Below are positions 1-64,000 of a DNA stretch of 64,000 nt, in pieces. The DNA is from Mucilaginibacter sp. (GTDB lineage Bacteria > Bacteroidota > Bacteroidia > Sphingobacteriales > Sphingobacteriaceae), in contig NZ_JAQBOC010000003.1 in NCBI RefSeq assembly GCF_028288225.1, positions 186,001-250,000 of the forward strand. Direction: 5' to 3'. Every line of letters begins with the position of its first letter. Positions within the stretch are counted from its first letter, which is position 1. A program made the translations under genes and the position numbers. A model generated the notes under the pieces. That model saw nothing but the letters and a program-made list of their open reading frames with translations, made no database searches and was not told the DNA's origin.

Positions 1-7
1 GCATATC

Positions 8-2464
8 ATGAATAAAAAAATTTCCATAGCATTATTGCTGTTGGCTCTTGCCTGTAATTTAGTTGATGCCCAGGTTAAAAAAGCCCCGGCTTATCCTCTA
101 ATTACGCATAATACTTATTTCAGCATCTGGTCAATGACTGACAGCTTAAACGCTCATCCAACAAGACATTGGACAGGTAAAGATCAGTCATTAATTGGTA
201 TGATAAAGGTTGATAATACGATATACCGTTTTTTAGGAAAAGATGTGCCTGCCTACAATACAGTTTTATCGGCGTCGGATGAAGTGGCTTACCAATGCCA
301 GTACACTGAAGTTGAACCCGCAAAGGACTGGCAGGATGTGAAATTTGATGATAGTAAATGGAAAACAGGTTCGGCCCCGTTCTCTGATGATAAAACACAG
401 GCCAAAACCTTGTGGACAAGCAAAAATATTTGGGTAAGACGGACTTTTACACTTAACGACCTGAACATTGACAGGCTGTTTTTAAAGCTTTATCACGATG
501 ATAATGTGGACGTATATTTGAATGGCGAAAAGATCTATAATACAGTTGGATGGACAAGTGATTTTAAAATGATCCCGCTAAAGGATAAGTTTAAAGATCT
601 GCTGGTTAAAGGAAAAAATGTACTGGCTATCCATTGCGCAAATACTGCTGGTGGGGCATGGCTTGATGCCGGCCTGGTTAACGAGCCCAAAGCAAAATCT
701 ACAGGTATCTTGCTCGCCAAACAAAAAGATGTTACAGTAAATGCTACTCAAACCATTTATGATTTTGAATGCGTGGGTGTTGATCTTAAGGTTACATTTA
801 CTTCGCCATTGTTAATGAATGACCTTAATATTTTCTCCAGGCCTGTTTCATACATAAGCTATAAAGTAAAATCAAACGACGGTAAAAACCATAAAGTAAA
901 AGTGTTTTTCGGCGCATCAACATCAGTTGCGGTTAATACGCCAACGCAGGCTGTAACTACACAAAAATACCTTACACAAAGCTTATCTATATTAAAAGCA
1001 GGCACAGTTGCACAACCCGTTTTGCAGAAAAAAGGCGATGACTTGCGAATTGACTGGGGCTATATGTATGTGGCTGTACCAAATTCAGTAGGTGCGGTTC
1101 AGTATATAACGCCGCAAAGTGAAGCGGTAAATTCATTTATAGGTCAGGAAACAAACAGCACGATAATCAAAGGACACCAGTTAGCTTTAAATACCGTGTT
1201 TGATTTTGGAAGCATTGGAGCTGCTGCTAAAGAAAAATTTGTTGAGTTGGGTTATGATGATCTGTATTCGGTTCAATACTTCAAACAAAACTTGAAGCCA
1301 TGGTGGAAAACAACGGGTGCTACCATTGAAAAGGAGCTGACCACTGCTGCTACAGATTATGCATCGGTAATGCAGAAATGTGATGCCTTTAATAAAAGCA
1401 TGTACAATGCTGCCGTTAAAGCTGGAGGTAAAAACTATGCTGATCTGTGTGTATTGGGCTATCGCCAAAGTATTGCAGCACACCAGCTGTTAAAAAGCTC
1501 GCAAGGAACTGTTCTGTTTTTATCGAAAGAGAATTTTAGTAATGGATCAATTAACACGGTTGATGTTACTTATCCATCGGCGCCATTATACCTCATCTAC
1601 AACCCTGCCTTGTTGGAGGGTATGCTGAACGGAATCTTTTTTTATTGTGAAGGTAAAGATTGGGGCCATGATTTTGCAGCGCATGATCTGGGTACTTACC
1701 CGCTGGCAAACGGACAAACCTATGGCGAGAATATGCCGGTAGAAGAATCCGGCAATATGATAATTCTTACAGCTGCTATTGCCAAAGCCGAAGGAAATGC
1801 CGCATATGCACAAAAGCATTGGAAAACATTAAGCACCTGGGCTAATTATTTAAGCGAAAATGGTTTTGACCCCGGTAACCAACTATGCACCGATGATTTT
1901 GCCGGGCATTTAGCGCGTAATGCAAACTTATCAGTTAAGGCCATTGTTGCCTTAGGTGCCTATGCCGATCTGGCAGATAAATTAGGCCAGAAGGCTGTGG
2001 CGCAAAAATACAAGGCTATTGCAATTGACATGGCCAATAGGTGGCAAAAACTTGCCGATGCAGGTGACCATTATTCGTTAGTATTTGAAAAGAAAGATAC
2101 CTGGAGCCAAAAATATAATTTGATTTGGGATAAGGTACTAGGCTTGCATTTATTCCCGGCACAGGTTTATAAAAAAGAGATCGATTATTATTTAACCAAA
2201 CAGAATGAATTCGGTTTACCATTGGATAGCCGTAAAACCTATACAAAATCCGACTGGATCCTGTGGACCGCATCATTAGCAGATAATCAAAAAGATTTTA
2301 AAGCGTTAACCGATCCTGTTTTTAAATATGCAACTGAAACCCTTTCCCGTGTTCCGCTTAGCGATTGGCATGAAACAAAAGATGGGAAAATGGTTGGTTT
2401 TCAGGCGCGCAGTGTTGTAGGTGGATATTTTATGAAGCTATTGGAAACCAACTGGGTAAAATAA
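8..2464 (+). CDS. GtaA-like glutaminase family protein, secreted
   Basis: 818 residues. A hydrophobic signal peptide (about residues 1-22, ending VDAQ) predicts export to the periplasm or outer membrane. The layout matches the GtaA-like family (former DUF4964/DUF5127/DUF4965/DUF1793), named after a fungal secreted glutaminase. The central alpha-helical part begins near residue 485 (YRQS) and carries GKDWGHDFAAHDLGTYP and MPVEESGNM; the last part (from about 635) carries DDFAGHLARN and ends near the stop with SVVGGYF. Residues about 95-226 look like an inserted beta-sandwich (galactose-binding-like: DVYLNGEKIY, NVLAIHCAN), absent from the short forms of the family. Only seven bases precede the ATG, so its promoter and any operon partner lie outside. 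A strong terminator follows. Family call is confident; the glutaminase activity is inferred, since most bacterial members are untested. Confidence 0.85.
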   Translation: MNKKISIALLLLALACNLVDAQVKKAPAYPLITHNTYFSIWSMTDSLNAHPTRHWTGKDQSLIGMIKVDNTIYRFLGKDVPAYNTVLSASDEVAYQCQYTEVEPAKDWQDVKFDDSKWKTGSAPFSDDKTQAKTLWTSKNIWVRRTFTLNDLNIDRLFLKLYHDDNVDVYLNGEKIYNTVGWTSDFKMIPLKDKFKDLLVKGKNVLAIHCANTAGGAWLDAGLVNEPKAKSTGILLAKQKDVTVNATQTIYDFECVGVDLKVTFTSPLLMNDLNIFSRPVSYISYKVKSNDGKNHKVKVFFGASTSVAVNTPTQAVTTQKYLTQSLSILKAGTVAQPVLQKKGDDLRIDWGYMYVAVPNSVGAVQYITPQSEAVNSFIGQETNSTIIKGHQLALNTVFDFGSIGAAAKEKFVELGYDDLYSVQYFKQNLKPWWKTTGATIEKELTTAATDYASVMQKCDAFNKSMYNAAVKAGGKNYADLCVLGYRQSIAAHQLLKSSQGTVLFLSKENFSNGSINTVDVTYPSAPLYLIYNPALLEGMLNGIFFYCEGKDWGHDFAAHDLGTYPLANGQTYGENMPVEESGNMIILTAAIAKAEGNAAYAQKHWKTLSTWANYLSENGFDPGNQLCTDDFAGHLARNANLSVKAIVALGAYADLADKLGQKAVAQKYKAIAIDMANRWQKLADAGDHYSLVFEKKDTWSQKYNLIWDKVLGLHLFPAQVYKKEIDYYLTKQNEFGLPLDSRKTYTKSDWILWTASLADNQKDFKALTDPVFKYATETLSRVPLSDWHETKDGKMVGFQARSVVGGYFMKLLETNWVK

Positions 2465-2503
2465 TTGCGTAGTTTCTTTTTGCGATAGTCCTTATTGCAC
2501 ATT

Positions 2504-2547
2504 AACAGGGATGATAAATTTATTGATTTATCATCCCTGTTTTTTAT
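2504..2547 (+). terminator. Rho-independent terminator after the GtaA-like gene
   Basis: A perfect 16-bp inverted repeat (2504-2519 with 2526-2541) has a 6-nt loop and is followed by a T run. It lies 40 nt after the stop of the GtaA-like gene and well before the next gene, so it should end that transcript. Confidence 0.85.
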
Positions 2548-2627
2548 ATTTTCTTTTTTAAACATATAGCTGCTAAACTGCGTATAAGTAGATTATTATA
2601 ACCAATAGTATAACTGTACCTGCCCCG

Positions 2628-2640
2628 TTTTTTTTTTTTT
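2628..2640 (+). repeat. 13-T homopolymer upstream of the hybrid kinase
   Basis: An uninterrupted run of thirteen T lies 46-58 nt before the ATG of the hybrid kinase. It falls in the region where the promoter or 5' leader should be. Its function is unknown. Confidence 0.6.
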
Positions 2641-2685
2641 ATATTTTTATATTGTAATTTGTTAAGGATTGAATACCAGTAACCT

Positions 2686-5600
2686 ATGCCGAATATTTTT
2701 AGACTTTTTATTTTAATGTTTTTTTTGTTTGTTACGACAAACGTCTTTTCACAAAATCAGAGTCTTAAATTTGAGCACATAAGCACAGCAGATGGTTTAT
2801 CACAGATAAATGTTTTTTGTATAATGCAGGATAGCCGCGGTTTTATGTGGATTGGCACCCGCGATGGCTTAAACCGTTATGATGGCTATAAATTTATTGT
2901 ATATAACCATAGTTTTCAGGATGATAATACAATCAGCAATAATCAAATTGCCGATATTATAGAGGATAATAGCGGAAACATTTGGGTTGCCACCCTGTCA
3001 GGCCTTAATAAGTTTGAGCGAAAAACCGGGCGCTTTGTAAGGTATCTTCACAATAGCAATAACACTAACAGCATTTCGAGCAATGCCACAAATAAACTGG
3101 CGCTTGATTCATATGGCAACCTATGGATTGGTACCCAAAAAGGAGGAGTAGATTGCCTGGATCTGAAAAGGAATACTTTCAGACACTTTATTCATTCAGA
3201 CTACGATACAAACAGTTTAAGTGATAGTAGGGTAAGTACAGTATTTGAAGATTCACGGCATAATTTATGGGTCGGAACATCTGGCGGCGGGCTCAACTTG
3301 TTTAACAGAAAAAGCGGTTCTTTTTCTAAGTACAGGTATAGCGCTGCGGTTAACGCTATATCAAGTGATAACATTACCTGTATTTTTGAGGATAAGGATC
3401 ACCGGATCTGGATAGGTACCCCGGATTTAGGTTTTAATTTATTTGATCCTTTAAAGGGGACATTTCGCCATTATCAGCATAATAACAAGGATTTGAACAG
3501 TCTCTCAAGTAATGCCGTTTATTCCATAAATATGGACGAAACCGGTAAATTATGGGTAGGTACCGAAAACGGAGGGGTTAGTATTCTTGATATTGAGAAA
3601 GACCGCTTTGCCAACTTTGAACATGATGATATTGATAAAAACAGTATTGACGGAAATACCATTTACAGCATTTGCAGAGATAAGATGAACAATATGTGGT
3701 TAGGCGCCTTTAGCGGTGGAATTAACCTTTTAAAAAGAAGCACGAAGAGCTTTACGTATTACAGGCACAGTTTATCACCCAATAGCCTATCAAATAACTT
3801 TGTGCTCGATCTGTATGAGGATGCAAATAAAAATCTTTGGGTAGGTACAGATGGTGGAGGGTTGGATATGTTTAGCCACGAAAATGGCACTATAAAACAT
3901 TACAAACAACAGCCTGCAGGTAAAAATGGGATTTGCGGTAATTATGTATTAAAAGTTAACCAGGATGACGATGGTAATTTTTGGTTTGGCACATGGGCCG
4001 ATGGCGTAAGTATTTTTAACCCTGAAACCAATGTGTTCAAAAATTTTAAACACGATCCGGCTAACCCCAAAAGCTTAAGCGGCAATAATATATATGCGCT
4101 TATTCACACACGCGATAAAAAAACCTGGATAGGCACTTATAATGACGGGCTTGATGTATATGATAAACAAACCAATACTTTTAAGGCGTTTAAATTTGAT
4201 GTCAATGATCCGCGGAGTTTAAGCAGCGACCGGATTTATTCGCTGTTAGAGGATAAGCAAGGCAATTTGTGGGTTGGCACTTTCGATGGGGGATTAAATC
4301 TGTTTGACCGTGCGACCAGCACATTTATCCGGTTCCAGCATGAGGAAAATGCCAATAGTTTAAGTAACAACTCGATCCCCGACCTTTTTGAAGATCATAA
4401 AGGGAATATATGGGTAAGCACGCTTGCAGGACTTAACCTGTTCGATCCTAAAACAAGGCATTTTAAAATCTTTACTAAAAAGGACGGCTTACCAAGTGAT
4501 ATCATTTATGCCGTACGGGAAGATAACAACGGGAAGATTTGGATCGGCACCAATAACGGGCTTTCTCAATATAATCCGGAAACCAATAAATTTACTAATT
4601 ATACAGTTGAGGACGGTTTGCAGGCCGATGAATTTAAATCGCATTCAGCTTTTAAAAGTAAGGAAGGCAAATTATATTTTGGCGGCATAAACGGGTTTAA
4701 CGCCTTTACCCCCGAACAGATCTTAAGGCCCTCAGGCTTTTCACCAACCCTTATAACATCATTCCAGATTTTTAACAAAACAGTTGCTATAGCAAAAAAC
4801 AACAGCGATCCATCCCCTTTAAAACAGGATATTTCTGATACAAAAGACATTACTTTATCATACAAGCAATCGGTAATTTCACTTGAATTTGCTGCTCTTG
4901 ATTTTACTTTGGCAAATAAAAAGAATTACGCCTATATATTAACCAATTTTGATAAAGACTGGAATTATGTGGGCAACAGAAACACTGCTTCGTACACCAA
5001 CTTATCTCCGGGTACCTATACTTTTAAATTAAAGTACCAAAATAGCTCGGGCTTATGGTCGCCGGTTACTTCCGGGCTTACCATTACAATTGTTCCTCCG
5101 TTTTGGTTAACCTGGTGGTTTAGAATATTAGTTGTGGTATTAATTGTTGCCGCAATCTATACCGTGTTTAAGTTGCGCGTTCAATCTATTAAAAAACAAA
5201 AAGAGATCCTTGAAAAACAGGTACAGGAACGTACGGAAAGCCTTGCAAAAATGACCATTGATGAGCGAGAATCGCGTGAGGCCGCTGAAAAAGCCCGTGA
5301 AGAAGCCGAAAACGCCAACAAGGCCAAAAGTAGTTTCCTGGCTATGATGAGCCACGAGATCCGTACACCTATGAACGGGGTTATTGGTATGGCCGGGCTA
5401 TTATCAAGCACATCACTCACACCCGAACAGGACGAATATGCAGAAACTATCAAGAGTTGCGGGGAATCATTATTAACGATTATAAATGATGTGCTTGATT
5501 TTTCAAAGATTGAATCGGGCAGTATGGAATTGGAAGATCAGGACTTTGACCTGCGGGATTGTGTAGAAAGCGTGCTGGATGTATTTGCCGAAAAGGCATC

Positions 5601-6849
5601 GCAGATTGATTTGGTTTACCAGATAGACCATAATGTACCATCACAAATTATTGCCGACCAGCTGAGGTTAAGACAGGTACTGATAAACCTGGTAAGTAAC
5701 GCCATGAAATTTACCAATAAGGGCGAGGTATTTGTAAGTGTTAAGGTAGATGATGATAAAGCGGATGATTTGTTGATCCACTTTAGCGTCCGTGATACAG
5801 GAATAGGCATTCCGGCCGATAAATTAAACAAATTGTTTAAAGCCTTTTCGCAGGTAGATTCAAGCACCACACGTAAGTATGGCGGCACAGGCCTGGGTTT
5901 AGCCATAAGCGAAAAGCTGGTTAACCTGATGGACGGCGAAATACACGTTGAGAGCGAAGTGGGAGTAGGCACTACATTTTCATTCTTCATTAAATCAAAA
6001 GCCGGCGTCAACGCGCCGCGTAATTATGTTTACCTCAATCACCAAGAGTTGGAAGGGAAAGCTGTTTTGGTTATTGATGATAATGCCACAAACAGGGAGA
6101 TCCTAAAGAACCAGCTCGAACAATGGAAATTTTTACCTGTAATAACTGAATCAGGCGCAGAGGCATTAAAACTACTTGCATCAAAACAAACAATAGATTT
6201 GATCGTATCCGACATGAACATGCCTGACATGGATGGGGTGCAATTGGCTAAAAAAATACGAAAGAAATCGCCGGAGATCCCCATAATCTTATTGAGTTCT
6301 ATGGGTAATGAGCAAAGCAAAAGTGAAGCGTACTTGTTTAATGCCATATTAACAAAACCTACCAGGCACCATGTTTTATATAAACATATTGCCGAGCAAC
6401 TAAAAGCAACAGGCGAAATAATTAAAAAACCCCAGGTTGTCTCAACGTTTTCAGAAGACTTTGCTGCATTATATCCTATGGAAATTTTGATTGCGGAAGA
6501 TAACTTAATTAACCAAAAGCTGGCCATACGTATTTTAACAAAAATGGGTTACGATCCGCAAGTGGTTGCTAACGGGCACGAAGCATTAAACGCATTAATT
6601 GTTAAAAAGTACGACATGGTGTTAATGGATGTTCAAATGCCCGAAATGGATGGATTGGAAGCTACGCGTTTTATAAGGGAGAATCTTGAACATCAGCCGG
6701 TGATTGTGGCTATGACAGCTAATGCAATGCCCGAAGACAAGGAGAATTGCCTAAACGCCGGTATGAATGATTATTTAAGCAAGCCTATGAAAATAGGGGA
6801 TATTATGGACGTTTTAGAAAAATGGGGTAAACAGATACTAAGTAAATAA
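2686..6849 (+). CDS. Hybrid two-component sensor kinase (Reg_prop/Y_Y_Y, HisKA, HATPase, two receivers)
   Basis: 1387 residues. A signal peptide (1-23, ending FSQ) leads into a periplasmic sensor of repeated two-bladed propeller motifs (Reg_prop; WIGT/WVGT recur about every 45 residues from 50 to 640). A Y_Y_Y domain (about 735-805) and one membrane helix (about 808-830) follow, then a coiled linker. The kinase core has H890 in [10 protein letters not shown], an N box (NLVSNAMKF), and G boxes DTGIGIP and [10 protein letters not shown]. Two receiver domains follow, with likely phosphoacceptors D1176 ([10 protein letters not shown]) and D1315 ([10 protein letters not shown]). The sensor half resembles the HTCS proteins that control polysaccharide use in Bacteroidota, but there is no AraC-type DNA-binding domain and no Hpt domain. 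Output must therefore go through a partner protein or a phosphotransferase elsewhere. It appears to be a single-gene unit. Confidence 0.93.
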
Positions 6850-6949
6850 TTAGTAGTCAACAGTTACCGGTTTGTAATCCCTTTAGTTAAATTTGAGCCT
6901 TATCTAATAATAAAATTAGGTAAATTCACCTAAATTAAAACTAAATTTT

Positions 6950-7744
6950 ATGCGTTCAAATCACATCTTCCGGTATCCTTATTTATTTGTTCTTTTCGTG
7001 CTTTTATTTTCTGTTTACAATTCATCTGCTAAAGCAGCTGATGGTTATTATTACCAGTTAAAGATCTATCATCTTAAAACCCAGGCACAGGAAGACCGCA
7101 TTGATCATTATTTACAAAACGCTTATTTACCTGCATTGCATAGGTTAGGTATTAAAAACGTTGGTGTTTTTAAGCCGGTTGAGGCAGATACGTCAGGCAA
7201 AAGAGTTTATGTTTTAATCCCCTTTAAAACATGGGAGCAAATAAAAAAGACCGACCAGCAATTAGGTGCCGATCAACAATACTTAACTGATGGAGCGGAT
7301 TATATTGATGCAGCACATAATGAAGCGCCATATACCCGCATGGAAACCATTTTACTAAGCGCTTTCCCAAAAATGCTTTCTCCGGATGTTCCGCAGCTTA
7401 CAGCTAATAAAATTGACAGGGTTTATGAACTTCGCAGCTACGAAAGCGCAACGGAAAAGTACAATGTTAACAAGGTGAAAATGTTTAATGATGGCAACGA
7501 GGTCGCATTATTTAAAAGGCTAGGCTTTAATGCCGTGTTTTATGCCGAAGTTTTAGCCGGCAGTCACATGCCAAACCTTATGTATATGACCACTTTTAAT
7601 AACAAGGCAGATAGGGACAAACATTGGGATGCTTTTTCAAATGACCCGGAATGGAAAGTATTGGTAGCCAAAAAAGAGTTTCAAAACAATGTTTCTAAGG
7701 CAGATATTTTGTTCCTGCACCCAACTGCATATTCAGATTTTTAA
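6950..7744 (+). CDS. NIPSNAP family protein, exported
   Basis: 264 residues with an N-terminal signal peptide (about 1-29, ending SSAKAA). The body matches the NIPSNAP fold (ferredoxin-like, dimeric alpha-beta barrel). The first half starts YYYQLKIYHLKT, and a second half starts near residue 160 with RVYELRSYES and ends with a typical DRDKHWDAFSNDPEWK segment, so two copies of the domain are likely. The molecular role of the family is unsettled. Its stop codon is immediately followed by the ATG of the FAD oxidoreductase, so the two are almost certainly co-transcribed. Upstream (6916-6933) is a short 6-bp inverted repeat and, at 6888-6895, a TAAATTTG that fits the Bacteroidota -7 box; neither is proven. 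Confidence 0.85.
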   Translation: MRSNHIFRYPYLFVLFVLLFSVYNSSAKAADGYYYQLKIYHLKTQAQEDRIDHYLQNAYLPALHRLGIKNVGVFKPVEADTSGKRVYVLIPFKTWEQIKKTDQQLGADQQYLTDGADYIDAAHNEAPYTRMETILLSAFPKMLSPDVPQLTANKIDRVYELRSYESATEKYNVNKVKMFNDGNEVALFKRLGFNAVFYAEVLAGSHMPNLMYMTTFNNKADRDKHWDAFSNDPEWKVLVAKKEFQNNVSKADILFLHPTAYSDF

Positions 7745-9181
7745 ATGCAGCTTGAAAAACGCGATTATGATGCTGTTGTAGTTGGCTCCGGGCCTAATGG
7801 TTTGGCAGCCGCTATTTTAATGCAGCAAAATGGATTGTCGGTTTTATTAGTAGAAGGAAAATCAACTGTTGGGGGCGGGCTGCGATCGGCAGAGCTTACA
7901 TTGCCTGGTTACATGCATGATATCTGCTCGGCTGTACATCCGCTTGCCGCAGCATCTCCCTTTTTTGAAACACTGCCCTTAAACATTCACGGGCTTGAAT
8001 ATATTTATCCGGAAGTAGCTGCAGCTCATCCATTTGATGATGGGAATGCGGCTATCTTAACGGGTTCTGTTGAAGAAACTGCGCGCCTGTTAGGCGCAGA
8101 TGCTGATGCTTATACCAAACTTATAGGGCCTGTAGTTAAAGACTGGCCCTCCATAGTTACGGATATTTTGGCTCCTTTACATTATCCGAAACATCCGCTT
8201 GCCATGGCACGGTTTGGCCTGTCTGCCCTGACATCTGCAGGCTACCTGGTAAAGCGTTTTAATACAATTGAGGCAAGGGGGTTATTTGGCGGCATGGCGG
8301 CGCACTCCATACAGCCATTAAGCAATTTAGCAACTTCGGCAATTGCGTTGGTTTTGATGGTTAACGGGCACTTAAAGGGGTGGCCAATCCCTAAAGGTGG
8401 TTCAAGCCACATAGCAAATGCTTTGGCATCATACTTTGTGTCAATAGGTGGTAAGATAGAAACTGATACCCCTATAACTTCATTGCGACAACTGCCTTCA
8501 GCACATGCTGTTTTGTTTGATATAACACCAAGGCAGCTGCTTAAAATTGCAGGGCACCGCTTTTCAGCACTTTACAAATGGCAACTGGAACGCTACAGGT
8601 ATGGCATGGGTGTTTTTAAGATTGATTGGGCGCTGGCAACACCAATTCCATTTAAAGCCGCTGGTTGCCACAAGGCCGGTACTATTCATATAGGCAATAC
8701 ATTTGAAGAAATAGCCGATGCCGAACAACAGATCTGGCATGGAAAGCACTCCGAAAAGCCATTTGTATTACTTGCCCAGCCCAGCATATTTGATCCAACA
8801 CGCGCACCGCAAGGCAAGCATACGGCCTGGGCCTATTGCCATGTGCCAAACGGATCTGAAAAAGATATGACAGCCATAATTGAAAACCAGGTTGAACGTT
8901 TTGCCCCGGGTTTTAAAGATACCATATTGGCCAGGCATACCATGAATACAACCCAGATGGAAGACTACAATCCAAACTATATAGGTGGCGATATCAATGG
9001 CGGTGTAATAGATCTGGGCCAGCTTTTTACCCGTCCCGTATTAAGATGGTCGCCTTATAAAACATCTGCCAAGGGGATTTACATTTGTTCATCATCAACG
9101 CCGCCAGGCGGAGGAGTTCATGGCATGTGCGGGTATCACGCTGCCAGGCGGGCATTGAAAGACATCTTCAGAATTGTCTGA
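7745..9181 (+). CDS. FAD-dependent oxidoreductase, phytoene desaturase/PYROXD2-like
   Basis: 478 residues, no signal peptide. The N-terminus has the dinucleotide-binding motif VVVGSGPNGLAAA and the following VEGKSTVGGGLRS stretch typical of CrtI-like and PYROXD2-like flavoenzymes. The C-terminus has the second FAD motif region (YICSSSTPPGGGVHGMCGYH). Such enzymes remove or rearrange hydrogens on hydrophobic substrates, but no carotenoid gene is nearby, so the substrate is unknown. The ATG abuts the stop of the NIPSNAP gene, suggesting translational coupling. Its stop codon lies inside the left arm of a palindromic element, so the last few residues (RIV) may have been set by an insertion. Confidence 0.85.
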   Translation: MQLEKRDYDAVVVGSGPNGLAAAILMQQNGLSVLLVEGKSTVGGGLRSAELTLPGYMHDICSAVHPLAAASPFFETLPLNIHGLEYIYPEVAAAHPFDDGNAAILTGSVEETARLLGADADAYTKLIGPVVKDWPSIVTDILAPLHYPKHPLAMARFGLSALTSAGYLVKRFNTIEARGLFGGMAAHSIQPLSNLATSAIALVLMVNGHLKGWPIPKGGSSHIANALASYFVSIGGKIETDTPITSLRQLPSAHAVLFDITPRQLLKIAGHRFSALYKWQLERYRYGMGVFKIDWALATPIPFKAAGCHKAGTIHIGNTFEEIADAEQQIWHGKHSEKPFVLLAQPSIFDPTRAPQGKHTAWAYCHVPNGSEKDMTAIIENQVERFAPGFKDTILARHTMNTTQMEDYNPNYIGGDINGGVIDLGQLFTRPVLRWSPYKTSAKGIYICSSSTPPGGGVHGMCGYHAARRALKDIFRIV

Positions 9182-9299
9182 ATCAGAATTTTAAGAATTT
9201 AAGAATGAACAAAATTCTATCGAATGGATCTGCTTTGGAAATGAGTCGTCGATATTCTGCAAATTTTATAATCCTGTAAATTCTGATTCAGACATCTTC
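9160..9299. repeat. Palindromic MITE/REP-like element with flanking direct repeats
   Basis: A perfect 17-bp inverted repeat (9175-9191 with 9278-9294) encloses about 86 nt. The whole is flanked by a 10-nt direct repeat (agacatcttc at 9160-9169 and 9290-9299) that could be a target-site duplication. The left arm contains the stop codon of the FAD oxidoreductase gene (9179-9181). There is no open reading frame of note inside. It may also act as a transcript-end hairpin. Confidence 0.6.
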
Positions 9300-9430
9300 C
9301 TGTTCCGTTTTCAAACTTTTTGTCCGATATCGATCACTTTTTCACTTTTTTAATCATATAAATATCTGATTATCAATATTTACACTTTGGTATGGCTATT
9401 GCAAGTAACTATGCTATACAAGGTACTATA

Positions 9431-10675
9431 ATGGATAAAGAAATTACACTGGAAGTTACTTTACAACGAAGAAAAAAAACAATTGTTATTGTATTAACAG
9501 CTATAGCTGTGCTTATTGTTTTAATATGGATCATCAGAACAACGTTCAAATCGTCCATAAAAAAATTAGAGATAACAACAGCCATAGTTGAAACCGGCAA
9601 TATTGAAAATACGCTGAACGCCACCGGCGAGGTTTTACCTGAGTTTGAAGAGATCCTGACCAGCCCGATAAATGCATCAATAAAAAATGTAATTATGGAT
9701 GCCGGCAATAAGGTAAAGGCGGGCCAGTCAATACTTACACTTGATAAATCAGTTACCCAAACAGATTTTGAAAAGTTAAAGTTTCAGCTTGAATCAAAAC
9801 AGAATGAGATCAAAAAGCTGAAGCTTGACCTGAATAAAAGCTTCTATGATATCCAGTCGAATAACGACATCAAAAAGCTTCGTATTGACAACCTTGCCGA
9901 TGCGGTTGAAAATGCCAGGCGCTTATTTAAGGCTGGTGGCGGAACCCGTGAAGGTATTGAGCAGGCCGAGCTGAATTTAAAAGTTGCGCAGCTTGAAAAG
10001 AAACAGCTGGAAAACGAGGTAAAGAACAAGCAGCAAACCATGCAGATAGAAATAAAGGAGGCCGAAATAGCTTCTGATATTTTAAGCAGCGATTTAAATG
10101 CGTTGCAGCGCAAGCTCAATCTTGCAAACATTGTGGCGACCCGTGCAGGAGTGGTAACCTATGTAAACAGGAATATCGGTGCAAATATAAAGGAGGGAGA
10201 GTCACTGGCCCGGATTGCAGATTTAGGAAGCTTTAAAGTGCAGGGTAGTATTTCTGATAATTCGCTGGATCAGCTGCATGCCGGACTGCCGGTTATTGTT
10301 TTGATAAACGACGTTCAGTTGCGCGGGCACGTGATAAATGTTTCGCCATCCATTCAAAACAGCATTATCTCTTTTGACATCCAGCTTGATGAACGTAATA
10401 ATAAGCAGCTTCGCCCTAATATGAAAGTAGATGTTTACCTGGTAACGGCCACCCACAACCACATTATGCGCGTTGCAAACGGCCCTGCTTTTAAGGGCCC
10501 GGAGGTGCAGGATATTTTTGTGGTAAACAACGGCAAAGCTGAAAGACGCACTGTACACATTGGCCTTACAAATTTTGATTTTGTGGAGATTAAAGACGGC
10601 GTAAAACCCGGCGATGTGGTGATCAATTCAGATATGAGCGGGTATAAAAATTCAAAGGAGATCACTATTAATTAG
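9431..10675 (+). CDS. Periplasmic adaptor (HlyD/MacA-like membrane fusion protein) of an ABC exporter
   Basis: 414 residues from the ATG at 9431. The frame is open back to another ATG at 9392, but 9431 is preceded by a weak AGGT and gives the usual short cytoplasmic start before the membrane anchor (about residues 17-36, IVIVLTAIAVLIVLIWII). Next come half of a lipoyl domain (around residues 60-100), a long coiled-coil hairpin (about 105-230, rich in K, E, L and Q), the other lipoyl half with TRAGVVTYVNRNIGANIKEGE, and beta-barrel and membrane-proximal domains to the end. The protein links an inner-membrane transporter to the outer-membrane channel. The four genes that follow supply those parts, so this is the first gene of an exporter operon. 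Confidence 0.9.
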   Translation: MDKEITLEVTLQRRKKTIVIVLTAIAVLIVLIWIIRTTFKSSIKKLEITTAIVETGNIENTLNATGEVLPEFEEILTSPINASIKNVIMDAGNKVKAGQSILTLDKSVTQTDFEKLKFQLESKQNEIKKLKLDLNKSFYDIQSNNDIKKLRIDNLADAVENARRLFKAGGGTREGIEQAELNLKVAQLEKKQLENEVKNKQQTMQIEIKEAEIASDILSSDLNALQRKLNLANIVATRAGVVTYVNRNIGANIKEGESLARIADLGSFKVQGSISDNSLDQLHAGLPVIVLINDVQLRGHVINVSPSIQNSIISFDIQLDERNNKQLRPNMKVDVYLVTATHNHIMRVANGPAFKGPEVQDIFVVNNGKAERRTVHIGLTNFDFVEIKDGVKPGDVVINSDMSGYKNSKEITIN

Positions 10676-10749
10676 TGAGTGGTTGATTGGGTTGGATTAG
10701 GTTGATTAAGTTGAATCCTGAAAATCCATTAAATCTTTAAATCGTGTTT

Positions 10750-12207
10750 ATGAAACTATTATATACAATATTACTTTTAACCATCAGCTTCAACGCATTT
10801 TGCGGCGGTGGGGTTGATTCAACCCTGCTAACTTTAAAGGAGGTGGTGGCTATGGCCAAAGATAATTCAATCGCGGCCAAACAAGCCATCACCACACGCG
10901 AAACCAAATATTGGCAATGGCGTACCTTTAAGTCAAATTATCAGCCGCAATTATCATTAAATGGCAATTTGCCCGGCTACAGTAAAACCAGCACACCGGT
11001 TGTACAGCCCGATGGAACGATCGTATTTCAGCCAATCCATTATGATAATTCATCCCTTACCTTAAATTTTAGCCAAAGCATAACCGCTACCGGGGCAACC
11101 ATTTATGGTCAAACACAATTACAACGCTTTGACGACTTTGACCGAAATAGTGTTTTGTACAATGGGGTACCTTATGCAATAGGTTTTAGTCAGCCGCTGG
11201 GTCAGTTTAATAGCCTGAGGTGGGATAAAAAGATCCAGCCTTTGCTGTATAACGAAAGCAAGCAGGCCTACATTGAAGAACAGGAAAAGATTTCAATCAC
11301 AGTTACCGGTTATTTTTTTGACCTGCTGCTTGCCCAGGTTAATTTAGAAACGGCAGAGACCAATCTTATAAATACCCAAAAGATCTTAAAAATTGCCAAT
11401 TTAAAATTCGACCTGGGTAAAGTATCAAAAAATGAGATCCTGCAATTGCAGCTGGAGCAGCTTAATGCAAAAAAAGCGGTAGGTACATCTAAGCGGGATA
11501 TGGAAATAGCTACCCTTAACCTGCGAAGCTACATAGGGCAGGAGGGTGACGAAAAAATTGTATTGCAGGTACCGGAAACCATCAGTCAGATGACTGTAAC
11601 AGCCGACAGGGTTTTGGCTGAAGCATTTTCAAATCGTTCAGATGCCATTGCATTTATGCGGCGCATTGCCGAAGCAAAGCGTGACGTTGCACTGGCGCAT
11701 GGTCAAACAGGGTTAACAGCTACTTTAACAGCCAATATCGGTACCTCAAATTCTGCCAAAAGTATTACGGGAGTTTACAGGTCACCACAAAATCAGCAAC
11801 TGCTCGAGCTGCAATTCTCTATCCCTGTGTTGGACTGGGGCCGGTCAAAAGCCAAGATAAAGACAGCAGAAGCCAATCAGAAATTCACTGAATATTCGGT
11901 TGAGCAGGATAAGCAAACCTTTAAGCAGCAGATAGTAACCCAGGTTTCCCTTTTTAATGTAATGAAAGATCAATTAACGCTTACTGCCGAAGCCGATAGC
12001 ATTGCATCAGAGAAATATAAAATAGCAAGGGAAAGGTATGTTTTGGGCGATCTGAGCATTACAGATCTCAGTATTGCTTTCCAGGAAAACGACCAGGCCA
12101 AAAGGGATTATGTACAATCACTCCGCGATTTTTGGAGTGCCTATTACCAACTGCGTTATTTATCATTATACGACTTTGAAAAGAACGAAAAAATAACTTA
12201 TAAATGA
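10750..12207 (+). CDS. TolC-family outer-membrane efflux channel
   Basis: 485 residues from ATG 10750; a GTG two codons upstream (10744) is an alternative start. A signal peptide covers about residues 1-18. Two long alpha-helical repeats typical of outer-membrane efflux proteins are visible: one with YNESKQAYIEEQEKISITVT and ETAETNLINTQKILKIANLK, the other with KIKTAEANQKFTEYSVEQDK and KYKIARERYVLGDLSITDLS. These form the periplasmic tunnel of a TolC-type trimer. It sits between the adaptor gene and the ATPase gene, so it is the dedicated exit channel of this exporter. The substrate is unknown. Confidence 0.92.
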   Translation: MKLLYTILLLTISFNAFCGGGVDSTLLTLKEVVAMAKDNSIAAKQAITTRETKYWQWRTFKSNYQPQLSLNGNLPGYSKTSTPVVQPDGTIVFQPIHYDNSSLTLNFSQSITATGATIYGQTQLQRFDDFDRNSVLYNGVPYAIGFSQPLGQFNSLRWDKKIQPLLYNESKQAYIEEQEKISITVTGYFFDLLLAQVNLETAETNLINTQKILKIANLKFDLGKVSKNEILQLQLEQLNAKKAVGTSKRDMEIATLNLRSYIGQEGDEKIVLQVPETISQMTVTADRVLAEAFSNRSDAIAFMRRIAEAKRDVALAHGQTGLTATLTANIGTSNSAKSITGVYRSPQNQQLLELQFSIPVLDWGRSKAKIKTAEANQKFTEYSVEQDKQTFKQQIVTQVSLFNVMKDQLTLTAEADSIASEKYKIARERYVLGDLSITDLSIAFQENDQAKRDYVQSLRDFWSAYYQLRYLSLYDFEKNEKITYK

Positions 12208-12209
12208 GG

Positions 12210-12237
12210 TGAAAGGTAAAAGCTGAAAGGTAAAAGC
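12210..12237 (+). repeat. 14-nt tandem duplication
   Basis: tgaaaggtaaaagc is present twice in direct succession (12210-12223 and 12224-12237) just after the TolC-family stop. The rest of the 165-nt spacer up to the ATPase gene is A-rich, with repeated short caatca and ctaa words. I see no clear promoter or terminator in it. Confidence 0.6.
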
Positions 12238-12372
12238 AAAAACAGAAAAGGAGAAGCAAAAAAAAAGAATCAATATATCCGCCAACAATCAAACAATCAA
12301 CAATAAAATTCACCATTAAAATTTTACAACTCGCTAATTCACTAACTCAATAAATCACTAATTAAATATATC

Positions 12373-13038
12373 ATGATAAACTTACAAAACATCGAAAAAG
12401 TATACCGGACAAATACAGTAGAAACACTGGCGCTAAATAGCATCAGCCTTAACATAGCCAAAGGGGAGTTCCTGTCTATAATGGGGCCGTCAGGTTGCGG
12501 TAAAAGTACGCTGCTGAACATTATCGGCCTGCTTGACGCACCATCGAAGGGAGCTATTAAAATAGCTGATCAAACAACTGAACATTTATCAGATAAACAA
12601 CTGGCGCATTTCAGGAACCAGAAGCTGGGCTTTATTTTTCAGAGCTATCATTTGATCAACGATTTGCAGGTACTGGATAACGTGGAATTACCCTTATTGT
12701 ACCGCTCAGGTTCTGCAAAAGAAAGAAGGAGGCTTGCAACCGAGGCTTTGGAAAAAGTTGGACTTGCAAATCGCATAAAACATTTCCCTAACCAGCTCTC
12801 GGGAGGACAAAAACAACGTGTAGCTATTGCAAGAGCAATTGTAGGCAGGCCTGAGATTATTTTGGCTGATGAGCCAACCGGTAATCTTGACAGCGCCATG
12901 GGAAACGAAATTATGGAGATCCTGATGCAGCTTAACCGGAACGATGGCACTACGATAGTAATGGTTACGCACGATGAAAATATGGCGCACAAGACCCATC
13001 GCCTGGTTCGCTTATTTGACGGTTCACAGGTTCAGTAA
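12373..13038 (+). CDS. ABC transporter ATP-binding protein (MacB/LolD type)
   Basis: 221 residues, a complete nucleotide-binding domain. Walker A is GPSGCGKST, the Q loop is FIFQSYHLI, the signature is LSGGQKQR, Walker B is IILADEPTGNLDS and the switch histidine is in VMVTHDE. The sequence belongs to the type VII (MacB/LolD/FtsE) branch, which powers mechanotransmission rather than substrate transport through the membrane. It works with the two FtsX-type permeases downstream, which lack their own ATPase domains, and with the adaptor and TolC-type channel upstream. Confidence 0.95.
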   Translation: MINLQNIEKVYRTNTVETLALNSISLNIAKGEFLSIMGPSGCGKSTLLNIIGLLDAPSKGAIKIADQTTEHLSDKQLAHFRNQKLGFIFQSYHLINDLQVLDNVELPLLYRSGSAKERRRLATEALEKVGLANRIKHFPNQLSGGQKQRVAIARAIVGRPEIILADEPTGNLDSAMGNEIMEILMQLNRNDGTTIVMVTHDENMAHKTHRLVRLFDGSQVQ

Positions 13039-13063
13039 TTAATCAGCCTAAAAAATTAAAGAC

Positions 13064-14293
13064 ATGCTTAAAAATTATTTTAAAATAGCCATAGCTGTAT
13101 TACGAAGGAGGAAATTCTTCACATTTATCAGCTTGTTTGGGATCAGCTTTACGCTCACCATCCTGCTGGTACTAACCGCCTTTATTGATAAGGTTGTAGG
13201 CGACAGCTATCCCGATAGGAAACGCGACCGATCATTATATGTGTCCCGGATTCAGCTAAGCATGAAGGATGGGAGAAGCTCGGGCCCCGTGTCGTTTTAC
13301 CTTTTAGATCACTACGGACGCTCTTTGAAAACCCCTGTTAAAGTAGGCATTTCATCGGGTTTTAGCGGTACCAATACCTATGTAAATAACAAAAAAATTG
13401 CAGTAAACTATAAATACACCAATGAAGATTATTGGGATATAATGGAATATGAATTTACAGAAGGTAAAGCATTTAACAAGCAGCAAATTGATAATGCCGA
13501 TAAAGTGGCTGTAATATCCGAAGATATGAAAAGGGAATATTTTGGCGATGTGCCTTCGGTAGTTGGCAAATATATTGAAGCCGACAATGTTAAATACAGG
13601 ATAACCGGGGTGGTAAAAAATGTACCTATAACAAGCTATATGGTCTACAGCGATATTTACCTGCCCTATACGGTAGCAAAAACCGATTTTAGAAAAGATA
13701 AAAGTTACCAGGGCGGTTTTTTTGGAGTTTTTCTGGCAAATTCAAGTGCTGATGTATCCAAAATGCACGCAGAGTATGAGGACATGATAAATAGGCTGCC
13801 GCTGCCACGCAAGGAGGTGATTAAAATATACAGCCATGCCGACCCCTATATCCGCAGTTATGTTGATGCCGGCGATGAAGAGCATTCCGGTTTAACCATA
13901 GCGCTTACGGCAATCAGCATATTTGCTTTGCTGGTAATGCTGTTACCTACACTTAACCTGGTCAACATTAACATAACCCGGATAATGGAACGGTCATCTG
14001 AGATAGGCGTCAGGAAAGCATTTGGCGCATCATCGCGCACATTGGTTTACCAGTTTATTGTGGAGAATATCATACTCACGTTATTAGGGGGGCTTATAGG
14101 TGTAATACTGTCATTAATAGCACTGCAAGTGCTAAACAGCGCTAACCTGATCCCTAACCTGGTATTAACCCTAAACTTTACGGTGCTGGGTATTGGCCTG
14201 CTCATCTGTTTTTTCTTTGGCCTGCTATCAGGAGTTTACCCTGCATGGCGCATGTCAAAGCTGAACGTAGTAACCGCGCTAAAGGCGCAATAA
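13064..14293 (+). CDS. ABC transporter permease, MacB/FtsX type (first of two)
   Basis: 409 residues. A first membrane helix (about 20-41, FTFISLFGISFTLTILLVLTAF) is followed by a large periplasmic MacB-like domain (about 45-270). Three helices then form the FtsX domain (from about 280), with ERSSEIGVRKAFGAS, the typical coupling region of this family. Lack of an ATPase domain fits the separate ATP-binding gene 25 nt upstream. Together with the next gene it probably forms a heterodimer. Confidence 0.92.
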   Translation: MLKNYFKIAIAVLRRRKFFTFISLFGISFTLTILLVLTAFIDKVVGDSYPDRKRDRSLYVSRIQLSMKDGRSSGPVSFYLLDHYGRSLKTPVKVGISSGFSGTNTYVNNKKIAVNYKYTNEDYWDIMEYEFTEGKAFNKQQIDNADKVAVISEDMKREYFGDVPSVVGKYIEADNVKYRITGVVKNVPITSYMVYSDIYLPYTVAKTDFRKDKSYQGGFFGVFLANSSADVSKMHAEYEDMINRLPLPRKEVIKIYSHADPYIRSYVDAGDEEHSGLTIALTAISIFALLVMLLPTLNLVNINITRIMERSSEIGVRKAFGASSRTLVYQFIVENIILTLLGGLIGVILSLIALQVLNSANLIPNLVLTLNFTVLGIGLLICFFFGLLSGVYPAWRMSKLNVVTALKAQ

Positions 14294-14323
14294 CAATTGT
14301 CAAATCATTTAAACTAAAATATT

Positions 14324-15520
14324 ATGTTCAAGCATTTATTTAAACTGATCTGGAATAAAAAGAAGCAAAACTTTTTATTAATGTCCGAGATGTTGTTCTC
14401 GTTCCTGGTCTTATTTGCCGTGTTTACACTGCTGGTATATTATTATAACAACTATAAAAAGCCTATGGGCTTTGAATATAAAAATGTGTGGGTAGTGAGC
14501 TATAATAACGCTTATAAAACAACCAATACCGATTCGCTTACCCAATTTTACGAAACCCTGCGCCAAAATTTAAAAGCCCTGCCAGGTGTTAAGGAAATAA
14601 GTTTTTGTAGTGATAATGTACCTTTCTCCCAAAATACATGGACAGGTTCTGTAACTTATAATAAAAATCCAGTTGGTGGAGTAAATCAATATACCGTTGA
14701 GGATAGCTATAAAAATACAATGACCCCGGAACTGCTTGAGGGAAGGTGGTTTAATAAAGGAGATGTGGCTGCAAAAAACAGGCCCATTATAATTAGTTCT
14801 GATTTAAAAGAAAAACTTTTTGGGAATGGCCAGGCCGTGGGGAAATTAGTTGGCGATGGCGACCAGCCCGGCCACGATAAAAATTCAATGAGAATAATTG
14901 GAGTAATCCAGGGAATTAAAGCAAAAGGAGACTATGCACCAGCCGGCTATGGTGTTTATCACCGCACTGATACCGGCTCTTTCCATTGGCTTGGAAAAAT
15001 TATGGTGCAGGTTATTCCGGGGGCTTCCGCAGCTTTCGAGGCCCGGCTGTACAAAACTCTGGCCAATTATATGAAGGACTCGAATGTTGAAATTGAACAT
15101 TTAACTAATAAACGTAAAGACGCCAACTACTTTACCCTGGTGCCCATGATTGTGTTATTAATTGTTGGCGGCTTTTTAGTTATAAATGTAGCATTGGGGC
15201 TGTTTGGCGTGCTTTGGTATAATATCAACAAAAGGCGCGGCGAAATTGGCTTGCGCAGGGCTGTAGGCGCCACGGGCAATTCTGTTTCATCACAGCTGAT
15301 AACGGAATCAATGATCCTGGCAACACTATCCTTAATTTTAGGGACATTTTTTGCTATCCAGTTCCCTTTATTAAATGTATTTGACCTGCCGGCAAGCATC
15401 TACATCGTAGCCATTTTTTGTTCTATCGGGTTTATTTACCTGCTGGTGTTTTTATGCTCGCTCTATCCGGGAAAACAGGCTGCCGCAATTTACCCGGCAG
15501 TGGCGTTACATGAGGAGTGA
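14324..15520 (+). CDS. ABC transporter permease, MacB/FtsX type (second of two)
   Basis: 398 residues, the same layout as its upstream neighbour: one N-terminal helix (about 18-40), a periplasmic domain to about 265, then three helices with NKRRGEIGLRRAVGATGNSV. It is diverged from the first permease, so the pair looks like a heterodimer rather than a recent duplicate. It starts 30 nt after the previous stop. Its own stop codon (15518-15520) coincides with the left end of a large palindromic element. Confidence 0.92.
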   Translation: MFKHLFKLIWNKKKQNFLLMSEMLFSFLVLFAVFTLLVYYYNNYKKPMGFEYKNVWVVSYNNAYKTTNTDSLTQFYETLRQNLKALPGVKEISFCSDNVPFSQNTWTGSVTYNKNPVGGVNQYTVEDSYKNTMTPELLEGRWFNKGDVAAKNRPIIISSDLKEKLFGNGQAVGKLVGDGDQPGHDKNSMRIIGVIQGIKAKGDYAPAGYGVYHRTDTGSFHWLGKIMVQVIPGASAAFEARLYKTLANYMKDSNVEIEHLTNKRKDANYFTLVPMIVLLIVGGFLVINVALGLFGVLWYNINKRRGEIGLRRAVGATGNSVSSQLITESMILATLSLILGTFFAIQFPLLNVFDLPASIYIVAIFCSIGFIYLLVFLCSLYPGKQAAAIYPAVALHEE

Positions 15521-15743
15521 CCAGGATTAAGGGGATTAAGGGATTTTATCGGATGGAATAGCGGGACCGGGATTAAGCGGATGAAGAGATTTAATAGGAT
15601 AAAATGTTAGGTTTAGTAAAAGAATTTAGCCAACTATAGCCATTGGCCAAAATCCGAAAGAATCTCCTAATCCGCTTAATCCCGGTTCAAAATATCGAAC
15701 TAACCAACATCCGGCAAAATCCTTTAATCCCTAAATCCCGGTC
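15519..15743. repeat. Nested palindromic repeat element (about 225 nt)
   Basis: Two nested inverted repeats are visible. The inner one is a perfect 17-bp pair (15566-15582 with 15670-15686). The outer one is an imperfect pair of about 36 nt (15519-15555 with 15708-15743). The arms are built from variants of the words ggattaag and ccggga. The element fills the spacer between the exporter and its regulators and begins at the stop codon of the second permease. It encodes nothing evident. It resembles the dispersed palindromes often found between Bacteroidota genes. Confidence 0.7.
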
Positions 15744-15770
15744 CGGATTTGCTTATACTTGTATATAAAT

Positions 15771-17144
15771 ATGATATTAGTAATTGATGATGATATTGCT
15801 GTAAGAACTTCGTTGCTCCTGTTGTTAAAAGACGAGGGTTATGAGGTAGCAGACAGTGCTGAACCTAATGCGGCTATAAAAAGTATAAAGAAGAACGAGC
15901 CGGAATTAATTATTCTTGACCTTAATTTCTCCAATGATACCTCGGGCAGGGAAGGATTGGAGCTATTAGGTAAGATAAAGCAGATCAATGCTTTAATTCC
16001 TGTTATTTTAATAACCGGTTGGGCAAGCATTGAACTGGCAGTACAGGGCATGAAAGCGGGTGCCAATGATTTTATCAATAAACCATGGAATAACGAGTAT
16101 TTGCTGCAATCGGTGAAAACACTGCTTGACCTGAAAGAAAAGAAAACGGAACACCACACCCGCAAGCAGCTTGATAAAACCTATAACTTTCAGCACATAA
16201 TTGGGGAAGACCCTAAAATGCTGAATATTTTAGAAACCATTGGCCGGGTTGCCGGTACTGACGCATCAATATTGATAATGGGCGAAAGCGGTACTGGTAA
16301 AGAGCTTATTGCCGAGGCTATCCATCAAAATAGCTTACGTAAAAATAAGCCGTTTATAAAGGTTAATCTTGGCGGAATCTCCACCTCGTTATTTGAAAGC
16401 GAAATGTTTGGCCATATGCGCGGTGCCTTTACCGATGCGCGTTTTGACAGGGTTGGCCGTTTTGAAATGGCCAATAAAGGGACAATATTTTTAGATGAAA
16501 TAGGTGATCTTGATGCAAGCAGCCAGGTTAAGCTGTTACGGGTATTACAGGACCGCACCTATGAAGTGTTAGGCAGTAGCCGCACCAAAACCGTTGATGT
16601 ACGGATAGTTTGTGCTACCAATAAGAATTTGAATGAAATGGTAAGCAAAACAACCTTTAGAGAAGACTTATTGTACCGTATAAATCTGATCACCGTTTAT
16701 TTGCCTGCCTTGCGCGAAAGGCCAAAAGACATTCCATTGCTGGTTGATTACTTTATCAATAATTTAAAAGAAATTTACGGTCGCCCATCACTCTCAGTTG
16801 CGGCCACCGCTATGAAATGGCTGCAGCAATTACCTTTACCCGGTAACATAAGGCAGTTGAAGAATATAGTTGAACGAACCATTTTGGTGAGTAAAAACGA
16901 TGAATTGGATATTGATGATTTTCGCTCACAATTGGAGCTCTCACCTGTTAAAAAGGGAAATATTCAGTTACCTGGTATTGGTACATTAACATTGGAAGAA
17001 GTAGAGGTTGAGATGATAAAACGGGCAATGGAGTATCATAAAAATAAAATTGCAAAAGCAGCTGTATCTTTGGGCCTTACCCGCAGCGCTTTATACCGCC
17101 GCCTGGATAAATATCAAATCCCTTACGATGAGGCTGAGGACTAA
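15771..17144 (+). CDS. Sigma-54-dependent NtrC-family response regulator
   Basis: 457 residues from ATG 15771; the frame continues upstream to a TTG at 15759, but 15771 gives the standard receiver start MILVIDDD. The receiver domain (1-120) has D6-D8 and the likely phosphoacceptor D50 (LDLNF). The AAA+ domain (about 145-370) has Walker A GESGTGKE at 171-178 and Walker B-like GTIFLDEIGDL. The sigma-54 contact loop reads GAFTDA (218-223) rather than GAFTGA. A Fis-type helix-turn-helix closes the protein (AAVSLGLTRSALYRRLDKY). The kinase gene overlaps its end by 17 nt, so the two are a matched pair. Location right after the exporter suggests they control it from a sigma-54 promoter. Confidence 0.93.
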   Translation: MILVIDDDIAVRTSLLLLLKDEGYEVADSAEPNAAIKSIKKNEPELIILDLNFSNDTSGREGLELLGKIKQINALIPVILITGWASIELAVQGMKAGANDFINKPWNNEYLLQSVKTLLDLKEKKTEHHTRKQLDKTYNFQHIIGEDPKMLNILETIGRVAGTDASILIMGESGTGKELIAEAIHQNSLRKNKPFIKVNLGGISTSLFESEMFGHMRGAFTDARFDRVGRFEMANKGTIFLDEIGDLDASSQVKLLRVLQDRTYEVLGSSRTKTVDVRIVCATNKNLNEMVSKTTFREDLLYRINLITVYLPALRERPKDIPLLVDYFINNLKEIYGRPSLSVAATAMKWLQQLPLPGNIRQLKNIVERTILVSKNDELDIDDFRSQLELSPVKKGNIQLPGIGTLTLEEVEVEMIKRAMEYHKNKIAKAAVSLGLTRSALYRRLDKYQIPYDEAED

Positions 17145-18429
17145 ATATATTTTATTTGTTGTAATACTGCACCTGGTAGCATTAGTGCTTACTTATTTTA
17201 TTTTTAATAAGGATAAGATCTGGTTTATAGTATCGGAAGTTTTTGTAATTATTTCAATAGTTATAGCCATACAATTATACCGGCAGCTTATCCAGCCCTT
17301 AAAAACCCTGATGCAGGGAGTGGAGGCTATTAAGGACCGGGATTTCAATGTAAAGTTCTTGTCGACGGGCAAACATGAAATTGATCAGTTGACCGATGTT
17401 TATAATCAGATGATGGACGAATTAAGAACTGAGCGTACCCGGCAGGAACAGCAGCATTTTTTTTTGGAGAAGTTGATATTTACATCGCCAACCGGCATAA
17501 TTATTTTAGACTATGATGATAACGTGCAACAGATCAATCCTAAAGCATTACAAATTATAGGATCAGAAGCTGTACAGGTACTTAATTATCCTATTGATAA
17601 ACTTACACATCCGTTATTTAAGCAGGTAAAACGCTTAAGATCCGGCGAAACGGTTGTTATAAAACCGGACGGTATTAATACCTACAAATTGCAAAAGTCA
17701 CACTTTATTGACAGGGGTTTTTCCCGTCACTTTATTATGATAGAAGATCTGACTGCCGAAATTGTAGCAGCCGAAAAAAATGTTTATGGTAAAGTTATTA
17801 GGATGATGGCTCACGAGGTTAATAATACGGTTGGCCCGGTTAACTCTATTATACAGTCTGCATTAAAAACAGACCAGCTTTGGGAAGGTCATCAGTTTAA
17901 TACCCTTAAAGATGCTTTACAGGTAGCTGTAGATCGCAACCAAAACCTGAATTTCTTTATGCGGAACTTTGCTGAATTGGTAAAGCTTCCCGCGGCAAAT
18001 AAACAACCGGTTGATTTGCACCAGTTAGTTAGTTCCGTTTCAAAATTAATGGGTATTAAAGCCAAAGACAGAGAAATTAAGTTTGATTTTCAATTTGCCG
18101 ATGGCTCATTTAAAATTATGGCGGATGAACAGCAAATAGAGCAGGTACTAATTAATATTGTTAAAAATGCTATTGAGGCAATTGATAAAAATGGAACTAT
18201 AACGTTCAAAACAACACCTGATAAAAAAAGTCTGGTGATATCTGATACCGGATCAGGCATTAGCGCCGAGCAAACCGCAAATCTTTTTTCCCCGTTCTTC
18301 AGCACCAAAAAAGACGGGCAGGGGATAGGCCTTACCCTGGTAAGGGAAATATTGGTGAACCACGGTTTTGATTTCTCATTAAAAACAATAACTTTTAAGA
18401 AAACCAATTTTATTATATTGTTTACTTAA
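17128..18429 (+). CDS. Sensor histidine kinase (NtrY/NtrB-like), partner of the NtrC-type regulator
   Basis: 433 residues from ATG 17128, which overlaps the regulator gene by 17 nt; the frame is open further upstream but that part only shadows the regulator. Two membrane helices lie near residues 7-25 and 30-50. A HAMP domain follows (QLYRQLIQPLKTL onwards), then a PAS-like segment with FTSPTGIIILDYDDNVQQIN. The phosphoacceptor is H229 in MAHEVNNTVGPV. The ATPase domain has VLINIVKNAIEAI, SDTGSGIS and GQGIGLTLVREI. With almost no periplasmic loop it probably senses a membrane or cytoplasmic cue. No separate sensor protein is encoded next to it. Confidence 0.92.
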   Translation: MRLRTKYILFVVILHLVALVLTYFIFNKDKIWFIVSEVFVIISIVIAIQLYRQLIQPLKTLMQGVEAIKDRDFNVKFLSTGKHEIDQLTDVYNQMMDELRTERTRQEQQHFFLEKLIFTSPTGIIILDYDDNVQQINPKALQIIGSEAVQVLNYPIDKLTHPLFKQVKRLRSGETVVIKPDGINTYKLQKSHFIDRGFSRHFIMIEDLTAEIVAAEKNVYGKVIRMMAHEVNNTVGPVNSIIQSALKTDQLWEGHQFNTLKDALQVAVDRNQNLNFFMRNFAELVKLPAANKQPVDLHQLVSSVSKLMGIKAKDREIKFDFQFADGSFKIMADEQQIEQVLINIVKNAIEAIDKNGTITFKTTPDKKSLVISDTGSGISAEQTANLFSPFFSTKKDGQGIGLTLVREILVNHGFDFSLKTITFKKTNFIILFT

Positions 18430-18513
18430 TATTTTATTTAACGCCGGGCTTTCATAATTGAAAATTAGTTATCTATATTTAATAGATTATCAAACCTTAA
18501 TCTTTAATAAATT

Positions 18514-19287
18514 ATGGAAACTAAACCGATTACTAAGTATGTAGCCGAGCTTATCGGTACATTTTGCCTGGTATTATTTGGATGCGGCGCTGCCGTTATT
18601 GCAGGCGCCAATGCCGAAGGAATTCCGCCATCGGGTATAGGCTTGTTAGGTATTGCACTGGCATTTGGAATTAGCGTTGTAGTTATGGCTTATACGATCG
18701 GGCCAATCTCTGGTTGCCATATTAACCCTGCTATTTCAATTTCAATGCTGGCTGCAGGCAAACTAAGCTTTAAAGATTGTATAGGCTATATAATTTCACA
18801 ATGTGTTGGTGCAATTTGTGCATCAGGAGTATTGTATTTATTATTATCCGGTAAACCAGGGTTTTCGATGGGCGAATATGCGCTTGGCGCAAACGGCTGG
18901 GGCGAAACTTATCTTGGTAAATACTCAACCCAATCAGCCTTCATAGCTGAAACAGTATTTACTTTCCTGTTCCTTATCGTTATCTACGGCACCACGGCCA
19001 AACGTGCAAATCCTGCAATGGCCGGTCTTGCAATTGGTTTATCGCTTACTTTAATCCACTTGGTAGTTATTCCTATTACAGGTACATCTGTAAACCCTGC
19101 CCGCAGCCTTGGTCCGGCATTATTATCAGGAGGGAAGGCTCTTAGTCAACTGTGGCTGTTTATCGTTGCACCAATACTTGGCGGGCTTTTAGCTGCCGGT
19201 TTCTGGAAAGCTGTTATGGAGCAAAAAGAAACTATCGTTAGCAAAACCGTTGAAGTTCACGAAGATATATCTATTAACAGGGTATAA
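18514..19287 (+). CDS. aqpZ: Aquaporin Z-type water channel
   Basis: 257 residues with the six-helix, two half-helix layout of the MIP family. The two NPA motifs are at N71-A73 (CHINPAIS) and N194-A196 (SVNPARS). Matching the E. coli AqpZ sequence from memory, the selectivity filter reads F51, H182, T191 and R197, the water-selective type rather than a glycerol facilitator. It is inner-membrane located and appears to be a single-gene unit: it has its own 84-nt upstream spacer and is followed by a hairpin. The C-terminal tail of about 20 residues (KTVEVHEDISINRV) is longer than in E. coli. Confidence 0.93.
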   Translation: METKPITKYVAELIGTFCLVLFGCGAAVIAGANAEGIPPSGIGLLGIALAFGISVVVMAYTIGPISGCHINPAISISMLAAGKLSFKDCIGYIISQCVGAICASGVLYLLLSGKPGFSMGEYALGANGWGETYLGKYSTQSAFIAETVFTFLFLIVIYGTTAKRANPAMAGLAIGLSLTLIHLVVIPITGTSVNPARSLGPALLSGGKALSQLWLFIVAPILGGLLAAGFWKAVMEQKETIVSKTVEVHEDISINRV

Positions 19288-19306
19288 TTATATAATTTGA
19301 ACAATA

Positions 19307-19365
19307 ATTAAAGGATTTATGGACTGCCTTGATGCTTATATCATGTAGTCTTTAAATCCTTTAAT
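19307..19365 (+). terminator. Probable terminator after aqpZ
   Basis: An imperfect 19-bp inverted repeat (19307-19325 with 19347-19365, two internal mismatches) starts 20 nt after the aqpZ stop. There is no long T run after it, so it could also be a palindromic repeat. Confidence 0.5.
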
Positions 19366-19469
19366 AATGGCTCAGACATTTGCAAAAGCTTAAGGCAACC
19401 AATTACAACATCTCCCCGTACTGTGATTAAAGGTATTTTACCTGGTAACCATAGTATATCCTTAAGCCA

Positions 19470-21140
19470 TTGAAGCAAATTTTATCAGGTATTTCAGCTA
19501 TTTTAAATGGCAGGGAAAAGATAAAGCTATATAAGCTAATTGTCTTTGACCTGGTTATTGGCTTGCTTGATATAGCATTTTTGGGGATTCTGCTGTTTGT
19601 ACTAAACCTTTATACAAAAAACGCAGCTCCGGCCAGCCTGTCTTTTCTCCCCAAGGCGCTATTAAATCCCAATTCGTTACTGCTTATCGGCATTTTTTTT
19701 ATCCTTTTTAGTATTAAAAACCTGTTTGGCTATATTGGTTTAAAATCGCAGCATCATTTTTTTTACAATATAGCTTCGCGATTGTCAAGAAGGAATATAC
19801 TCAACTACCTTTCAGATGATTACAGTAGGTTCGTATCTATTGATTCTTCTGTACAAATAAGGCGCATAAGCCAGCAACCGATAGAATTTAGCCATTACAT
19901 CCTCACCAATTTTCAGCAAATTGTTTCGCAGAGCATTTTAATTTTTTTTACCATTTGTGCTATTCTTTTTTATCACCCTACACTTTTTTTATTGCTGTTT
20001 GTATTTTTACTACCGCCTGTAGTTTTGTTAGGGTGGTATATTCGTAAAAAGCTAAAAGACGTACGCAGCCATATAAAAACTACCAGTCAGAAAACACTGC
20101 AGCACCTGCACGAATCGTTAGCCGGTTATGTTGAAAGTAACATCTATCACAAAGAAGACTTTTTTTCTGACCGGTATGCCGGTTACCAGGATCAATTGAA
20201 TGAAAATATTGCAGCACAGCAAACCCTGCAAAGCCTGCCATCGCGATTGGTGGAGATCTTTGCTGTAATGGGTTTTTTAATATTGGTTGTTATCAATAAA
20301 TTATCTGCTGATGCACCTGTCATAAACGTGCTAACCATAGGTGTTTTTATGGCGGCTGCTTACAAAATAATACCCGGTATTGTGAAAATATTAAACGCTA
20401 CCGGTCAAATAAAAACTTACCAGTTCACCTTAAATGATCTTTTGCTGAATGATATAAAAACGCCGGCAGTAAGGAATGAAAAGGCTCATTACCCTATTAA
20501 TTCTGTAAACCTGGAGAATGTCCATTTTAAATATAAAGATCATGTTATTTTAAAAGATCTGAGCTTTGGAGTAGCGCAAGGCGACCTGGTTGGGATCTCG
20601 GGTAATTCGGGCAAAGGAAAAACAACAATCATTAATATACTATTAGGCTTTGTAAAACCTGATTGTGGCAACATCTGCATAAATGAGAAGATCTGTGATG
20701 CAGACGAAATAGCGCTTTATCGCAGCAGGATCTCTTATGTTAAACAACAGCCATTTTTTATTAATGACACCATCCTTAAAAACATCACACTATCAGAATA
20801 CGACCATTATCCCAACAGGATGAGGGAAGCGATCTCTTTAAGCGGGGTTGATAAGCTATTGGAAAAATACCCTGAAGGACTTGAAAAGGTCATTAACGAA
20901 AATGGTAAGAATATCAGCGGGGGGCAACGGCAGCGAATAATGCTGGCAAGAGCGCTATATCATGATTTTGACCTGCTTATTCTTGATGAACCATTCAGCG
21001 AAATGGACGGTGTTTCTGAGATTGAGATCCTTCAGCAATTACAAGCTTTTGCAAAACAGGGTAAAATGATCTTGTTTATAACCCACAATAAAGCCAGCTT
21101 ATCTTTTTGTAATAAAATAGTATCGCTTGATGAAGCATAA
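19470..21140 (+). CDS. ABC transporter, membrane and ATPase domains fused (PglK/MsbA-like flippase)
   Basis: 556 residues. The start is a TTG at 19470; no in-frame ATG occurs in the first 120 codons, so a non-ATG start is required. An exporter-type membrane domain with about six helices (20-320) is followed by an ATPase domain: Walker A GNSGKGKTT, signature ISGGQRQR, Walker B LLILDEPFSEMD, switch histidine in FITHNK. Full-length half-transporters of this shape at the edge of glycan loci include PglK, which flips lipid-linked oligosaccharides, and MsbA. The next gene, a glycosyltransferase, overlaps its end by 11 nt, which supports a glycan role. Whether the cargo is lipid-linked sugar or something else cannot be told. 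Confidence 0.85.
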   Translation: MKQILSGISAILNGREKIKLYKLIVFDLVIGLLDIAFLGILLFVLNLYTKNAAPASLSFLPKALLNPNSLLLIGIFFILFSIKNLFGYIGLKSQHHFFYNIASRLSRRNILNYLSDDYSRFVSIDSSVQIRRISQQPIEFSHYILTNFQQIVSQSILIFFTICAILFYHPTLFLLLFVFLLPPVVLLGWYIRKKLKDVRSHIKTTSQKTLQHLHESLAGYVESNIYHKEDFFSDRYAGYQDQLNENIAAQQTLQSLPSRLVEIFAVMGFLILVVINKLSADAPVINVLTIGVFMAAAYKIIPGIVKILNATGQIKTYQFTLNDLLLNDIKTPAVRNEKAHYPINSVNLENVHFKYKDHVILKDLSFGVAQGDLVGISGNSGKGKTTIINILLGFVKPDCGNICINEKICDADEIALYRSRISYVKQQPFFINDTILKNITLSEYDHYPNRMREAISLSGVDKLLEKYPEGLEKVINENGKNISGGQRQRIMLARALYHDFDLLILDEPFSEMDGVSEIEILQQLQAFAKQGKMILFITHNKASLSFCNKIVSLDEA

Positions 21141-22188
21141 GAAGCAAACACTGGTTATTCTTAGTCCCGGCTTTCCGAAAGATAAGGCCGATACCTCCTG
21201 TTTGCCTCCCCAGCAAATCTTTGTGAAAGCATTAAGGGAGGTTTGTCCCGGTCTTAACGTTGTGGTTTTAACTTTTCAATACCCATTTTTTGCAGCCGAA
21301 TATGAATGGCACGGTGTAAAAGTAATTTCCGTTGGAGGTAAAGATAAAGGCCGGATCTTCCGGCTTATCACCTGGCTAAAAGCGTGGTTGATACTAAAAA
21401 GACTCCGCAAAGAATATCACATAATAGGTTTATTAAGCTTTTGGCTTGGCGAATGTGCATTTGTAGGCAGCAGGTTTGCAAAAAAATACAAGTTACCCCA
21501 TTATACCTGGATGCTTGGCCAGGACGCTAAAAAATGGAATAAATATTTCAGGTGGATAAAACCCGGAGGAGATGAACTGATTGCGTTATCAGATTTTATT
21601 GTAAAGGAAGTAAAAAGAAACTATAAAATAACACCTATGCAGGTGATTCCCGTAGGGATTGATACTTCATTGTTTAGCGCCGGACATCACAGAAGAGATA
21701 TTGATATTTTGGGAGCGGGGGCATTAATACCGTTAAAACAGTATGATGTTTTTATTGAGTCTGTAGGTTATTTAAAGGAATTTTACCCGCATATTAAAGC
21801 CATTATTTGTGGCAAAGGGCCCGATATGGAGGGCCTGCAATCATTAGCCCGGACAAAAAATTTAAGTGATAACATAATTTTTAAAGGCGAGCTGCCCCAT
21901 AAAGAAGTGTTAAGATTAATGCAGCGTTCAAAAATATTTTTACACCCGTCAAATTATGAAGGTTTTGGTGCCGTTTTATCCGAAGCTTTGTATAGCGGGG
22001 CACAAGTGGTTTCGTTTTGTAAACCGATGGATAAGAGTTACCGCCACCATCAGGTTGTAAATACTTCAGAAGAAATGAATGCCAAACTTTTATCTATTCT
22101 TAAAGATAAAAAGATAGATCACGAGCCGGTTTTAATGTGTACTATACAGCAAATAGCTAAGAATATGGTCAGCTTGTTTGTTGATTGA
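21130..22188 (+). CDS. Glycosyltransferase family 4
   Basis: 352 residues from ATG 21130, 11 nt inside the end of the flippase gene; the frame is open to a TTG one codon earlier. GT-B fold: the N-terminal half starts LVILSPGFP and the C-terminal half has IDILGAGALIPLKQYDVFI and the donor-binding segment HPSNYEGFGAVLSEALYSG. It should transfer a nucleotide-activated sugar with retention on the cytoplasmic face of the membrane. Coupling to the flippase suggests it helps assemble that transporter's cargo. Its stop codon directly abuts the stop of the convergent glycosyltransferase. Confidence 0.88.
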   Translation: MKHKKQTLVILSPGFPKDKADTSCLPPQQIFVKALREVCPGLNVVVLTFQYPFFAAEYEWHGVKVISVGGKDKGRIFRLITWLKAWLILKRLRKEYHIIGLLSFWLGECAFVGSRFAKKYKLPHYTWMLGQDAKKWNKYFRWIKPGGDELIALSDFIVKEVKRNYKITPMQVIPVGIDTSLFSAGHHRRDIDILGAGALIPLKQYDVFIESVGYLKEFYPHIKAIICGKGPDMEGLQSLARTKNLSDNIIFKGELPHKEVLRLMQRSKIFLHPSNYEGFGAVLSEALYSGAQVVSFCKPMDKSYRHHQVVNTSEEMNAKLLSILKDKKIDHEPVLMCTIQQIAKNMVSLFVD

Positions 22189-23286
22189 CTACAATGATTT
22201 TGCAATTTCTTGAATATGCTTTGCAATTGCCGGAAATGACAGTTTCTCCCTAAAATATCTTAAACATAATTCCCGTTTTTCCTCTAAATCTAATTCACCA
22301 ATTTGATTCAATACATCCAATAACGTAGGTTCATTCCCCGCTTCATATAATATGCCACATTTGCCATTATCTGTTATCATCCTGAATGAAAATATATCAG
22401 TTACAATAGGGATACAACCGCATGACATGGCCTCACAAACTGCTGTGCCGCTTCCTTCATAGTGCGAACCTGATATCAAAAAGTCGGCGCTGTTAAACCA
22501 ATACAGCAGGTCATTGTGAAGAACCTTGCCAATCAATTTAATTGCGTTTCCTTGTGGGTTAGCTTCAAGCAGGGCTTTTATATCGGCAAGCAGTTCATCT
22601 GTATGATAGATCATGTATAAGCGGGCGTCCGGGTGAGCTTTTAAATATTTCAAAAAAGCCCTTACCACATTTAACGGATCTTTGTTAGCATTAAGCCTAC
22701 CCACCCATAAAAAAGCGGGATTGCCTGATACGCCGGTTTTCTGTTCAGCCAACGCTCCTTCAACCGGATGAAAATTAGAAGAAACTTCCATTACTTCGTG
22801 AATTTTTCGGGCGGATGAAATATTGCCTTTTTTTACCCAGTCCAACCCCATATCCATCGAGGCAAACAAGTAGGCATCTGTGTAACGGTCGGCCAGTTTT
22901 TGAGCATATTTTTTGATACCGGGCAGTGGCTTTTCGGCGTGATGATGGACAATGATCTTTGCGTTTTTATTTAAGACGGAACGAAGGAGGATCAACTGAA
23001 TAGGGTTATGTAACCCCTGCACTATCACGACATCCGGTTTTAAACTCTTTATAAACCTGTTTAACTTGAATGGAAAATGCGTTTTTCCCCTGTTTAAGTT
23101 TACAAACTGGTATTCAACACCGTTATGTGAAGCCTCTCCCTCGTAATTAATTTGTTTTACGCTGATAACCCTATTTTCCTTAGCTAAACATTCAAAGATC
23201 CCCGCATAGCCTGCGGTTCTTTTAAACCAGCTTTCGGGTGATTTAAAATCGGGGGAATAACTATAACTTATTGATACATACAGCAT
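22189..23286 (-). CDS. Glycosyltransferase family 4, last gene of the leftward tailoring operon
   Basis: 365 residues. The N-terminal half starts MLYVSISYSYSP and contains PDVVIVQGLHNP. The C-terminal half has FLWVGRLNANKDPLNVVRAF and the donor motif GSHYEGSGTAVCEAMSCG, all typical of GT4 enzymes. It is the distal member of an operon running from 28078 down to 22189, 16 nt after the flavin-reductase-like gene. The stop codon abuts that of the rightward glycosyltransferase with no spacer, so no terminator separates the two transcripts. The sugar and acceptor are unknown. Confidence 0.87.
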   Translation of the reverse strand: MLYVSISYSYSPDFKSPESWFKRTAGYAGIFECLAKENRVISVKQINYEGEASHNGVEYQFVNLNRGKTHFPFKLNRFIKSLKPDVVIVQGLHNPIQLILLRSVLNKNAKIIVHHHAEKPLPGIKKYAQKLADRYTDAYLFASMDMGLDWVKKGNISSARKIHEVMEVSSNFHPVEGALAEQKTGVSGNPAFLWVGRLNANKDPLNVVRAFLKYLKAHPDARLYMIYHTDELLADIKALLEANPQGNAIKLIGKVLHNDLLYWFNSADFLISGSHYEGSGTAVCEAMSCGCIPIVTDIFSFRMITDNGKCGILYEAGNEPTLLDVLNQIGELDLEEKRELCLRYFREKLSFPAIAKHIQEIAKSL

Positions 23287-23302
23287 AAAAGCTTCCCTTA
23301 AT

Positions 23303-24220
23303 TTAAAATAACCCGTCTATACTTTTATAGTTGCTATTCTGAAACTGTAAAAAGCCAACATGGTAAAGGGACGAAGGGTTATTTTTAACCTGTTTTTTAT
23401 TTAAAACTTTGCCAACCATTAACATGTGATAGCCCATTTTTTTATTGGAAATGATCTCTATTTCTTTATAGGAGCCAACAAAATCAGGCACGGGGAATTT
23501 AAACAACTCGCTTTCTGTGGTTTTAAACGGTAAATGATCGTGTGATGCAGGCGACTTACTGGAATGTTTACCCAAATCATAAACCGTATTTATATCAACA
23601 TCATTGGTATCGCACACTACAACTTTTTTTGCTTCAAGAATTCTATCAAGGGTAACATTGGTTGTTCTTAAACCTAATAGGTACATGTCTTCTTCCTGTA
23701 TATATCCATGGATATCCATGGGGAATATATTACAGTAACTATCATCTTTATAGGATACAATTATAATGCTGCGGGGATAGGAATAAAGTGCGCTTATAAC
23801 TTTACGGCTGTGATAAGTATTGGCTTTGGAGCGCAAAAAGTACGCGAACAACACCAGCCTGTGCAAGGCGCTTAACTGATGATTTTTTACTTTTTCAACT
23901 TTATATAAAAATAGAATCCCTTTAGCGGTAGGAACTGCTTCAATTATTGATACAGTAATAGCTGCATTCAATTTATTGCCTTTAAAAAATTGGATCTCAG
24001 TTCCTTTGTTATTGGTTAATGCAGCCTGACCAGAAGGCAGCCATGCTGCCATGCAGAAAGGATCAAGACAGATCATGCTGTTGGTAGATGTTATATCGGC
24101 CTGGCAGGTGCTATTTTTTAAATAAACTTTTTCCTCTATTTCATTAGCGTGCAGCCTTGTTATATAAAAGGTTCTTATTCTTTTATTGTCAAAAAATATT
24201 TTATTTATCAATGAACCCAT
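23303..24220 (-). CDS. Probable flavin reductase-like (FMN-binding split barrel) protein
   Basis: 305 residues, no signal peptide or membrane helix. The second half resembles flavin-reductase-like split barrels: a strand RSIIIVSYKDDSYCNIFPMD, then MYLLGLRTTN, then KKVVVCDTND, and a late FVGSYKEIEIISNKKMGYHM strand pair before MLMVGKV. In that family these surround a bound FMN. The first 120 residues are unlike the classic short reductases and may be an extra domain. It sits one base after the stop of the GNAT gene, within the tailoring operon. A flavin enzyme here would suit an oxidation or reduction on a sugar or lipid, but this is inference and the family call is moderate. Confidence 0.5.
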   Translation of the reverse strand: MGSLINKIFFDNKRIRTFYITRLHANEIEEKVYLKNSTCQADITSTNSMICLDPFCMAAWLPSGQAALTNNKGTEIQFFKGNKLNAAITVSIIEAVPTAKGILFLYKVEKVKNHQLSALHRLVLFAYFLRSKANTYHSRKVISALYSYPRSIIIVSYKDDSYCNIFPMDIHGYIQEEDMYLLGLRTTNVTLDRILEAKKVVVCDTNDVDINTVYDLGKHSSKSPASHDHLPFKTTESELFKFPVPDFVGSYKEIEIISNKKMGYHMLMVGKVLNKKQVKNNPSSLYHVGFLQFQNSNYKSIDGLF

Positions 24221-24221
24221 A

Positions 24222-25172
24222 TCAAAAAGTATCTATATCCGCAGAAGTGAATTTAATTTTATCTATCCGTAAATCTTCACCCAAAACTTTAAATATTACA
24301 GGGAACGAAGGGATGGAATTAAAACGCATAGCAAACAAGCTATGCAAAGAGGTGCCGGGTGATGCATGAAAATGGATCTGCTTTATGCCCAGTTTACCGG
24401 CCAGTTTTTTTAATTCGTATATCATATCATCAAAATCATCTGGCTGTACCGCAATATCACCTATTAAAAGTATGCTGTTAATTTTTACCCATAAAGTTGA
24501 TGTTCCTGCTTTTATAAACTTTGTATTGCTGTAAGTTTTGTAGTTGAAATAATATTCATCGCGGTAAACCCCGCCGCATCCATCATTTAATACCGAATTA
24601 TCAAGCCTGTTTTGTTTTGCCACGTATTTGTTTAAAATACCTTCCTGATAGCTGGTATATAAATTTTTCAAGACGGGAAATTTACCTATGATTCCCTTCC
24701 ACGAAAAATTATCTGTGTGAATAATAAAGCAATCCATTGTATCGGTTATCCGCCAGCCCAGCTTATTTACGAAACCTGGCAACGAATTTTGATTTGGGAA
24801 CCCAAAAAGCAATTGGATCTTCAAATCGCGGCACAGCTGGAAAGTAGTTAACGCGAGCTCAACAAACAAGCCTTTATTGCGGTGATCAGGGTGCGTCATA
24901 GTATCTGCTGATTGTGCAGCAAGAATGATTTTATTGTCCGACTTTACAAAACACGGGATAACTGCATAAAAAGCCATTGGTTGCCGCTGACTATTGTAAG
25001 CAATAAAGCCCGTATATTTAACACCTGTAAACGCAGTATCATATTTTTTTGCAAAAAAACCGGGAATGGCCTGTTTGCCGTAAACTGCAGCATATAATTG
25101 TTCTATATCGGTTAAATTTTCAGTATTTAGCCGTTCTACAATATAATGAATACTTGAATGATTACTATTCAT
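24222..25172 (-). CDS. GNAT family N-acetyltransferase
   Basis: 316 residues. The acetyl-CoA binding region is visible near residues 85-105 (SADTMTHPDHRNKGLFVELAL), where HRNKGL fits the Q/R-x-x-G-x-G/A loop. It is followed by LLFGFPNQNSLPGFVNKLGW, seen in large GNAT proteins of surface-polysaccharide loci. The length suggests a GNAT domain plus a C-terminal extension (about 170-316) that may be a second, degenerate GNAT domain. It overlaps the deacetylase gene by 8 nt and probably acylates an amino group on the sugar made by this locus. Acyl donor and acceptor are unproven. Confidence 0.8.
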   Translation of the reverse strand: MNSNHSSIHYIVERLNTENLTDIEQLYAAVYGKQAIPGFFAKKYDTAFTGVKYTGFIAYNSQRQPMAFYAVIPCFVKSDNKIILAAQSADTMTHPDHRNKGLFVELALTTFQLCRDLKIQLLFGFPNQNSLPGFVNKLGWRITDTMDCFIIHTDNFSWKGIIGKFPVLKNLYTSYQEGILNKYVAKQNRLDNSVLNDGCGGVYRDEYYFNYKTYSNTKFIKAGTSTLWVKINSILLIGDIAVQPDDFDDMIYELKKLAGKLGIKQIHFHASPGTSLHSLFAMRFNSIPSFPVIFKVLGEDLRIDKIKFTSADIDTF

Positions 25173-26172
25173 AACTGCCGGTAATTGTTGCGCGCATTTG
25201 GTTATTAACAGATATAAACGGATTCACCGTTAAACGTTTGCGCATGCTGGGATCTTTATAATCTTCCGCGCTATTAAATTCTGTTGCCAGCAGTTGCTCA
25301 TACCCTGCACTTTTTGCTGTTTCAATAACCTCATTATTGTAAGATCCGTATGGAAATGCGAAGCTGGTTATTGGTTTTTTAATGATATGTTCAAGGTATC
25401 CTTTTGAAAGACTTAGCTCTTCAGCAGCATCATGGATATCAATCCTGGCCAGGTCATTGTGATAATAGCTATGGGCGCCAATAGTTACAAAAGTGGAGGC
25501 GGATAGCTCTTTGATCTGTTCGGTTGTCATTTGCAGCCAGTAATCCTTGTCAGATTGTTTAGTTTTAAAAGGAGCTAAAGGATATAGTTCCTTCATCATC
25601 TCTGCTTTTTCATCAAACCCATAACCTCCTAACCTATCGGCAAGGCTTAAACCATTAAAAGTTGAAATATATTTGTTATGGCGATCTTTTGTATAAAACT
25701 CGCCTTTAAAATGCAATTTGTTAGGGCCGTATTTACTGGCAATGGTTAAAAAATCATTCCACAAAATATCATAACCTGCCGCCTGTATGGCAGTAATGAA
25801 AAAGGTTGCAGGCATTTGATATTTTTCTAACAGAGGCCATACATATTTGTGGTTGTTTGCAAAACCATCATCAAATGTTAAACAGATATTGAATTTATCA
25901 TTGCTGAATTTTTTCTGATAATAGTCATCCAGCGAAATAACATTGAAATACTTTTTATAAAATTTAAGGTGTAATTCAAAAGTTTTCCTGGTAAGGAAAA
26001 GGGTGTTGAATTTTAAATGATCGCGCTCGCAAATGCCATGATACACCAATATCCTGCTTCCCCGCGCTGAGCGATAAAAGCCTTCATACATTCCTAATGT
26101 ATGCCGCAAATCCATCAAAAGGTTTTTAGCCGTCCTGGTTAGTTTTGAACGTATTTTTTGAGATAGGGTCAT
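25165..26172 (-). CDS. Polysaccharide deacetylase (NodB homology, CE4)
   Basis: 335 residues. The NodB domain carries the catalytic pair D101-D102 in CLTFDDGF and the metal-binding HSYYH motif in IGAHSYYHNDL. The late motif FAFPYGSYN is also present. These enzymes use a divalent metal to remove N-acetyl groups from amino sugars. No signal peptide is evident, so it may act in the cytoplasm on a lipid-linked intermediate. It overlaps the amidohydrolase gene by 4 nt upstream and the GNAT gene by 8 nt downstream. Deacetylase followed by acyltransferase suggests replacement of an acetyl group on an amino sugar, which is inference. Confidence 0.88.
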   Translation of the reverse strand: MTLSQKIRSKLTRTAKNLLMDLRHTLGMYEGFYRSARGSRILVYHGICERDHLKFNTLFLTRKTFELHLKFYKKYFNVISLDDYYQKKFSNDKFNICLTFDDGFANNHKYVWPLLEKYQMPATFFITAIQAAGYDILWNDFLTIASKYGPNKLHFKGEFYTKDRHNKYISTFNGLSLADRLGGYGFDEKAEMMKELYPLAPFKTKQSDKDYWLQMTTEQIKELSASTFVTIGAHSYYHNDLARIDIHDAAEELSLSKGYLEHIIKKPITSFAFPYGSYNNEVIETAKSAGYEQLLATEFNSAEDYKDPSMRKRLTVNPFISVNNQMRATITGSYE

Positions 26173-27338
26173 ACTTGTACAGGCTCCTTAATAGTTACGG
26201 GGAAATTAATATCCGGCCGGTATGCTTTTATCTTTTTTATTAATGCTGGCAAATCACCTTTTACATATTTGCATGCGCCGGCTATAAAAACTTTGCTAAA
26301 GCCATACATATCAATACCATACAATCGGGTTAAAATTGATTCATCAAACAACCGGATCTCACCTTTGTGAATAACCAACAATATATCGGCAGGCCTTAGT
26401 TCAAAAAAAGCATCAAGATCTTTTTTGCCAACAGGGTTTTTAGCCACAACTAAGTCGGCATCCTTTCCTTCATCTATACTGCCTGAATTTAATTGCCAGA
26501 TAGTTGCTGCGTTTTGGTTTAAAGTACAATATAAGGCTTCATCGCTAAGCAGCCCCGTCTTTCGGGCTAAACGTAAATGCTCCCATATATCCCAACTACC
26601 GGTTAATGTTGAATCTGTACCAAATAATATTTTGGTATGCTTTTCAAGCCGGTTAACCTGTGCTGTTTTATCTAACAAAAAATAATTAGACCCGGGGCAC
26701 CAAACCAGCGCCTCAAATTTTTCCGCCTGCTTTGCCGACATGGATACTCCATGAATACCGACAAGTTTTCTTTTAAGCAGGTTATATTTTATTAACTCAT
26801 CAATTTCATTAATTGATAGCAAGTCATCGCCTTCACCAACATGAATGTTTACCGGCAGGTTTTTTTTTAAAGGGTTATTTAGCTTGATTTTCCAGTTCTT
26901 TTCAAATTGTACAGAGTGTAAACAATGACTTTCTTCAAAAACAGTAATCAACGCATTTTTCAATCCCGGCTTTTCGCCATGGTTAACTACAGTGGTAATA
27001 CCACAAAGCAGGTTTTTATACATGCCCCATTCAGATCGTAACGGGGCAGGGATTTGCAGTATTTCAGCTATTTCATTTTTATAAGCTTTGTGGATATAGT
27101 TGCCCCACTCAGTGTAGTTGCTATATTTTTTATTGCCTAATTGAGGGAATAGGTTAAAATCTAAATGATCATGAGAGTTTATAAGTCCCGGAAAAATAAT
27201 GGCATCATTAAAAGTTAGCTGTAAATGGCTTGCCTGGCTTTTGGAATCAGCAGGCGTAATATCCGCTAGCTTCCCATTACAAACCCTGACATTTACAGGC
27301 TCGTTATTGCCAATTATATTTACATTGCCCAGAATCAT
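26169..27338 (-). CDS. Amidohydrolase family protein (TIM-barrel metal hydrolase)
   Basis: 389 residues. The metal site is recognisable: H56 and H58 in GLINSHDHLDFN, a later histidine in VNIHVGEGDD, one in VGIHGVSM, and the catalytic aspartate in LFGTDSTLTGSWD. This is the pattern of the cytosine/adenosine deaminase and chlorohydrolase branch (subtype III). The C-terminal small domain (GSIDEGKDADLVVAK) is also typical. Such enzymes deaminate or hydrolyse ring amines or amides, which is unusual in a glycan locus. It overlaps the methyltransferase gene by 1 nt and the deacetylase gene by 4 nt, so tight co-expression is expected. The substrate is unknown. Confidence 0.87.
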   Translation of the reverse strand: MILGNVNIIGNNEPVNVRVCNGKLADITPADSKSQASHLQLTFNDAIIFPGLINSHDHLDFNLFPQLGNKKYSNYTEWGNYIHKAYKNEIAEILQIPAPLRSEWGMYKNLLCGITTVVNHGEKPGLKNALITVFEESHCLHSVQFEKNWKIKLNNPLKKNLPVNIHVGEGDDLLSINEIDELIKYNLLKRKLVGIHGVSMSAKQAEKFEALVWCPGSNYFLLDKTAQVNRLEKHTKILFGTDSTLTGSWDIWEHLRLARKTGLLSDEALYCTLNQNAATIWQLNSGSIDEGKDADLVVAKNPVGKKDLDAFFELRPADILLVIHKGEIRLFDESILTRLYGIDMYGFSKVFIAGACKYVKGDLPALIKKIKAYRPDINFPVTIKEPVQV

Positions 27339-28078
27339 TATTCTCTCCTGAAATGAATTCCGTAAATTATCGGAAAGCCTTTAAATTTATTGTAAACATG
27401 CAATGCACGTTGCTCCAGGTAATAATCTCTTACCGTTTCATCAATTTGCTTTACAACCTCATTGACTATTTTGAAATTGTTTTTCAAAAGTATTTCCCTA
27501 ACGGTATCAGTTGAATGCACAAAATTACGTACTGCAATATGGACGTTATTGTGTTTGAAGGTCCGCTGACCGCCTGAAGCTAATGCATCGGGATGAAAAT
27601 CGGTAATAATAATATCTCCGGTAGTTTTTAAGATCCTGCTCCATGCCTGTAGAGCTTCCTCTATATTTTCAATATGGGCAACGGTTAATGTAGATAATAT
27701 CACATCATAAGTGTTATCAGCAATCGCAGAAAAATGGTTATCTGTAATGGTATGGGTATTGGCTTGGGGGAATTTTTCTTTCAATTTGTGAAGCATTCCG
27801 GGCGAAACATCAAAGCCGGTTAATCCTGCAATATCCTTTTCTAAAATTTTAGGCCAGTGCCTGCCTGTGCCGCAGCCTATATCAGCAATTTGCTTATCTT
27901 TTATATCAATAGTATCCAGCAATTCACCAAAAACCAATTCATCCAGATCAAGCATCAGGTTACCGGGTTGCGCGTCGTAGTTATCGGCCCAAATATCATA
28001 GGCTTCCACAACGTCCTTCTCTTTTATCGATGACGGAAAGATATTTTTATTAATATATTTTTTTAGCGTTGCTAGCAA
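27338..28078 (-). CDS. Class I SAM-dependent methyltransferase, first gene of the leftward tailoring operon
   Basis: 246 residues. Motif I is IADIGCGTGRHWPKIL, the acidic residue after strand 2 is in LTGFDVSPGML, and motif post-I is YDVILSTLTVAHIEN. This matches Methyltransf_11-type small-molecule methyltransferases. It heads an operon of at least six genes with 1-8 nt overlaps or short gaps. The upstream 275 nt are shared with the divergent radical SAM operon. The acceptor is unknown. Confidence 0.88.
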   Translation of the reverse strand: MLATLKKYINKNIFPSSIKEKDVVEAYDIWADNYDAQPGNLMLDLDELVFGELLDTIDIKDKQIADIGCGTGRHWPKILEKDIAGLTGFDVSPGMLHKLKEKFPQANTHTITDNHFSAIADNTYDVILSTLTVAHIENIEEALQAWSRILKTTGDIIITDFHPDALASGGQRTFKHNNVHIAVRNFVHSTDTVREILLKNNFKIVNEVVKQIDETVRDYYLEQRALHVYNKFKGFPIIYGIHFRRE

Positions 28079-28146
28079 AACAGGGTGTAATTTTTAATGT
28101 GAAACCAATAGTTTGAATATAAGGATTACGTGCGATTATTTATGAT

Positions 28147-28260
28147 GGTTGCCCTATGCAATTTTATTTGTTAAAGCAGGCAACCTAAGTTTTAAGCGAG
28201 GCGTAATTACTACTGAGTAATTGTTTAATTGGGGTTAAATTGGATTTGTGTGATTTGTGT
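28147..28260. promoter_or_regulatory. Divergent control region between the two tailoring operons
   Basis: The spacer 28079-28353 must hold promoters for both directions. It contains a 7-bp inverted repeat (28147-28153 with 28179-28185) and a perfect tandem 9-mer gatttgtgt (28243-28251 and 28252-28260). I could not pick out convincing -33/-7 pairs. Confidence 0.4.
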
Positions 28261-28268
28261 GAACGATG

Positions 28269-28318
28269 TCTCCGTTAGGGAAATACCGGTGGGATATAAA
28301 CCACCGGTATTACGGAGA
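28269..28318 (+). promoter_or_regulatory. Strong two-part stem-loop in the leader of the radical SAM operon
   Basis: An 11-bp perfect stem (28282-28292 with 28301-28311, 8-nt loop) stacks on a 7-bp outer stem (28269-28275 with 28312-28318), with a 6-nt bulge on one side only. It ends 35 nt before the ATG of the first B12/radical SAM gene. It has no T run, so it is not a standard terminator. A leader control element, a protein-binding site or a palindromic repeat are all possible. Confidence 0.6.
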
Positions 28319-28353
28319 TTAACCCCATTGGCGAATATATTGTGAAGTATAAG

Positions 28354-29856
28354 ATGAGTAAGATACTACTGTTTAACCCCAAAAGCGCTATTAATAAATA
28401 CCGGATCCCGAATTCTATTTTAAACATTGCCGCATCGGTTGATGGAAAATATGATTGGGTAATAGTTGATGGTAATTGTGAAGCAGACCCCATAAAAAAA
28501 ATAGAATCATATTTAAACACGGGAGAATTCAAATACCTCGGTTTTTCTGTAATGCCCGGCCCGCAATTACGACAGGCAATTTTGGCTGCAAAAGCTATAA
28601 AAGAAAAATTTTCCTATACAACGATGATATGGGGTGGGTATTTTCCATCAAATCAGCCAAATTCGGTGCTTTACTCGGGTTATGTTGATTTTATTATCAA
28701 CGGTCCCGGAGATCATGCTTTCCCAAATTTGATCGATGCTTTGGAGCACGATCAGCCGTTTGAGTTTATAAAAAACCTGATCTATAAAGCGCCTGACGGC
28801 AGCATCTCAAAAACGGCAAAAGAAGACCTGATAGACCAGGATTTGTTACCGCCATTGCCATATGATAAGCTGAATACATTTTACCCTATTCCTAAATTTT
28901 TAGGGAAAACATACCTGGGCCAAAAAACACTTGCCTACCATTCCAGTATTGGTTGCCCGTTCACCTGTTCATTTTGCGCGGTTGTGCCAATTTACGAGGC
29001 CCGGTGGAAAGGTAAATCGGCACAAGCTGTTTATAAGGACGTAAAATACATAAAGGATAAGTGGGGCGCTGATGCCATTGAATTTCATGACAACAATTTC
29101 TTCGTTTCAGAAAAACGGGCGGTTGAGTTTTCAAGGCTGATGAAAGATGAAAACATGACCTGGTGGGGAATGGCAAGGATAGATACCATGAGCAAATTTA
29201 AGGATGCATCATTAACTGCCATTCGTGAATCAGGCTGTAAAATCATCTTTTTTGGTGCAGAAAGCGGCAATAATGAAGTGCTGGCGCAGATGGATAAGGG
29301 TGGTACTCAAACCGGGAACCAGATCATTGAATTTGCAGAACGGCTTAAAAAATTTGATATCATCCCTGAATACTCGTTTGTACTGGGTACCCCAGCCCCA
29401 ACACCCGAAAAAGTACAGGCTCAGATTGATTTCGAGATTGATTTTATAAAAAAGGTTAAGCATGTAAATCCCCGTACCGAGATCATTATTTATACTTACA
29501 GTCCGGTGCCCACAGAGGGATCGGAAATGTATAAACAGGTTTTAGCCAGCGGTTTTAGGTTCCCGCAGACATTGGAAGATTGGATCAGCCCGGCATGGGA
29601 GAGCTTTGATCTGCGGAAGAATCCGCTTACACCATGGCTCACTCCCGAGATGATAGACAAGATCAGAAACTTTGAAACGGTGCTGAATGGCGTTTATCCT
29701 ACGGTTACTGATATCCGCCTTAACCTGATCAAGAGAAAAGCGATACAATTGGTAGCCGGGTTACGCTATAGGGTAAACCTTTACAAATATCCGTATGAGA
29801 TAAAGCTGCTGCAAAAAGTTTGGAGATATCGTCAGCCGGAGACCCAGGGATTTTAA
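28354..29856 (+). CDS. B12-binding domain radical SAM protein (first)
   Basis: 500 residues from ATG 28354; a GTG at 28342 is an alternative. The N-terminal 165 residues form a cobalamin-binding-like Rossmann domain (FSVMPGPQLRQAI, MIWGGYFPS, DFIINGPGDHAFPNLI). The DxHxxG lower-ligand motif is absent, as in many enzymes of this class. The radical SAM core has the cluster motif C201-x3-C205-x2-C208 (GCPFTCSFC), then GADAIEFHDNNFF and IFFGAESGNNEVL. The class includes BchE and HpnR-like enzymes that methylate or rearrange unactivated carbon. It heads a five-gene operon with two methyltransferases and two other radical SAM genes, and the long hairpin lies in its leader. The reaction is unknown. 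Confidence 0.9.
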   Translation: MSKILLFNPKSAINKYRIPNSILNIAASVDGKYDWVIVDGNCEADPIKKIESYLNTGEFKYLGFSVMPGPQLRQAILAAKAIKEKFSYTTMIWGGYFPSNQPNSVLYSGYVDFIINGPGDHAFPNLIDALEHDQPFEFIKNLIYKAPDGSISKTAKEDLIDQDLLPPLPYDKLNTFYPIPKFLGKTYLGQKTLAYHSSIGCPFTCSFCAVVPIYEARWKGKSAQAVYKDVKYIKDKWGADAIEFHDNNFFVSEKRAVEFSRLMKDENMTWWGMARIDTMSKFKDASLTAIRESGCKIIFFGAESGNNEVLAQMDKGGTQTGNQIIEFAERLKKFDIIPEYSFVLGTPAPTPEKVQAQIDFEIDFIKKVKHVNPRTEIIIYTYSPVPTEGSEMYKQVLASGFRFPQTLEDWISPAWESFDLRKNPLTPWLTPEMIDKIRNFETVLNGVYPTVTDIRLNLIKRKAIQLVAGLRYRVNLYKYPYEIKLLQKVWRYRQPETQGF

Positions 29857-29872
29857 TTAATACGCTGTGAAC

Positions 29873-30610
29873 ATGACTGAATTAAACAGGGAGATTATGG
29901 AAGTAGAAGCCCAAGGTTCAGATTTTGGTGAACTTTATATTGATGTAAGATATAAAGAGAAACGTGTTTTGTCAGACGGGCAGGTAATGTTTTTGCCTGA
30001 TATTGAAGCCACGCATATTCATTTTAAAGAATGGCAGACCAGGAAGCGGTCGGCTCAAAGACTGATCGATTATCTCAAAGAAAAAAACAAACCGCTTAAT
30101 ATTTTAGAAATAGGCTGTGGCAATGGCTGGCTGTCGTCAAAGCTGTTAACTATTAAAAATTCAAGAGTAACAGGGCTTGATATTAATGAGCCGGAAATCA
30201 TGCAGGCTAAAAGGGTTTTTCAAAAAGATAATCTCGAGTTTATCTGCGGAAGTTTTGAATCCAGAATGTTTTTGAATGAAAGGTTTGACGTTATCCTATT
30301 CGCTGCTTCCATACAATATTTCCCATCTGTTAAAAGCATTCTGGAAAGCGCGTTTTTGTGTTTGAATAAAAATGGGGAGGTCCACATAATGGACACCAAT
30401 TTTTACCCACCCAATGAAGTTGCCGATGCAGCGAAACGGACGGAAGAGTATTATGAAATGTTAGGGTATCCGGAAATGGCGGCGCATTATTTTCATCATG
30501 CTATAAATGACCTGCAGCCGTTTAATTATAAGATATTGTTTAATCCGAAGCGCTTAATTAATAAGATCAGTAAAAAAGATCCTTTTTATTGGGTCGTAGT
30601 AAAACACTAA
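29873..30610 (+). CDS. Class I SAM-dependent methyltransferase
   Basis: 245 residues from ATG 29873, with a GTG two codons earlier (29867) as an alternative. Motif I is LNILEIGCGNGWLSSKLL, the acidic strand-2 residue is in VTGLDINEPE, and the post-I segment is FDVILFAASIQYF. It fits the Methyltransf_11/23 group. The N-terminal 70 residues, before the SAM fold, include FLPDIEATHIHF and may help bind substrate. It lies 16 nt after the first B12/radical SAM gene and 6 nt before the next radical SAM gene. The acceptor is unknown. Confidence 0.87.
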   Translation: MTELNREIMEVEAQGSDFGELYIDVRYKEKRVLSDGQVMFLPDIEATHIHFKEWQTRKRSAQRLIDYLKEKNKPLNILEIGCGNGWLSSKLLTIKNSRVTGLDINEPEIMQAKRVFQKDNLEFICGSFESRMFLNERFDVILFAASIQYFPSVKSILESAFLCLNKNGEVHIMDTNFYPPNEVADAAKRTEEYYEMLGYPEMAAHYFHHAINDLQPFNYKILFNPKRLINKISKKDPFYWVVVKH

Positions 30611-30616
30611 AATTAT

Positions 30617-31663
30617 ATGGTAGGGCAATCCTTATATCGTTCATATAACAGGTATCGTACTTTAAAAACAAGTATCATATCTGCATTGCCTATTGTTATA
30701 TTAATGCCCCACAGCGCCTGCAATTGCCGTTGTGTTATGTGCGATATCTGGAAGGACAACAAAAACCTGAAACAGCTTACGGAGCATGATCTGACCGGTT
30801 TGCTGGCGGCCTTAAAAAAATTCGGAACGCAGCAGGTATCAATGTCGGGAGGGGAAGCCTTACTGAATGTAAATTTTTTCAGACTTTGCGAGATCCTTAA
30901 GCAGCATAAAATAAAGGTCACCCTGCTTACAACCGGGCTTACCATTAAAAAGAATGCCGATCAGATCTTAGAATTGGTTAATGACCTGATTGTTTCTTTA
31001 GATGGCGATGAAGCCTTGCATGATGCTATCCGGAATATTCCAAATGCTTTTAGTAAGCTAAAGGAGGGGGTTGAGTATATCAAATCCATCAATCCAAACT
31101 ACAGGATAACTGCCCGCACCGTAATTCATCGCCTTAATTTCAGGAACTGGGAAGCCATAATTAATGAAGCAAGATTGATGGGGATTGACCAGGTGAGCTT
31201 TTTGCCGGCGGATGTAAGCAGCCATGCTTTTAACAGGCAAATGGCCTGGGAAGAGCCAAAGCAGCACGAGATCTTAATTTCAGAACGTGAGCTGCCCGAA
31301 TTGCAGGATGTAATAACCCGCATAATTAATAATGAGGGTAACTTTAAAACAAGGTTTATTGCTGAATCGAAAGAAAAGATAAGGGACATTTATCAGTATT
31401 ATGCTGCGTTTTATGGTTTGAACCCGTTCCCGTTTAAAAAATGCAATGCCCCCTGGGTATCAACCGTAATTGAAGCCGATGGAAATGTGCGGCCATGCTT
31501 TTTTCACGACGTGATAGGGAATATCAGGGATGCATCTTTGGAAACTATCCTGAATAGTGAAAGCGCCGTTAATTTCAGAAGATCACTGGATATGAGTAAA
31601 AATGCAGCCTGCATAAAATGCGTATGCTCGTTAAATCTTTCGCCTTTTGCAAAACTTGCATAA
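30617..31663 (+). CDS. Radical SAM protein with a SPASM/twitch-like C-terminal domain
   Basis: 348 residues. The cluster motif is C35-x3-C39-x2-C42, with an extra cysteine at 37. SQVSMSGGEALLN-type GGE and LIVSLDGDE motifs follow, as in MoaA/PqqE-like enzymes. The C-terminal part has further cysteines in KKCNAPWVST, GNVRPCFFHD and ACIKCVC, consistent with a second iron-sulfur cluster. Fewer cysteines remain at the end than a full SPASM domain needs, so it may be a twitch-type variant. No small peptide precursor gene is visible beside it. It lies between the methyltransferase and the second B12/radical SAM gene, 10 nt from the latter. Confidence 0.87.
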   Translation: MVGQSLYRSYNRYRTLKTSIISALPIVILMPHSACNCRCVMCDIWKDNKNLKQLTEHDLTGLLAALKKFGTQQVSMSGGEALLNVNFFRLCEILKQHKIKVTLLTTGLTIKKNADQILELVNDLIVSLDGDEALHDAIRNIPNAFSKLKEGVEYIKSINPNYRITARTVIHRLNFRNWEAIINEARLMGIDQVSFLPADVSSHAFNRQMAWEEPKQHEILISERELPELQDVITRIINNEGNFKTRFIAESKEKIRDIYQYYAAFYGLNPFPFKKCNAPWVSTVIEADGNVRPCFFHDVIGNIRDASLETILNSESAVNFRRSLDMSKNAACIKCVCSLNLSPFAKLA

Positions 31664-31673
31664 TTTATAAAGT

Positions 31674-33134
31674 ATGAAAAGTATATTGTTTTCACATTCT
31701 TACTTTTTACGTTTTGACCCAAAACAATGGGCCTTAGGGCAACCATACCCGCCATTGGGCACCATATATGCTGCAGCATATATGCGCGAAAATGATTACG
31801 CAGTATCGCTTTTTGACACCATGTTTGTAAGCGATCCGGAAGAAGTTAAAGCTGCATTAACGCAAAGCAAGCCTGATTTTTTTGTGATCTACGATGATGG
31901 GTTTAATTACCTCACCAAAATGTGCCTCACCAACATGCGCGAGGCGGCCTTCAGCATGTGTAAGATTGCCAAAGCGGCAGGATGTACTGTAATCGTTTCG
32001 AGCTCCGACTCAACCGACCGCTACGAGCAATATTTAAATGAAGGCGCCGATTTTGTAATAATAGGAGAGGCGGAGCATACTTTACTGGAGCTAACCAATC
32101 ATATTGAAAATGGCCAGAGTGAGCATGATACCATACAAGGGCTCGCTTATGTTAAGGATGGAAAGATAGTTAAAACCCCGGGTCGCCCTGTTTTGAAAGA
32201 TCTGGATAGCTTGCCGTTACCAGCCTGGGATTTGATTGATATGGATGCATACCGGCAAACATGGTTAAAGCACGCTGGGTATTTCTCTCTTAACATGAGC
32301 ACTACCCGTGGCTGCCCTTTTAAATGTAACTGGTGCGCAAAGCCAATTTATGGTAACCGCTATAATTCAAGAAGCCCTGAACATGTTGTTGCTGAAATTA
32401 AATTGCTTAAAGAACGCTACCGGATGGATCACATTTGGTTTTGTGATGATATTTTTGGTTTAAAGCCGGGTTGGGTTAAAGAGCTTGCGCTGCTTTTACA
32501 CAAGGAAAATATTAAGATCCGGTTTAAGATCCAATCCAGGGCTGATCTGCTCGCTGATGAAGGTACGGTAAAAGCGCTTGCGGACTCGGGCTGCGAAAAC
32601 GTATGGATAGGCGCCGAAAGTGGCTCGCAGAAAATTCTGGATGCCATGGATAAAGGTATTATGGTTGAACAGATCCGCGAAGCTACCCGCCTGATGAAAG
32701 AGAATGGCATAAAGCCATCCTTTTTTATCCAGTTTGGTTACCCCGGTGAGCTGAAGGAGGATATCCGGCTGACCATCAACATGATCAATGAGCTTTTGCC
32801 TTTTGAAATAGGCATTTCAGTATCATACCCCTTGCCTGGTACATTGTTTTATGAAAGGGTGAAAGCCGATCTGAAGAAAAAAACAAACTGGACAGATTCA
32901 GATGAAATGGCCCTGATGTTCAGCAATACTTTTCCACCATCGTATTACAAGCAATTGCATAAATACGTACATCAAAACTATCATAAACACCTGGCAAAAA
33001 ACAGCCTGGTTAAACTAATAAATAACCCGCTGAGCGCTAATATTAAAAGCATCAGGAAAGCCGTTTCAGTTTTATACCATGCACCGGCAACGCTTATTGA
33101 AGGGATGAAGCTAAGAAAACTGGAGGAAGCATAA
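31674..33134 (+). CDS. B12-binding domain radical SAM protein (second)
   Basis: 486 residues. The N-terminal cobalamin-binding-like domain (about 1-160) starts with a YPPLGTIYAAAYMREN helix and has FVIIGEAEHTLLEL. The radical SAM core has C214-x3-C218-x2-C221 (RGCPFKCNWC), then HIWFCDDIFGLKPGW and VWIGAESGSQKILDAMDKG, a pattern close to BchE-like enzymes and hopanoid methylase-like enzymes. It is only distantly like the first B12/radical SAM protein of the operon, so the two probably act on different steps. Its stop overlaps the next ATG by one base. The substrate is unknown; a lipid or glycolipid would fit both family and context. Confidence 0.9.
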   Translation: MKSILFSHSYFLRFDPKQWALGQPYPPLGTIYAAAYMRENDYAVSLFDTMFVSDPEEVKAALTQSKPDFFVIYDDGFNYLTKMCLTNMREAAFSMCKIAKAAGCTVIVSSSDSTDRYEQYLNEGADFVIIGEAEHTLLELTNHIENGQSEHDTIQGLAYVKDGKIVKTPGRPVLKDLDSLPLPAWDLIDMDAYRQTWLKHAGYFSLNMSTTRGCPFKCNWCAKPIYGNRYNSRSPEHVVAEIKLLKERYRMDHIWFCDDIFGLKPGWVKELALLLHKENIKIRFKIQSRADLLADEGTVKALADSGCENVWIGAESGSQKILDAMDKGIMVEQIREATRLMKENGIKPSFFIQFGYPGELKEDIRLTINMINELLPFEIGISVSYPLPGTLFYERVKADLKKKTNWTDSDEMALMFSNTFPPSYYKQLHKYVHQNYHKHLAKNSLVKLINNPLSANIKSIRKAVSVLYHAPATLIEGMKLRKLEEA

Positions 33135-33955
33135 TGGAAACTGTCCAGGCAAATATCAATGAGCAACATGCAGAATCGGCGTTTACCACGCAATCCATAA
33201 TTTTTGATGAGTTGTATGCAGGCAATACCATTATTAAATATAAGCGGGAACGGGTTCGCAACCATGTTTTACAGCTCTTAGCACCGGGCAGTTCTATCCT
33301 TGAGGTAAACAGCGGTACCGGCGAAGATGCTTTGTTTTTTGCACAAAAAGGATTTAAGGTACATGCTACAGACCTGTCAACAGGGATGCAAAATGAACTG
33401 AAAAGGAAGGTTGCACTGAACGGTATGGAAGAGCAGGTAAGCACTGAAATATGTTCCTATACGCAACTTGACCAGTTAAAAAACAAAGGGCTATATGATC
33501 ATATCTTTTCCAACTTTGCCGGCCTTAATTGTACAGATGAGCTGGATAAAGTATTGGCATCATTCAACGATCTGCTAAAACCTGGTGGAACGGTAACACT
33601 TGTCATTTTACCAAAATTTTGCCTGTGGGAAACACTGCTGGTATTTAAAGGCAGATTCCGTACAGCGTTTAGAAGGTTCTTTAGCAGGAATGGGAGCAAA
33701 GCCCATATTGAAGGCGTTTATTTTAAATGCTGGTATTACAATCCTTCATTTATTGTAAACCAATTGAAAGATCAGTTTAACCTGCTGGGAATTGAAGGCC
33801 TGTGCACAATTGTGCCGCCATCATATATTGAAGGTTTTGCAGAAAAGCATCCTTCCGTTTACCGGTTTTTGAAAAATAAGGAAGATAAGCTAAAAAGCTC
33901 CCGGCCCTGGAAATACATCGGTGATTATTATATCATCTCGTTAAAAAAGAAATAA
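33134..33955 (+). CDS. Class I SAM-dependent methyltransferase, last gene of the radical SAM operon
   Basis: 273 residues. The motif I region reads ILEVNSGTGEDALFFAQKG, where NSGTGED replaces the common GCGTG. The acidic residue is in VHATDLSTGM and the post-I segment is YDHIFSNFAGLNC. The C-terminal 100 residues (RFFSRNGSKAHIEGVYFKCW onwards) are an extension outside the SAM fold. Its ATG overlaps the preceding stop by one base, which implies translational coupling to the second B12/radical SAM protein and suggests consecutive steps. A palindromic repeat follows the stop. Confidence 0.85.
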   Translation: METVQANINEQHAESAFTTQSIIFDELYAGNTIIKYKRERVRNHVLQLLAPGSSILEVNSGTGEDALFFAQKGFKVHATDLSTGMQNELKRKVALNGMEEQVSTEICSYTQLDQLKNKGLYDHIFSNFAGLNCTDELDKVLASFNDLLKPGGTVTLVILPKFCLWETLLVFKGRFRTAFRRFFSRNGSKAHIEGVYFKCWYYNPSFIVNQLKDQFNLLGIEGLCTIVPPSYIEGFAEKHPSVYRFLKNKEDKLKSSRPWKYIGDYYIISLKKK

Positions 33956-33960
33956 CCTCC

Positions 33961-34046
33961 TGTAGAGACACAATACTTTGTGTCTCTGCTTTGTGTCTCC
34001 TGCGTGATCTTAATTATCCGGAGACGCAAAGTATTGCGTCTCTACA
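33961..34046. repeat. Paired hairpin (REP-like) element with covarying arms
   Basis: Two 26-nt arms (33961-33986 and 34021-34046) are inverted copies of one another with two differences. Each arm holds its own perfect 9-bp hairpin, and the two differences fall at positions that pair with each other, so an A-T pair in one hairpin is a G-C pair in the other. An 11-nt piece (ctttgtgtctc) of the left arm is repeated directly at 33989-33999. It sits between convergent genes and may also act as a two-way terminator. Confidence 0.75.
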
Positions 34047-34057
34047 AAAGCCTGTTT

Positions 34058-35014
34058 TTAATGTGCAAGGCTGTCTTCATAAGCCCGCAAGATCCGGTCT
34101 ACCCTAAACTGGTATCTTGCCAATAATTTGCTTTGAAAATTCTTAGGGTCGGGCTTTGCATAATGTTTGCCGGTATCCATTCCCATAATTATACCATGAC
34201 TGTTCAGCTTTTTTTGCTGCGTTTTTTTTAGCCATCGGTTGCCTGTAATTTTCATCAGCATATCATCAATGGTATCGCCTGCCCGGTTGTTAAATAGCCA
34301 TTCTAAAAGGTTTTTTAAAAACCCACCCTTAACCGGCTTTGCCGAGGCTATCCGCATGTTTTTGTTTGGAAGATATTCCCTGGTCCAGGTATTTGCGGTA
34401 TAAAACCGTTCAAACACGGTATCACCCTGCAGCGGGATCAATGTGCCTATTTCAATTGCGGTGTATAAATTCTTCTCTGCAATTTCCAGTTGCTGCTCAT
34501 CAATGTAATAGTTCATGCAAAACAAATGCTCCTTATTAACCAAAAAGGTTAGTTTTTTAAAGCAGTGCATTATGGTCCGCGCTATCCACAGCTTGTTTTT
34601 GGCGGTAATAATAAAAAGGTCAACATCCGAATTTTCATCCGCGAAGTTTTTTGATAGTGAGCCCGATATGGCTATTCCGCGTACATAAGGGAACCTGATC
34701 AGGAGGCTTCCCACCTTTTCGGCTATTTTAATTAATCCGGCTGCCTTTTTGTTGCCTTCGTTTCTTCGCACTACCAGGTATTGGTCGTTTTTTAAAGTAT
34801 AAAACTTATCAAATTGATAAATTATGCCGCTTTCAAGCAGGGATTTTAATGCCTGATCAAATGTGTCATAATCGTGCTTGTTTTTCAGGAACAGGTAAAT
34901 TTCCGCCCTGCATAAGGGGTAGTCAAACAGATCAAAATAAGCCAGGGTTTCTAATATATTTTCTTTAATTACTGACAAGCTTTTACTGATTAATGGATAT
35001 GGATTATGTTGCAT
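34058..35014 (-). CDS. Nucleotidyltransferase-domain protein with N-terminal helical domain
   Basis: 318 residues. A pol-beta-type nucleotidyltransferase motif is clear: G118-S119 followed by D130 and D132 (SGSLSKNFADENSDVDLF). The N-terminal 75 residues (ETLAYFDLFDYPLCRAEIYLF, then ALKSLLESGIIYQ) look like a winged-helix domain. The rest is helical with no recognised domain. The third catalytic acidic residue cannot be placed with confidence. It is the last gene of the leftward glycan operon, 76 nt after the O-antigen-ligase-like gene. It might nucleotidylate a small molecule or a protein; classical sugar-nucleotide synthesis is not expected from this fold. Confidence 0.75.
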   Translation of the reverse strand: MQHNPYPLISKSLSVIKENILETLAYFDLFDYPLCRAEIYLFLKNKHDYDTFDQALKSLLESGIIYQFDKFYTLKNDQYLVVRRNEGNKKAAGLIKIAEKVGSLLIRFPYVRGIAISGSLSKNFADENSDVDLFIITAKNKLWIARTIMHCFKKLTFLVNKEHLFCMNYYIDEQQLEIAEKNLYTAIEIGTLIPLQGDTVFERFYTANTWTREYLPNKNMRIASAKPVKGGFLKNLLEWLFNNRAGDTIDDMLMKITGNRWLKKTQQKKLNSHGIIMGMDTGKHYAKPDPKNFQSKLLARYQFRVDRILRAYEDSLAH

Positions 35015-35090
35015 TTATCTGTTGTTTTGAAAGTAACTTTATAATAATGACGGAGCAATTAACTGTTTGGTTGCCACTGGCGTTAAATAT

Positions 35091-36356
35091 TTATGGCGAT
35101 TTTAATGGATTGAATTTTACGTTCGCCTGTTTATTAGAAAAAATAAAAAACGGGAAGAAAAACGCATAGAAAAAGATCCCTTTGTCAACATCCAGGAAAT
35201 TCTCTGAAAATGAAACAGTTGTAATAATTGCCATAAACGCGATGAACAACAGGTCTTTTTGTTGAAAGGCGATCCGAAACCCAAAAGCTAAAGTGGCTAT
35301 ATAAATGAGTAGTCCTATAATTCCCGATTTTAGCAGGAAGCTTAAATATTGATTGTGCGCGTTCAGGTTATTTAAGAATGAATTGTATAATTTATTGTTA
35401 AAAAACCCATCGTGCAAAAGGGCCATTTCCGAACCTGTGCCATAACCTGTTAGCGGTTTCTTTTCTATCAATCCCAAAACAACTTTCCATCTGGAGAGGC
35501 GCGAATCCAATATTTCGTTAGCTTTTGCCGGAGACAGATCGGTAGTTAACTCAGTTATATAACGCTCCCTGAAAGTACCTGATAATAAAATACCTGTAAT
35601 TAATAAAACAGATAGAGATGCAGTAACCAAAATGAATTTACGGCGCATTACCCCCTGCAATAAAAAATAGGGAATGGCAACATTTATGATAATAAACAAG
35701 GAAAAACAAACTGATTTCGAACTAAGCTGAATAAGTCCGGCAGTAAGTACAAGGCAGCATCCTAAATAAAAGAATTTATTATAAAACATCTTCTCCTTTA
35801 TTAAAACTGATAAAAGGTAAACCAGGGATATTGCTACCTGCATGGAGAAAAATGTAGCATGTATATTTATCGGCTCTGAAAAATTATGATTGGCAAAAAA
35901 CTTAGAAAACAGCATTGAAAATGGCAAATGGAAATGCCTGATAGTGATCAATGCATCAATGTACAGATAAACGATTGTGAGCGTACAAACCAGGGCAAAT
36001 AACAGTAATAGTTGTGACCTGTATTTCTTTATATCAAGCGGGTTAAGGCAAAATAGTGCAGGAATAATAAGTATGATACTCCGCCGGCCTATTTCTGTAA
36101 AAGCCTGGTTGGTGTTGGTTGTATAAATAATACAAAGCAGTGTTACAAAAAATACGGATTGTAAGGCCAGCGTTCGTAAAGTAAATACCGGCTTAATATT
36201 TTTTTTATCGAGATGGATTAAGGTATGTAAAGCGAAGCTTATTAAAATGAGGTGACTATAAAACATGTCAAACGGCAGTGATGCCATTAACAGCATTATA
36301 TGGTAATAGCTTATTTTATTGACCAAACTATCTTCAATCCTAAATAATCCGCTCAT
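35091..36356 (-). CDS. O-antigen ligase/polymerase family membrane protein
   Basis: 421 residues with about ten to twelve hydrophobic segments. A conserved periplasmic loop lies near residues 290-345: the arginine-rich ILDSRLSRWKVVLGLIEKKP, then LTGYGTGSEM and NAHNQYLSFLLKSG, where the NAHN histidine matches the essential histidine region of WaaL/Wzy_C proteins. Such proteins join or polymerise undecaprenyl-linked glycans on the periplasmic face. The start overlaps the upstream glycosyltransferase by 17 nt. A second protein of this general class is encoded at the start of the same operon, so one may be the polymerase and the other the ligase. Confidence 0.85.
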   Translation of the reverse strand: MSGLFRIEDSLVNKISYYHIMLLMASLPFDMFYSHLILISFALHTLIHLDKKNIKPVFTLRTLALQSVFFVTLLCIIYTTNTNQAFTEIGRRSIILIIPALFCLNPLDIKKYRSQLLLLFALVCTLTIVYLYIDALITIRHFHLPFSMLFSKFFANHNFSEPINIHATFFSMQVAISLVYLLSVLIKEKMFYNKFFYLGCCLVLTAGLIQLSSKSVCFSLFIIINVAIPYFLLQGVMRRKFILVTASLSVLLITGILLSGTFRERYITELTTDLSPAKANEILDSRLSRWKVVLGLIEKKPLTGYGTGSEMALLHDGFFNNKLYNSFLNNLNAHNQYLSFLLKSGIIGLLIYIATLAFGFRIAFQQKDLLFIAFMAIITTVSFSENFLDVDKGIFFYAFFFPFFIFSNKQANVKFNPLKSP

Positions 36357-37461
36357 AGTTTGAATTATTGTGGCATTCTATAATAAACTGCTCATACTGG
36401 TCTATGATCTTTTCCCAGTTAAACTGGTATTTAATTTTATACAGGTTATTGCTCACCATGGTCTTTTCGGTCTCTTTTCTTTGCACGGTTTCCACAATGT
36501 TGCGCACTTCTTTTGCATCTGAAAAATAGAAAGCATCTGTATGCAGCACTGATTTATTGAAGGGATTATTATGAGCTGCAATGAGCGCTTCGCTGGCCAT
36601 GGCCTCAAGCAAGGACGGATTGGTGCCACCAACGCTATGCCCATGAAAGTACAGGTATGAGTTATTTTGCAGTGCGCGTACTTTGCCGGTATCAAAAATC
36701 GACCCTTTAAATTCAATGCGTTCATCGTTTTTAAATTTATGGGTGATGAACTTGCCAAACCGGTTGCTGGTATCGCCCAAAACCTTGAATTTACGGTGTG
36801 AGCTGCTATTATTAAAGCCTTCCAATATGGGTTCAATATTGTTCTCCGGCTCCATGCGGGCCATTAATAAGAAATAATCTTCTTTCAGGGCTTCCCCGTT
36901 GTCCACTTGTTCACGCTCCGCTTCCGAAAACAGATCAGCCCCGTAAGGAATATATTTGCTGTCAATATTGTATTTTTCACCCAGGTATGATTTAATAACC
37001 AGTGAATCAGAGATATAGAACTGGCTATATTTTACAGCAAGCTTTTCGGCATATTTTAAGAACTGTTGCACCTTTGGTGAGTACTTTGAACGTTTCCATT
37101 CCAGTCCGTCCATATTGGTAATAATAGTGCTTTTTGGCGGATACAATTTACCCCAAACCGAGCTGCTGGTATAACCCATTATTAAAATGGCATCGAACTT
37201 TCTTTTTCGTGCATCAAGCAGGCAGTTTAAATCGTAAACAAATTGTCCGGCTGTACCTATCAGGTATTCAGGGTCATAACAATGCCTGATCTCTACACCG
37301 TTCCATTTATCCTCTTTGTAAGGATGATTATGAGAGTTATAAACCGTAACTGAATGGCCCCTTTTCACCAACCCTTCTGAAACATATTCCGAGATATGCT
37401 CAAACCCTCCGTAATAATTCGGAACGCCCCTGGTGCCTAATATTGCTATTCTTAGTTTCAT
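36340..37461 (-). CDS. Glycosyltransferase, DUF1972/GT4 type
   Basis: 373 residues. The N-terminus (IAILGTRGVPNYYGGFEHIS) is the hallmark of the DUF1972 group of GT4 enzymes, often annotated as rhamnosyltransferases. The C-terminal half has YFLLMARMEPENNIEPILEG and the donor motif GTNPSLLEAMASEA. It should act in the cytoplasm on a lipid-linked acceptor. It overlaps the upstream GT4 gene by 4 nt and the downstream ligase gene by 17 nt, so the operon is tightly packed. The exact sugar is not deducible. Confidence 0.88.
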   Translation of the reverse strand: MKLRIAILGTRGVPNYYGGFEHISEYVSEGLVKRGHSVTVYNSHNHPYKEDKWNGVEIRHCYDPEYLIGTAGQFVYDLNCLLDARKRKFDAILIMGYTSSSVWGKLYPPKSTIITNMDGLEWKRSKYSPKVQQFLKYAEKLAVKYSQFYISDSLVIKSYLGEKYNIDSKYIPYGADLFSEAEREQVDNGEALKEDYFLLMARMEPENNIEPILEGFNNSSSHRKFKVLGDTSNRFGKFITHKFKNDERIEFKGSIFDTGKVRALQNNSYLYFHGHSVGGTNPSLLEAMASEALIAAHNNPFNKSVLHTDAFYFSDAKEVRNIVETVQRKETEKTMVSNNLYKIKYQFNWEKIIDQYEQFIIECHNNSNYERII

Positions 37462-38534
37462 GCTATGGCTGCTAATTGATATGCTTTTAATGTTTGTATC
37501 GCGGCCTGTTTCCAGGTGTAATTCTTTAATATTCTATCCAGTAATTTTTCGTTGAACGGCGCTGTGCTTGCTTCCTCAACGGCTGCCAGTAAACTTTCAG
37601 GCTTTGACGGATCGCAGTAGATAGCATCATCGCCAAAATAATCCCTTGTATCACCTTTATCAGTTATTACTATGTTACACCGCATTACGGTTGCCTCGAT
37701 AGAACTTAAACCTGTAGTTTCAAACCAGCTGGGTAAAATGTGCACTTTGGCCCGCTGATAATATTCCAGTAACTCCTGCTGCGGAATGCGATTGAGGAAG
37801 GTAATATTGGCTGCTGCAATGCTGCGGCATTGCTGGTAATAATCATCCTGGTTGGGAGCTGGTGCTCCAATAATTACCAGTTTAAACCGGGTGTTATTTA
37901 AGGCTTTTATAAGGTTGAGGTGGTTTTTACGCCCTTCTATCCTTGCCACACAGATCACCAGGCTTTCGTCTTTTTTTATGGTTGCATCAAATGGAAACCT
38001 GTCGGGATTGATACCATTCGGGATGATCATGTGCGTATCCTTGCAGGGATAGCTTTCCTGTACCCGCCTGTACTCCGATTCGGAGTTTGGCAGTACCATA
38101 TCGGCCCTTTTCAGGATCTCAATAATGCTTTTCCGCTGGCCTTTCCACAGATAATCAATGCTCGACAGGTGATCTTTCCCAAGTAACCACCGGGCGACGG
38201 TTTTAAGGTATTCTACACCATCGGCAGGCAGGTGGGTAAATATGGCGCCCAAACCTTTACGGTTATATTTATAGTATTCGCCGTAAGTGCATAAAATGGT
38301 TGAAATAACAAAAGGCTTTTTAGCCATTTTGCTGTGGTAAAGAATATCAGCCGGGCGGATCAGGTTAAAAAAATGCAGCACGTCGTACTCCTCGTAAGGT
38401 ATTACTTCTTTTGATAACAATATATCAACCCCAATACCCATATTGGTTAGCTGCCGGGCTGTTTGCACAACCTGTACAGTATCGCCACCCGGTACCGTGT
38501 ATAATGTTGATCTTGCTATAAATGCTACTTTCAT
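37458..38534 (-). CDS. Glycosyltransferase family 4
   Basis: 358 residues from the ATG at 38534, which gives the start MKVAFIARS; an ATG four codons upstream (38546) is also possible. The N-terminal half has TVPGGDTVQVVQTARQL, the donor half has VICVARIEGRKNHLNLIKAL and LPSWFETTGLSSIEATVM. The E-x7-E pattern of retaining GT4 enzymes is present. It is separated from the GT2 gene upstream by only a few bases and overlaps the DUF1972 gene by 4 nt. The donor and acceptor are unknown. Confidence 0.88.
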   Translation of the reverse strand: MKVAFIARSTLYTVPGGDTVQVVQTARQLTNMGIGVDILLSKEVIPYEEYDVLHFFNLIRPADILYHSKMAKKPFVISTILCTYGEYYKYNRKGLGAIFTHLPADGVEYLKTVARWLLGKDHLSSIDYLWKGQRKSIIEILKRADMVLPNSESEYRRVQESYPCKDTHMIIPNGINPDRFPFDATIKKDESLVICVARIEGRKNHLNLIKALNNTRFKLVIIGAPAPNQDDYYQQCRSIAAANITFLNRIPQQELLEYYQRAKVHILPSWFETTGLSSIEATVMRCNIVITDKGDTRDYFGDDAIYCDPSKPESLLAAVEEASTAPFNEKLLDRILKNYTWKQAAIQTLKAYQLAAIA

Positions 38535-38547
38535 CTTTATTTCCATT

Positions 38548-39510
38548 TTAAAATTTACCCATGCTGATGTTGTGCAGCCAGGTAATAAACCTTTCTGGTA
38601 AATAACTAACCGTATAGATTAGGTAATTGTCCAAACGCAAAGGGTGCAGGCTGATGGCCCTCATCATGTTCAGCCGGGCTTTTTCGGGCTGATAATTATT
38701 AAGCAGGAATTTTTTACCGCACAGCGCATAATAGGCGCCCTGTTTTATTTTAGGCGAATACTGTTTGCCGCCTATCTGGTACAGCTCGTTCCCCTCGGCT
38801 TCAGTAATGTTTTTGTTTTTTAATGTTGCGTATTTTATAGAACGGAACTTGCGTGTGCGCCACCTTTCATCTATGGTTATAGATTCCGGGTTAAGCCTTA
38901 CCTTAATAAGCGCCTGCGAAAGATTGCAGGCCTTTTCATTTTTTAAAATATTTACCCACAAAAAATGATCTTCGTAGGTGTAAGCATGCTCGTTATACCC
39001 ACCATTATTTACAACTGCATCTTTTTTATAAAATACACTGGAGTGAATGAATGGGCATATGGTATATTTTAGCTGCTGGATCTCTTCATTAAGGTGCCCT
39101 TCCGGGTGATGAGTGAAAATATAGTGCCCATCGGCATCCATGTATTCAACTGCCGAGCCTATTATGGTATATTCAGGATAGGTAGTGATAAAATCGTACT
39201 GAACCTTTAACCTGTTTGGCAGGCAAATATCATCAGCATCAAACCTGGCTATATAATTGGCACGTGCATGTGATAAGCCCAGGTTTAGCGCAGCAGAAAC
39301 ACCCTTATTTTCCTGGCTGATCAGTACAATTCTTGGGTCTTTGAACGACCGGATAATTTTTTCGGTTTTGTCTGTTGATCCGTCATTAATTATCAAAAGT
39401 TCAAAATCAGTAAATGACTGTTCCAGTACAGATGCTATTGCCTCACCTATATACTTGTCCGCATTATATGCAGGCATTAAAACAGTAACCTTTGGATTAT
39501 TAAGATCCAT
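38548..39510 (-). CDS. Glycosyltransferase family 2
   Basis: 320 residues. The GT-A fold is clear: KVTVLMPAYNADKYIGEAI at the start, then FELLIINDGSTDKTEKII, the metal-binding ARFDADDICLPNR, and an acceptor-side YTYEDHFLWVNIL segment. No membrane helix is evident, so it is a cytoplasmic inverting transferase. Its start overlaps the upstream Wzy-like gene by 11 nt. The sugar is unknown. Confidence 0.92.
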   Translation of the reverse strand: MDLNNPKVTVLMPAYNADKYIGEAIASVLEQSFTDFELLIINDGSTDKTEKIIRSFKDPRIVLISQENKGVSAALNLGLSHARANYIARFDADDICLPNRLKVQYDFITTYPEYTIIGSAVEYMDADGHYIFTHHPEGHLNEEIQQLKYTICPFIHSSVFYKKDAVVNNGGYNEHAYTYEDHFLWVNILKNEKACNLSQALIKVRLNPESITIDERWRTRKFRSIKYATLKNKNITEAEGNELYQIGGKQYSPKIKQGAYYALCGKKFLLNNYQPEKARLNMMRAISLHPLRLDNYLIYTVSYLPERFITWLHNISMGKF

Positions 39511-41140
39511 AATTCAATTGTGCGTTGTTAGTAGTTTCTTTGATGTTGAGCAGCAAAAGCAATTCAAAAAACACAATTACCGATAGTTGCTCAAACCAGT
39601 AATCGGTTAAAAATATCATCATTAATAGTAGCAGCAGGGGTAAGCCGTAAGTAAGCGTTTTATAGTGTTTGGCAAAAAAGCCTGCATAGTAAATAGTGAA
39701 GATCAGCAAGCCCAGCAACCCATATTCGGCCAGTAACTGGTCATAAACAGAATAAGGGCTATTGGTTAATGAACGTAACCCAGCAGTTTTACTAAAAAAA
39801 TACAGGTAAACATCCAGGTGATTTGTAAGAAAATCATTACTGATATAGGTGTGTTTTGCCGGATACCCTCCTGCAAACCCCAGGCTTGTAGCCCGGAAGG
39901 CAAGTTTGGATGAAAAATTGCCGGGCCCGCTCCCTGTAATTATTTTAACCGGATGTTGCCTGAGAAATAAGAGTGTCTGAAAAAAAGTAACTATTTTTCC
40001 AGGCTTGCCCGGTTTGTAAACCTGTGCAGATAATGGAAGCCTTGCCTTGTGGGCATCAATAAACTTTAATAATTTCCATTGTTCAGCAGTAGTATCTGTC
40101 GATTTCTGGTAGGGAAGCAAATTGATATTAACCGTGTCAACAACTATCCTTCCCTGCCCTGTTCTTGGTAAAACGGCTAAAGAAGGCTTTAATGCAGCCC
40201 GGTTTTTTCCTGGTAATTTTTGAATGCTATCCAAATAATGTTTGGCAAATTTTTGCCGTACCTCTTCAAGGGTAGGGATATTGGTAAATGAAGCAGCCGT
40301 GGTGGTTTTAGCTACTAATGGACCCGGCGGATGGATAGCATCTTTAAAGGTTTCGTCTATGTAACGATCATTTTGCGGCGAGATCTTCACCATAAAAACA
40401 ACCAGCAGCATCAGGCAAACAACAATGAGGCTTTTTTGAGCTTTAGTGCTTTTGAAAATAAATAACAGGGCAAGGGCGAAAATTAATGCCATGTTCAGGA
40501 AGTTGCTGCCGGTAAGCAGCAGCACCACCATGCATACAAATAGCATCAGGTTGTTTTTCCTTATTAAAAAGTAAATAACAGCAAACGCATTTAAGGCAGC
40601 ATTGGTTGTAGATGTATCAAAGGTTAACCCTTTGATGTAATCGCCTGTGCCGATAAAATATTTTTGATGCTCCCCCTGGTACCGATAGGGGTTTATTGCA
40701 CCTGTTTCCCATGCAATAGCAGCAAAGTTAGAGAAGGAAAACACGGCGTTAATTATGAAAAAGACCAGAATGGTTCTGTGAATAATTTCTGTATCATTAT
40801 TTTCAACAGCCAGCTTAACCTGGTGAATGGCAAGAATGCACAACAGCCAAAAGCCTATTCCCGTAAAAAAAACAATCAGGTAATCGGGATTACTATATCC
40901 CCTGTTAATTATCAGATCGATAAAAGGTATTATAAGTATTAACAGATAGAAAAGTGGAAGCCTTGAGTTTTTGAAACTGAACCCAAATTTGAAATCGAAG
41001 CGGAGCAAATAAATCAGGATAATGGCAGGGATTTTTACACCTAATTTTACGTTTAAAAAAAGCATAAGAAACAACAATAGTTTCCAGTCGACCCGGTTTA
41101 TGATCTTTCTAAAGTTAAAATCAGTAATACTGTTGAACAT
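39500..41140 (-). CDS. Wzy/O-antigen ligase-like polytopic membrane protein
   Basis: 546 residues with many hydrophobic helices and one long hydrophilic, probably periplasmic, loop (about residues 255-400) that includes NIPTLEEVRQKF and several short proline-rich stretches. After the loop comes ITGSGPGNFSSKLAFRA, and later YSVYDQLLAEYGLLGLLIF, which resembles the conserved end of O-antigen polymerases. It is the first gene of the leftward glycan operon. The divergent flippase gene lies 221 nt away. It probably polymerises repeat units; assignment as polymerase rather than ligase is inference. Confidence 0.72.
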   Translation of the reverse strand: MFNSITDFNFRKIINRVDWKLLLFLMLFLNVKLGVKIPAIILIYLLRFDFKFGFSFKNSRLPLFYLLILIIPFIDLIINRGYSNPDYLIVFFTGIGFWLLCILAIHQVKLAVENNDTEIIHRTILVFFIINAVFSFSNFAAIAWETGAINPYRYQGEHQKYFIGTGDYIKGLTFDTSTTNAALNAFAVIYFLIRKNNLMLFVCMVVLLLTGSNFLNMALIFALALLFIFKSTKAQKSLIVVCLMLLVVFMVKISPQNDRYIDETFKDAIHPPGPLVAKTTTAASFTNIPTLEEVRQKFAKHYLDSIQKLPGKNRAALKPSLAVLPRTGQGRIVVDTVNINLLPYQKSTDTTAEQWKLLKFIDAHKARLPLSAQVYKPGKPGKIVTFFQTLLFLRQHPVKIITGSGPGNFSSKLAFRATSLGFAGGYPAKHTYISNDFLTNHLDVYLYFFSKTAGLRSLTNSPYSVYDQLLAEYGLLGLLIFTIYYAGFFAKHYKTLTYGLPLLLLLMMIFLTDYWFEQLSVIVFFELLLLLNIKETTNNAQLNYGS

Positions 41141-41233
41141 CCGTAATCAATTAATCAAGCCTTAAAAACCATGTAGTTGGTTGTTTAATTTATATAAGAG
41201 ATTACGGCTTGAAAATTGAAATGGTTGCCTGTG

Positions 41234-41250
41234 GCGCTCCTGTTGAGCGC
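41234..41250. promoter_or_regulatory. Small hairpin in the divergent Wzy-Wzx spacer
   Basis: A 6-bp GC-rich stem (41234-41239 with 41245-41250) with a 5-nt loop lies in the 221-nt spacer between the divergent operons. I see no convincing promoter boxes. It could be an operator or a chance hairpin. Confidence 0.3.
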
Positions 41251-41361
41251 TATTTATCATTTAATTTTAGTCAGAAAAGTATTTTAAGTTAAAGGCAGCC
41301 AAATGGCGATTTTTCACGTATGGACATTAGTGTGTCAAAGTAAAAGATAATACTAATTTTG

Positions 41362-42807
41362 GTGTACCTCAAATCAACAGCATTGGTTAAAAATAAGTTA
41401 TTGGTAAAGATCTTCTCTTCGGGTTTGCAGGCAATTTCTGTTCAAATCCTCGGTGGAGTATTTTTTTATTTTATTTCGATCTATGTCTCCAAGGATGATT
41501 TCGGCACAATCAGCTGGACAAATGCTGTATCAATATTCCTAACCACAATACTTGGTTTTGGGTTAGAGCAGGTAGTTGTACGCCGGATAGCAGCATCAAA
41601 AGGATCAGACTGGGCAGCAGCGGTTTTTTTTGTACACTCAATAGTTGGGTTTTTAATTACCTTTTTATTTTTGTTGCTGCTGAATAGCATGGTTAAAAGC
41701 CAGGCGGGAATTTATAAGCAGCTGCCCTGGTTCTTTTTAGCGCAGGGATTAATTTTTATAGGTGTCCCCTTAAAGCAGTTTTTAAATGCCAAAGAACAAT
41801 TTACGCCTTACGGTATTATCGCAATTATAAGTAATGTATGCAAAATAGCTGCAGCCTGGTTTTTAATGGCAGAAGGAAAGCTATATATAAACACAGTATT
41901 AATTATATTGATCTGTACCGCTGTATTTGAGTTGTTCGGTTTAGTTATATACCTGGTTGCTAAAACTGATTTTAGTTTTAAATTCCATTTTAAGGCATAC
42001 GCTAAGCTGCTTAAAGAATCATCGGCACAATATATTTCCGTTATTTTTGATATAAGCCTGTCGCGGATGGATTGGATCTTGCTTGGGATGATGACAACCA
42101 GCAGTGTTTTGGCCGATTATAGTTTTGCTTACCGCGCCTATGAACTGGCCAGGCTGCCAATGTTAATTATTGCGCCTTTAATTTTACCCAGGTTCGCACG
42201 CCTTTTATCATTAGGTAGCAATGTGGATATAGGATATCAAAAGTATATCAATTCTTTTAATGTTGTTGAAATATTTTTTGCTGCAGCTATTCCCTTAATG
42301 CTTAATATTTTATGGGTGCCATTGCTTACTTTAATCACGCACGGTAAATACGGCGAATCAAACTCCTGGCAGTTTTTAATATTATCGTTATGCATCCCAT
42401 TGCAGTTTTTTGTAAACCTGCTGTGGTCACTAAGCTTTGGAGCTAAAAAGTATAAATCGGTTTCATACATAACAGTAGTGTGTGCAATAACTAATGTCAT
42501 CCTAAATTTAATTCTAATTACAAAGTTCGGCGGATTAGGGGCGTCTATTGCATTTTTTAGTACAACCCTGCTGCAGGCAGGTTTATATTACAGGCTTGTT
42601 TGTAAGGAAATTATGGTGATATCTTTACGCCCTATCATTGTGTTTACTTCCGAAGCAATAATTATTTATTTTATTAGTACCCGCCTTAATGTTCATTTCC
42701 TTATTCAGTTAGTAATTGCTGTTGTTATATACCTGGTAATAACCATGCTATCAAAGCAAATAAACAAACAGCATATTTATAATTTTAAACATTTACTTAC
42801 AAAATGA
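41362..42807 (+). CDS. Oligosaccharide flippase (Wzx, MOP superfamily)
   Basis: 481 residues with about 12-14 membrane helices. No ATG lies near the start of the conserved part; GTG 41362 is taken as the start (TTG 41359 is the alternative). The N-terminal segment KIFSSGLQAISVQILGGVFF and VSKDDFGTISWTNAVSIFL are typical of Wzx/PST proteins, and LDWILLG-like DWILLGMMTTSSVLADYSFA is the usual central region. It should flip undecaprenyl-linked repeat units to the periplasm. The following glycosyltransferase overlaps its end by 4 nt. The locus thus has two potential flippases, this one and the ABC protein at 19470. Confidence 0.9.
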   Translation: MYLKSTALVKNKLLVKIFSSGLQAISVQILGGVFFYFISIYVSKDDFGTISWTNAVSIFLTTILGFGLEQVVVRRIAASKGSDWAAAVFFVHSIVGFLITFLFLLLLNSMVKSQAGIYKQLPWFFLAQGLIFIGVPLKQFLNAKEQFTPYGIIAIISNVCKIAAAWFLMAEGKLYINTVLIILICTAVFELFGLVIYLVAKTDFSFKFHFKAYAKLLKESSAQYISVIFDISLSRMDWILLGMMTTSSVLADYSFAYRAYELARLPMLIIAPLILPRFARLLSLGSNVDIGYQKYINSFNVVEIFFAAAIPLMLNILWVPLLTLITHGKYGESNSWQFLILSLCIPLQFFVNLLWSLSFGAKKYKSVSYITVVCAITNVILNLILITKFGGLGASIAFFSTTLLQAGLYYRLVCKEIMVISLRPIIVFTSEAIIIYFISTRLNVHFLIQLVIAVVIYLVITMLSKQINKQHIYNFKHLLTK

Positions 42808-44012
42808 ATATATTATATCTCTGCGATGAATATCCTCCCGGCAAACATGGCGGCATAGGCACCTATGTAAGGCTGATAGCCCGGCAAATGGTAACACTTG
42901 GGCATAATGTTGTAGTTGCCGGTTTATATGGCCCGGGGTACGGAGAAGCGGATGAGTTTAGTGATGAAGGTGTTAAGGTTTATCGTTTTAGAAGAGGTTT
43001 TGATTATAAAATATTTAGTGACGAGCAATCTTTAATATCCCGCATTGGCATTCGGCTATTGAAAGATTCAGGATTGATGGAAAGGGATATTAAAAAAAGC
43101 CTCGCTGCCTATAAAAACAAACTTGAACAACTGATAATTGCGCATAAAATTGATATTATTGAAATGCCTGATTATAACGATTATATCAGATTTTGCAGTT
43201 CCTATATTCCATTCCCGCAGTTATCCATCCCGGTGGTTGTAAAAATGAACGGCTCAATAACCTATTTTACCAAAGAAGCAAACAAGCAAGTACCGGCACA
43301 TCTTCTTAAAATGGAACAGGCTATTTTAAAGCAGGCATCGGCAGTATTAAGTGCAAGCAAATACACAGCCAATAAAAGTTCAGAATACCTTTCATATAAC
43401 AAGGAAATTGAAGTTTTATACAACGGCATTAAAACAGATCTGCCGGCCCGGAATATTTCCAAAAGCTCTAAACAAGTCATTTTTACAGGTACACTAGTAG
43501 CAAAAAAAGGAATTTACCAGTTAGCCAAAGCCTGGAATATTGTAAATAAAAGCATGCCTGCTGCAAGGCTGCTGGTTTTAGGAAAAGGCTCACAACAAAA
43601 AGCTATTAGTCACCTAACGGATAAAGCAAAAGCTTCGGTAAACTTTAAGGGACATGTATCAACAGATGAGTTATATGATCATTTATCAGCTTCGGCAATC
43701 AGCGTCTTTCCATCTTATGCCGAAGCGTTTGCTTTAGCGCCCTTAGAAGCAATGGCCTGTGGTACTGCAGTTATCAATTCAAACCGTACATCGGGCTCTG
43801 AATTAATTGACGATAAAATAAATGGGTTGCTTATTGACCCTGATAATATCGATCAAATAGCAACAGCTATCATATACCTGCTAAATAACCCGGATGTTTG
43901 TGCAAGGTTGGCAAAAGCAGGTAATGAAAAAGTTAAGGAGCAGTTTGAAATTGGTAATATCGCTGCCAAAACGATTCAGTTTTACAATAAGGTATTAAAA
44001 AGTGTAGGCTGA
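42804..44012 (+). CDS. Glycosyltransferase family 4
   Basis: 402 residues. The start LYLCDEYPPGKHGGIGTYVR is the classic GT4 N-terminus with a glycine-rich acceptor loop. The donor half has QVIFTGTLVAKKGIYQLAKA and FPSYAEAFALAPLEAMACGT. It overlaps the Wzx gene by 4 nt, so the two are coupled, and it converges on the GT2 gene downstream with a 14-nt gap. The sugar is unknown. Confidence 0.9.
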   Translation: MNILYLCDEYPPGKHGGIGTYVRLIARQMVTLGHNVVVAGLYGPGYGEADEFSDEGVKVYRFRRGFDYKIFSDEQSLISRIGIRLLKDSGLMERDIKKSLAAYKNKLEQLIIAHKIDIIEMPDYNDYIRFCSSYIPFPQLSIPVVVKMNGSITYFTKEANKQVPAHLLKMEQAILKQASAVLSASKYTANKSSEYLSYNKEIEVLYNGIKTDLPARNISKSSKQVIFTGTLVAKKGIYQLAKAWNIVNKSMPAARLLVLGKGSQQKAISHLTDKAKASVNFKGHVSTDELYDHLSASAISVFPSYAEAFALAPLEAMACGTAVINSNRTSGSELIDDKINGLLIDPDNIDQIATAIIYLLNNPDVCARLAKAGNEKVKEQFEIGNIAAKTIQFYNKVLKSVG

Positions 44013-44026
44013 AATAATCGGGCTCT

Positions 44027-44824
44027 TCAATATTCTACTACCAAATTATCCTTAGCAGGGTGCGGTTTTTCGCCATAAGTTTCCATCTGGCTTAAAAAAT
44101 GATATTTACGCCTTGTGTTTTTAGCAATAGTTTTTGCTATTTGCCAGCCTTCGCGTCCATCCAAAAAACCTAAATAAGCAACATAGTTTTTAATAAAGCT
44201 AAAAGCAGGAGCCAGATACAGCCTGATAGCAGTTGCCTTTTTTCCATCGCGAAGATACTTCTTAGCGCTCAACTTTGCGTAGTAGCTGCATTTGCTGTTA
44301 AATTCATAAATATCATTTGCCGAATAATGATGAATATGCCCGTCAATTTCTTTCTTCTGTACAAAGGCGGGCAGTACTAATTTTTCATGGATCAATGTTT
44401 CCGACCATTTAACAAATTCGCGGTTAAACAGGCGGATGTGGTGATCTCTTCCCCAACTGCCATGCCGGATAGCCTTTTTCCCAAAATACGATCTGAATTT
44501 AACATCGTATGCAGCCTTGGTATCCTTAAAATTCAGCTTATGAATAGCGGCTATCAGCGCATCATCAAGTATTTCATCAGCGTCAATACTTAAGATCCAA
44601 TTATAGCAGGCCAGTTCAACACCTTTGTTTTTATTTGCGCCATAACCATCCCATGTTTTTTTATAAACACGGCAACCATCTTTTACAGGAATGTTTAATG
44701 TATCATCATCACTTCCATTATATATAATTATAATATCGTCAGTTAGCTCTCTGGCCTTTTCCAAACAACCTCTAATTATATCGTCAGCATTTTTAGTAAT
44801 TATAACCACAGAAATCGGAACCAT
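44027..44824 (-). CDS. Glycosyltransferase family 2, WaaE/KdtX-like
   Basis: 265 residues. ISVVIITKNADDIIRGCLE opens the GT-A fold, WDGYGANKNKG and ILSIDADEIL give the donor and metal sites, and KAIRHGSWGRDHHIRLFNR is the acceptor-side segment of WaaE/KdtX-type enzymes that add sugars to the lipopolysaccharide core. This hints that some of the glycan is tied to lipopolysaccharide, but the group also contains general polysaccharide enzymes. It is transcribed alone, convergent with the GT4 gene. Confidence 0.87.
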   Translation of the reverse strand: MVPISVVIITKNADDIIRGCLEKARELTDDIIIIYNGSDDDTLNIPVKDGCRVYKKTWDGYGANKNKGVELACYNWILSIDADEILDDALIAAIHKLNFKDTKAAYDVKFRSYFGKKAIRHGSWGRDHHIRLFNREFVKWSETLIHEKLVLPAFVQKKEIDGHIHHYSANDIYEFNSKCSYYAKLSAKKYLRDGKKATAIRLYLAPAFSFIKNYVAYLGFLDGREGWQIAKTIAKNTRRKYHFLSQMETYGEKPHPAKDNLVVEY

Positions 44825-45139
44825 TTATTTAAATTTAAATGTCTTTTAAAGACGTGTGTTTGTTAATTATATCGTGTGTTTTATTAAAAGGGTTGCTTCG
44901 TGTAATTAATTTTAAGTAAATTACTTTTCGTAAGTGCAAAGCATAAATAAGTGCAGTTATCAGCCTGCTAAAACTGAGTAATAAAAAGAACTGAGTCTTG
45001 ATTGTTTTTAATCAATTGGTTATCAATTGTTTATCTTTGCAATATAAATTTTTATAGGGGACAGGCAACCTTTTTTGATTAATTAACGTGATAGCGTTAA
45101 AGTAATGGGAATTAATATTAGATAAACAGGCATACCCAT
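44825..45139. other. 315-nt divergent spacer upstream of the ECF sigma gene
   Basis: AT-rich spacer between the WaaE-like gene (leftward) and the ECF sigma gene (rightward). It holds the candidate control site described at 45011-45039. I see no open reading frame or RNA gene. Confidence 0.6.
45011..45039 (+). promoter_or_regulatory. Candidate promoter with a tandem operator upstream of the ECF sigma gene
   Basis: TATCTTTG at 45032-45039 fits the Bacteroidota -7 consensus TAnnTTTG and would start a transcript about 95 nt before the sigma gene. Immediately upstream, the 8-mer atcaattg occurs twice (45011-45018 and 45022-45029) with an 11-bp period, close to one helical turn, as expected for a regulator binding one face of the DNA. 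A clear -33 box is not visible. Confidence 0.45.
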
Positions 45140-45760
45140 ATGGGAGAAGAAGAGTTGCATCAACTGATCAGGGGCTGTATTAAACAGGATAGAAAATGTC
45201 AGAAAATGCTTTACAAAGCTTTCTACGGTTTTTCTATGGGGATTTGCCTACGTTATGCGGGCAACCGCGATGAAGCAGCTGAGGTAATGAACCAGGGCTT
45301 TTTTAAAGTATTTACGCATATTGAAAGTTTTGATACAAGCAGGCCATTTAAAGCCTGGCTTGGAAAAATAATGATGAATGTTTCGATTGATCATTACCGG
45401 GCTAACCTTAAAATGGCTTATACAGAAGATCTGGATCAGGCTGAACATGTTAGTGATGGCGACATTGCTGATAAAAACCTGAACTATAATGATCTTTTAG
45501 GGATGGTTCAAAAACTTCCCCAGGCCTACAGAACTGTATTTAATCTTTTTGCTATTGAAGGTTATTCGCACGAAGAGATTGCAACAATGCTTAATATAAA
45601 TGCCGGTACGTCAAAGTCGAATTTGCACAAGGCCAGGCAAAAGCTAAAACAAATGATATTTAAGGCAGATTCGTCTGCCAATAATGCTAATTACAATAAT
45701 GGCATGGGATATACCCCGATTGTAGCTATAAAAGCAATAAACATGAACGGGTATTCATAA
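45140..45760 (+). CDS. ECF-type RNA polymerase sigma factor
   Basis: 206 residues. Sigma region 2 (about 20-90) includes GNRDEAAEVMNQGFFKVF and FKAWLGKIMMNVSIDHYR. Region 4 (about 118-170) has LPQAYRTVFNLFAIEGYSHE and IATMLNINAGTSKSNLHKAR. It binds core polymerase and directs it to a small promoter set. The C-terminus has about 25 extra residues beyond region 4. It lies 16 nt before a gene for a single-pass membrane protein that may be its anti-sigma partner. The YceI, DUF5777 and PQQ-protein genes downstream are possible targets. Confidence 0.93.
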   Translation: MGEEELHQLIRGCIKQDRKCQKMLYKAFYGFSMGICLRYAGNRDEAAEVMNQGFFKVFTHIESFDTSRPFKAWLGKIMMNVSIDHYRANLKMAYTEDLDQAEHVSDGDIADKNLNYNDLLGMVQKLPQAYRTVFNLFAIEGYSHEEIATMLNINAGTSKSNLHKARQKLKQMIFKADSSANNANYNNGMGYTPIVAIKAINMNGYS

Positions 45761-45776
45761 ACAAAGGTATTAGGGA

Positions 45777-47090
45777 ATGAACAAAGAGAACGAAAAAAGA
45801 TTAGATGATCTTTTTAAAAAGAACCTGGAGGACCCGGTCGATGAGATCCGGTACGAGGAGGGGGATTGGGATGCGCTTGAACAAATGATGGGTAAACCCA
45901 AACGTAAAGGTATGATCTATTTGTGGCCCATTTTAAGTGGTGTAGCAGCTATGTTATTGTTGTTTTTAGGATGGTGGGCTTTCAGACCAAGGACCGGAAG
46001 CCAACCAATCAAAGATCAAATACAGGCAGCGGCTCAGCACAAAACAGCAGATACTATTATGGACAGGCGGGCAACTGCTCATCCAAAACCAAAAGATACT
46101 ATTATGGACAGGCAGGCAAATGTTCATCCTAAAACAACAGATACAATAATTGAGCATAAAGCTATTGGGCAGCCTTTGACACCGGTACAGAAAACACCTG
46201 CTAATGTAGATTACGCTGTAAAAAACAATAAGCAGAGGTCGGTATTTGGATTATCTCCGGGCAAATCTCAAAAAGACACAATTATTGAAAAAGAGCTGGA
46301 GAGTTATAAACCAGGTAGCAGGCCGAATGCCGAATTGGTAGCTGTAAATTCGGTTCCGGATCTTAATCCAACATCAATAACTGAGCGATCAGTTAAGCAG
46401 ATAAATATCCCAAGGCAGGCATATAGCTCAACAACAGGACCGGCTATGGCTAAAAATATTAATAAAGTTAAGCCGAAGGCCGGATTTCGCCCTCAGTATG
46501 CGTTGAGTGTGGTTGCAGCGCCTGATTTAAATGGGGTAGGCTCATTTCAGCAAAGCAAGGTTGGTACCAATATAGGCATGACGTTCGCTGTTGGAGTATC
46601 ACGTAAGTTAACTGTGAGTACAGGTGCATTATATTCTGTTAAGCCCTACATAACTAATTTTAATAATTATCATACAGCTTACCAGTGGTCTGTTAACCCG
46701 ACAAATGTTACTGCGGATTGCCGCATGCTTGATATTCCGCTTAATGTAAGTTACCAGGTTTATCATAAGGCGCAAAATAAATTATCCTTCGGTACAGGCT
46801 TGTCGTCATATATAATGCTGCATGAAAGTTATAAATTCAGCTATGGCGAAAACTATGGTGGCGCTACTGGTCCATCAAGCTACACTGTACCCGGTACAGG
46901 CAAATACTTTTTTGGCGTGATGAACTTAAATGCCACCTATGAAAGACAAATAAATTCAAAAGTTGGAATTAGCATACAGCCCTACATGAAACTTCCCTTA
47001 ACAAACATTGGCTATAGCCAGGTGAAGTTACAAACCACAGGAGTTGCCATTGGGCTTAGCTGGAACTTAAATTCGTTAACAAAACCCTAG
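45777..47090 (+). CDS. Membrane-anchored protein with C-terminal outer-membrane-barrel-like domain, possible anti-sigma partner
   Basis: 437 residues. The first 52 residues are polar and probably cytoplasmic (LDDLFKKNLEDP, GDWDALEQMM), like the short anti-sigma-like N-termini found beside Bacteroidota ECF genes. One membrane helix follows (about 53-70, WPILSGVAAMLLLFLGWWAF). A low-complexity linker has a 15-residue unit repeated three times (residues 92-136; DTIMDRRATAHPKPK and variants). From about residue 240 the sequence looks like an outer-membrane beta-barrel of the PorT kind (ALSVVAAPDLNGVGSF, ending IGLSWNLNSL). There is no cleavable signal peptide. A helix anchored in the inner membrane and a C-terminal barrel are hard to reconcile, so the C-terminal part may be a periplasmic beta domain instead. 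Confidence 0.65.
   Translation: MNKENEKRLDDLFKKNLEDPVDEIRYEEGDWDALEQMMGKPKRKGMIYLWPILSGVAAMLLLFLGWWAFRPRTGSQPIKDQIQAAAQHKTADTIMDRRATAHPKPKDTIMDRQANVHPKTTDTIIEHKAIGQPLTPVQKTPANVDYAVKNNKQRSVFGLSPGKSQKDTIIEKELESYKPGSRPNAELVAVNSVPDLNPTSITERSVKQINIPRQAYSSTTGPAMAKNINKVKPKAGFRPQYALSVVAAPDLNGVGSFQQSKVGTNIGMTFAVGVSRKLTVSTGALYSVKPYITNFNNYHTAYQWSVNPTNVTADCRMLDIPLNVSYQVYHKAQNKLSFGTGLSSYIMLHESYKFSYGENYGGATGPSSYTVPGTGKYFFGVMNLNATYERQINSKVGISIQPYMKLPLTNIGYSQVKLQTTGVAIGLSWNLNSLTKP
46050..46184 (+). repeat. Three tandem 45-nt units inside the membrane/barrel protein gene
   Basis: Units at 46050-46094, 46095-46139 and 46140-46184 keep the reading frame. The first two are nearly identical over the first half (gatactattatggacaggc); the third is diverged. 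They encode the 15-residue repeats of the linker and could change copy number without a frameshift. Confidence 0.8.
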
Positions 47091-47094
47091 AAAA

Positions 47095-47637
47095 ATGAAA
47101 CATATCAGTATTATTTTACTTGCCTGGATGAGCACTTTCCAGACAGGACAGGATCTCTATATCTGTAAAAATGCCTCGGTCAGCCTTTTTTCAAGCGCTC
47201 CGATCGAAGATATTAAAGCAGCAACATCAACAGGTGCATCGGTATTAAATGTCTCCACCGGCGAATTAAACTTTAGTGTAGCTATCACCTCATTCAGGTT
47301 TCAGAAGTCATTAATGCAGGAGCATTTTAATTCTGACTATATGGAAAGTGATAAATATCCCCGTGCAACCTTTAAAGGTAAAATAGCCGAAAAGATAGAC
47401 GTTAGTAAAGACGGAAACTATCCGATAAATGTAACGGGTGATCTCACCGTACACAATGTTACTGCTAACAGGACAATACCCGGAACACTTGTGGTAAAAG
47501 ACGGGGTTATAAGTATGAAATCAGAATTTATGGTTAAGTGCGCCGATCATCATATTGATATACCAAGAATTGTGTTTCACAACATTGCAGAAAGCATTAA
47601 GATCAACGTAGCTGCTACCTACACTCAAAATAAATAA
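47095..47637 (+). CDS. YceI family protein
   Basis: 180 residues, with an N-terminal signal peptide (about 1-18). The lipocalin-like YceI fold is indicated by FSVAITSFRFQKSLMQEHFNS, YPRATFKGKI and the V-T-G-D-L-T-V-H strand (INVTGDLTVHNVTANRTIP). Family members bind polyisoprenoid-type lipids in a beta-barrel pocket in the periplasm. It starts 4 nt after the previous stop and 23 nt before the DUF5777 gene, a pairing seen often in this phylum. It is probably in the ECF sigma operon. Confidence 0.9.
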   Translation: MKHISIILLAWMSTFQTGQDLYICKNASVSLFSSAPIEDIKAATSTGASVLNVSTGELNFSVAITSFRFQKSLMQEHFNSDYMESDKYPRATFKGKIAEKIDVSKDGNYPINVTGDLTVHNVTANRTIPGTLVVKDGVISMKSEFMVKCADHHIDIPRIVFHNIAESIKINVAATYTQNK

Positions 47638-47660
47638 AACTCACACTAAATAACTCCGAC

Positions 47661-48590
47661 ATGAAAAGATGTATAATCCTGTTAAGCTTTCTCATAACAA
47701 GTGTTAGCTTAATGGCTCAAAAACCCGATTCAGCAAAAAAAGCAACCTCAGCCGATTCGTTGCTGAATTCGATGAGTAAAGATGAGGCAAAAGGGCCAAT
47801 TGCCATTTATAAATCGTCCAGGCTTGTTTTATCGCAAAGTACCAAAACGATAAAGAAGAATAACCTTAACTTTTTAGTGATCCATCGTTTCGGCGATTTT
47901 GCCGGCAAGGTAGGCGGAGGCCAAACATATTTTGGGCTGGATGCCGTTGCCGATGTGTACATAGGATTTGAATACGGGCTGAGCGATAATTTTAATATTG
48001 ACATGGGCCGGAGCACAATTGGCGGTCTGGCTGACCTGGAGCTAAAATATGCTGTATTGCACCAGGCCAACGGTGGATCGCCATTTGCAATTACCTTAAT
48101 TGGCGAAACGGGGTTCAGGCCTTATGGTGTTAACTTTACCAAGACATCAGACAGATTTTCCTATTTCGGACAAGCCCTTATAGCCCATAGCTTTTCGCCG
48201 GGCAATGTTTTGCAAATAGCCCCATCGTTTGTACGCAACAACACACCAATACCATTTGTGCCAGGGAATGACCTTGATTTTTTTGCGCTTTCGGGAACTC
48301 TGCGTTTAAAAATTTCAAACCATAGCGGCTTTATTGTCGATTATGCGCATTCATTCTCATCTTATCAGCATACCAAGAACAGCGGCTTTTCCGACCCGCT
48401 GGGCTTTGGCTATGAAGTTGAAACTGGTGGCCATGTGTTTACGGTCAACGTTACCAACGCCCGGGCTGTTAATGAAATCAATTACTTAAGCGGCACACAG
48501 TCAAGCTATGGCAGGGGACAATATCGTTTAGGTTTCACCATCTCGAGGATGTTTGATTTTAGCAGCCATAAAGGAAGTAAAAAAGAGTAA
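47661..48590 (+). CDS. DUF5777 family beta-barrel protein
   Basis: 309 residues with a signal peptide (about 1-19, ending LMAQ). The body matches the DUF5777 outer-membrane barrel family: NNLNFLVIHRFGDFAGKVGG, FEYGLSDNFNIDMGRS, and a late GHVFTVNVTNARAVNEINYL strand pair. Its function is not established; such genes often accompany YceI and cytochrome or quinoprotein genes, as here. A very long hairpin follows the stop and probably ends the operon. Confidence 0.82.
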   Translation: MKRCIILLSFLITSVSLMAQKPDSAKKATSADSLLNSMSKDEAKGPIAIYKSSRLVLSQSTKTIKKNNLNFLVIHRFGDFAGKVGGGQTYFGLDAVADVYIGFEYGLSDNFNIDMGRSTIGGLADLELKYAVLHQANGGSPFAITLIGETGFRPYGVNFTKTSDRFSYFGQALIAHSFSPGNVLQIAPSFVRNNTPIPFVPGNDLDFFALSGTLRLKISNHSGFIVDYAHSFSSYQHTKNSGFSDPLGFGYEVETGGHVFTVNVTNARAVNEINYLSGTQSSYGRGQYRLGFTISRMFDFSSHKGSKKE

Positions 48591-48629
48591 AAATTTATTG
48601 GAATTGAATAGAATTGGTTAAAAAAATCA

Positions 48630-48691
48630 ATTAATAAAGGCCGGATCTTTATAACTTTAACGCAGGTTATAAAGATCCGGCCTTTATTAAT
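48630..48691 (+). terminator. Perfect 26-bp hairpin, probable transcription terminator
   Basis: Arms 48630-48655 and 48666-48691 are exact reverse complements with a 10-nt loop. It lies 40 nt after the DUF5777 stop and nearly 200 nt before the PQQ-protein gene. No long T run follows, so it may be a palindromic repeat used as a terminator. The rest of the spacer to 48887 shows nothing else I can support. Confidence 0.65.
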
Positions 48692-48887
48692 ATGAAACTA
48701 ATGAAAAATATGCCGGACGAAGCTTTGCTTATTTATCTGCTCGCATGATCCCGAAGTGATTGAAGGGGCCAGGGGTTGGGATGTTCATATTGAAACCCCG
48801 GGCTTAAATTAGATAACCATAAGGTTTTTGTTTTTAATATAATGTGATTAGCTTAGTCGGTAACTCCAATTAAAGCTAAATCATTTT

Positions 48888-51068
48888 ATGAAGATCCCTG
48901 CCTTATTTTATTTAGTGCTGGCAATAAACATCATTACATCCTGTAAAAAAAAACCATCAATTTCAGATAATAGCGAATGGCGCACCTATGCCGGCTCAAA
49001 AGAAGGGAACAGGTATTCATCAAACGGGCAGATAACACCGGCAAACGTTAGCCAGCTTAAAGTTGCGTGGACTTATAGTTCAAATGACAAGGATAGTGCC
49101 AATCGCAGCCAAAATCAATGTAATCCGGTAATGGTTGATGGTATACTTTATGCAGCCAGCCCCAAGCTAAAGCTGTTTGCGTTAAATGCAGCAACAGGTG
49201 TGCAAAAATGGCTTTTTGACCCTGCTGCACAGGATAGCTCAAAAAAAGATGACCCGCTGGCTTATTACAAAGTATGCCGTGGCGTAATTTATTGGGAGGA
49301 TGAAAATGGGGAAAACAAACGTATTTTTTACAGTGTTGGCTCAAAAACTTACGCTATTGATGCGGAAAGTGGTGTACCCATTAAAAGTTTTGGCAAAGAC
49401 GGTTATTTAGATTTAACGAAAGATCTTGGAAGGGAAACCAATTCATTTGTTTCGGGCACTACGCCGGGTGTAATTTATAAAGATGTTTTAATAGTAGGCA
49501 CACGGGTTGCAGAATCGGAAGATGCCGCGCCGGGCCACATCCGTGCTTATGATGTTCGTACTGGCAAGCTCAGGTGGATCTTTCACACTATTCCACACCC
49601 CGGTGAAAAAGGATATGAAACCTGGCCTGACAAAGATGCCTGGACAAAATTAGGCGGCGCAAATAACTGGTCGGGCATGGCATTGGATGAAAAGCGTGGC
49701 ATTGTGTATATCCCGATAGGTTCAATAGGCGGTGATTTTTATGGTGCTAACCGTAAAGGTGCAAATCTTTATGCTAATTCGCTTGTTGCTTTGGATGCCG
49801 CTACAGGCAAATACATTTGGCATTACCAGGTGGTCCATCATGATCTGTGGGACCGCGACCTGCCGGCAAATCCTAACCTGGTAACTATAAAACATAATGG
49901 TAAAACAATTGATGCGGTAGCCCAAATCACCAAACACGGTTATATTTTTATGTTCGATAGAACTAATGGCCAGCCAATATTCCCTATTGAAGAAAAGCCG
50001 GTTCCTCAAAAGGGGCTGCCCGGTGAGCAGGTATGGCCAACACAACCAATTCCAACATTGCCGCAGGCTTTTGCCCGTCAGCATTTTGGACCGGAAGATG
50101 TAACTGATATCAGCACGGAAACGCACAAGGATATGCTTGATAAGTACAGGCAAGTAAAATATAACACCATGTTTGCCCCGCCAAGTAAAGATGGTGATTG
50201 GATCTTCCCCGGCTTTGACGGTGGGGGCGAGTGGGGAGGCGCCGCAGTTGATCCGGTATCGAAGATAATGTACATAAGTAATTCTGAAATGCCATGGGCG
50301 CAGGTAATGATCGATGTGCCAAAAAACACTGACGATTATTCTTTAAAAGGGATAGGCCATACTATTTATAATAAATATTGCATATCCTGCCATGGGGTTG
50401 AGTTAAAAGGTAATGGCACTTCATATCCGTCATTAGTGAATATCAACAAAAAATATACAGGGGATGAGGCCAGCAAGATAATTGAGAACGGCCGTAACAT
50501 GATGCCTTCATTTAAACAAATTTCTGCCGATGAGAAAAAAGCTTTGCTTGCCTTTGTGTTAAAGCTGCCTGAAAAAGAGCCGGTATCCAGGCAAATGGCT
50601 AAAGAACCGGTTACTGTTGCTAATAAAACGTCAAGTACAATACCTTATGTAATGAACGGTTATAACAGGTTTCTGGATAAGGACGGCTATCCCGGCATTA
50701 AACCGCCATGGGGCACACTAAATGCGGTAGACCTAACCTCAGGGAAGCTTTTATGGAAAGTGCCACTGGGCGAATACCTTGAACTTACCAAAAAAGGGAT
50801 CCCTGTAACCGGGACAGAACTATATGGCGGTCCACTGGTAACTAAAGGCGGATTGGTATTTATTGCAGCAACCAAGGATGAAAAGATCAGGGCTTTTGAT
50901 AAAAATACAGGCAAGCAGGTTTGGGAAGCAAAATTACCGGCTGCAGGTTATGCTACACCCGCCACTTATGCAATTGATGGTAAGCAGTTTGTTGTTATTG
51001 CCTGTGGAGGGGGGAAAATAGGCAGTAAATCCGGCGATAGTTATGTTTGCTTTGCGCTACCCAATTGA
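48888..51068 (+). CDS. PQQ-type beta-propeller dehydrogenase with inserted cytochrome c domain, lipoprotein
   Basis: 726 residues. A lipoprotein signal ends at IITSC, so the protein is probably anchored to a membrane facing the periplasm. The first 470 residues are PQQ-type propeller blades (WRTYAGSKEGNRYSS, LFALNAATGVQKW, ALDAATGKYIWHYQ, DRTNGQPIFPI). A cytochrome c domain is inserted at about 485-575 with C498-x2-C501-H502 (YCISCHG) and a likely methionine ligand in NMMPSFKQ. Propeller blades resume to the end (AVDLTSGKLLWKVPLG, AFDKNTGKQVWEA). This is the layout of membrane-bound quinoprotein glucose- or alcohol-type dehydrogenases in Bacteroidota. Electrons would pass from PQQ to the internal haem. 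No PQQ synthesis genes are in view, and the substrate is unknown. Confidence 0.87.
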   Translation: MKIPALFYLVLAINIITSCKKKPSISDNSEWRTYAGSKEGNRYSSNGQITPANVSQLKVAWTYSSNDKDSANRSQNQCNPVMVDGILYAASPKLKLFALNAATGVQKWLFDPAAQDSSKKDDPLAYYKVCRGVIYWEDENGENKRIFYSVGSKTYAIDAESGVPIKSFGKDGYLDLTKDLGRETNSFVSGTTPGVIYKDVLIVGTRVAESEDAAPGHIRAYDVRTGKLRWIFHTIPHPGEKGYETWPDKDAWTKLGGANNWSGMALDEKRGIVYIPIGSIGGDFYGANRKGANLYANSLVALDAATGKYIWHYQVVHHDLWDRDLPANPNLVTIKHNGKTIDAVAQITKHGYIFMFDRTNGQPIFPIEEKPVPQKGLPGEQVWPTQPIPTLPQAFARQHFGPEDVTDISTETHKDMLDKYRQVKYNTMFAPPSKDGDWIFPGFDGGGEWGGAAVDPVSKIMYISNSEMPWAQVMIDVPKNTDDYSLKGIGHTIYNKYCISCHGVELKGNGTSYPSLVNINKKYTGDEASKIIENGRNMMPSFKQISADEKKALLAFVLKLPEKEPVSRQMAKEPVTVANKTSSTIPYVMNGYNRFLDKDGYPGIKPPWGTLNAVDLTSGKLLWKVPLGEYLELTKKGIPVTGTELYGGPLVTKGGLVFIAATKDEKIRAFDKNTGKQVWEAKLPAAGYATPATYAIDGKQFVVIACGGGKIGSKSGDSYVCFALPN

Positions 51069-51138
51069 ATAAATTGAGAAAAGCACCTTTCTCCTTTCAC
51101 CTATTTTTTTTATTTTACAGGCTGATTAAGCTTTAACT

Positions 51139-51714
51139 ATGGAAAAAGGACGTTTAGAAGCATTCAGCGATGGTGTAATTGCAATCATCATTACGATAAT
51201 GGTTTTAGAATTGAAGGTGCCTCACGGAGCAGATATCAGGTCGTTGTTACCGCTGTTGCCGGTTTTTGTTAGTTACCTGCTTAGTTTTATTTATATAGGG
51301 ATCTATTGGAATAACCACCATCATACCCTGCAGATTGTTGAATCGGTAAATGGCGCTATCCTTTGGGCTAATATGCATTTGCTTTTCTGGTTATCATTGA
51401 TTCCGTTTGTCACTGCCTGGATGGGGGAGAATCATTTTGCAGAATGGCCGGTTACCTGTTACGGAATTGTTTTAATAATGTGCTCATTGGCTTATGCATT
51501 GTTCCTGATAACTTTGATAAGGCATCATGGCGACAATTCCTTATTGGCTCAGGCAATAGGAAAAGACCGGAAGGGCGCCATTTCAACCATTATATACGCC
51601 GTTGCAATTATTGCTTCATTTTTTAATTCAAAAGTTGGCTTTGCATTATATATAGTGGTAGCATGTATCTGGTTCATACCTGATAAACGGATAGAAAAGA
51701 AGATAAACAGGTGA
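51139..51714 (+). CDS. TMEM175-type potassium channel (DUF1211)
   Basis: 191 residues and about six membrane helices. The N-terminus (RLEAFSDGVIAIIITIMVLE) is the pore-lining helix signature of the TMEM175/DUF1211 family, which forms potassium-permeable tetramers in bacteria. A second signature stretch, YIGIYWNNHHHTL, follows. The start is the ATG 70 nt after the PQQ-protein stop, so it may be co-transcribed but a separate promoter is possible. Length is normal for a bacterial single-repeat member. Confidence 0.92.
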   Translation: MEKGRLEAFSDGVIAIIITIMVLELKVPHGADIRSLLPLLPVFVSYLLSFIYIGIYWNNHHHTLQIVESVNGAILWANMHLLFWLSLIPFVTAWMGENHFAEWPVTCYGIVLIMCSLAYALFLITLIRHHGDNSLLAQAIGKDRKGAISTIIYAVAIIASFFNSKVGFALYIVVACIWFIPDKRIEKKINR

Positions 51715-51756
51715 GGAGCCACCTTGTAAGTAAGTTCAAAGCCAGAAGTATTAAGC

Positions 51757-51793
51757 CCAAAGTCGTTAGCTCATTTCTAACTTAAGACTTTGG
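51757..51793. terminator. Bidirectional hairpin between convergent genes
   Basis: An 8-bp stem (51757-51764 with 51786-51793) continues with a 5-bp inner stem (51765-51769 with 51777-51781) after a 4-nt bulge. It sits between the convergent TMEM175 and DoxX-like genes and could end both transcripts. Confidence 0.5.
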
Positions 51794-51801
51794 ACTCAGG
51801 A

Positions 51802-52614
51802 CTACGAACCATCATAAACTGCTTGTAATTTATCTACAGAATGTGATGTTTCTGTTTTCCTTCCCAGGGCAAGCCATAATGCCAGTAAACAAGCATAACT
51901 GCCACCGCGTTCAACCCACTCAAATATTTTATAGTGCGGATAAAATAATTCACTGATGATTTTCCAGGTAAAAAAGACCAGCAATGCCGGGCGGATAGGT
52001 TTTATTAGTACCGCAGCGGCTGCCGCAATTTCTAATGCACCAATCAAATGCGCAACATTTGCCGGGTTATTAAAGCCAAGATTGGTGTATTGACCAATAA
52101 GGCTCTTTTTCTCAATCAGGTTAAGCCAGCCATGGCCTGCAAGGAGCAGGAATACCACCACTTTTAAACAGATCACTACCTTTGTCAATGTTTTAGCATC
52201 CACCGAAGTATCCGGATTGATTGGATTGAACAAACTTTTAATATTTAACTGCACCCCTCCGGACAACAGCAAAAGGGCCAGCGGAGCGCCAAAGTTCCCG
52301 GCTCGTTCAATGAATTCGGCAAAAGGCTCACCCGATAACGGGCGTAAAAACGCTGTTGCAGTTCCCCATATTACAAGCCAAAGCGGAATTACCCGTAGAG
52401 GATATATGAGCATTGTTATTCCGCACATAATATCAAAGCCCCCAAGCCAGGGCATCAACTGGTAAGCCATAACCTTACCTATACCAAATACGGCAAAGTA
52501 ATTACACCATATTGCTTTGGTAATTATTCCAAACGACCCATGCCCTATAAAGCACATGGCTACTGCAAAACGCAGTGTATAATGAAGCTGTTGTTGAAGA
52601 TTAAGATTCAGCAT
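51802..52614 (-). CDS. DoxX-like membrane protein with internal duplication
   Basis: 270 residues with about eight hydrophobic helices. Two halves repeat with an offset of about 132-136 residues: GHG at 24-26 and 160-162, LGGFDI at 57-62 and IGALEI at 191-196, and FIERAGNFGAPLALLLL at 101-117 against WVERGGSYACLLALWLAL at 233-250. Each half resembles a four-helix DoxX-like unit, so this is a fused or duplicated form. DoxX-like proteins are associated with quinone or redox functions, but the role here is unknown. It is transcribed leftward and separately from the genes further right. Confidence 0.7.
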   Translation of the reverse strand: MLNLNLQQQLHYTLRFAVAMCFIGHGSFGIITKAIWCNYFAVFGIGKVMAYQLMPWLGGFDIMCGITMLIYPLRVIPLWLVIWGTATAFLRPLSGEPFAEFIERAGNFGAPLALLLLSGGVQLNIKSLFNPINPDTSVDAKTLTKVVICLKVVVFLLLAGHGWLNLIEKKSLIGQYTNLGFNNPANVAHLIGALEIAAAAAVLIKPIRPALLVFFTWKIISELFYPHYKIFEWVERGGSYACLLALWLALGRKTETSHSVDKLQAVYDGS

Positions 52615-52682
52615 GTAAAAAACTTGAACTCCGTTAATTATATATTACGGAGAAGGTTAGCAAAAATGTTAATTAATAATGG

Positions 52683-53231
52683 TTAGCAAAACATTTTTGG
52701 AGGCTGATGAGGGGTATCAATATAGTGTTGAACAGGGCTGGAGCAGAATATAATATTATTTGCTTGCAGGATAATAACAGGCGGTGAAAATTTAAACAAT
52801 ACAATAGGGTAATTATATTTACCAAGGTCAATTGCTTTACCAAACGGAACATGATCCTTTTTATTTACCGGGATATCAGCAATTTGACTGGCATTGATAA
52901 TATTTTGGTTAAAAAGCCTTGTTTTTTCGTAATTAGGAACACACATCAGGTAAATAGTATCCCTGGTTAGCTTAAGTTTTACGTAGTTATAACAAGTGCT
53001 TTTAAATTGTATTTGTCCGTTTATTTTTTCAAAACTATTCCAGTTTTGGGTTACCCCGGTATGTGCGGGTACTTTTATTTGCACCAGGTCATGCACATTA
53101 TACAGGTTTTTGCTTATGCGGTCATTAAACAATTTATCCGATTGGTAAACAAAGTATTGATAGAGTACAAGATGTCCGCAAATGGAGAATATTTGCAGGC
53201 CAAGCAATGTTATAGCTATCAGTTTTTTCAA
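52683..53231 (-). CDS. Conserved protein of unknown function with N-terminal membrane segment
   Basis: 182 residues. The N-terminus (IAITLLGLQIFSICGHLVLY) is a signal anchor or uncleaved helix, so the rest should be periplasmic. The body has CYNYVKLKLTRDTIYLMCVP, a DIPVNKKDHVPFGKAIDLG stretch and a C-terminal IDTPHQPPKMFC that looks conserved. The four cysteines after the anchor could form disulfides or bind metal. I do not recognise a characterised family; I have the impression that similar proteins occur in other Sphingobacteriaceae but cannot check. It lies between the DoxX-like and PorT-type genes on the same strand. Confidence 0.6.
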   Translation of the reverse strand: MKKLIAITLLGLQIFSICGHLVLYQYFVYQSDKLFNDRISKNLYNVHDLVQIKVPAHTGVTQNWNSFEKINGQIQFKSTCYNYVKLKLTRDTIYLMCVPNYEKTRLFNQNIINASQIADIPVNKKDHVPFGKAIDLGKYNYPIVLFKFSPPVIILQANNIIFCSSPVQHYIDTPHQPPKMFC

Positions 53232-53364
53232 TTATTTAGTTTTAATCAAGATTACCCTAAAAGTATCAGAAAAAAATTAAACCTGAAAATTTTATTAATC
53301 AATCACAAATGATTTAATAAAAAATTATTACGGGTTTATACTGTAACAGATAAAAAATGAAAAA

Positions 53365-53385
53365 GGCAGCTATATAATAGCTGCC
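53365..53385 (-). terminator. Rho-independent terminator of the PorT-type gene
   Basis: On the minus strand an 8-bp stem (53378-53385 with 53365-53372) is followed by a T-rich stretch. It lies about 30 nt after the stop of the leftward PorT-type gene. Confidence 0.7.
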
Positions 53386-53413
53386 CTTAAATATTTTAAT
53401 TAAAGAATTACGG

Positions 53414-54160
53414 TTAAAAATGAACCCCAATTCCAAAAGTGGTCTGTAGCTCACTTATAGGTTGTTTTGTTACCAATCGGCCTGTTCCGCCAAGTGCTGA
53501 AATATCGCCTGTGGTAGAAATATTGATCCCATCAGATTTAACATAATTAAAACGTAAGCCAATATCCCAGCCTTCGGCAAATTCAAAGCGTAAAGCTGCA
53601 TTACCACCATATGCAAAAGCAGACCCTTTTGAGCTGTTTTGGATAATAGTTTGTTGCCCATTATTTGCACCTGATACATATATGGTAAGCTCTGGAGTAG
53701 ATGAGCTTTTAATTAGACCAGCATCAGCACGAACATCAAGAATCAATTTACCATAGGCAAAAGAATATTGAGGGCCGCCCATGAAATTTAAGTTATGATA
53801 ACGGTTAACACCCTGAACTAAGGTAGAGTTTACTTTAAGAATCTTATTATAACCATCTGCAAGTAACTGTACGTCAGGGATAGTCAGTTCGCCCTGGTCC
53901 TGGAAAGAGACGATTGCGCCAAAGCCTAAGTTTTTATAAAAATAATAAGCGCCCTCTAATCCAAACGTTGCACCGCGTTTAGCAAAACCTGCTTTATTAT
54001 TATCATAGGTTTTTTTACTAAAATCACCCATAGGGTTTGAAAAGCCGCCTATAAGTGCTAAATAACTTTTAACATATACTTTAGTGTCAGTATTATCCTG
54101 TGCTTTGGCATAGAAAGAGATAAGTGTAATAATTGAAATTAGTGTAAGTGTTTTTTTCAT
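53414..54160 (-). CDS. PorT-family outer-membrane beta-barrel protein
   Basis: 248 residues with a signal peptide (about 1-20, ending FYAKAQ). The body alternates hydrophobic and polar residues in amphipathic strands (YLALIGGFSNPMGDF, TFGLEGAYYFYKNLGFGAIV, WDIGLRFNYVKSDG) and ends QTTFGIGVHF with a terminal aromatic residue, as in OmpA-like eight-strand barrels. Function is unknown. It is transcribed alone, with its own upstream region and a terminator. Confidence 0.82.
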   Translation of the reverse strand: MKKTLTLISIITLISFYAKAQDNTDTKVYVKSYLALIGGFSNPMGDFSKKTYDNNKAGFAKRGATFGLEGAYYFYKNLGFGAIVSFQDQGELTIPDVQLLADGYNKILKVNSTLVQGVNRYHNLNFMGGPQYSFAYGKLILDVRADAGLIKSSSTPELTIYVSGANNGQQTIIQNSSKGSAFAYGGNAALRFEFAEGWDIGLRFNYVKSDGINISTTGDISALGGTGRLVTKQPISELQTTFGIGVHF

Positions 54161-54230
54161 TTTATAGAGTAAGGAACGTTTTATTTAATTGTGAAATAAA
54201 TATTATACCTGATGCAAATCCATCGGTTAT

Positions 54231-54258
54231 GCAAACGTATAAAGGAATGCAAAAGTAT
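54231..54258 (-). promoter_or_regulatory. Candidate promoter region of the PorT-type gene
   Basis: Two near-identical 10-mers (gcaaacgtat at 54231-54240 and gcaaaagtat at 54249-54258) are 18 nt apart. On the minus strand each contains TAnnTTTG, the Bacteroidota -7 box. They lie 70-100 nt before the PorT-type start. Confidence 0.35.
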
Positions 54259-54404
54259 CCATATTAATTCTTAAAAAATGTTAAATTATAGCTATAACCA
54301 AGCCATACTTTATCAGGGCGCTAAAATAAGGCTAAATAATCATTCACAGTATAATTCTTTTAATTACTTCAATTGGCAAATTTTTAAAATTGCGTACACG
54401 TTAA

Positions 54405-54436
54405 AAAGCCGTCTTTTAATTAAAAAAGACGGCTTT
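54405..54436 (-). terminator. Terminator of the SusCD operon
   Basis: A 13-bp stem (54405-54417 with 54424-54436, 6-nt loop) lies about 60 nt after the SusD stop in the direction of transcription. Runs of T flank it on both strands, so it may work both ways. Confidence 0.75.
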
Positions 54437-54494
54437 ATACCAGGTTGTTTTAGGTTAGTCTTTCAAGAGATTCACAGAAGACCTGAAATTTAAT

Positions 54495-56078
54495 TTACTG
54501 AACATCCCACCACATCCGGCTGATTATTTTATCCCCACCCATTGCGGCTGCGGCTGCATTGTAATTTGTTGTGTTAACCTGCTTATCAACCGATGAATAA
54601 TACATTCTACGGGGTATTGCGCCGGGAGACTGGCTGCCTGTATAGGTTACAGCCTTTAAAACCGGGAAACCCGTGCGGCGATAATTGGCCCAGGCTTCGT
54701 ATTCATTAAAAAAGGTGCAGGCCCAAAATTGGGTGTTTATCATTTCCGGTCCTTTCGAGTCATCATAAGGATGTGCACTCAAATAGGTTTTTATATCATT
54801 ATCGCTAATCACACCGGCGTTTCCAAAAACAGCCAACTGTTCCATAGCAGCCCTTACACCATTGTTATAATGTTCTTCCGTATTGCCAATACCCCAGCGT
54901 TTTGCAGCATCAGCCAATAAAAATTCTGACTCGGCATAAGTTAAAATTAAGGTTGGCGCAGTGGCATTAAATATTATAGGACTTGGGCGTGAGTATAAAT
55001 TTATATTGCCCAGGTATGGCGGAGGACCAAGATAGCTTTGAATGCCGTGAGAAGTGTTTCCGGCATCATATCCGTTGGGTAATCCGTTTTGGTCAGCAGG
55101 GTCAGATGAACCCCCGCCTGGATCATCCCCGGGCGAAAAATCAGGAGGATAAACGTAGGATAACACAGGTAAACGCGGATCATTATTGTTTTTCAAAAAG
55201 TCAATAAAAGTTTTGCTTATCTGGCCCGACAATTGGATGCCTCCATCTTCACCTATTCCACGATAGATCCTGTTTATGGTAAGCGGGTCATTTGTGCCGT
55301 GGGCCACAATAGCATTATCATCATTGCTTGTCATGGTAAGCCCCTGCAATTTTGTTACATAAGTCTTTGCAGTAGTGGGATCAACTTTGGTTAAACGCAT
55401 AGCCATGCGCAACAGTAAAGTATGCCCAAATTTTTTCCATTCACCGATCTGATCACCCGCCTGTGAATAAAACAGATCTCCAGTAGGTTTATCTGCATTT
55501 GCATCAAGGCTGTCAGTTGCTTGCTCCACCTCTTTTAGCAGGTCGGCATAAATATCCTTTTGTTTATCATATTTAGGGAAATAAATGCCTTTATTATAGG
55601 CCTGGCCAGCCTGGAAATAAGGTACATCGCCATAAACATCAGTTATACGTTCAAAAGCCATTGCTTTTATTATTCGCGCAATCTGGTGCAAATTCTTGTA
55701 TTGAGGTTTCCCTGTTGTTATCGTATAAAGATTAACGGCATTTTTTATGGTTGACGTGTAAGTATGATCAAAGAACGATCCCCAGCCGCCACTTGTAGGT
55801 GCGCCAATATATTTGTCACCAAAAAAGTAAGTTGAGGTTGAAGCCCAATGCTGGATCATACAGCCGGCTCCCTGTATTTCAGTTTCTTCTACTTCTATCG
55901 CATTATCAGTGCTGCCGGTATAATAAAGCTGGGTTGCAGTTAAAATATTATTGGCATCGAATGCATCAACAGATACTGAATTAGGATCGGTATTTGTTTT
56001 TATTAGATCTTTCTTGCACGAAGCAAAGGCCATTAATAAAACAGCGCTTGCAAGTATATATATGGATTGTAATTTCAT
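54495..56078 (-). CDS. SusD/RagB-type nutrient-binding outer-membrane lipoprotein
   Basis: 527 residues from the ATG at 56078, which places a lipoprotein signal (MAFASC, Cys21) in register; an ATG 11 codons upstream (56111) is less likely. The body is that of the SusD-like_2 group: LTATQLYYTGSTDNAIEVEE, ANADKPTGDLFYSQAGDQIG-type segment, GEWKKFGHTLLLRMAMRLTK and a late YAESEFLLADAAKRWGIG helix. Such proteins cap the partner SusC barrel on the cell surface and capture a glycan, peptide or other nutrient. It follows the SusC gene by 34 nt. No glycoside hydrolase or SusE/F-like gene is attached, so the ligand is not deducible. Confidence 0.93.
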   Translation of the reverse strand: MKLQSIYILASAVLLMAFASCKKDLIKTNTDPNSVSVDAFDANNILTATQLYYTGSTDNAIEVEETEIQGAGCMIQHWASTSTYFFGDKYIGAPTSGGWGSFFDHTYTSTIKNAVNLYTITTGKPQYKNLHQIARIIKAMAFERITDVYGDVPYFQAGQAYNKGIYFPKYDKQKDIYADLLKEVEQATDSLDANADKPTGDLFYSQAGDQIGEWKKFGHTLLLRMAMRLTKVDPTTAKTYVTKLQGLTMTSNDDNAIVAHGTNDPLTINRIYRGIGEDGGIQLSGQISKTFIDFLKNNNDPRLPVLSYVYPPDFSPGDDPGGGSSDPADQNGLPNGYDAGNTSHGIQSYLGPPPYLGNINLYSRPSPIIFNATAPTLILTYAESEFLLADAAKRWGIGNTEEHYNNGVRAAMEQLAVFGNAGVISDNDIKTYLSAHPYDDSKGPEMINTQFWACTFFNEYEAWANYRRTGFPVLKAVTYTGSQSPGAIPRRMYYSSVDKQVNTTNYNAAAAAMGGDKIISRMWWDVQ

Positions 56079-56112
56079 GTTAAGCAGTTTATTAATTTTT
56101 TCAATAATCATC

Positions 56113-59100
56113 TTAAAACTTTACGTTAAGGTTAAGCCCAAATGTCCTGGTATAAGGTACTGTGGCCTGTTCAATACCTTGCGGACCGTTTGAATAGTTG
56201 GATTCAGGGTCGATATTTGGAGTATGCTTCATAATGGTAAGCACATTCCGGGCAACAGCGCTTAATGTTATGCCCTGTATTTTATTATTGAACATACTGG
56301 CCGGAAAGGTATAACCCAATACGATCTGTCTTAATTTAATAAAGCTGTCATTATAAAGAAACATTGAACCATTGTTACTCAAAGCAACATAATAATCTTG
56401 TGGATTAAGCTGTTCAGTCCCGTATTTCAGATCCCTGCCTGGAAGTGTTGTTTTCGTAAGACCATAAGTGTAGGCGTAGTAATTAGTGCCTGAGAAGATC
56501 TTACCGCCAAATTTACCATCAATAAGCACAGAAAGATTAATGTGTTTATACGTTAAGTTAGTAGTTACCCCGGTAGTCCACGGGCTAATACCCGATCCCA
56601 GGTCTTTATAAGTAGCAGTACTTGGATCAGGCGCTCCTGTTTCAGGATTAATGATCGGCTTGCCGCTTGCATCTCTTGCAGGATCTAAAGCAAAGATCTG
56701 GTAAGCAGACTTACCAACCACCTGCGACATATATGCTATACCATTGCCTTCATCTTCGCCCGCACGCGAATAACCCAGCGGGTAGTTTGATGACCCGTTG
56801 GAAAGTGATAATACTTTATTATCGTTATAAGTTACATTCAGGGTTTCTGTCCAGCTGAAATTTTGTGTTTTAACAGGGGTTCCTGAAACCAAAAACTCAA
56901 TGCCTTTATTTTGTATAGTGCCTGAGTTTAATAAAACAGCATCATACCCGGATGTTTTTGAAGTTACAGCGGGGATAACTTCTTTACTTTCCTTTTTGTT
57001 GTAATAAGCGATATCAAAATGCAGCCTGTTCTTAAAAAAGGAAAGTTCGGTACCGACTTCAAATTCTTTTGCAGAAGATGGCTCTAGTGCTGAATTTGGT
57101 ACGGTGCCTCCGTTAGCGATATTGCCTATTGCATGCCCGCTTAAATTGCCAATATTATTGTAGCCTAATAATGTTTGGTATGGCGAATCAGCTTCGCCAC
57201 CTACGTTTGCATAACCCAGTCTTAATTTTCCAAGGTCTAACCAATCTGCATGAAGCAGTTCAGAGAAAACAAATGAACCGCTCACAGATGGATAAAAGTA
57301 GTTTGTTTTACCTGGAGCAAGGGTTGAATACCAATCATTACGACCAGTAACTGTTAAGTATAAATAGTTTTTGTATGAAAGATCAAACGTTCCATAGATT
57401 GACCTATTTACCACTACCGGTTTACTTTGATATTCAGTAGGGCTGGCAAGGTTACCAACTGTATAGAGGTAAGGTGTTTGAAATGTATTACCCGTTGCAT
57501 CAAGCTGATCGACAACAGCTTTTCTTGAGTTGGCACCAACCAGTACATTTACATTAAAATCTTTTGTTACTTTAAACGATTTGCCAATTATGGCATCCAT
57601 GTTTAATTCGGTGGATTTAATGTGCTCAAGTGTCATGGCTCCATCAGTTTGGTAAGCTGTTCCATTTGGTGTTACTATGGTATTAATATCTCCAAAATAA
57701 TCTTCACCCACCCGGAACTGAAGATACAAACCATTGTCAAAAGTATACTTGGCATCTGCCGAGCCGATAAAACGGTTACGGTTAGTATTGTTAATGAATT
57801 TATAGGCTACAAAGTAGGGGTTCGTGGTGTAAGCGTCATCTAAAAATTGATTCTCAGAACCATCTGCTTTATAACCGGGATACAGGGAGGTGATATTTAC
57901 GTTTGGGGGAAGAAACATCGGAGCAAAGTTCAAACTCCCGGCGGCATCAGATACACTTGGACGGTTGTGCGTAAATGCATTTATGTATTGTGCTTTTAAC
58001 TGCAGATCAAGGTGCTTATCTAACTTATAGTTTGCAGATAGGGAGAAAGATTGCTGCTGATACCCGGCGTTTGGTATAATACTGTTATTATGCAGGTCGC
58101 TCGCTGAAAAACGTAAGCTTCCGTCATCACCAAGCGACTTGCTAAATGATATGGAATTTGTAGCGGCGCCGCCGTTTTTGTAAAACCGTTTCATATTACC
58201 AGGCACATAAGAATATGGCCTTTGAACACCATCAAACTGAAAAACAGACGATCCGTCGAGTGGTGCACCCCAGCTTGATAACCCTAATTCAAAAGCGTCA
58301 CTACCGCTTGTGGGTTTTAAACCTGCTGATCCCTGGCCATAAGTTGTTTGCCAGTCGGTATTGTCTATAACGCTTTCTATCACATAATTGGAGTTCAATT
58401 CAACACCTGTACCTTTGGCATTTTTGCCTGATTTTGTTGTGATCAATATAACACCTTTACTGCCGCGATAACCATATAGTGCGGAGGCTGCTGCGCCTTT
58501 TAATACAGAGATCGTTTCAATATCATCCGGATTAATGTTAATTGTGCCGTCGCCGCCATCAGCACCGCCATAACCACCGCCAACGTCAGTTTGCCTGTAG
58601 TTGCTGTTTTGCATCGGGATCCCGTCTATCACATATAATGGTTGGTTTGAACCGGTTATATCTGATATACCACGGATAATCACATTTGCAGAGCCGCCCG
58701 GGCCTGTAGCCACATTACTTACGTTAACCCCGGCCACTTTCCCTTCAAGTCCGTTAACAAAGTTAGTTTCGCGGGCCTCGGTCAGGGACGATCCTTTTAC
58801 TTCAGTTACCGAATAGCCTAAAGCGCGCCGTTCTCTTTTAATACCCAATGCCGTAACCACCACATCTTTCAATTGCTCGGAAGAAGGTTGCAGTTTAACA
58901 TTTAGTTGGGTTTGATTTCCTACCGGAACTTCAACTGTTTTATAACCAACATATTTAAATACAAGGGTTGCAGTGGGTTCGGCAGCAATAGAGAAAGTTC
59001 CGTTAGCATCGGTGAACACACCTTTGGGGGTTCCTTTTACACTTACAGTAACTCCAATAAGTGTTTCATTTGTTTGTGCATCAGTAACCTTGCCGGTAAT

Positions 59101-59217
59101 AGTGGCAGGGGGATTTTGAGCAAATGCTGCACTGCTGATTAACAAAATAAAAAGTGTCTTGAAAATAATGTTTTGCAGAAGCGGAACAGTTTTTTGAGAG
59201 TAGAAATTTTTTCTCAT
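56113..59217 (-). CDS. SusC/RagA-type TonB-dependent outer-membrane transporter
   Basis: 1034 residues. A signal peptide (about 1-34, ending AAFAQ) precedes a carboxypeptidase-regulatory-like domain (about 38-115, ITGKVTDAQTNETLIGVTV) and a TonB-box-like DVVVTALG. The plug domain has the SusC hallmark PLYVIDGIPMQN and RGSKGVILITTKSG. The rest is a 22-strand barrel ending in FGLNLNVKF with a terminal phenylalanine. It imports a SusD-bound nutrient using the proton-motive force through TonB. Length is normal for the family. No anti-sigma/ECF pair or hybrid kinase lies directly beside it, so control must come from elsewhere. The divergent neighbour is the TsdA-like cytochrome gene. Confidence 0.96.
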   Translation of the reverse strand: MRKNFYSQKTVPLLQNIIFKTLFILLISSAAFAQNPPATITGKVTDAQTNETLIGVTVSVKGTPKGVFTDANGTFSIAAEPTATLVFKYVGYKTVEVPVGNQTQLNVKLQPSSEQLKDVVVTALGIKRERRALGYSVTEVKGSSLTEARETNFVNGLEGKVAGVNVSNVATGPGGSANVIIRGISDITGSNQPLYVIDGIPMQNSNYRQTDVGGGYGGADGGDGTININPDDIETISVLKGAAASALYGYRGSKGVILITTKSGKNAKGTGVELNSNYVIESVIDNTDWQTTYGQGSAGLKPTSGSDAFELGLSSWGAPLDGSSVFQFDGVQRPYSYVPGNMKRFYKNGGAATNSISFSKSLGDDGSLRFSASDLHNNSIIPNAGYQQQSFSLSANYKLDKHLDLQLKAQYINAFTHNRPSVSDAAGSLNFAPMFLPPNVNITSLYPGYKADGSENQFLDDAYTTNPYFVAYKFINNTNRNRFIGSADAKYTFDNGLYLQFRVGEDYFGDINTIVTPNGTAYQTDGAMTLEHIKSTELNMDAIIGKSFKVTKDFNVNVLVGANSRKAVVDQLDATGNTFQTPYLYTVGNLASPTEYQSKPVVVNRSIYGTFDLSYKNYLYLTVTGRNDWYSTLAPGKTNYFYPSVSGSFVFSELLHADWLDLGKLRLGYANVGGEADSPYQTLLGYNNIGNLSGHAIGNIANGGTVPNSALEPSSAKEFEVGTELSFFKNRLHFDIAYYNKKESKEVIPAVTSKTSGYDAVLLNSGTIQNKGIEFLVSGTPVKTQNFSWTETLNVTYNDNKVLSLSNGSSNYPLGYSRAGEDEGNGIAYMSQVVGKSAYQIFALDPARDASGKPIINPETGAPDPSTATYKDLGSGISPWTTGVTTNLTYKHINLSVLIDGKFGGKIFSGTNYYAYTYGLTKTTLPGRDLKYGTEQLNPQDYYVALSNNGSMFLYNDSFIKLRQIVLGYTFPASMFNNKIQGITLSAVARNVLTIMKHTPNIDPESNYSNGPQGIEQATVPYTRTFGLNLNVKF

Positions 59218-59548
59218 AAGATGAATTTTTTGGGGTGAAAAAAATAATCTTTTAACCTAAGGATAAATTTATGATAAGAACGAGTACTTTAAATTATACC
59301 AGACAATAGAAAATTGTTGTATATATTAAGATAGATTAGCTAATTTAAAGATTATATATATTAAAAGTTAATAAAATTTATATTATTTTGAACAATATTA
59401 GTTATCTGTAATTAAATATAATGCTCATTTTTAAGTTATTAGCCGCAGAGCTGCTGCATGCGTGTGTAGTTTAAAATAGCTACCTTCGGATTAAATTGAA
59501 TAATATTTATATACCGCCTGGATCACAAACAAAATAAGATGCAAACCC
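59218..59548. other. 331-nt divergent spacer between SusC and the TsdA-like gene
   Basis: Very AT-rich, with no open reading frame. It must hold the promoters of the SusCD operon and of the cytochrome operon. I could not identify convincing -33/-7 pairs or a strong hairpin. Confidence 0.55.
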
Positions 59549-60643
59549 ATGAAAGAAAATGAGCTGGTAAAAGCTGTGGTCAGGCTATCCGGGTATGTGG
59601 TTTATATTTCTTTAATAGTTGTTGTTTGCATGGTTGGTATAATAGCAGGTTTACTTGATAATGAGCCGGTAAATATTCCAATTCAGCATATAAAGGCTGA
59701 TGCAGCAGCACACATTTCTGACGCTACAAAATCTTCAACATTGGGGGAGTCTTCAAGAGTAATTCCTGCCGATGCCTGGAAAGTGCCCGGTACCGGCACC
59801 ATACCCGCCGGTAAGGCCGGAGAAATGATTAATTATGGCAAAGAGCTTATTGCCCATACAGCAATCTATTTTGGACCCAAGGGCAGCATAGCACAAATAA
59901 GCAACGGTATGAATTGCCAAAATTGTCACCTTGACGGGGGCAGCAGGCTGTTTGGGAATAACTTTGCCGGCTTTATAGCAGGCTACCCTAAAATGAGTAA
60001 CCGCTCGGGAAAAGTTGAGCCTGCAACTGAACGCCTGGTAGAGTGTTTTAGGCGAAGCCTTGGCGGTAAAAGCCCGGATACCGCAAAAAAAGAGATCAGG
60101 GCAATGCTGGCTTATATGGAATGGATTGGCCGGAATGTTAAAAAAGGGCAAAAGCTGTTTGGTAATGCCACAGAAAAATTGCCTTTTTTGGAAGGCGCTG
60201 CCGACCCCGTTAAAGGGAGAATAGTATTTATGGCAAAGTGTAAAAGCTGCCATGGCAATAACGGCGAAGGCGTACTTGCTGCAGATAAAAGATCCTATGT
60301 ATATCCGCCGTTATGGGGAGCGCACAGCTATAATGATGGGGCAGGAATGTACCGTGTAATTAACCTTGCAGGTTTTGTTAAAAATAACATGCCCTACGGT
60401 GCAACTTATCAAAACCCGCAATTAACTGATGAGGAAGCATGGAACGTTGCCGCCTTTATAGATTCGCAGCCACGCCTGCACAGGGATCAACATAACGACT
60501 GGACAGATCTTAATAAAAAACCGATAGATTTACCTTTCGGGCCTTATGCCGATCCATTTAGTGAAAAACAGCACAAGCTGGGGCCTTTTAAACCGATAGT
60601 GGCGTTTCAGAAAACACAGATCAACAAAAATAAAAACCTATGA
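59549..60643 (+). CDS. TsdA-like dihaem cytochrome c
   Basis: 364 residues. An N-terminal membrane anchor (about 14-37) leaves the rest in the periplasm. Two haem-binding sites are present: C123-x2-C126-H127 (NCQNCHLDGG) and C231-x2-C234-H235 (KCKSCHGNNGEG). The region between them, MSNRSGKVEPATERLVECFRRSL in part, matches the thiosulfate dehydrogenase TsdA, and C166 is placed where TsdA has a cysteine that ligates haem 1. A late MPYGATY segment could give a methionine ligand. TsdA couples two thiosulfates to tetrathionate. The next gene, a secreted DsrE-like protein, overlaps by 4 nt. The activity is inferred; other sulfur compounds are possible. Confidence 0.82.
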   Translation: MKENELVKAVVRLSGYVVYISLIVVVCMVGIIAGLLDNEPVNIPIQHIKADAAAHISDATKSSTLGESSRVIPADAWKVPGTGTIPAGKAGEMINYGKELIAHTAIYFGPKGSIAQISNGMNCQNCHLDGGSRLFGNNFAGFIAGYPKMSNRSGKVEPATERLVECFRRSLGGKSPDTAKKEIRAMLAYMEWIGRNVKKGQKLFGNATEKLPFLEGAADPVKGRIVFMAKCKSCHGNNGEGVLAADKRSYVYPPLWGAHSYNDGAGMYRVINLAGFVKNNMPYGATYQNPQLTDEEAWNVAAFIDSQPRLHRDQHNDWTDLNKKPIDLPFGPYADPFSEKQHKLGPFKPIVAFQKTQINKNKNL

Positions 60644-61095
60644 AAAAGTACGTTTTAATTGCTGCAATATTTGCCTTAATAACTTTTGCCAAACAGGCCA
60701 GGGCACAAGGTGATGCAGCTGATTTTACCGGTGCGCAGCCTAAGCTGGAACATTATGATGCTTTATATGTACTAAACTCAAGCGATGAAAAAAGGATAAA
60801 AGGCATCCTCCGTAATATGGATAACGCTTTGGACGACCCGCGCTTAAAAGGAAAGCTGCACATTGAGCTGATTGTATTTGGTGATGGTGTTGCCGTTTAC
60901 ATGAAATCAGGAGCATATGAACAGGCATTAAAAAATCTGCAGGCCAAGGGAGTGATATTAGCAGAGTGTAGTAATACTGTAAGGGAACGCAAAATAGATA
61001 AAAACGATTTGTTCGATTTTATATCCTATGTCCCCAGCGGCAACGGTGAGATTATTTTACGTCATTACGATGGTTGGGCAGTGGTACATCCGTAA
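60640..61095 (+). CDS. Secreted DsrE/DsrF-like protein
   Basis: 151 residues with a signal peptide (about 1-22, ending ARAQ). The mature part has the DsrE-like fold: YDALYVLNSSDEKRIKGILR, then HIELIVFGDGVAVYM and GVILAECSNTVRE, where C110 sits at the usual reactive position of periplasmic DsrE-like proteins. Cytoplasmic DsrE proteins carry sulfane sulfur on this cysteine. Its ATG overlaps the cytochrome stop by 4 nt, so they are translationally coupled and probably work on the same sulfur compound. It is half of a two-gene operon. Confidence 0.85.
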   Translation: MKKYVLIAAIFALITFAKQARAQGDAADFTGAQPKLEHYDALYVLNSSDEKRIKGILRNMDNALDDPRLKGKLHIELIVFGDGVAVYMKSGAYEQALKNLQAKGVILAECSNTVRERKIDKNDLFDFISYVPSGNGEIILRHYDGWAVVHP

Positions 61096-61196
61096 TTAAA
61101 AGTTTTAATCCTTAGCATTTTACCTGTGCCGAATTTTATTAGATTTGAACATACAACCAATTATTCCATTAGGTAACCCCTTATTGATTCCAATTT

Positions 61197-63818
61197 ATGA
61201 AAAACAAATCTGATCGCAGGGTTTTTCTGAAAAATATTGGCGTTGGCAGTGCTGCTGCTTTGCTGCCTGTTAGCGCTTTGAGCATTGCTGATGCAAAAGA
61301 AACTGTTGATGATAAAGCCGTTCCGGCTGTTACAATCCCCGGTAAACGTAAATATAATACGGAATATACAGGTCAGCACCTTAACCGCGTAGCATTCCCT
61401 ATAGGCGGACTTGGGGCCGGCATGTTTTGCATGGAAGGCACGGGGGCTATCTCACACATGTCTGTTAAAAACAAACCCGAAATATTTAATGAGCCAGGCA
61501 TGTTTGCCGCAATTTGCGTTAAAGGTGCAAAAAATGGCGCCAAGCTGTTAGAAGGTCCTGTGCCTGATTGGAAGAAATTCGGACTTAAGGATGCCGCTAA
61601 TGGACTAGGCGGTGCTACAACCGGATTGCCGCATTTTCATAATGCAAGCTTTAAGGCCCGGTTCCCCTTTGCATACCTTGATATTACTGATGCCGACCTG
61701 CCATTAAAAGTGCAGGTGACAGGATGGAGCCCATTCATTCCAACTGATGATGATAATTCAAGCCTGCCTGTCGGTGCCATGGAATATAAATTTACCAATA
61801 TAGGTAAAATGGAAGCCGATGCGGTTTTTTCATTTAACACGAAGAATTTTTTGGGTTTTGATAAAGGTGAAGATAAGATCACTCCTTTAGAAAATGGCTT
61901 TATATTAACCCAGCTTGGAACAAAAGAAAAACCATTGAGGTCGGATTTTGCCGTTTTTACAGATGAAAGCGATACCATTGTTGATCATTGCTGGTTTCGC
62001 GGTGGCTGGTGGGACCCGGTTACCATGGCCTGGAACGAGGTAAAGAGCGGTAATGCAAAGGCAAACCCGCCTGTGGATAAGGATGCTCCGGGCGCGAGTT
62101 TATACGTGCCCTTTAAGCTATTGCCGGGTAAGGAAAAAGTGATCAAGGTAATGATGGCCTGGTACACGCCGGATTCTGAACTAACCTACGGTGAAATGGG
62201 CACACGGAAGGAAAATTGCGACCCGGCAAGTGGCTGTTGCAATTCACCTTCTGACATCGACCTTGATAAATATGATAAAGATTTTAACGGCAAGTTCTAT
62301 AAACCCTGGTACAGCAGCCGCTTCAGCAGCATTGAAGAAGTTAGTGCATACTGGAAAAAGAATTATGATGAGCTAAGGAAAAAATCAACGCTTTTTAAAG
62401 ATGCTTTTTTTTCGTCAACGCTTCCACCCGAGGTAATGGAAGCGGTTGCTGCTAATCTGTCTATATTAAAGTCGCCAACAGTTATGCGTCAGTATGATGG
62501 CCGGCTATGGAGCTTTGAGGGCTGTGCCGATGACAACGGTTGCTGCCATGGCTCGTGCACACATGTGTGGAACTATGCGCAGGCTATTCCGCATTTGTTT
62601 CCGGCATTGGAAAGGAGCTTGAGGCATACTGAATTTTGCGAAAGCCAGGACGTTAACGGGCACCAAACATTCAGGGCTAATTTACCCATCCAGCCAACCA
62701 AACATGATTTTCATGCTGCGGCAGATGGCCAGTTAGGCGGCATAATGAAAGTTTACCGCGAGTGGCGTATTTATGGTGATAATATATGGCTAAAAAAAAT
62801 GTACCCCATGGTAAAAACCAGCATGGATTATTGCATCAGCACGTGGGACCCGCGGCATAGGGGGGCAATTGAAGAACCGCACCACAATACTTATGACATT
62901 GAATTTTGGGGTGGCGATGGCATGCACACCAGCTTTTACTCCGGTGCTTTAAATGCCATTATTGCAATGGGTGAGTTTTTAAAAGCTGATGTTGCTAAAT
63001 ATAAAGAGTTAGCTGTGAAGGCCAAAAATTTGATCGAAACAGAATTGTATGATGGTGAGTATTTTATCCAGGAAATAAAGTATAAAGACTTGAACGCCAA
63101 AAATCCTGCGACAGCAAAATCCTTCGGCGGAGAGTATTCAAAAGAAGCACAGGCGCTTATGGAAAAGGAAGGGCCTAAATACCAATACGGGAAAGGCTGT
63201 TTGTCTGACGGGATTCTCGGCGCCTGGATTGGCCGGATGTGCGGTGTTGACGAAACTATCGACCCAAAAAAGATAAAAAGCCACTTGATGGCTGTTCACA
63301 AATATAATTTGAAGGAGAATTTAAGCGAGCATGCCAATCCGCAGCGACCAACTTACGCGTTAGGTGATGAAGGCGGCTTGCTTTTATGCACCTGGCCCAA
63401 AGGCGGTAAGCTTTCGCTTCCGTTTGTTTACAGTGCTGAGGTGTGGACAGGTATTGAGCACCAGGTAGCATCGCACCTGATGCTGATGGGGAATGTAAAA
63501 GAAGGGCTGGAGATAGTGAGGGCATCACGCGACAGGTATGACGGAAAAATCAGAAATCCCTTTAACGAATATGAATGCGGCAGCTGGTATGCGCGTGCTT
63601 TATCAAGCTATGGCTATTTGCAGGCTTTAACCGGCGTGCGTTATGATGCGGTTGATAAAACGCTGCACATCAATTCAAAAATCGGCGACTTTACAAGCTT
63701 TATTTCAACAGAAACAGGCTTTGGAACAGTAAGCCTTAAACAGGGAAAGCCGCAGGTTAAAATTGTGTACGGAAATATCAGTATTAAAAAAACACTGGTA
63801 TCCGGCAAGCAAGCTTAG
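61197..63818 (+). CDS. GH116 family glycoside hydrolase (glucosylceramidase-like), Tat-exported
   Basis: 873 residues. The N-terminus has a twin-arginine signal (DRRVFLKN, then GVGSAAALLPVSAL), so it should be exported folded. An N-terminal beta domain (about 55-400, FPIGGLGAGMFCMEGTG) is followed by an alpha/alpha barrel with LWSFEGCADDNGCCHGSCTH, HVWNYAQAIPHLFPALERSL, HNTYDIEFWGG and GKGCLSDGILGAW. D671 in GCLSD aligns with the acid/base of characterised GH116 enzymes. The family includes human GBA2 and bacterial beta-glucosidases. The nucleophile position could not be placed with certainty (see findings). The gene is preceded by a 101-nt spacer and may be transcribed alone. Confidence 0.85.
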   Translation: MKNKSDRRVFLKNIGVGSAAALLPVSALSIADAKETVDDKAVPAVTIPGKRKYNTEYTGQHLNRVAFPIGGLGAGMFCMEGTGAISHMSVKNKPEIFNEPGMFAAICVKGAKNGAKLLEGPVPDWKKFGLKDAANGLGGATTGLPHFHNASFKARFPFAYLDITDADLPLKVQVTGWSPFIPTDDDNSSLPVGAMEYKFTNIGKMEADAVFSFNTKNFLGFDKGEDKITPLENGFILTQLGTKEKPLRSDFAVFTDESDTIVDHCWFRGGWWDPVTMAWNEVKSGNAKANPPVDKDAPGASLYVPFKLLPGKEKVIKVMMAWYTPDSELTYGEMGTRKENCDPASGCCNSPSDIDLDKYDKDFNGKFYKPWYSSRFSSIEEVSAYWKKNYDELRKKSTLFKDAFFSSTLPPEVMEAVAANLSILKSPTVMRQYDGRLWSFEGCADDNGCCHGSCTHVWNYAQAIPHLFPALERSLRHTEFCESQDVNGHQTFRANLPIQPTKHDFHAAADGQLGGIMKVYREWRIYGDNIWLKKMYPMVKTSMDYCISTWDPRHRGAIEEPHHNTYDIEFWGGDGMHTSFYSGALNAIIAMGEFLKADVAKYKELAVKAKNLIETELYDGEYFIQEIKYKDLNAKNPATAKSFGGEYSKEAQALMEKEGPKYQYGKGCLSDGILGAWIGRMCGVDETIDPKKIKSHLMAVHKYNLKENLSEHANPQRPTYALGDEGGLLLCTWPKGGKLSLPFVYSAEVWTGIEHQVASHLMLMGNVKEGLEIVRASRDRYDGKIRNPFNEYECGSWYARALSSYGYLQALTGVRYDAVDKTLHINSKIGDFTSFISTETGFGTVSLKQGKPQVKIVYGNISIKKTLVSGKQA

Positions 63819-63848
63819 TTGAATGACAGGAAAATTAATTTACAAGCT

Positions 63849-64000
63849 ATGAATATTGAAGCAAACAGAGTTGTATCACTTCGTTTTGTTATGAAAAATA
63901 ATGATGGCGATGTTATTGAAGATATTATGAACCAGGCGCCTGTAGATTATCTGCATGGCTCGGGTAATATTTTACCGGCTTTAGAGGCGGCAGTTGGGGG
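63849..64000 (+). CDS. SlyD-like FKBP-type peptidyl-prolyl isomerase, 5' part only
   Basis: 50 codons are visible from ATG 63849 before the window ends. The sequence reads VVSLRFVMKNNDGDVIED, then DYLHGSGNILPALEAAV, which is the start of a SlyD/FKBP-type isomerase (the HGxGxxxPALE motif). The domain would continue to about 150 residues outside the window. It follows the GH116 gene by 30 nt and could be co-transcribed. Whether it has the SlyD metal-binding tail cannot be seen. Confidence 0.82.
   Translation, partial: MNIEANRVVSLRFVMKNNDGDVIEDIMNQAPVDYLHGSGNILPALEAAVG

What the first reader, a model, noticed from the sequence alone, without database searches (positions are those of the whole stretch)
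22189..33955. Two divergent tailoring operons with three radical SAM enzymes inside a glycan locus
Eleven genes in two tightly packed divergent operons combine enzymes rarely seen together: two different B12-binding radical SAM proteins, a radical SAM/SPASM-like protein, three SAM methyltransferases, an amidohydrolase, a polysaccharide deacetylase, a large GNAT protein, a flavin-reductase-like protein and one glycosyltransferase. Genes overlap by 1-8 nt in several places. Flippases, polymerases and other glycosyltransferases flank the set. The parts suggest chemistry on unactivated carbons plus N-acyl exchange on a sugar or glycolipid. I know of no described pathway with this set.
Basis: partly seen in the sequence, partly recalled or inferred. 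Interest (0 to 1): 0.78.

Follow-up and report, generated by a model that had tools for sequence, protein, structure and literature searches.

The report
Swappable radical-enzyme glycan tailoring cluster
A bacterium close to Mucilaginibacter carries a block of genes that recurs in scattered families of Bacteroidota, with a constant core of radical enzymes and neighbours that are swapped in and out; it likely makes an unusual modified sugar for the cell surface, a product predicted here and not yet seen.

Summary
In detail: eleven intact genes in two tight divergent operons at 22189-33955. The set is no chance assortment. In 251 genomes of the family, the amidohydrolase (21 genomes) and the first B12/radical SAM protein (20) co-occur in 19, divergent and within 1.5 kb each time. 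Of 395 Bacteroidota genomes, 9 of the 10 with the amidohydrolase also hold that protein. Flavin-reductase-like, GNAT, deacetylase and MT2 genes come and go. The 'amidohydrolase' is adenosine-deaminase-like by sequence profile and predicted fold. With its partner MT1 it is replaced, near the B12 enzyme, by an NPPY-type methyltransferase: 67 loci with the deaminase, 9 with the NPPY enzyme, none with both, 2 with neither, of 78. A palindrome found once in the 6.77-Mb assembly sits between the operons. The likely role is radical C-modification and methylation of a lipid-linked sugar, then export. No described pathway turned up in the literature listings seen. The product is unknown.

The parts
28354..29856 (+). 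B12a: B12-binding-like/radical SAM protein (500 aa from ATG 28354; a GTG at 28342 also possible)
   Evidence: PF04055 43.4 bits, B12-binding 29.8 below cut-off; CxxxCxxC C201/C205/C208 conserved; 71-98% identity in the 80 loci kept of 145 relatives
31674..33134 (+). B12b: second B12-binding-like/radical SAM protein
   Evidence: PF04055 84.3 bits; C214/C218/C221 conserved; 53 of 54 nearby loci by ORF, the 54th by tblastn; 14 of 15 distant loci, two of these at 33-35% identity
33134..33955 (+). MT3: class I SAM methyltransferase, overlaps the B12b stop
   Evidence: Methyltransf_25 46.8 bits; 54 of 54 and 14 of 15 loci
34058..35014 (-).
26169..27338 (-). AmiH: adenosine-deaminase-like amidohydrolase (COG0402 type)
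27338..28078 (-). MT1: methyltransferase paired with AmiH
   Evidence: PF08241 57 bits; in 65 of 67 AmiH loci and 0 of 11 without AmiH
30617..31663 (+). radical SAM/SPASM protein
   Evidence: PF04055 58.1 and PF13186 48.3 bits; 50 of 54 and 6 of 15 loci
29873..30610 (+). MT2: methyltransferase, optional (GTG at 29867 also possible)
   Evidence: 36 of 54 loci; at least 15 changes on the B12a tree
25165..26172 (-). polysaccharide deacetylase, optional, travels with GNAT
   Evidence: PF01522 86.1 bits; D101-D102 and H234/H238 conserved; 20 of 54 loci, all 20 with GNAT
24222..25172 (-). GNAT acyltransferase, optional
   Evidence: PF13527 31.7 over 25; 22 of 54 loci
23303..24220 (-). flavin-reductase-like protein, optional, weak family call
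   Evidence: PF01613 18.3 below cut-off 27; 22 of 54 loci
22189..23286 (-). GT4 glycosyltransferase
   Evidence: PF00534 70.6 bits; 48 of 54 loci
21127..22188 (+). GT4 glycosyltransferase that travels with the set
   Evidence: PF00534 85.8 bits; 50 of 54 loci
19470..21140 (+). ABC exporter, MsbA/PglK-like
   Evidence: PF00005 102.6 bits; best NCBIfam MsbA 205 against cut-off 602, PglK 178 against 1000; 48 of 54 and 2 of 15 loci
28147..28185 (.). perfect palindrome GGTTGCC-N25-GGCAACC, candidate shared operator, with outer arms TACG (28127-28130) and CGTA (28202-28205)
   Evidence: one site in the window (chance mean 0.02) and one in the 6.77-Mb assembly; exact in 41 of 78 loci, within 1 mismatch per arm in 59 of 78, against 0 and 40 of 1560 control stretches
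28284..28309 (+). hairpin TACCGGTGG/CCACCGGTA in the leader of the B12a operon
   Evidence: 8 pairs, 6 with two-sided changes, in 24 chosen sequences; 96.2% of cells paired against 81.5% shuffled and at most 64.6% slid; no Rfam match
35091..37461 (-). Wzy-like polymerase/ligase (35091-36356) and GT (36340-37461): nearer-relative glycan context
   Evidence: PF04932 55.4 bits; DUF1972/GT4; each in 40 of 54 and 1 of 15 loci

Best explanation
The two divergent operons belong to one gene cluster that recurs, with a constant core, in scattered families of Bacteroidota and likely makes a radically modified, methylated sugar unit on a lipid carrier for export to the cell surface. Inferred steps: a sugar unit is made by the cluster's glycosyltransferases; the constant core (B12a, B12b, MT3, usually the nucleotidyltransferase-like protein) would change its carbon skeleton by C-methylation or ring chemistry and methylate it; a swappable module near B12a would then either deaminate (AmiH with MT1) or N-methylate (NPPY enzyme) an exocyclic amino group; an optional deacetylase/GNAT pair would exchange the N-acyl group; and the ABC exporter (Wzx elsewhere) would flip the unit for surface assembly. 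Shown: gene content, intact catalytic motifs, co-conservation, module swap, conserved cis-elements. Not shown: every substrate and every reaction.
For: Co-occurrence and co-location of AmiH and B12a: 19 shared of 21 and 20 in 251 genomes, divergent and 859-1440 bp apart in 19 of 19; 9 of 10 AmiH genomes hold B12a among 395. Core kept in loci where B12a is only 46-70% identical: B12b 14, MT3 14, NT 12 of 15. Glycan context: GTs, ABC, Wzy_C, Wzx in the window; in relatives, families whose scanned representatives are a sugar-1-phosphate transferase, PMT_2, GT87 and GT9. AmiH against NPPY enzyme exclusive in 78 B12a loci (77 distinct), at least 6 changes on the tree. Palindrome found once in the assembly and leader hairpin in the divergent gap. 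The Dyadobacter frigoris locus, which holds the set but for the flavin-reductase-like and ABC genes, is nested within Mucilaginibacter in the B12a tree, as expected of transfer as a unit.
Against: No substrate or product evidence. No sugar-1-phosphate transferase on the window's contig; the genome's six matches lie on other contigs. In distant loci the window's GT/ABC/Wzy genes are mostly absent and other families stand there, so a glycan end product is less certain than the core. B12 binding is not secure (domain at or below cut-off). L154 holds both AmiH and the NPPY enzyme, without B12a or MT1. L133 has B12a but no B12b or MT3. Co-occurrence p-values ignore kinship of the genomes, and the own assembly has 6.11% contamination.
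Confidence: 0.5

Rival explanations
1. The cluster makes a secreted small molecule (aminoglycoside- or nucleoside-like) that the ABC protein exports; the polysaccharide genes are only neighbours.
For: The best PDB sequence match of both B12 enzymes is the apramycin enzyme AprD4 and the SPASM protein also matches cytosylglucuronate decarboxylase; the NT core resembles aminoglycoside nucleotidyltransferases, weakly; ABC present in 48 of 54 loci.
Against: Several glycosyltransferases, Wzy and membrane GT families recur; no aminocyclitol- or nucleoside-forming gene was noticed among the ORFs annotated here, though none was searched for; the window's ABC is seen in only 2 of 15 distant loci.
Confidence: 0.2
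2. The product is a membrane lipid head group, in the manner of hopanoid cyclitol ether synthesis (HpnJ-like ring chemistry on a lipid-bound sugar).
For: HpnJ is the best NCBIfam family of both B12 enzymes (103.7 and 158.3 bits); a GT, a deacetylase and a radical SAM protein are also parts of that pathway (recalled).
Against: Both scores are far below HpnJ's cut-off of 577.6; the deacetylase is optional (20 of 54, 0 of 15); no hopanoid-specific gene was noticed in the ORFs annotated here (not searched for as such).
Confidence: 0.15
3. AmiH only clears by-products (5'-deoxyadenosine, SAH or MTA) of the SAM enzymes around it and is no pathway step.
For: Closest folds and profile hits are adenosine-type deaminases (SAH/MTA activity of TM0936 recalled); 5'-deoxyadenosine is called a toxic radical SAM by-product (PMC6079011, start of abstract seen in the listing).
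Against: It is tied to MT1 (65 of 67 loci) and replaced by a methyltransferase rather than by another scavenger; 11 of 78 B12a loci do without AmiH.
Confidence: 0.3
4. The radical SAM proteins mature a ribosomal peptide (RiPP).
For: SPASM and B12/radical SAM proteins with methyltransferases are common in RiPP clusters (recalled).
Against: No small ORF family of 20-110 aa recurs widely in the gaps: of the twelve widest families printed, the widest is in 11 of 55 sequences, in the members printed near the locus edge; the widest in the divergent gap is in 7 and overlaps the palindrome in the window.
Confidence: 0.05
5. Chance neighbours in a glycan locus.
For: GNAT, deacetylase, flavin-reductase-like and MT2 genes do come and go.
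Against: Core co-occurrence and co-location, conserved palindrome and the Dyadobacter locus.
Confidence: 0.02

Closest known systems
HpnJ (hopanoid cyclitol ether synthesis), with HpnI glycosyltransferase, HpnK deacetylase and HpnH radical SAM protein (pathway recalled)
   Same: B12-binding/radical SAM enzyme with a GT, a deacetylase and a second radical SAM protein; HpnJ is the best NCBIfam match of both B12 enzymes
   Different: Scores 103.7 and 158.3 against a cut-off of 577.6; two B12 enzymes, three methyltransferases, a deaminase, an exporter and polymerase context
Radical SAM tailoring in aminoglycosides (GenK, AprD4 and the like; roles recalled)
   Same: Radical chemistry on sugars; AprD4 (6fd2) is the best PDB match of both B12 enzymes
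   Different: Those are soluble antibiotic pathways; here the genes sit in surface-glycan loci and are not equivalogs (AprD4 model 34.9 and 93.2 bits against 500)
MTA/SAH/adenosine deaminases (TM0936, 4f0s, 4gbd) and aminofutalosine deaminase (7lkk)
   Different: 14-21% identity in the structural alignments, below the curated cut-offs shown (best 43.9 against 320), part of a two-gene module with MT1
Wzx/Wzy-type surface polysaccharide loci
   Same: GTs, Wzx, Wzy, and in relatives a sugar-1-phosphate transferase
   Different: A conserved radical SAM core with a swappable tailoring periphery, not seen described in the literature listings

Membership tests
HpnJ | Score over the curated NCBIfam cut-off (577.6) | tested here: not met
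   103.7 and 158.3 bits
Cobalamin-dependent radical SAM enzymes | CxxxCxxC cluster motif in a radical SAM core | tested here: met
   C201/205/208 in B12a and C214/218/221 in B12b conserved in 97% or more of 97 and 87 aligned sequences, window included
Cobalamin-dependent radical SAM enzymes | B12-binding domain | tested here: inconclusive
   29.8 and 27 bits against 32.1; 32.2 and 30.1 in the genome scan
MTA/SAH/adenosine deaminase type amidohydrolases | Fold and HxH, H, HxxE, H, D metal/catalytic set | tested here: met
MTA/SAH/adenosine deaminase type amidohydrolases | Over a curated cut-off of a deaminase family | tested here: not met
   Best 43.9 against 320, aminofutalosine deaminase family; 25 of 39 families shown
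MTA/SAH/adenosine deaminase type amidohydrolases | Deaminase activity on an adenosine derivative | not testable with these tools
   Needs enzyme assay
NPPY-type N-methyltransferases (replacement gene in relatives) | NPPY motif in a class I methyltransferase | tested here: met
   10 of 10 sequences; MT1, MT2, MT3 of the window lack it; for the one scanned, best NCBIfam models are PRK14968 and HemK2 types, below cut-off
RiPP cluster | Conserved precursor peptide in the cluster | tested here: not met
   Small-ORF scan of 54 loci and the window
Wzx/Wzy surface polysaccharide locus | Wzx flippase and Wzy polymerase over cut-off | tested here: met
   PF01943 44.2 over 28.2; PF04932 55.4 over 31.7
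Wzx/Wzy surface polysaccharide locus | Initiating sugar-1-phosphate transferase in the locus | tested here: inconclusive
   None on the window's contig, six on other contigs; ORF family u1 in 13 of 80 related loci, PF02397 in the one scanned
Aminoglycoside nucleotidyltransferase-like (NT gene) | NTase fold with paired catalytic acids | tested here: inconclusive

The most novel reading that the evidence does not exclude
A new class of surface glycoconjugate whose sugar carries a nucleobase-like (amidine or adenine-type) amino group built with the help of radical SAM enzymes, which lineages finish in two alternative ways: deamination by the AmiH-MT1 module or N-methylation by an NPPY methyltransferase. 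The swap near B12a, the adenosine-deaminase fold and the usual preference of NPPY enzymes for planar amino nitrogens (recalled) all point at one exocyclic amino group.
Probability: 0.15. Interest if true: 0.88.

Novelty: new variant of a known kind. Interest (0 to 1): 0.62.

Why it matters
If the reading holds, several families of Bacteroidota share an undescribed route that brings radical carbon chemistry, known from antibiotics and hopanoids, into surface glycan making, with a constant core and a modular periphery that would diversify the cell surface. The block is in named, isolated strains (for example Mucilaginibacter gossypiicola, M. lappiensis, Dyadobacter frigoris), so the product can be sought directly by deletion and mass spectrometry.

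Tried and rejected
RiPP reading: small-ORF scan found no widely conserved precursor. Riboswitch: no Rfam family at gathering score in 18000-42000; E-value mode not run. Bacteroidota promoter consensus (TTTG-N-TAnnTTTG, recalled): no site in the divergent gap, 3 in the window against 2.86 expected. Plasmid relatives: nine records, best places 24.4-25.5% identical to B12a; none for AmiH. NT fold: no Foldseek match at E 0.001 or better; winged-helix and ANT matches are near background, so a role as regulator or as nucleotidyltransferase stays open; no solved relative by profile. Literature: eight answered searches; two searches found no paper, and of the rest I saw titles and abstract starts, some lists capped (for example 15 of 3,908); no paper was opened.

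Limits of the counts. The 80 loci were chosen for B12a (best 80 of 145), so B12a presence there is by construction; 54 of the 80 had 9 kb on both sides. Of the outside genes only the aquaporin gene 18514 (7 of 54) is a fair neighbour control, and it lies at the edge of the flank; HK 17050 (1), sigma 45140 (3) and Wzx 41359 (1) are mostly beyond it. L094 and L126 are one contig, so the 78 loci are 77 distinct and the 67 with AmiH are 66. L094's 'missing' B12b and the u59 family are artefacts of my ORF caller (an antisense ORF was kept). The first palindrome control (22 exact and 87 near matches in 1560 random stretches) could overlap the true site; a clean one gave 0 and 40 of 1560. In the hairpin test, shuffles reached the observed number of two-sided pairs in 95 of 500 and of pair types in 57 of 500; cells paired, two-sided cells and covariation score were reached in 0 of 500. 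The first AmiH/MTS change count used unchecked states for short loci and was redone with checked ones (same value 6). For u5 and u195, membrane proteins near the set, the representatives scanned had no Pfam match.
Full report
1. What is there. The eleven ORFs are intact at the stated places, with gaps of -8 to +16 nt within each operon. Catalytic motifs are intact and conserved: CxxxCxxC in all three radical SAM proteins, SPASM cysteines, the DD/HxxxH set of the deacetylase, and the metal set of the amidohydrolase (what the motifs mean is recalled). The window lies in a 6.77-Mb assembly; the nearest named relative of the first B12/radical SAM protein (B12a) is Mucilaginibacter sp. OK098, 98% identical.

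2. Is it more than chance? In 251 genomes of the family, AmiH was found at E 2.6e-121 or better in 21 (a 22nd match, E 1e-4, covers 106 residues at 30%) and B12a at E 1e-100 or better in 20; 19 hold both. In all 19 the two genes are divergent on one contig, 859-1440 bp apart. The two AmiH-only genomes (G089, G155) still hold B12b, MT3, the nucleotidyltransferase-like gene (NT) and glycosyltransferases. Across 395 genomes of the phylum B12a is in 17 (E 1e-60) and AmiH in 10 (E 1e-20), 9 shared. The hypergeometric values (2.6e-25 and 4e-13) ignore kinship. In G537, the one AmiH genome without B12a, NT, B12b and MT3 lie near AmiH (L154).

3. Core and periphery. A scan of the genome collection gave 145 stretches that encode a B12a relative; the best 80 were kept. 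Of these, 54 have 9 kb on both sides. In the 54: MT3 54, B12b 53 (54 with tblastn), AmiH 52, MT1 50, SPASM 50, GT 21127 50, GT 22189 48, ABC 48, NT 43, Wzy 40, GT 36340 40, MT2 36, FlavR 22, GNAT 22, PDA 20 (all 20 with GNAT); the aquaporin gene just outside, 7. In 15 further loci from distant genomes (B12a 46-70% identical): B12b 14, MT3 14, NT 12, AmiH 6, MT1 6, SPASM 6, MT2 6, GT 21127 6, GT 22189 3, ABC 2, FlavR 1, GNAT 0, PDA 0; in two of them B12b is only 33-35% identical. So the deep core is B12a, B12b, MT3 and NT, with AmiH-MT1 next. By median identity over the 54 loci B12a leads the sixteen genes compared (82%), with GT 36340 close behind (81), then B12b 75, SPASM 74, MT3 70; AmiH is at 57, MT2 at 52. 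FlavR, GNAT, PDA and MT2 each need at least 13-15 changes on the B12a tree, a quick tree. The Dyadobacter frigoris locus carries the set except the flavin-reductase-like and ABC genes and lies within a supported group of Mucilaginibacter in that tree, consistent with transfer as a block.

4. Context. Near relatives share GT4, ABC exporter and Wzy. Some add a family whose scanned member is a sugar-1-phosphate transferase (u1, 13 of 80 loci) or a PMT_2-type membrane protein (u2, 12 of 80). Distant loci have families whose scanned members are GT87 (8 loci) and GT9 (7 loci). The kinds change but stay with lipid-linked glycan assembly, which is why I read the product as a lipid-linked sugar; this is inference.

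6. A module swap. Among 78 B12a loci with 3 kb on both sides (77 distinct), 67 have AmiH and none of these has the small methyltransferase 'MTS'; 9 of the 11 without AmiH have MTS; L099 and L139 have neither. MT1 is present in 65 of the 67 and in 0 of 11. All ten MTS sequences (nine in B12a loci, one in L154) carry NPPY; MT1-MT3 of the window do not. NPPY enzymes usually methylate planar amino or amide nitrogens (recalled). The swap needs at least 6 changes on the tree. The exception is L154, which has both but lacks B12a and MT1. This speaks against AmiH as a mere scavenger and suggests that both modules act on one amino group. It is the boldest inference here and is untested.

7. Regulation. 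Between the operons lies GGTTGCC-N25-GGCAACC at 28147-28185: one site in the window (chance mean 0.02) and one in the assembly. It is exact in 41 of 78 related loci with enough upstream sequence, within one mismatch per arm in 59, and with outer TACG/CGTA arms in 51; control stretches away from the gap gave 0 and 40 of 1560. The 19 loci without it are mainly the more distant ones. It is also present in L141 and L142, which lack B12a. Downstream, a hairpin in the B12a leader shows two-sided changes in 6 of 8 pairs in 24 chosen sequences; 96.2% of cells pair, against 81.5% in shuffles and at most 64.6% with slid partners, while two of the five measures were reached by 95 and 57 of 500 shuffles. 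Both elements suggest joint control of the two operons; neither was tested.

8. Known or new. In the rows shown, no window protein scanned reaches a curated NCBIfam cut-off. Closest by function type are HpnJ-type hopanoid chemistry and aminoglycoside radical SAM tailoring, both well below membership. Eight answered literature searches listed no such cluster; that covers only the open-licence library, titles and abstract starts, some lists capped. I file it as a new variant of surface-glycan loci.

Noticed in passing
window 28147-28185: Perfect palindrome GGTTGCC-N25-GGCAACC, found once in the 6.77-Mb assembly, conserved in the same divergent gap of related loci: candidate operator of an unknown regulator.
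   Followed up: partly
window 28284-28309: Hairpin with two-sided changes in the leader of the B12a operon; no Rfam family. Possible attenuator or regulatory leader.
   Followed up: partly
window 34058-35014: NT protein model joins an N-terminal winged helix to a nucleotidyltransferase-like core; it might be a regulator of the cluster rather than a tailoring enzyme.
   Followed up: partly
L053 (Dyadobacter frigoris): Most of the cluster in a Dyadobacter that is nested within Mucilaginibacter in the B12a tree, consistent with transfer between families.
   Followed up: partly
L100, L106, L128, L129, L130, L132, L133, L137, L140: AmiH-MT1 replaced near B12a by an NPPY-type methyltransferase.
   Followed up: yes
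G000:C51:70823-71113: A further B12-binding-domain protein (481-aa open frame) about 143 kb away on the same contig.
   Followed up: no
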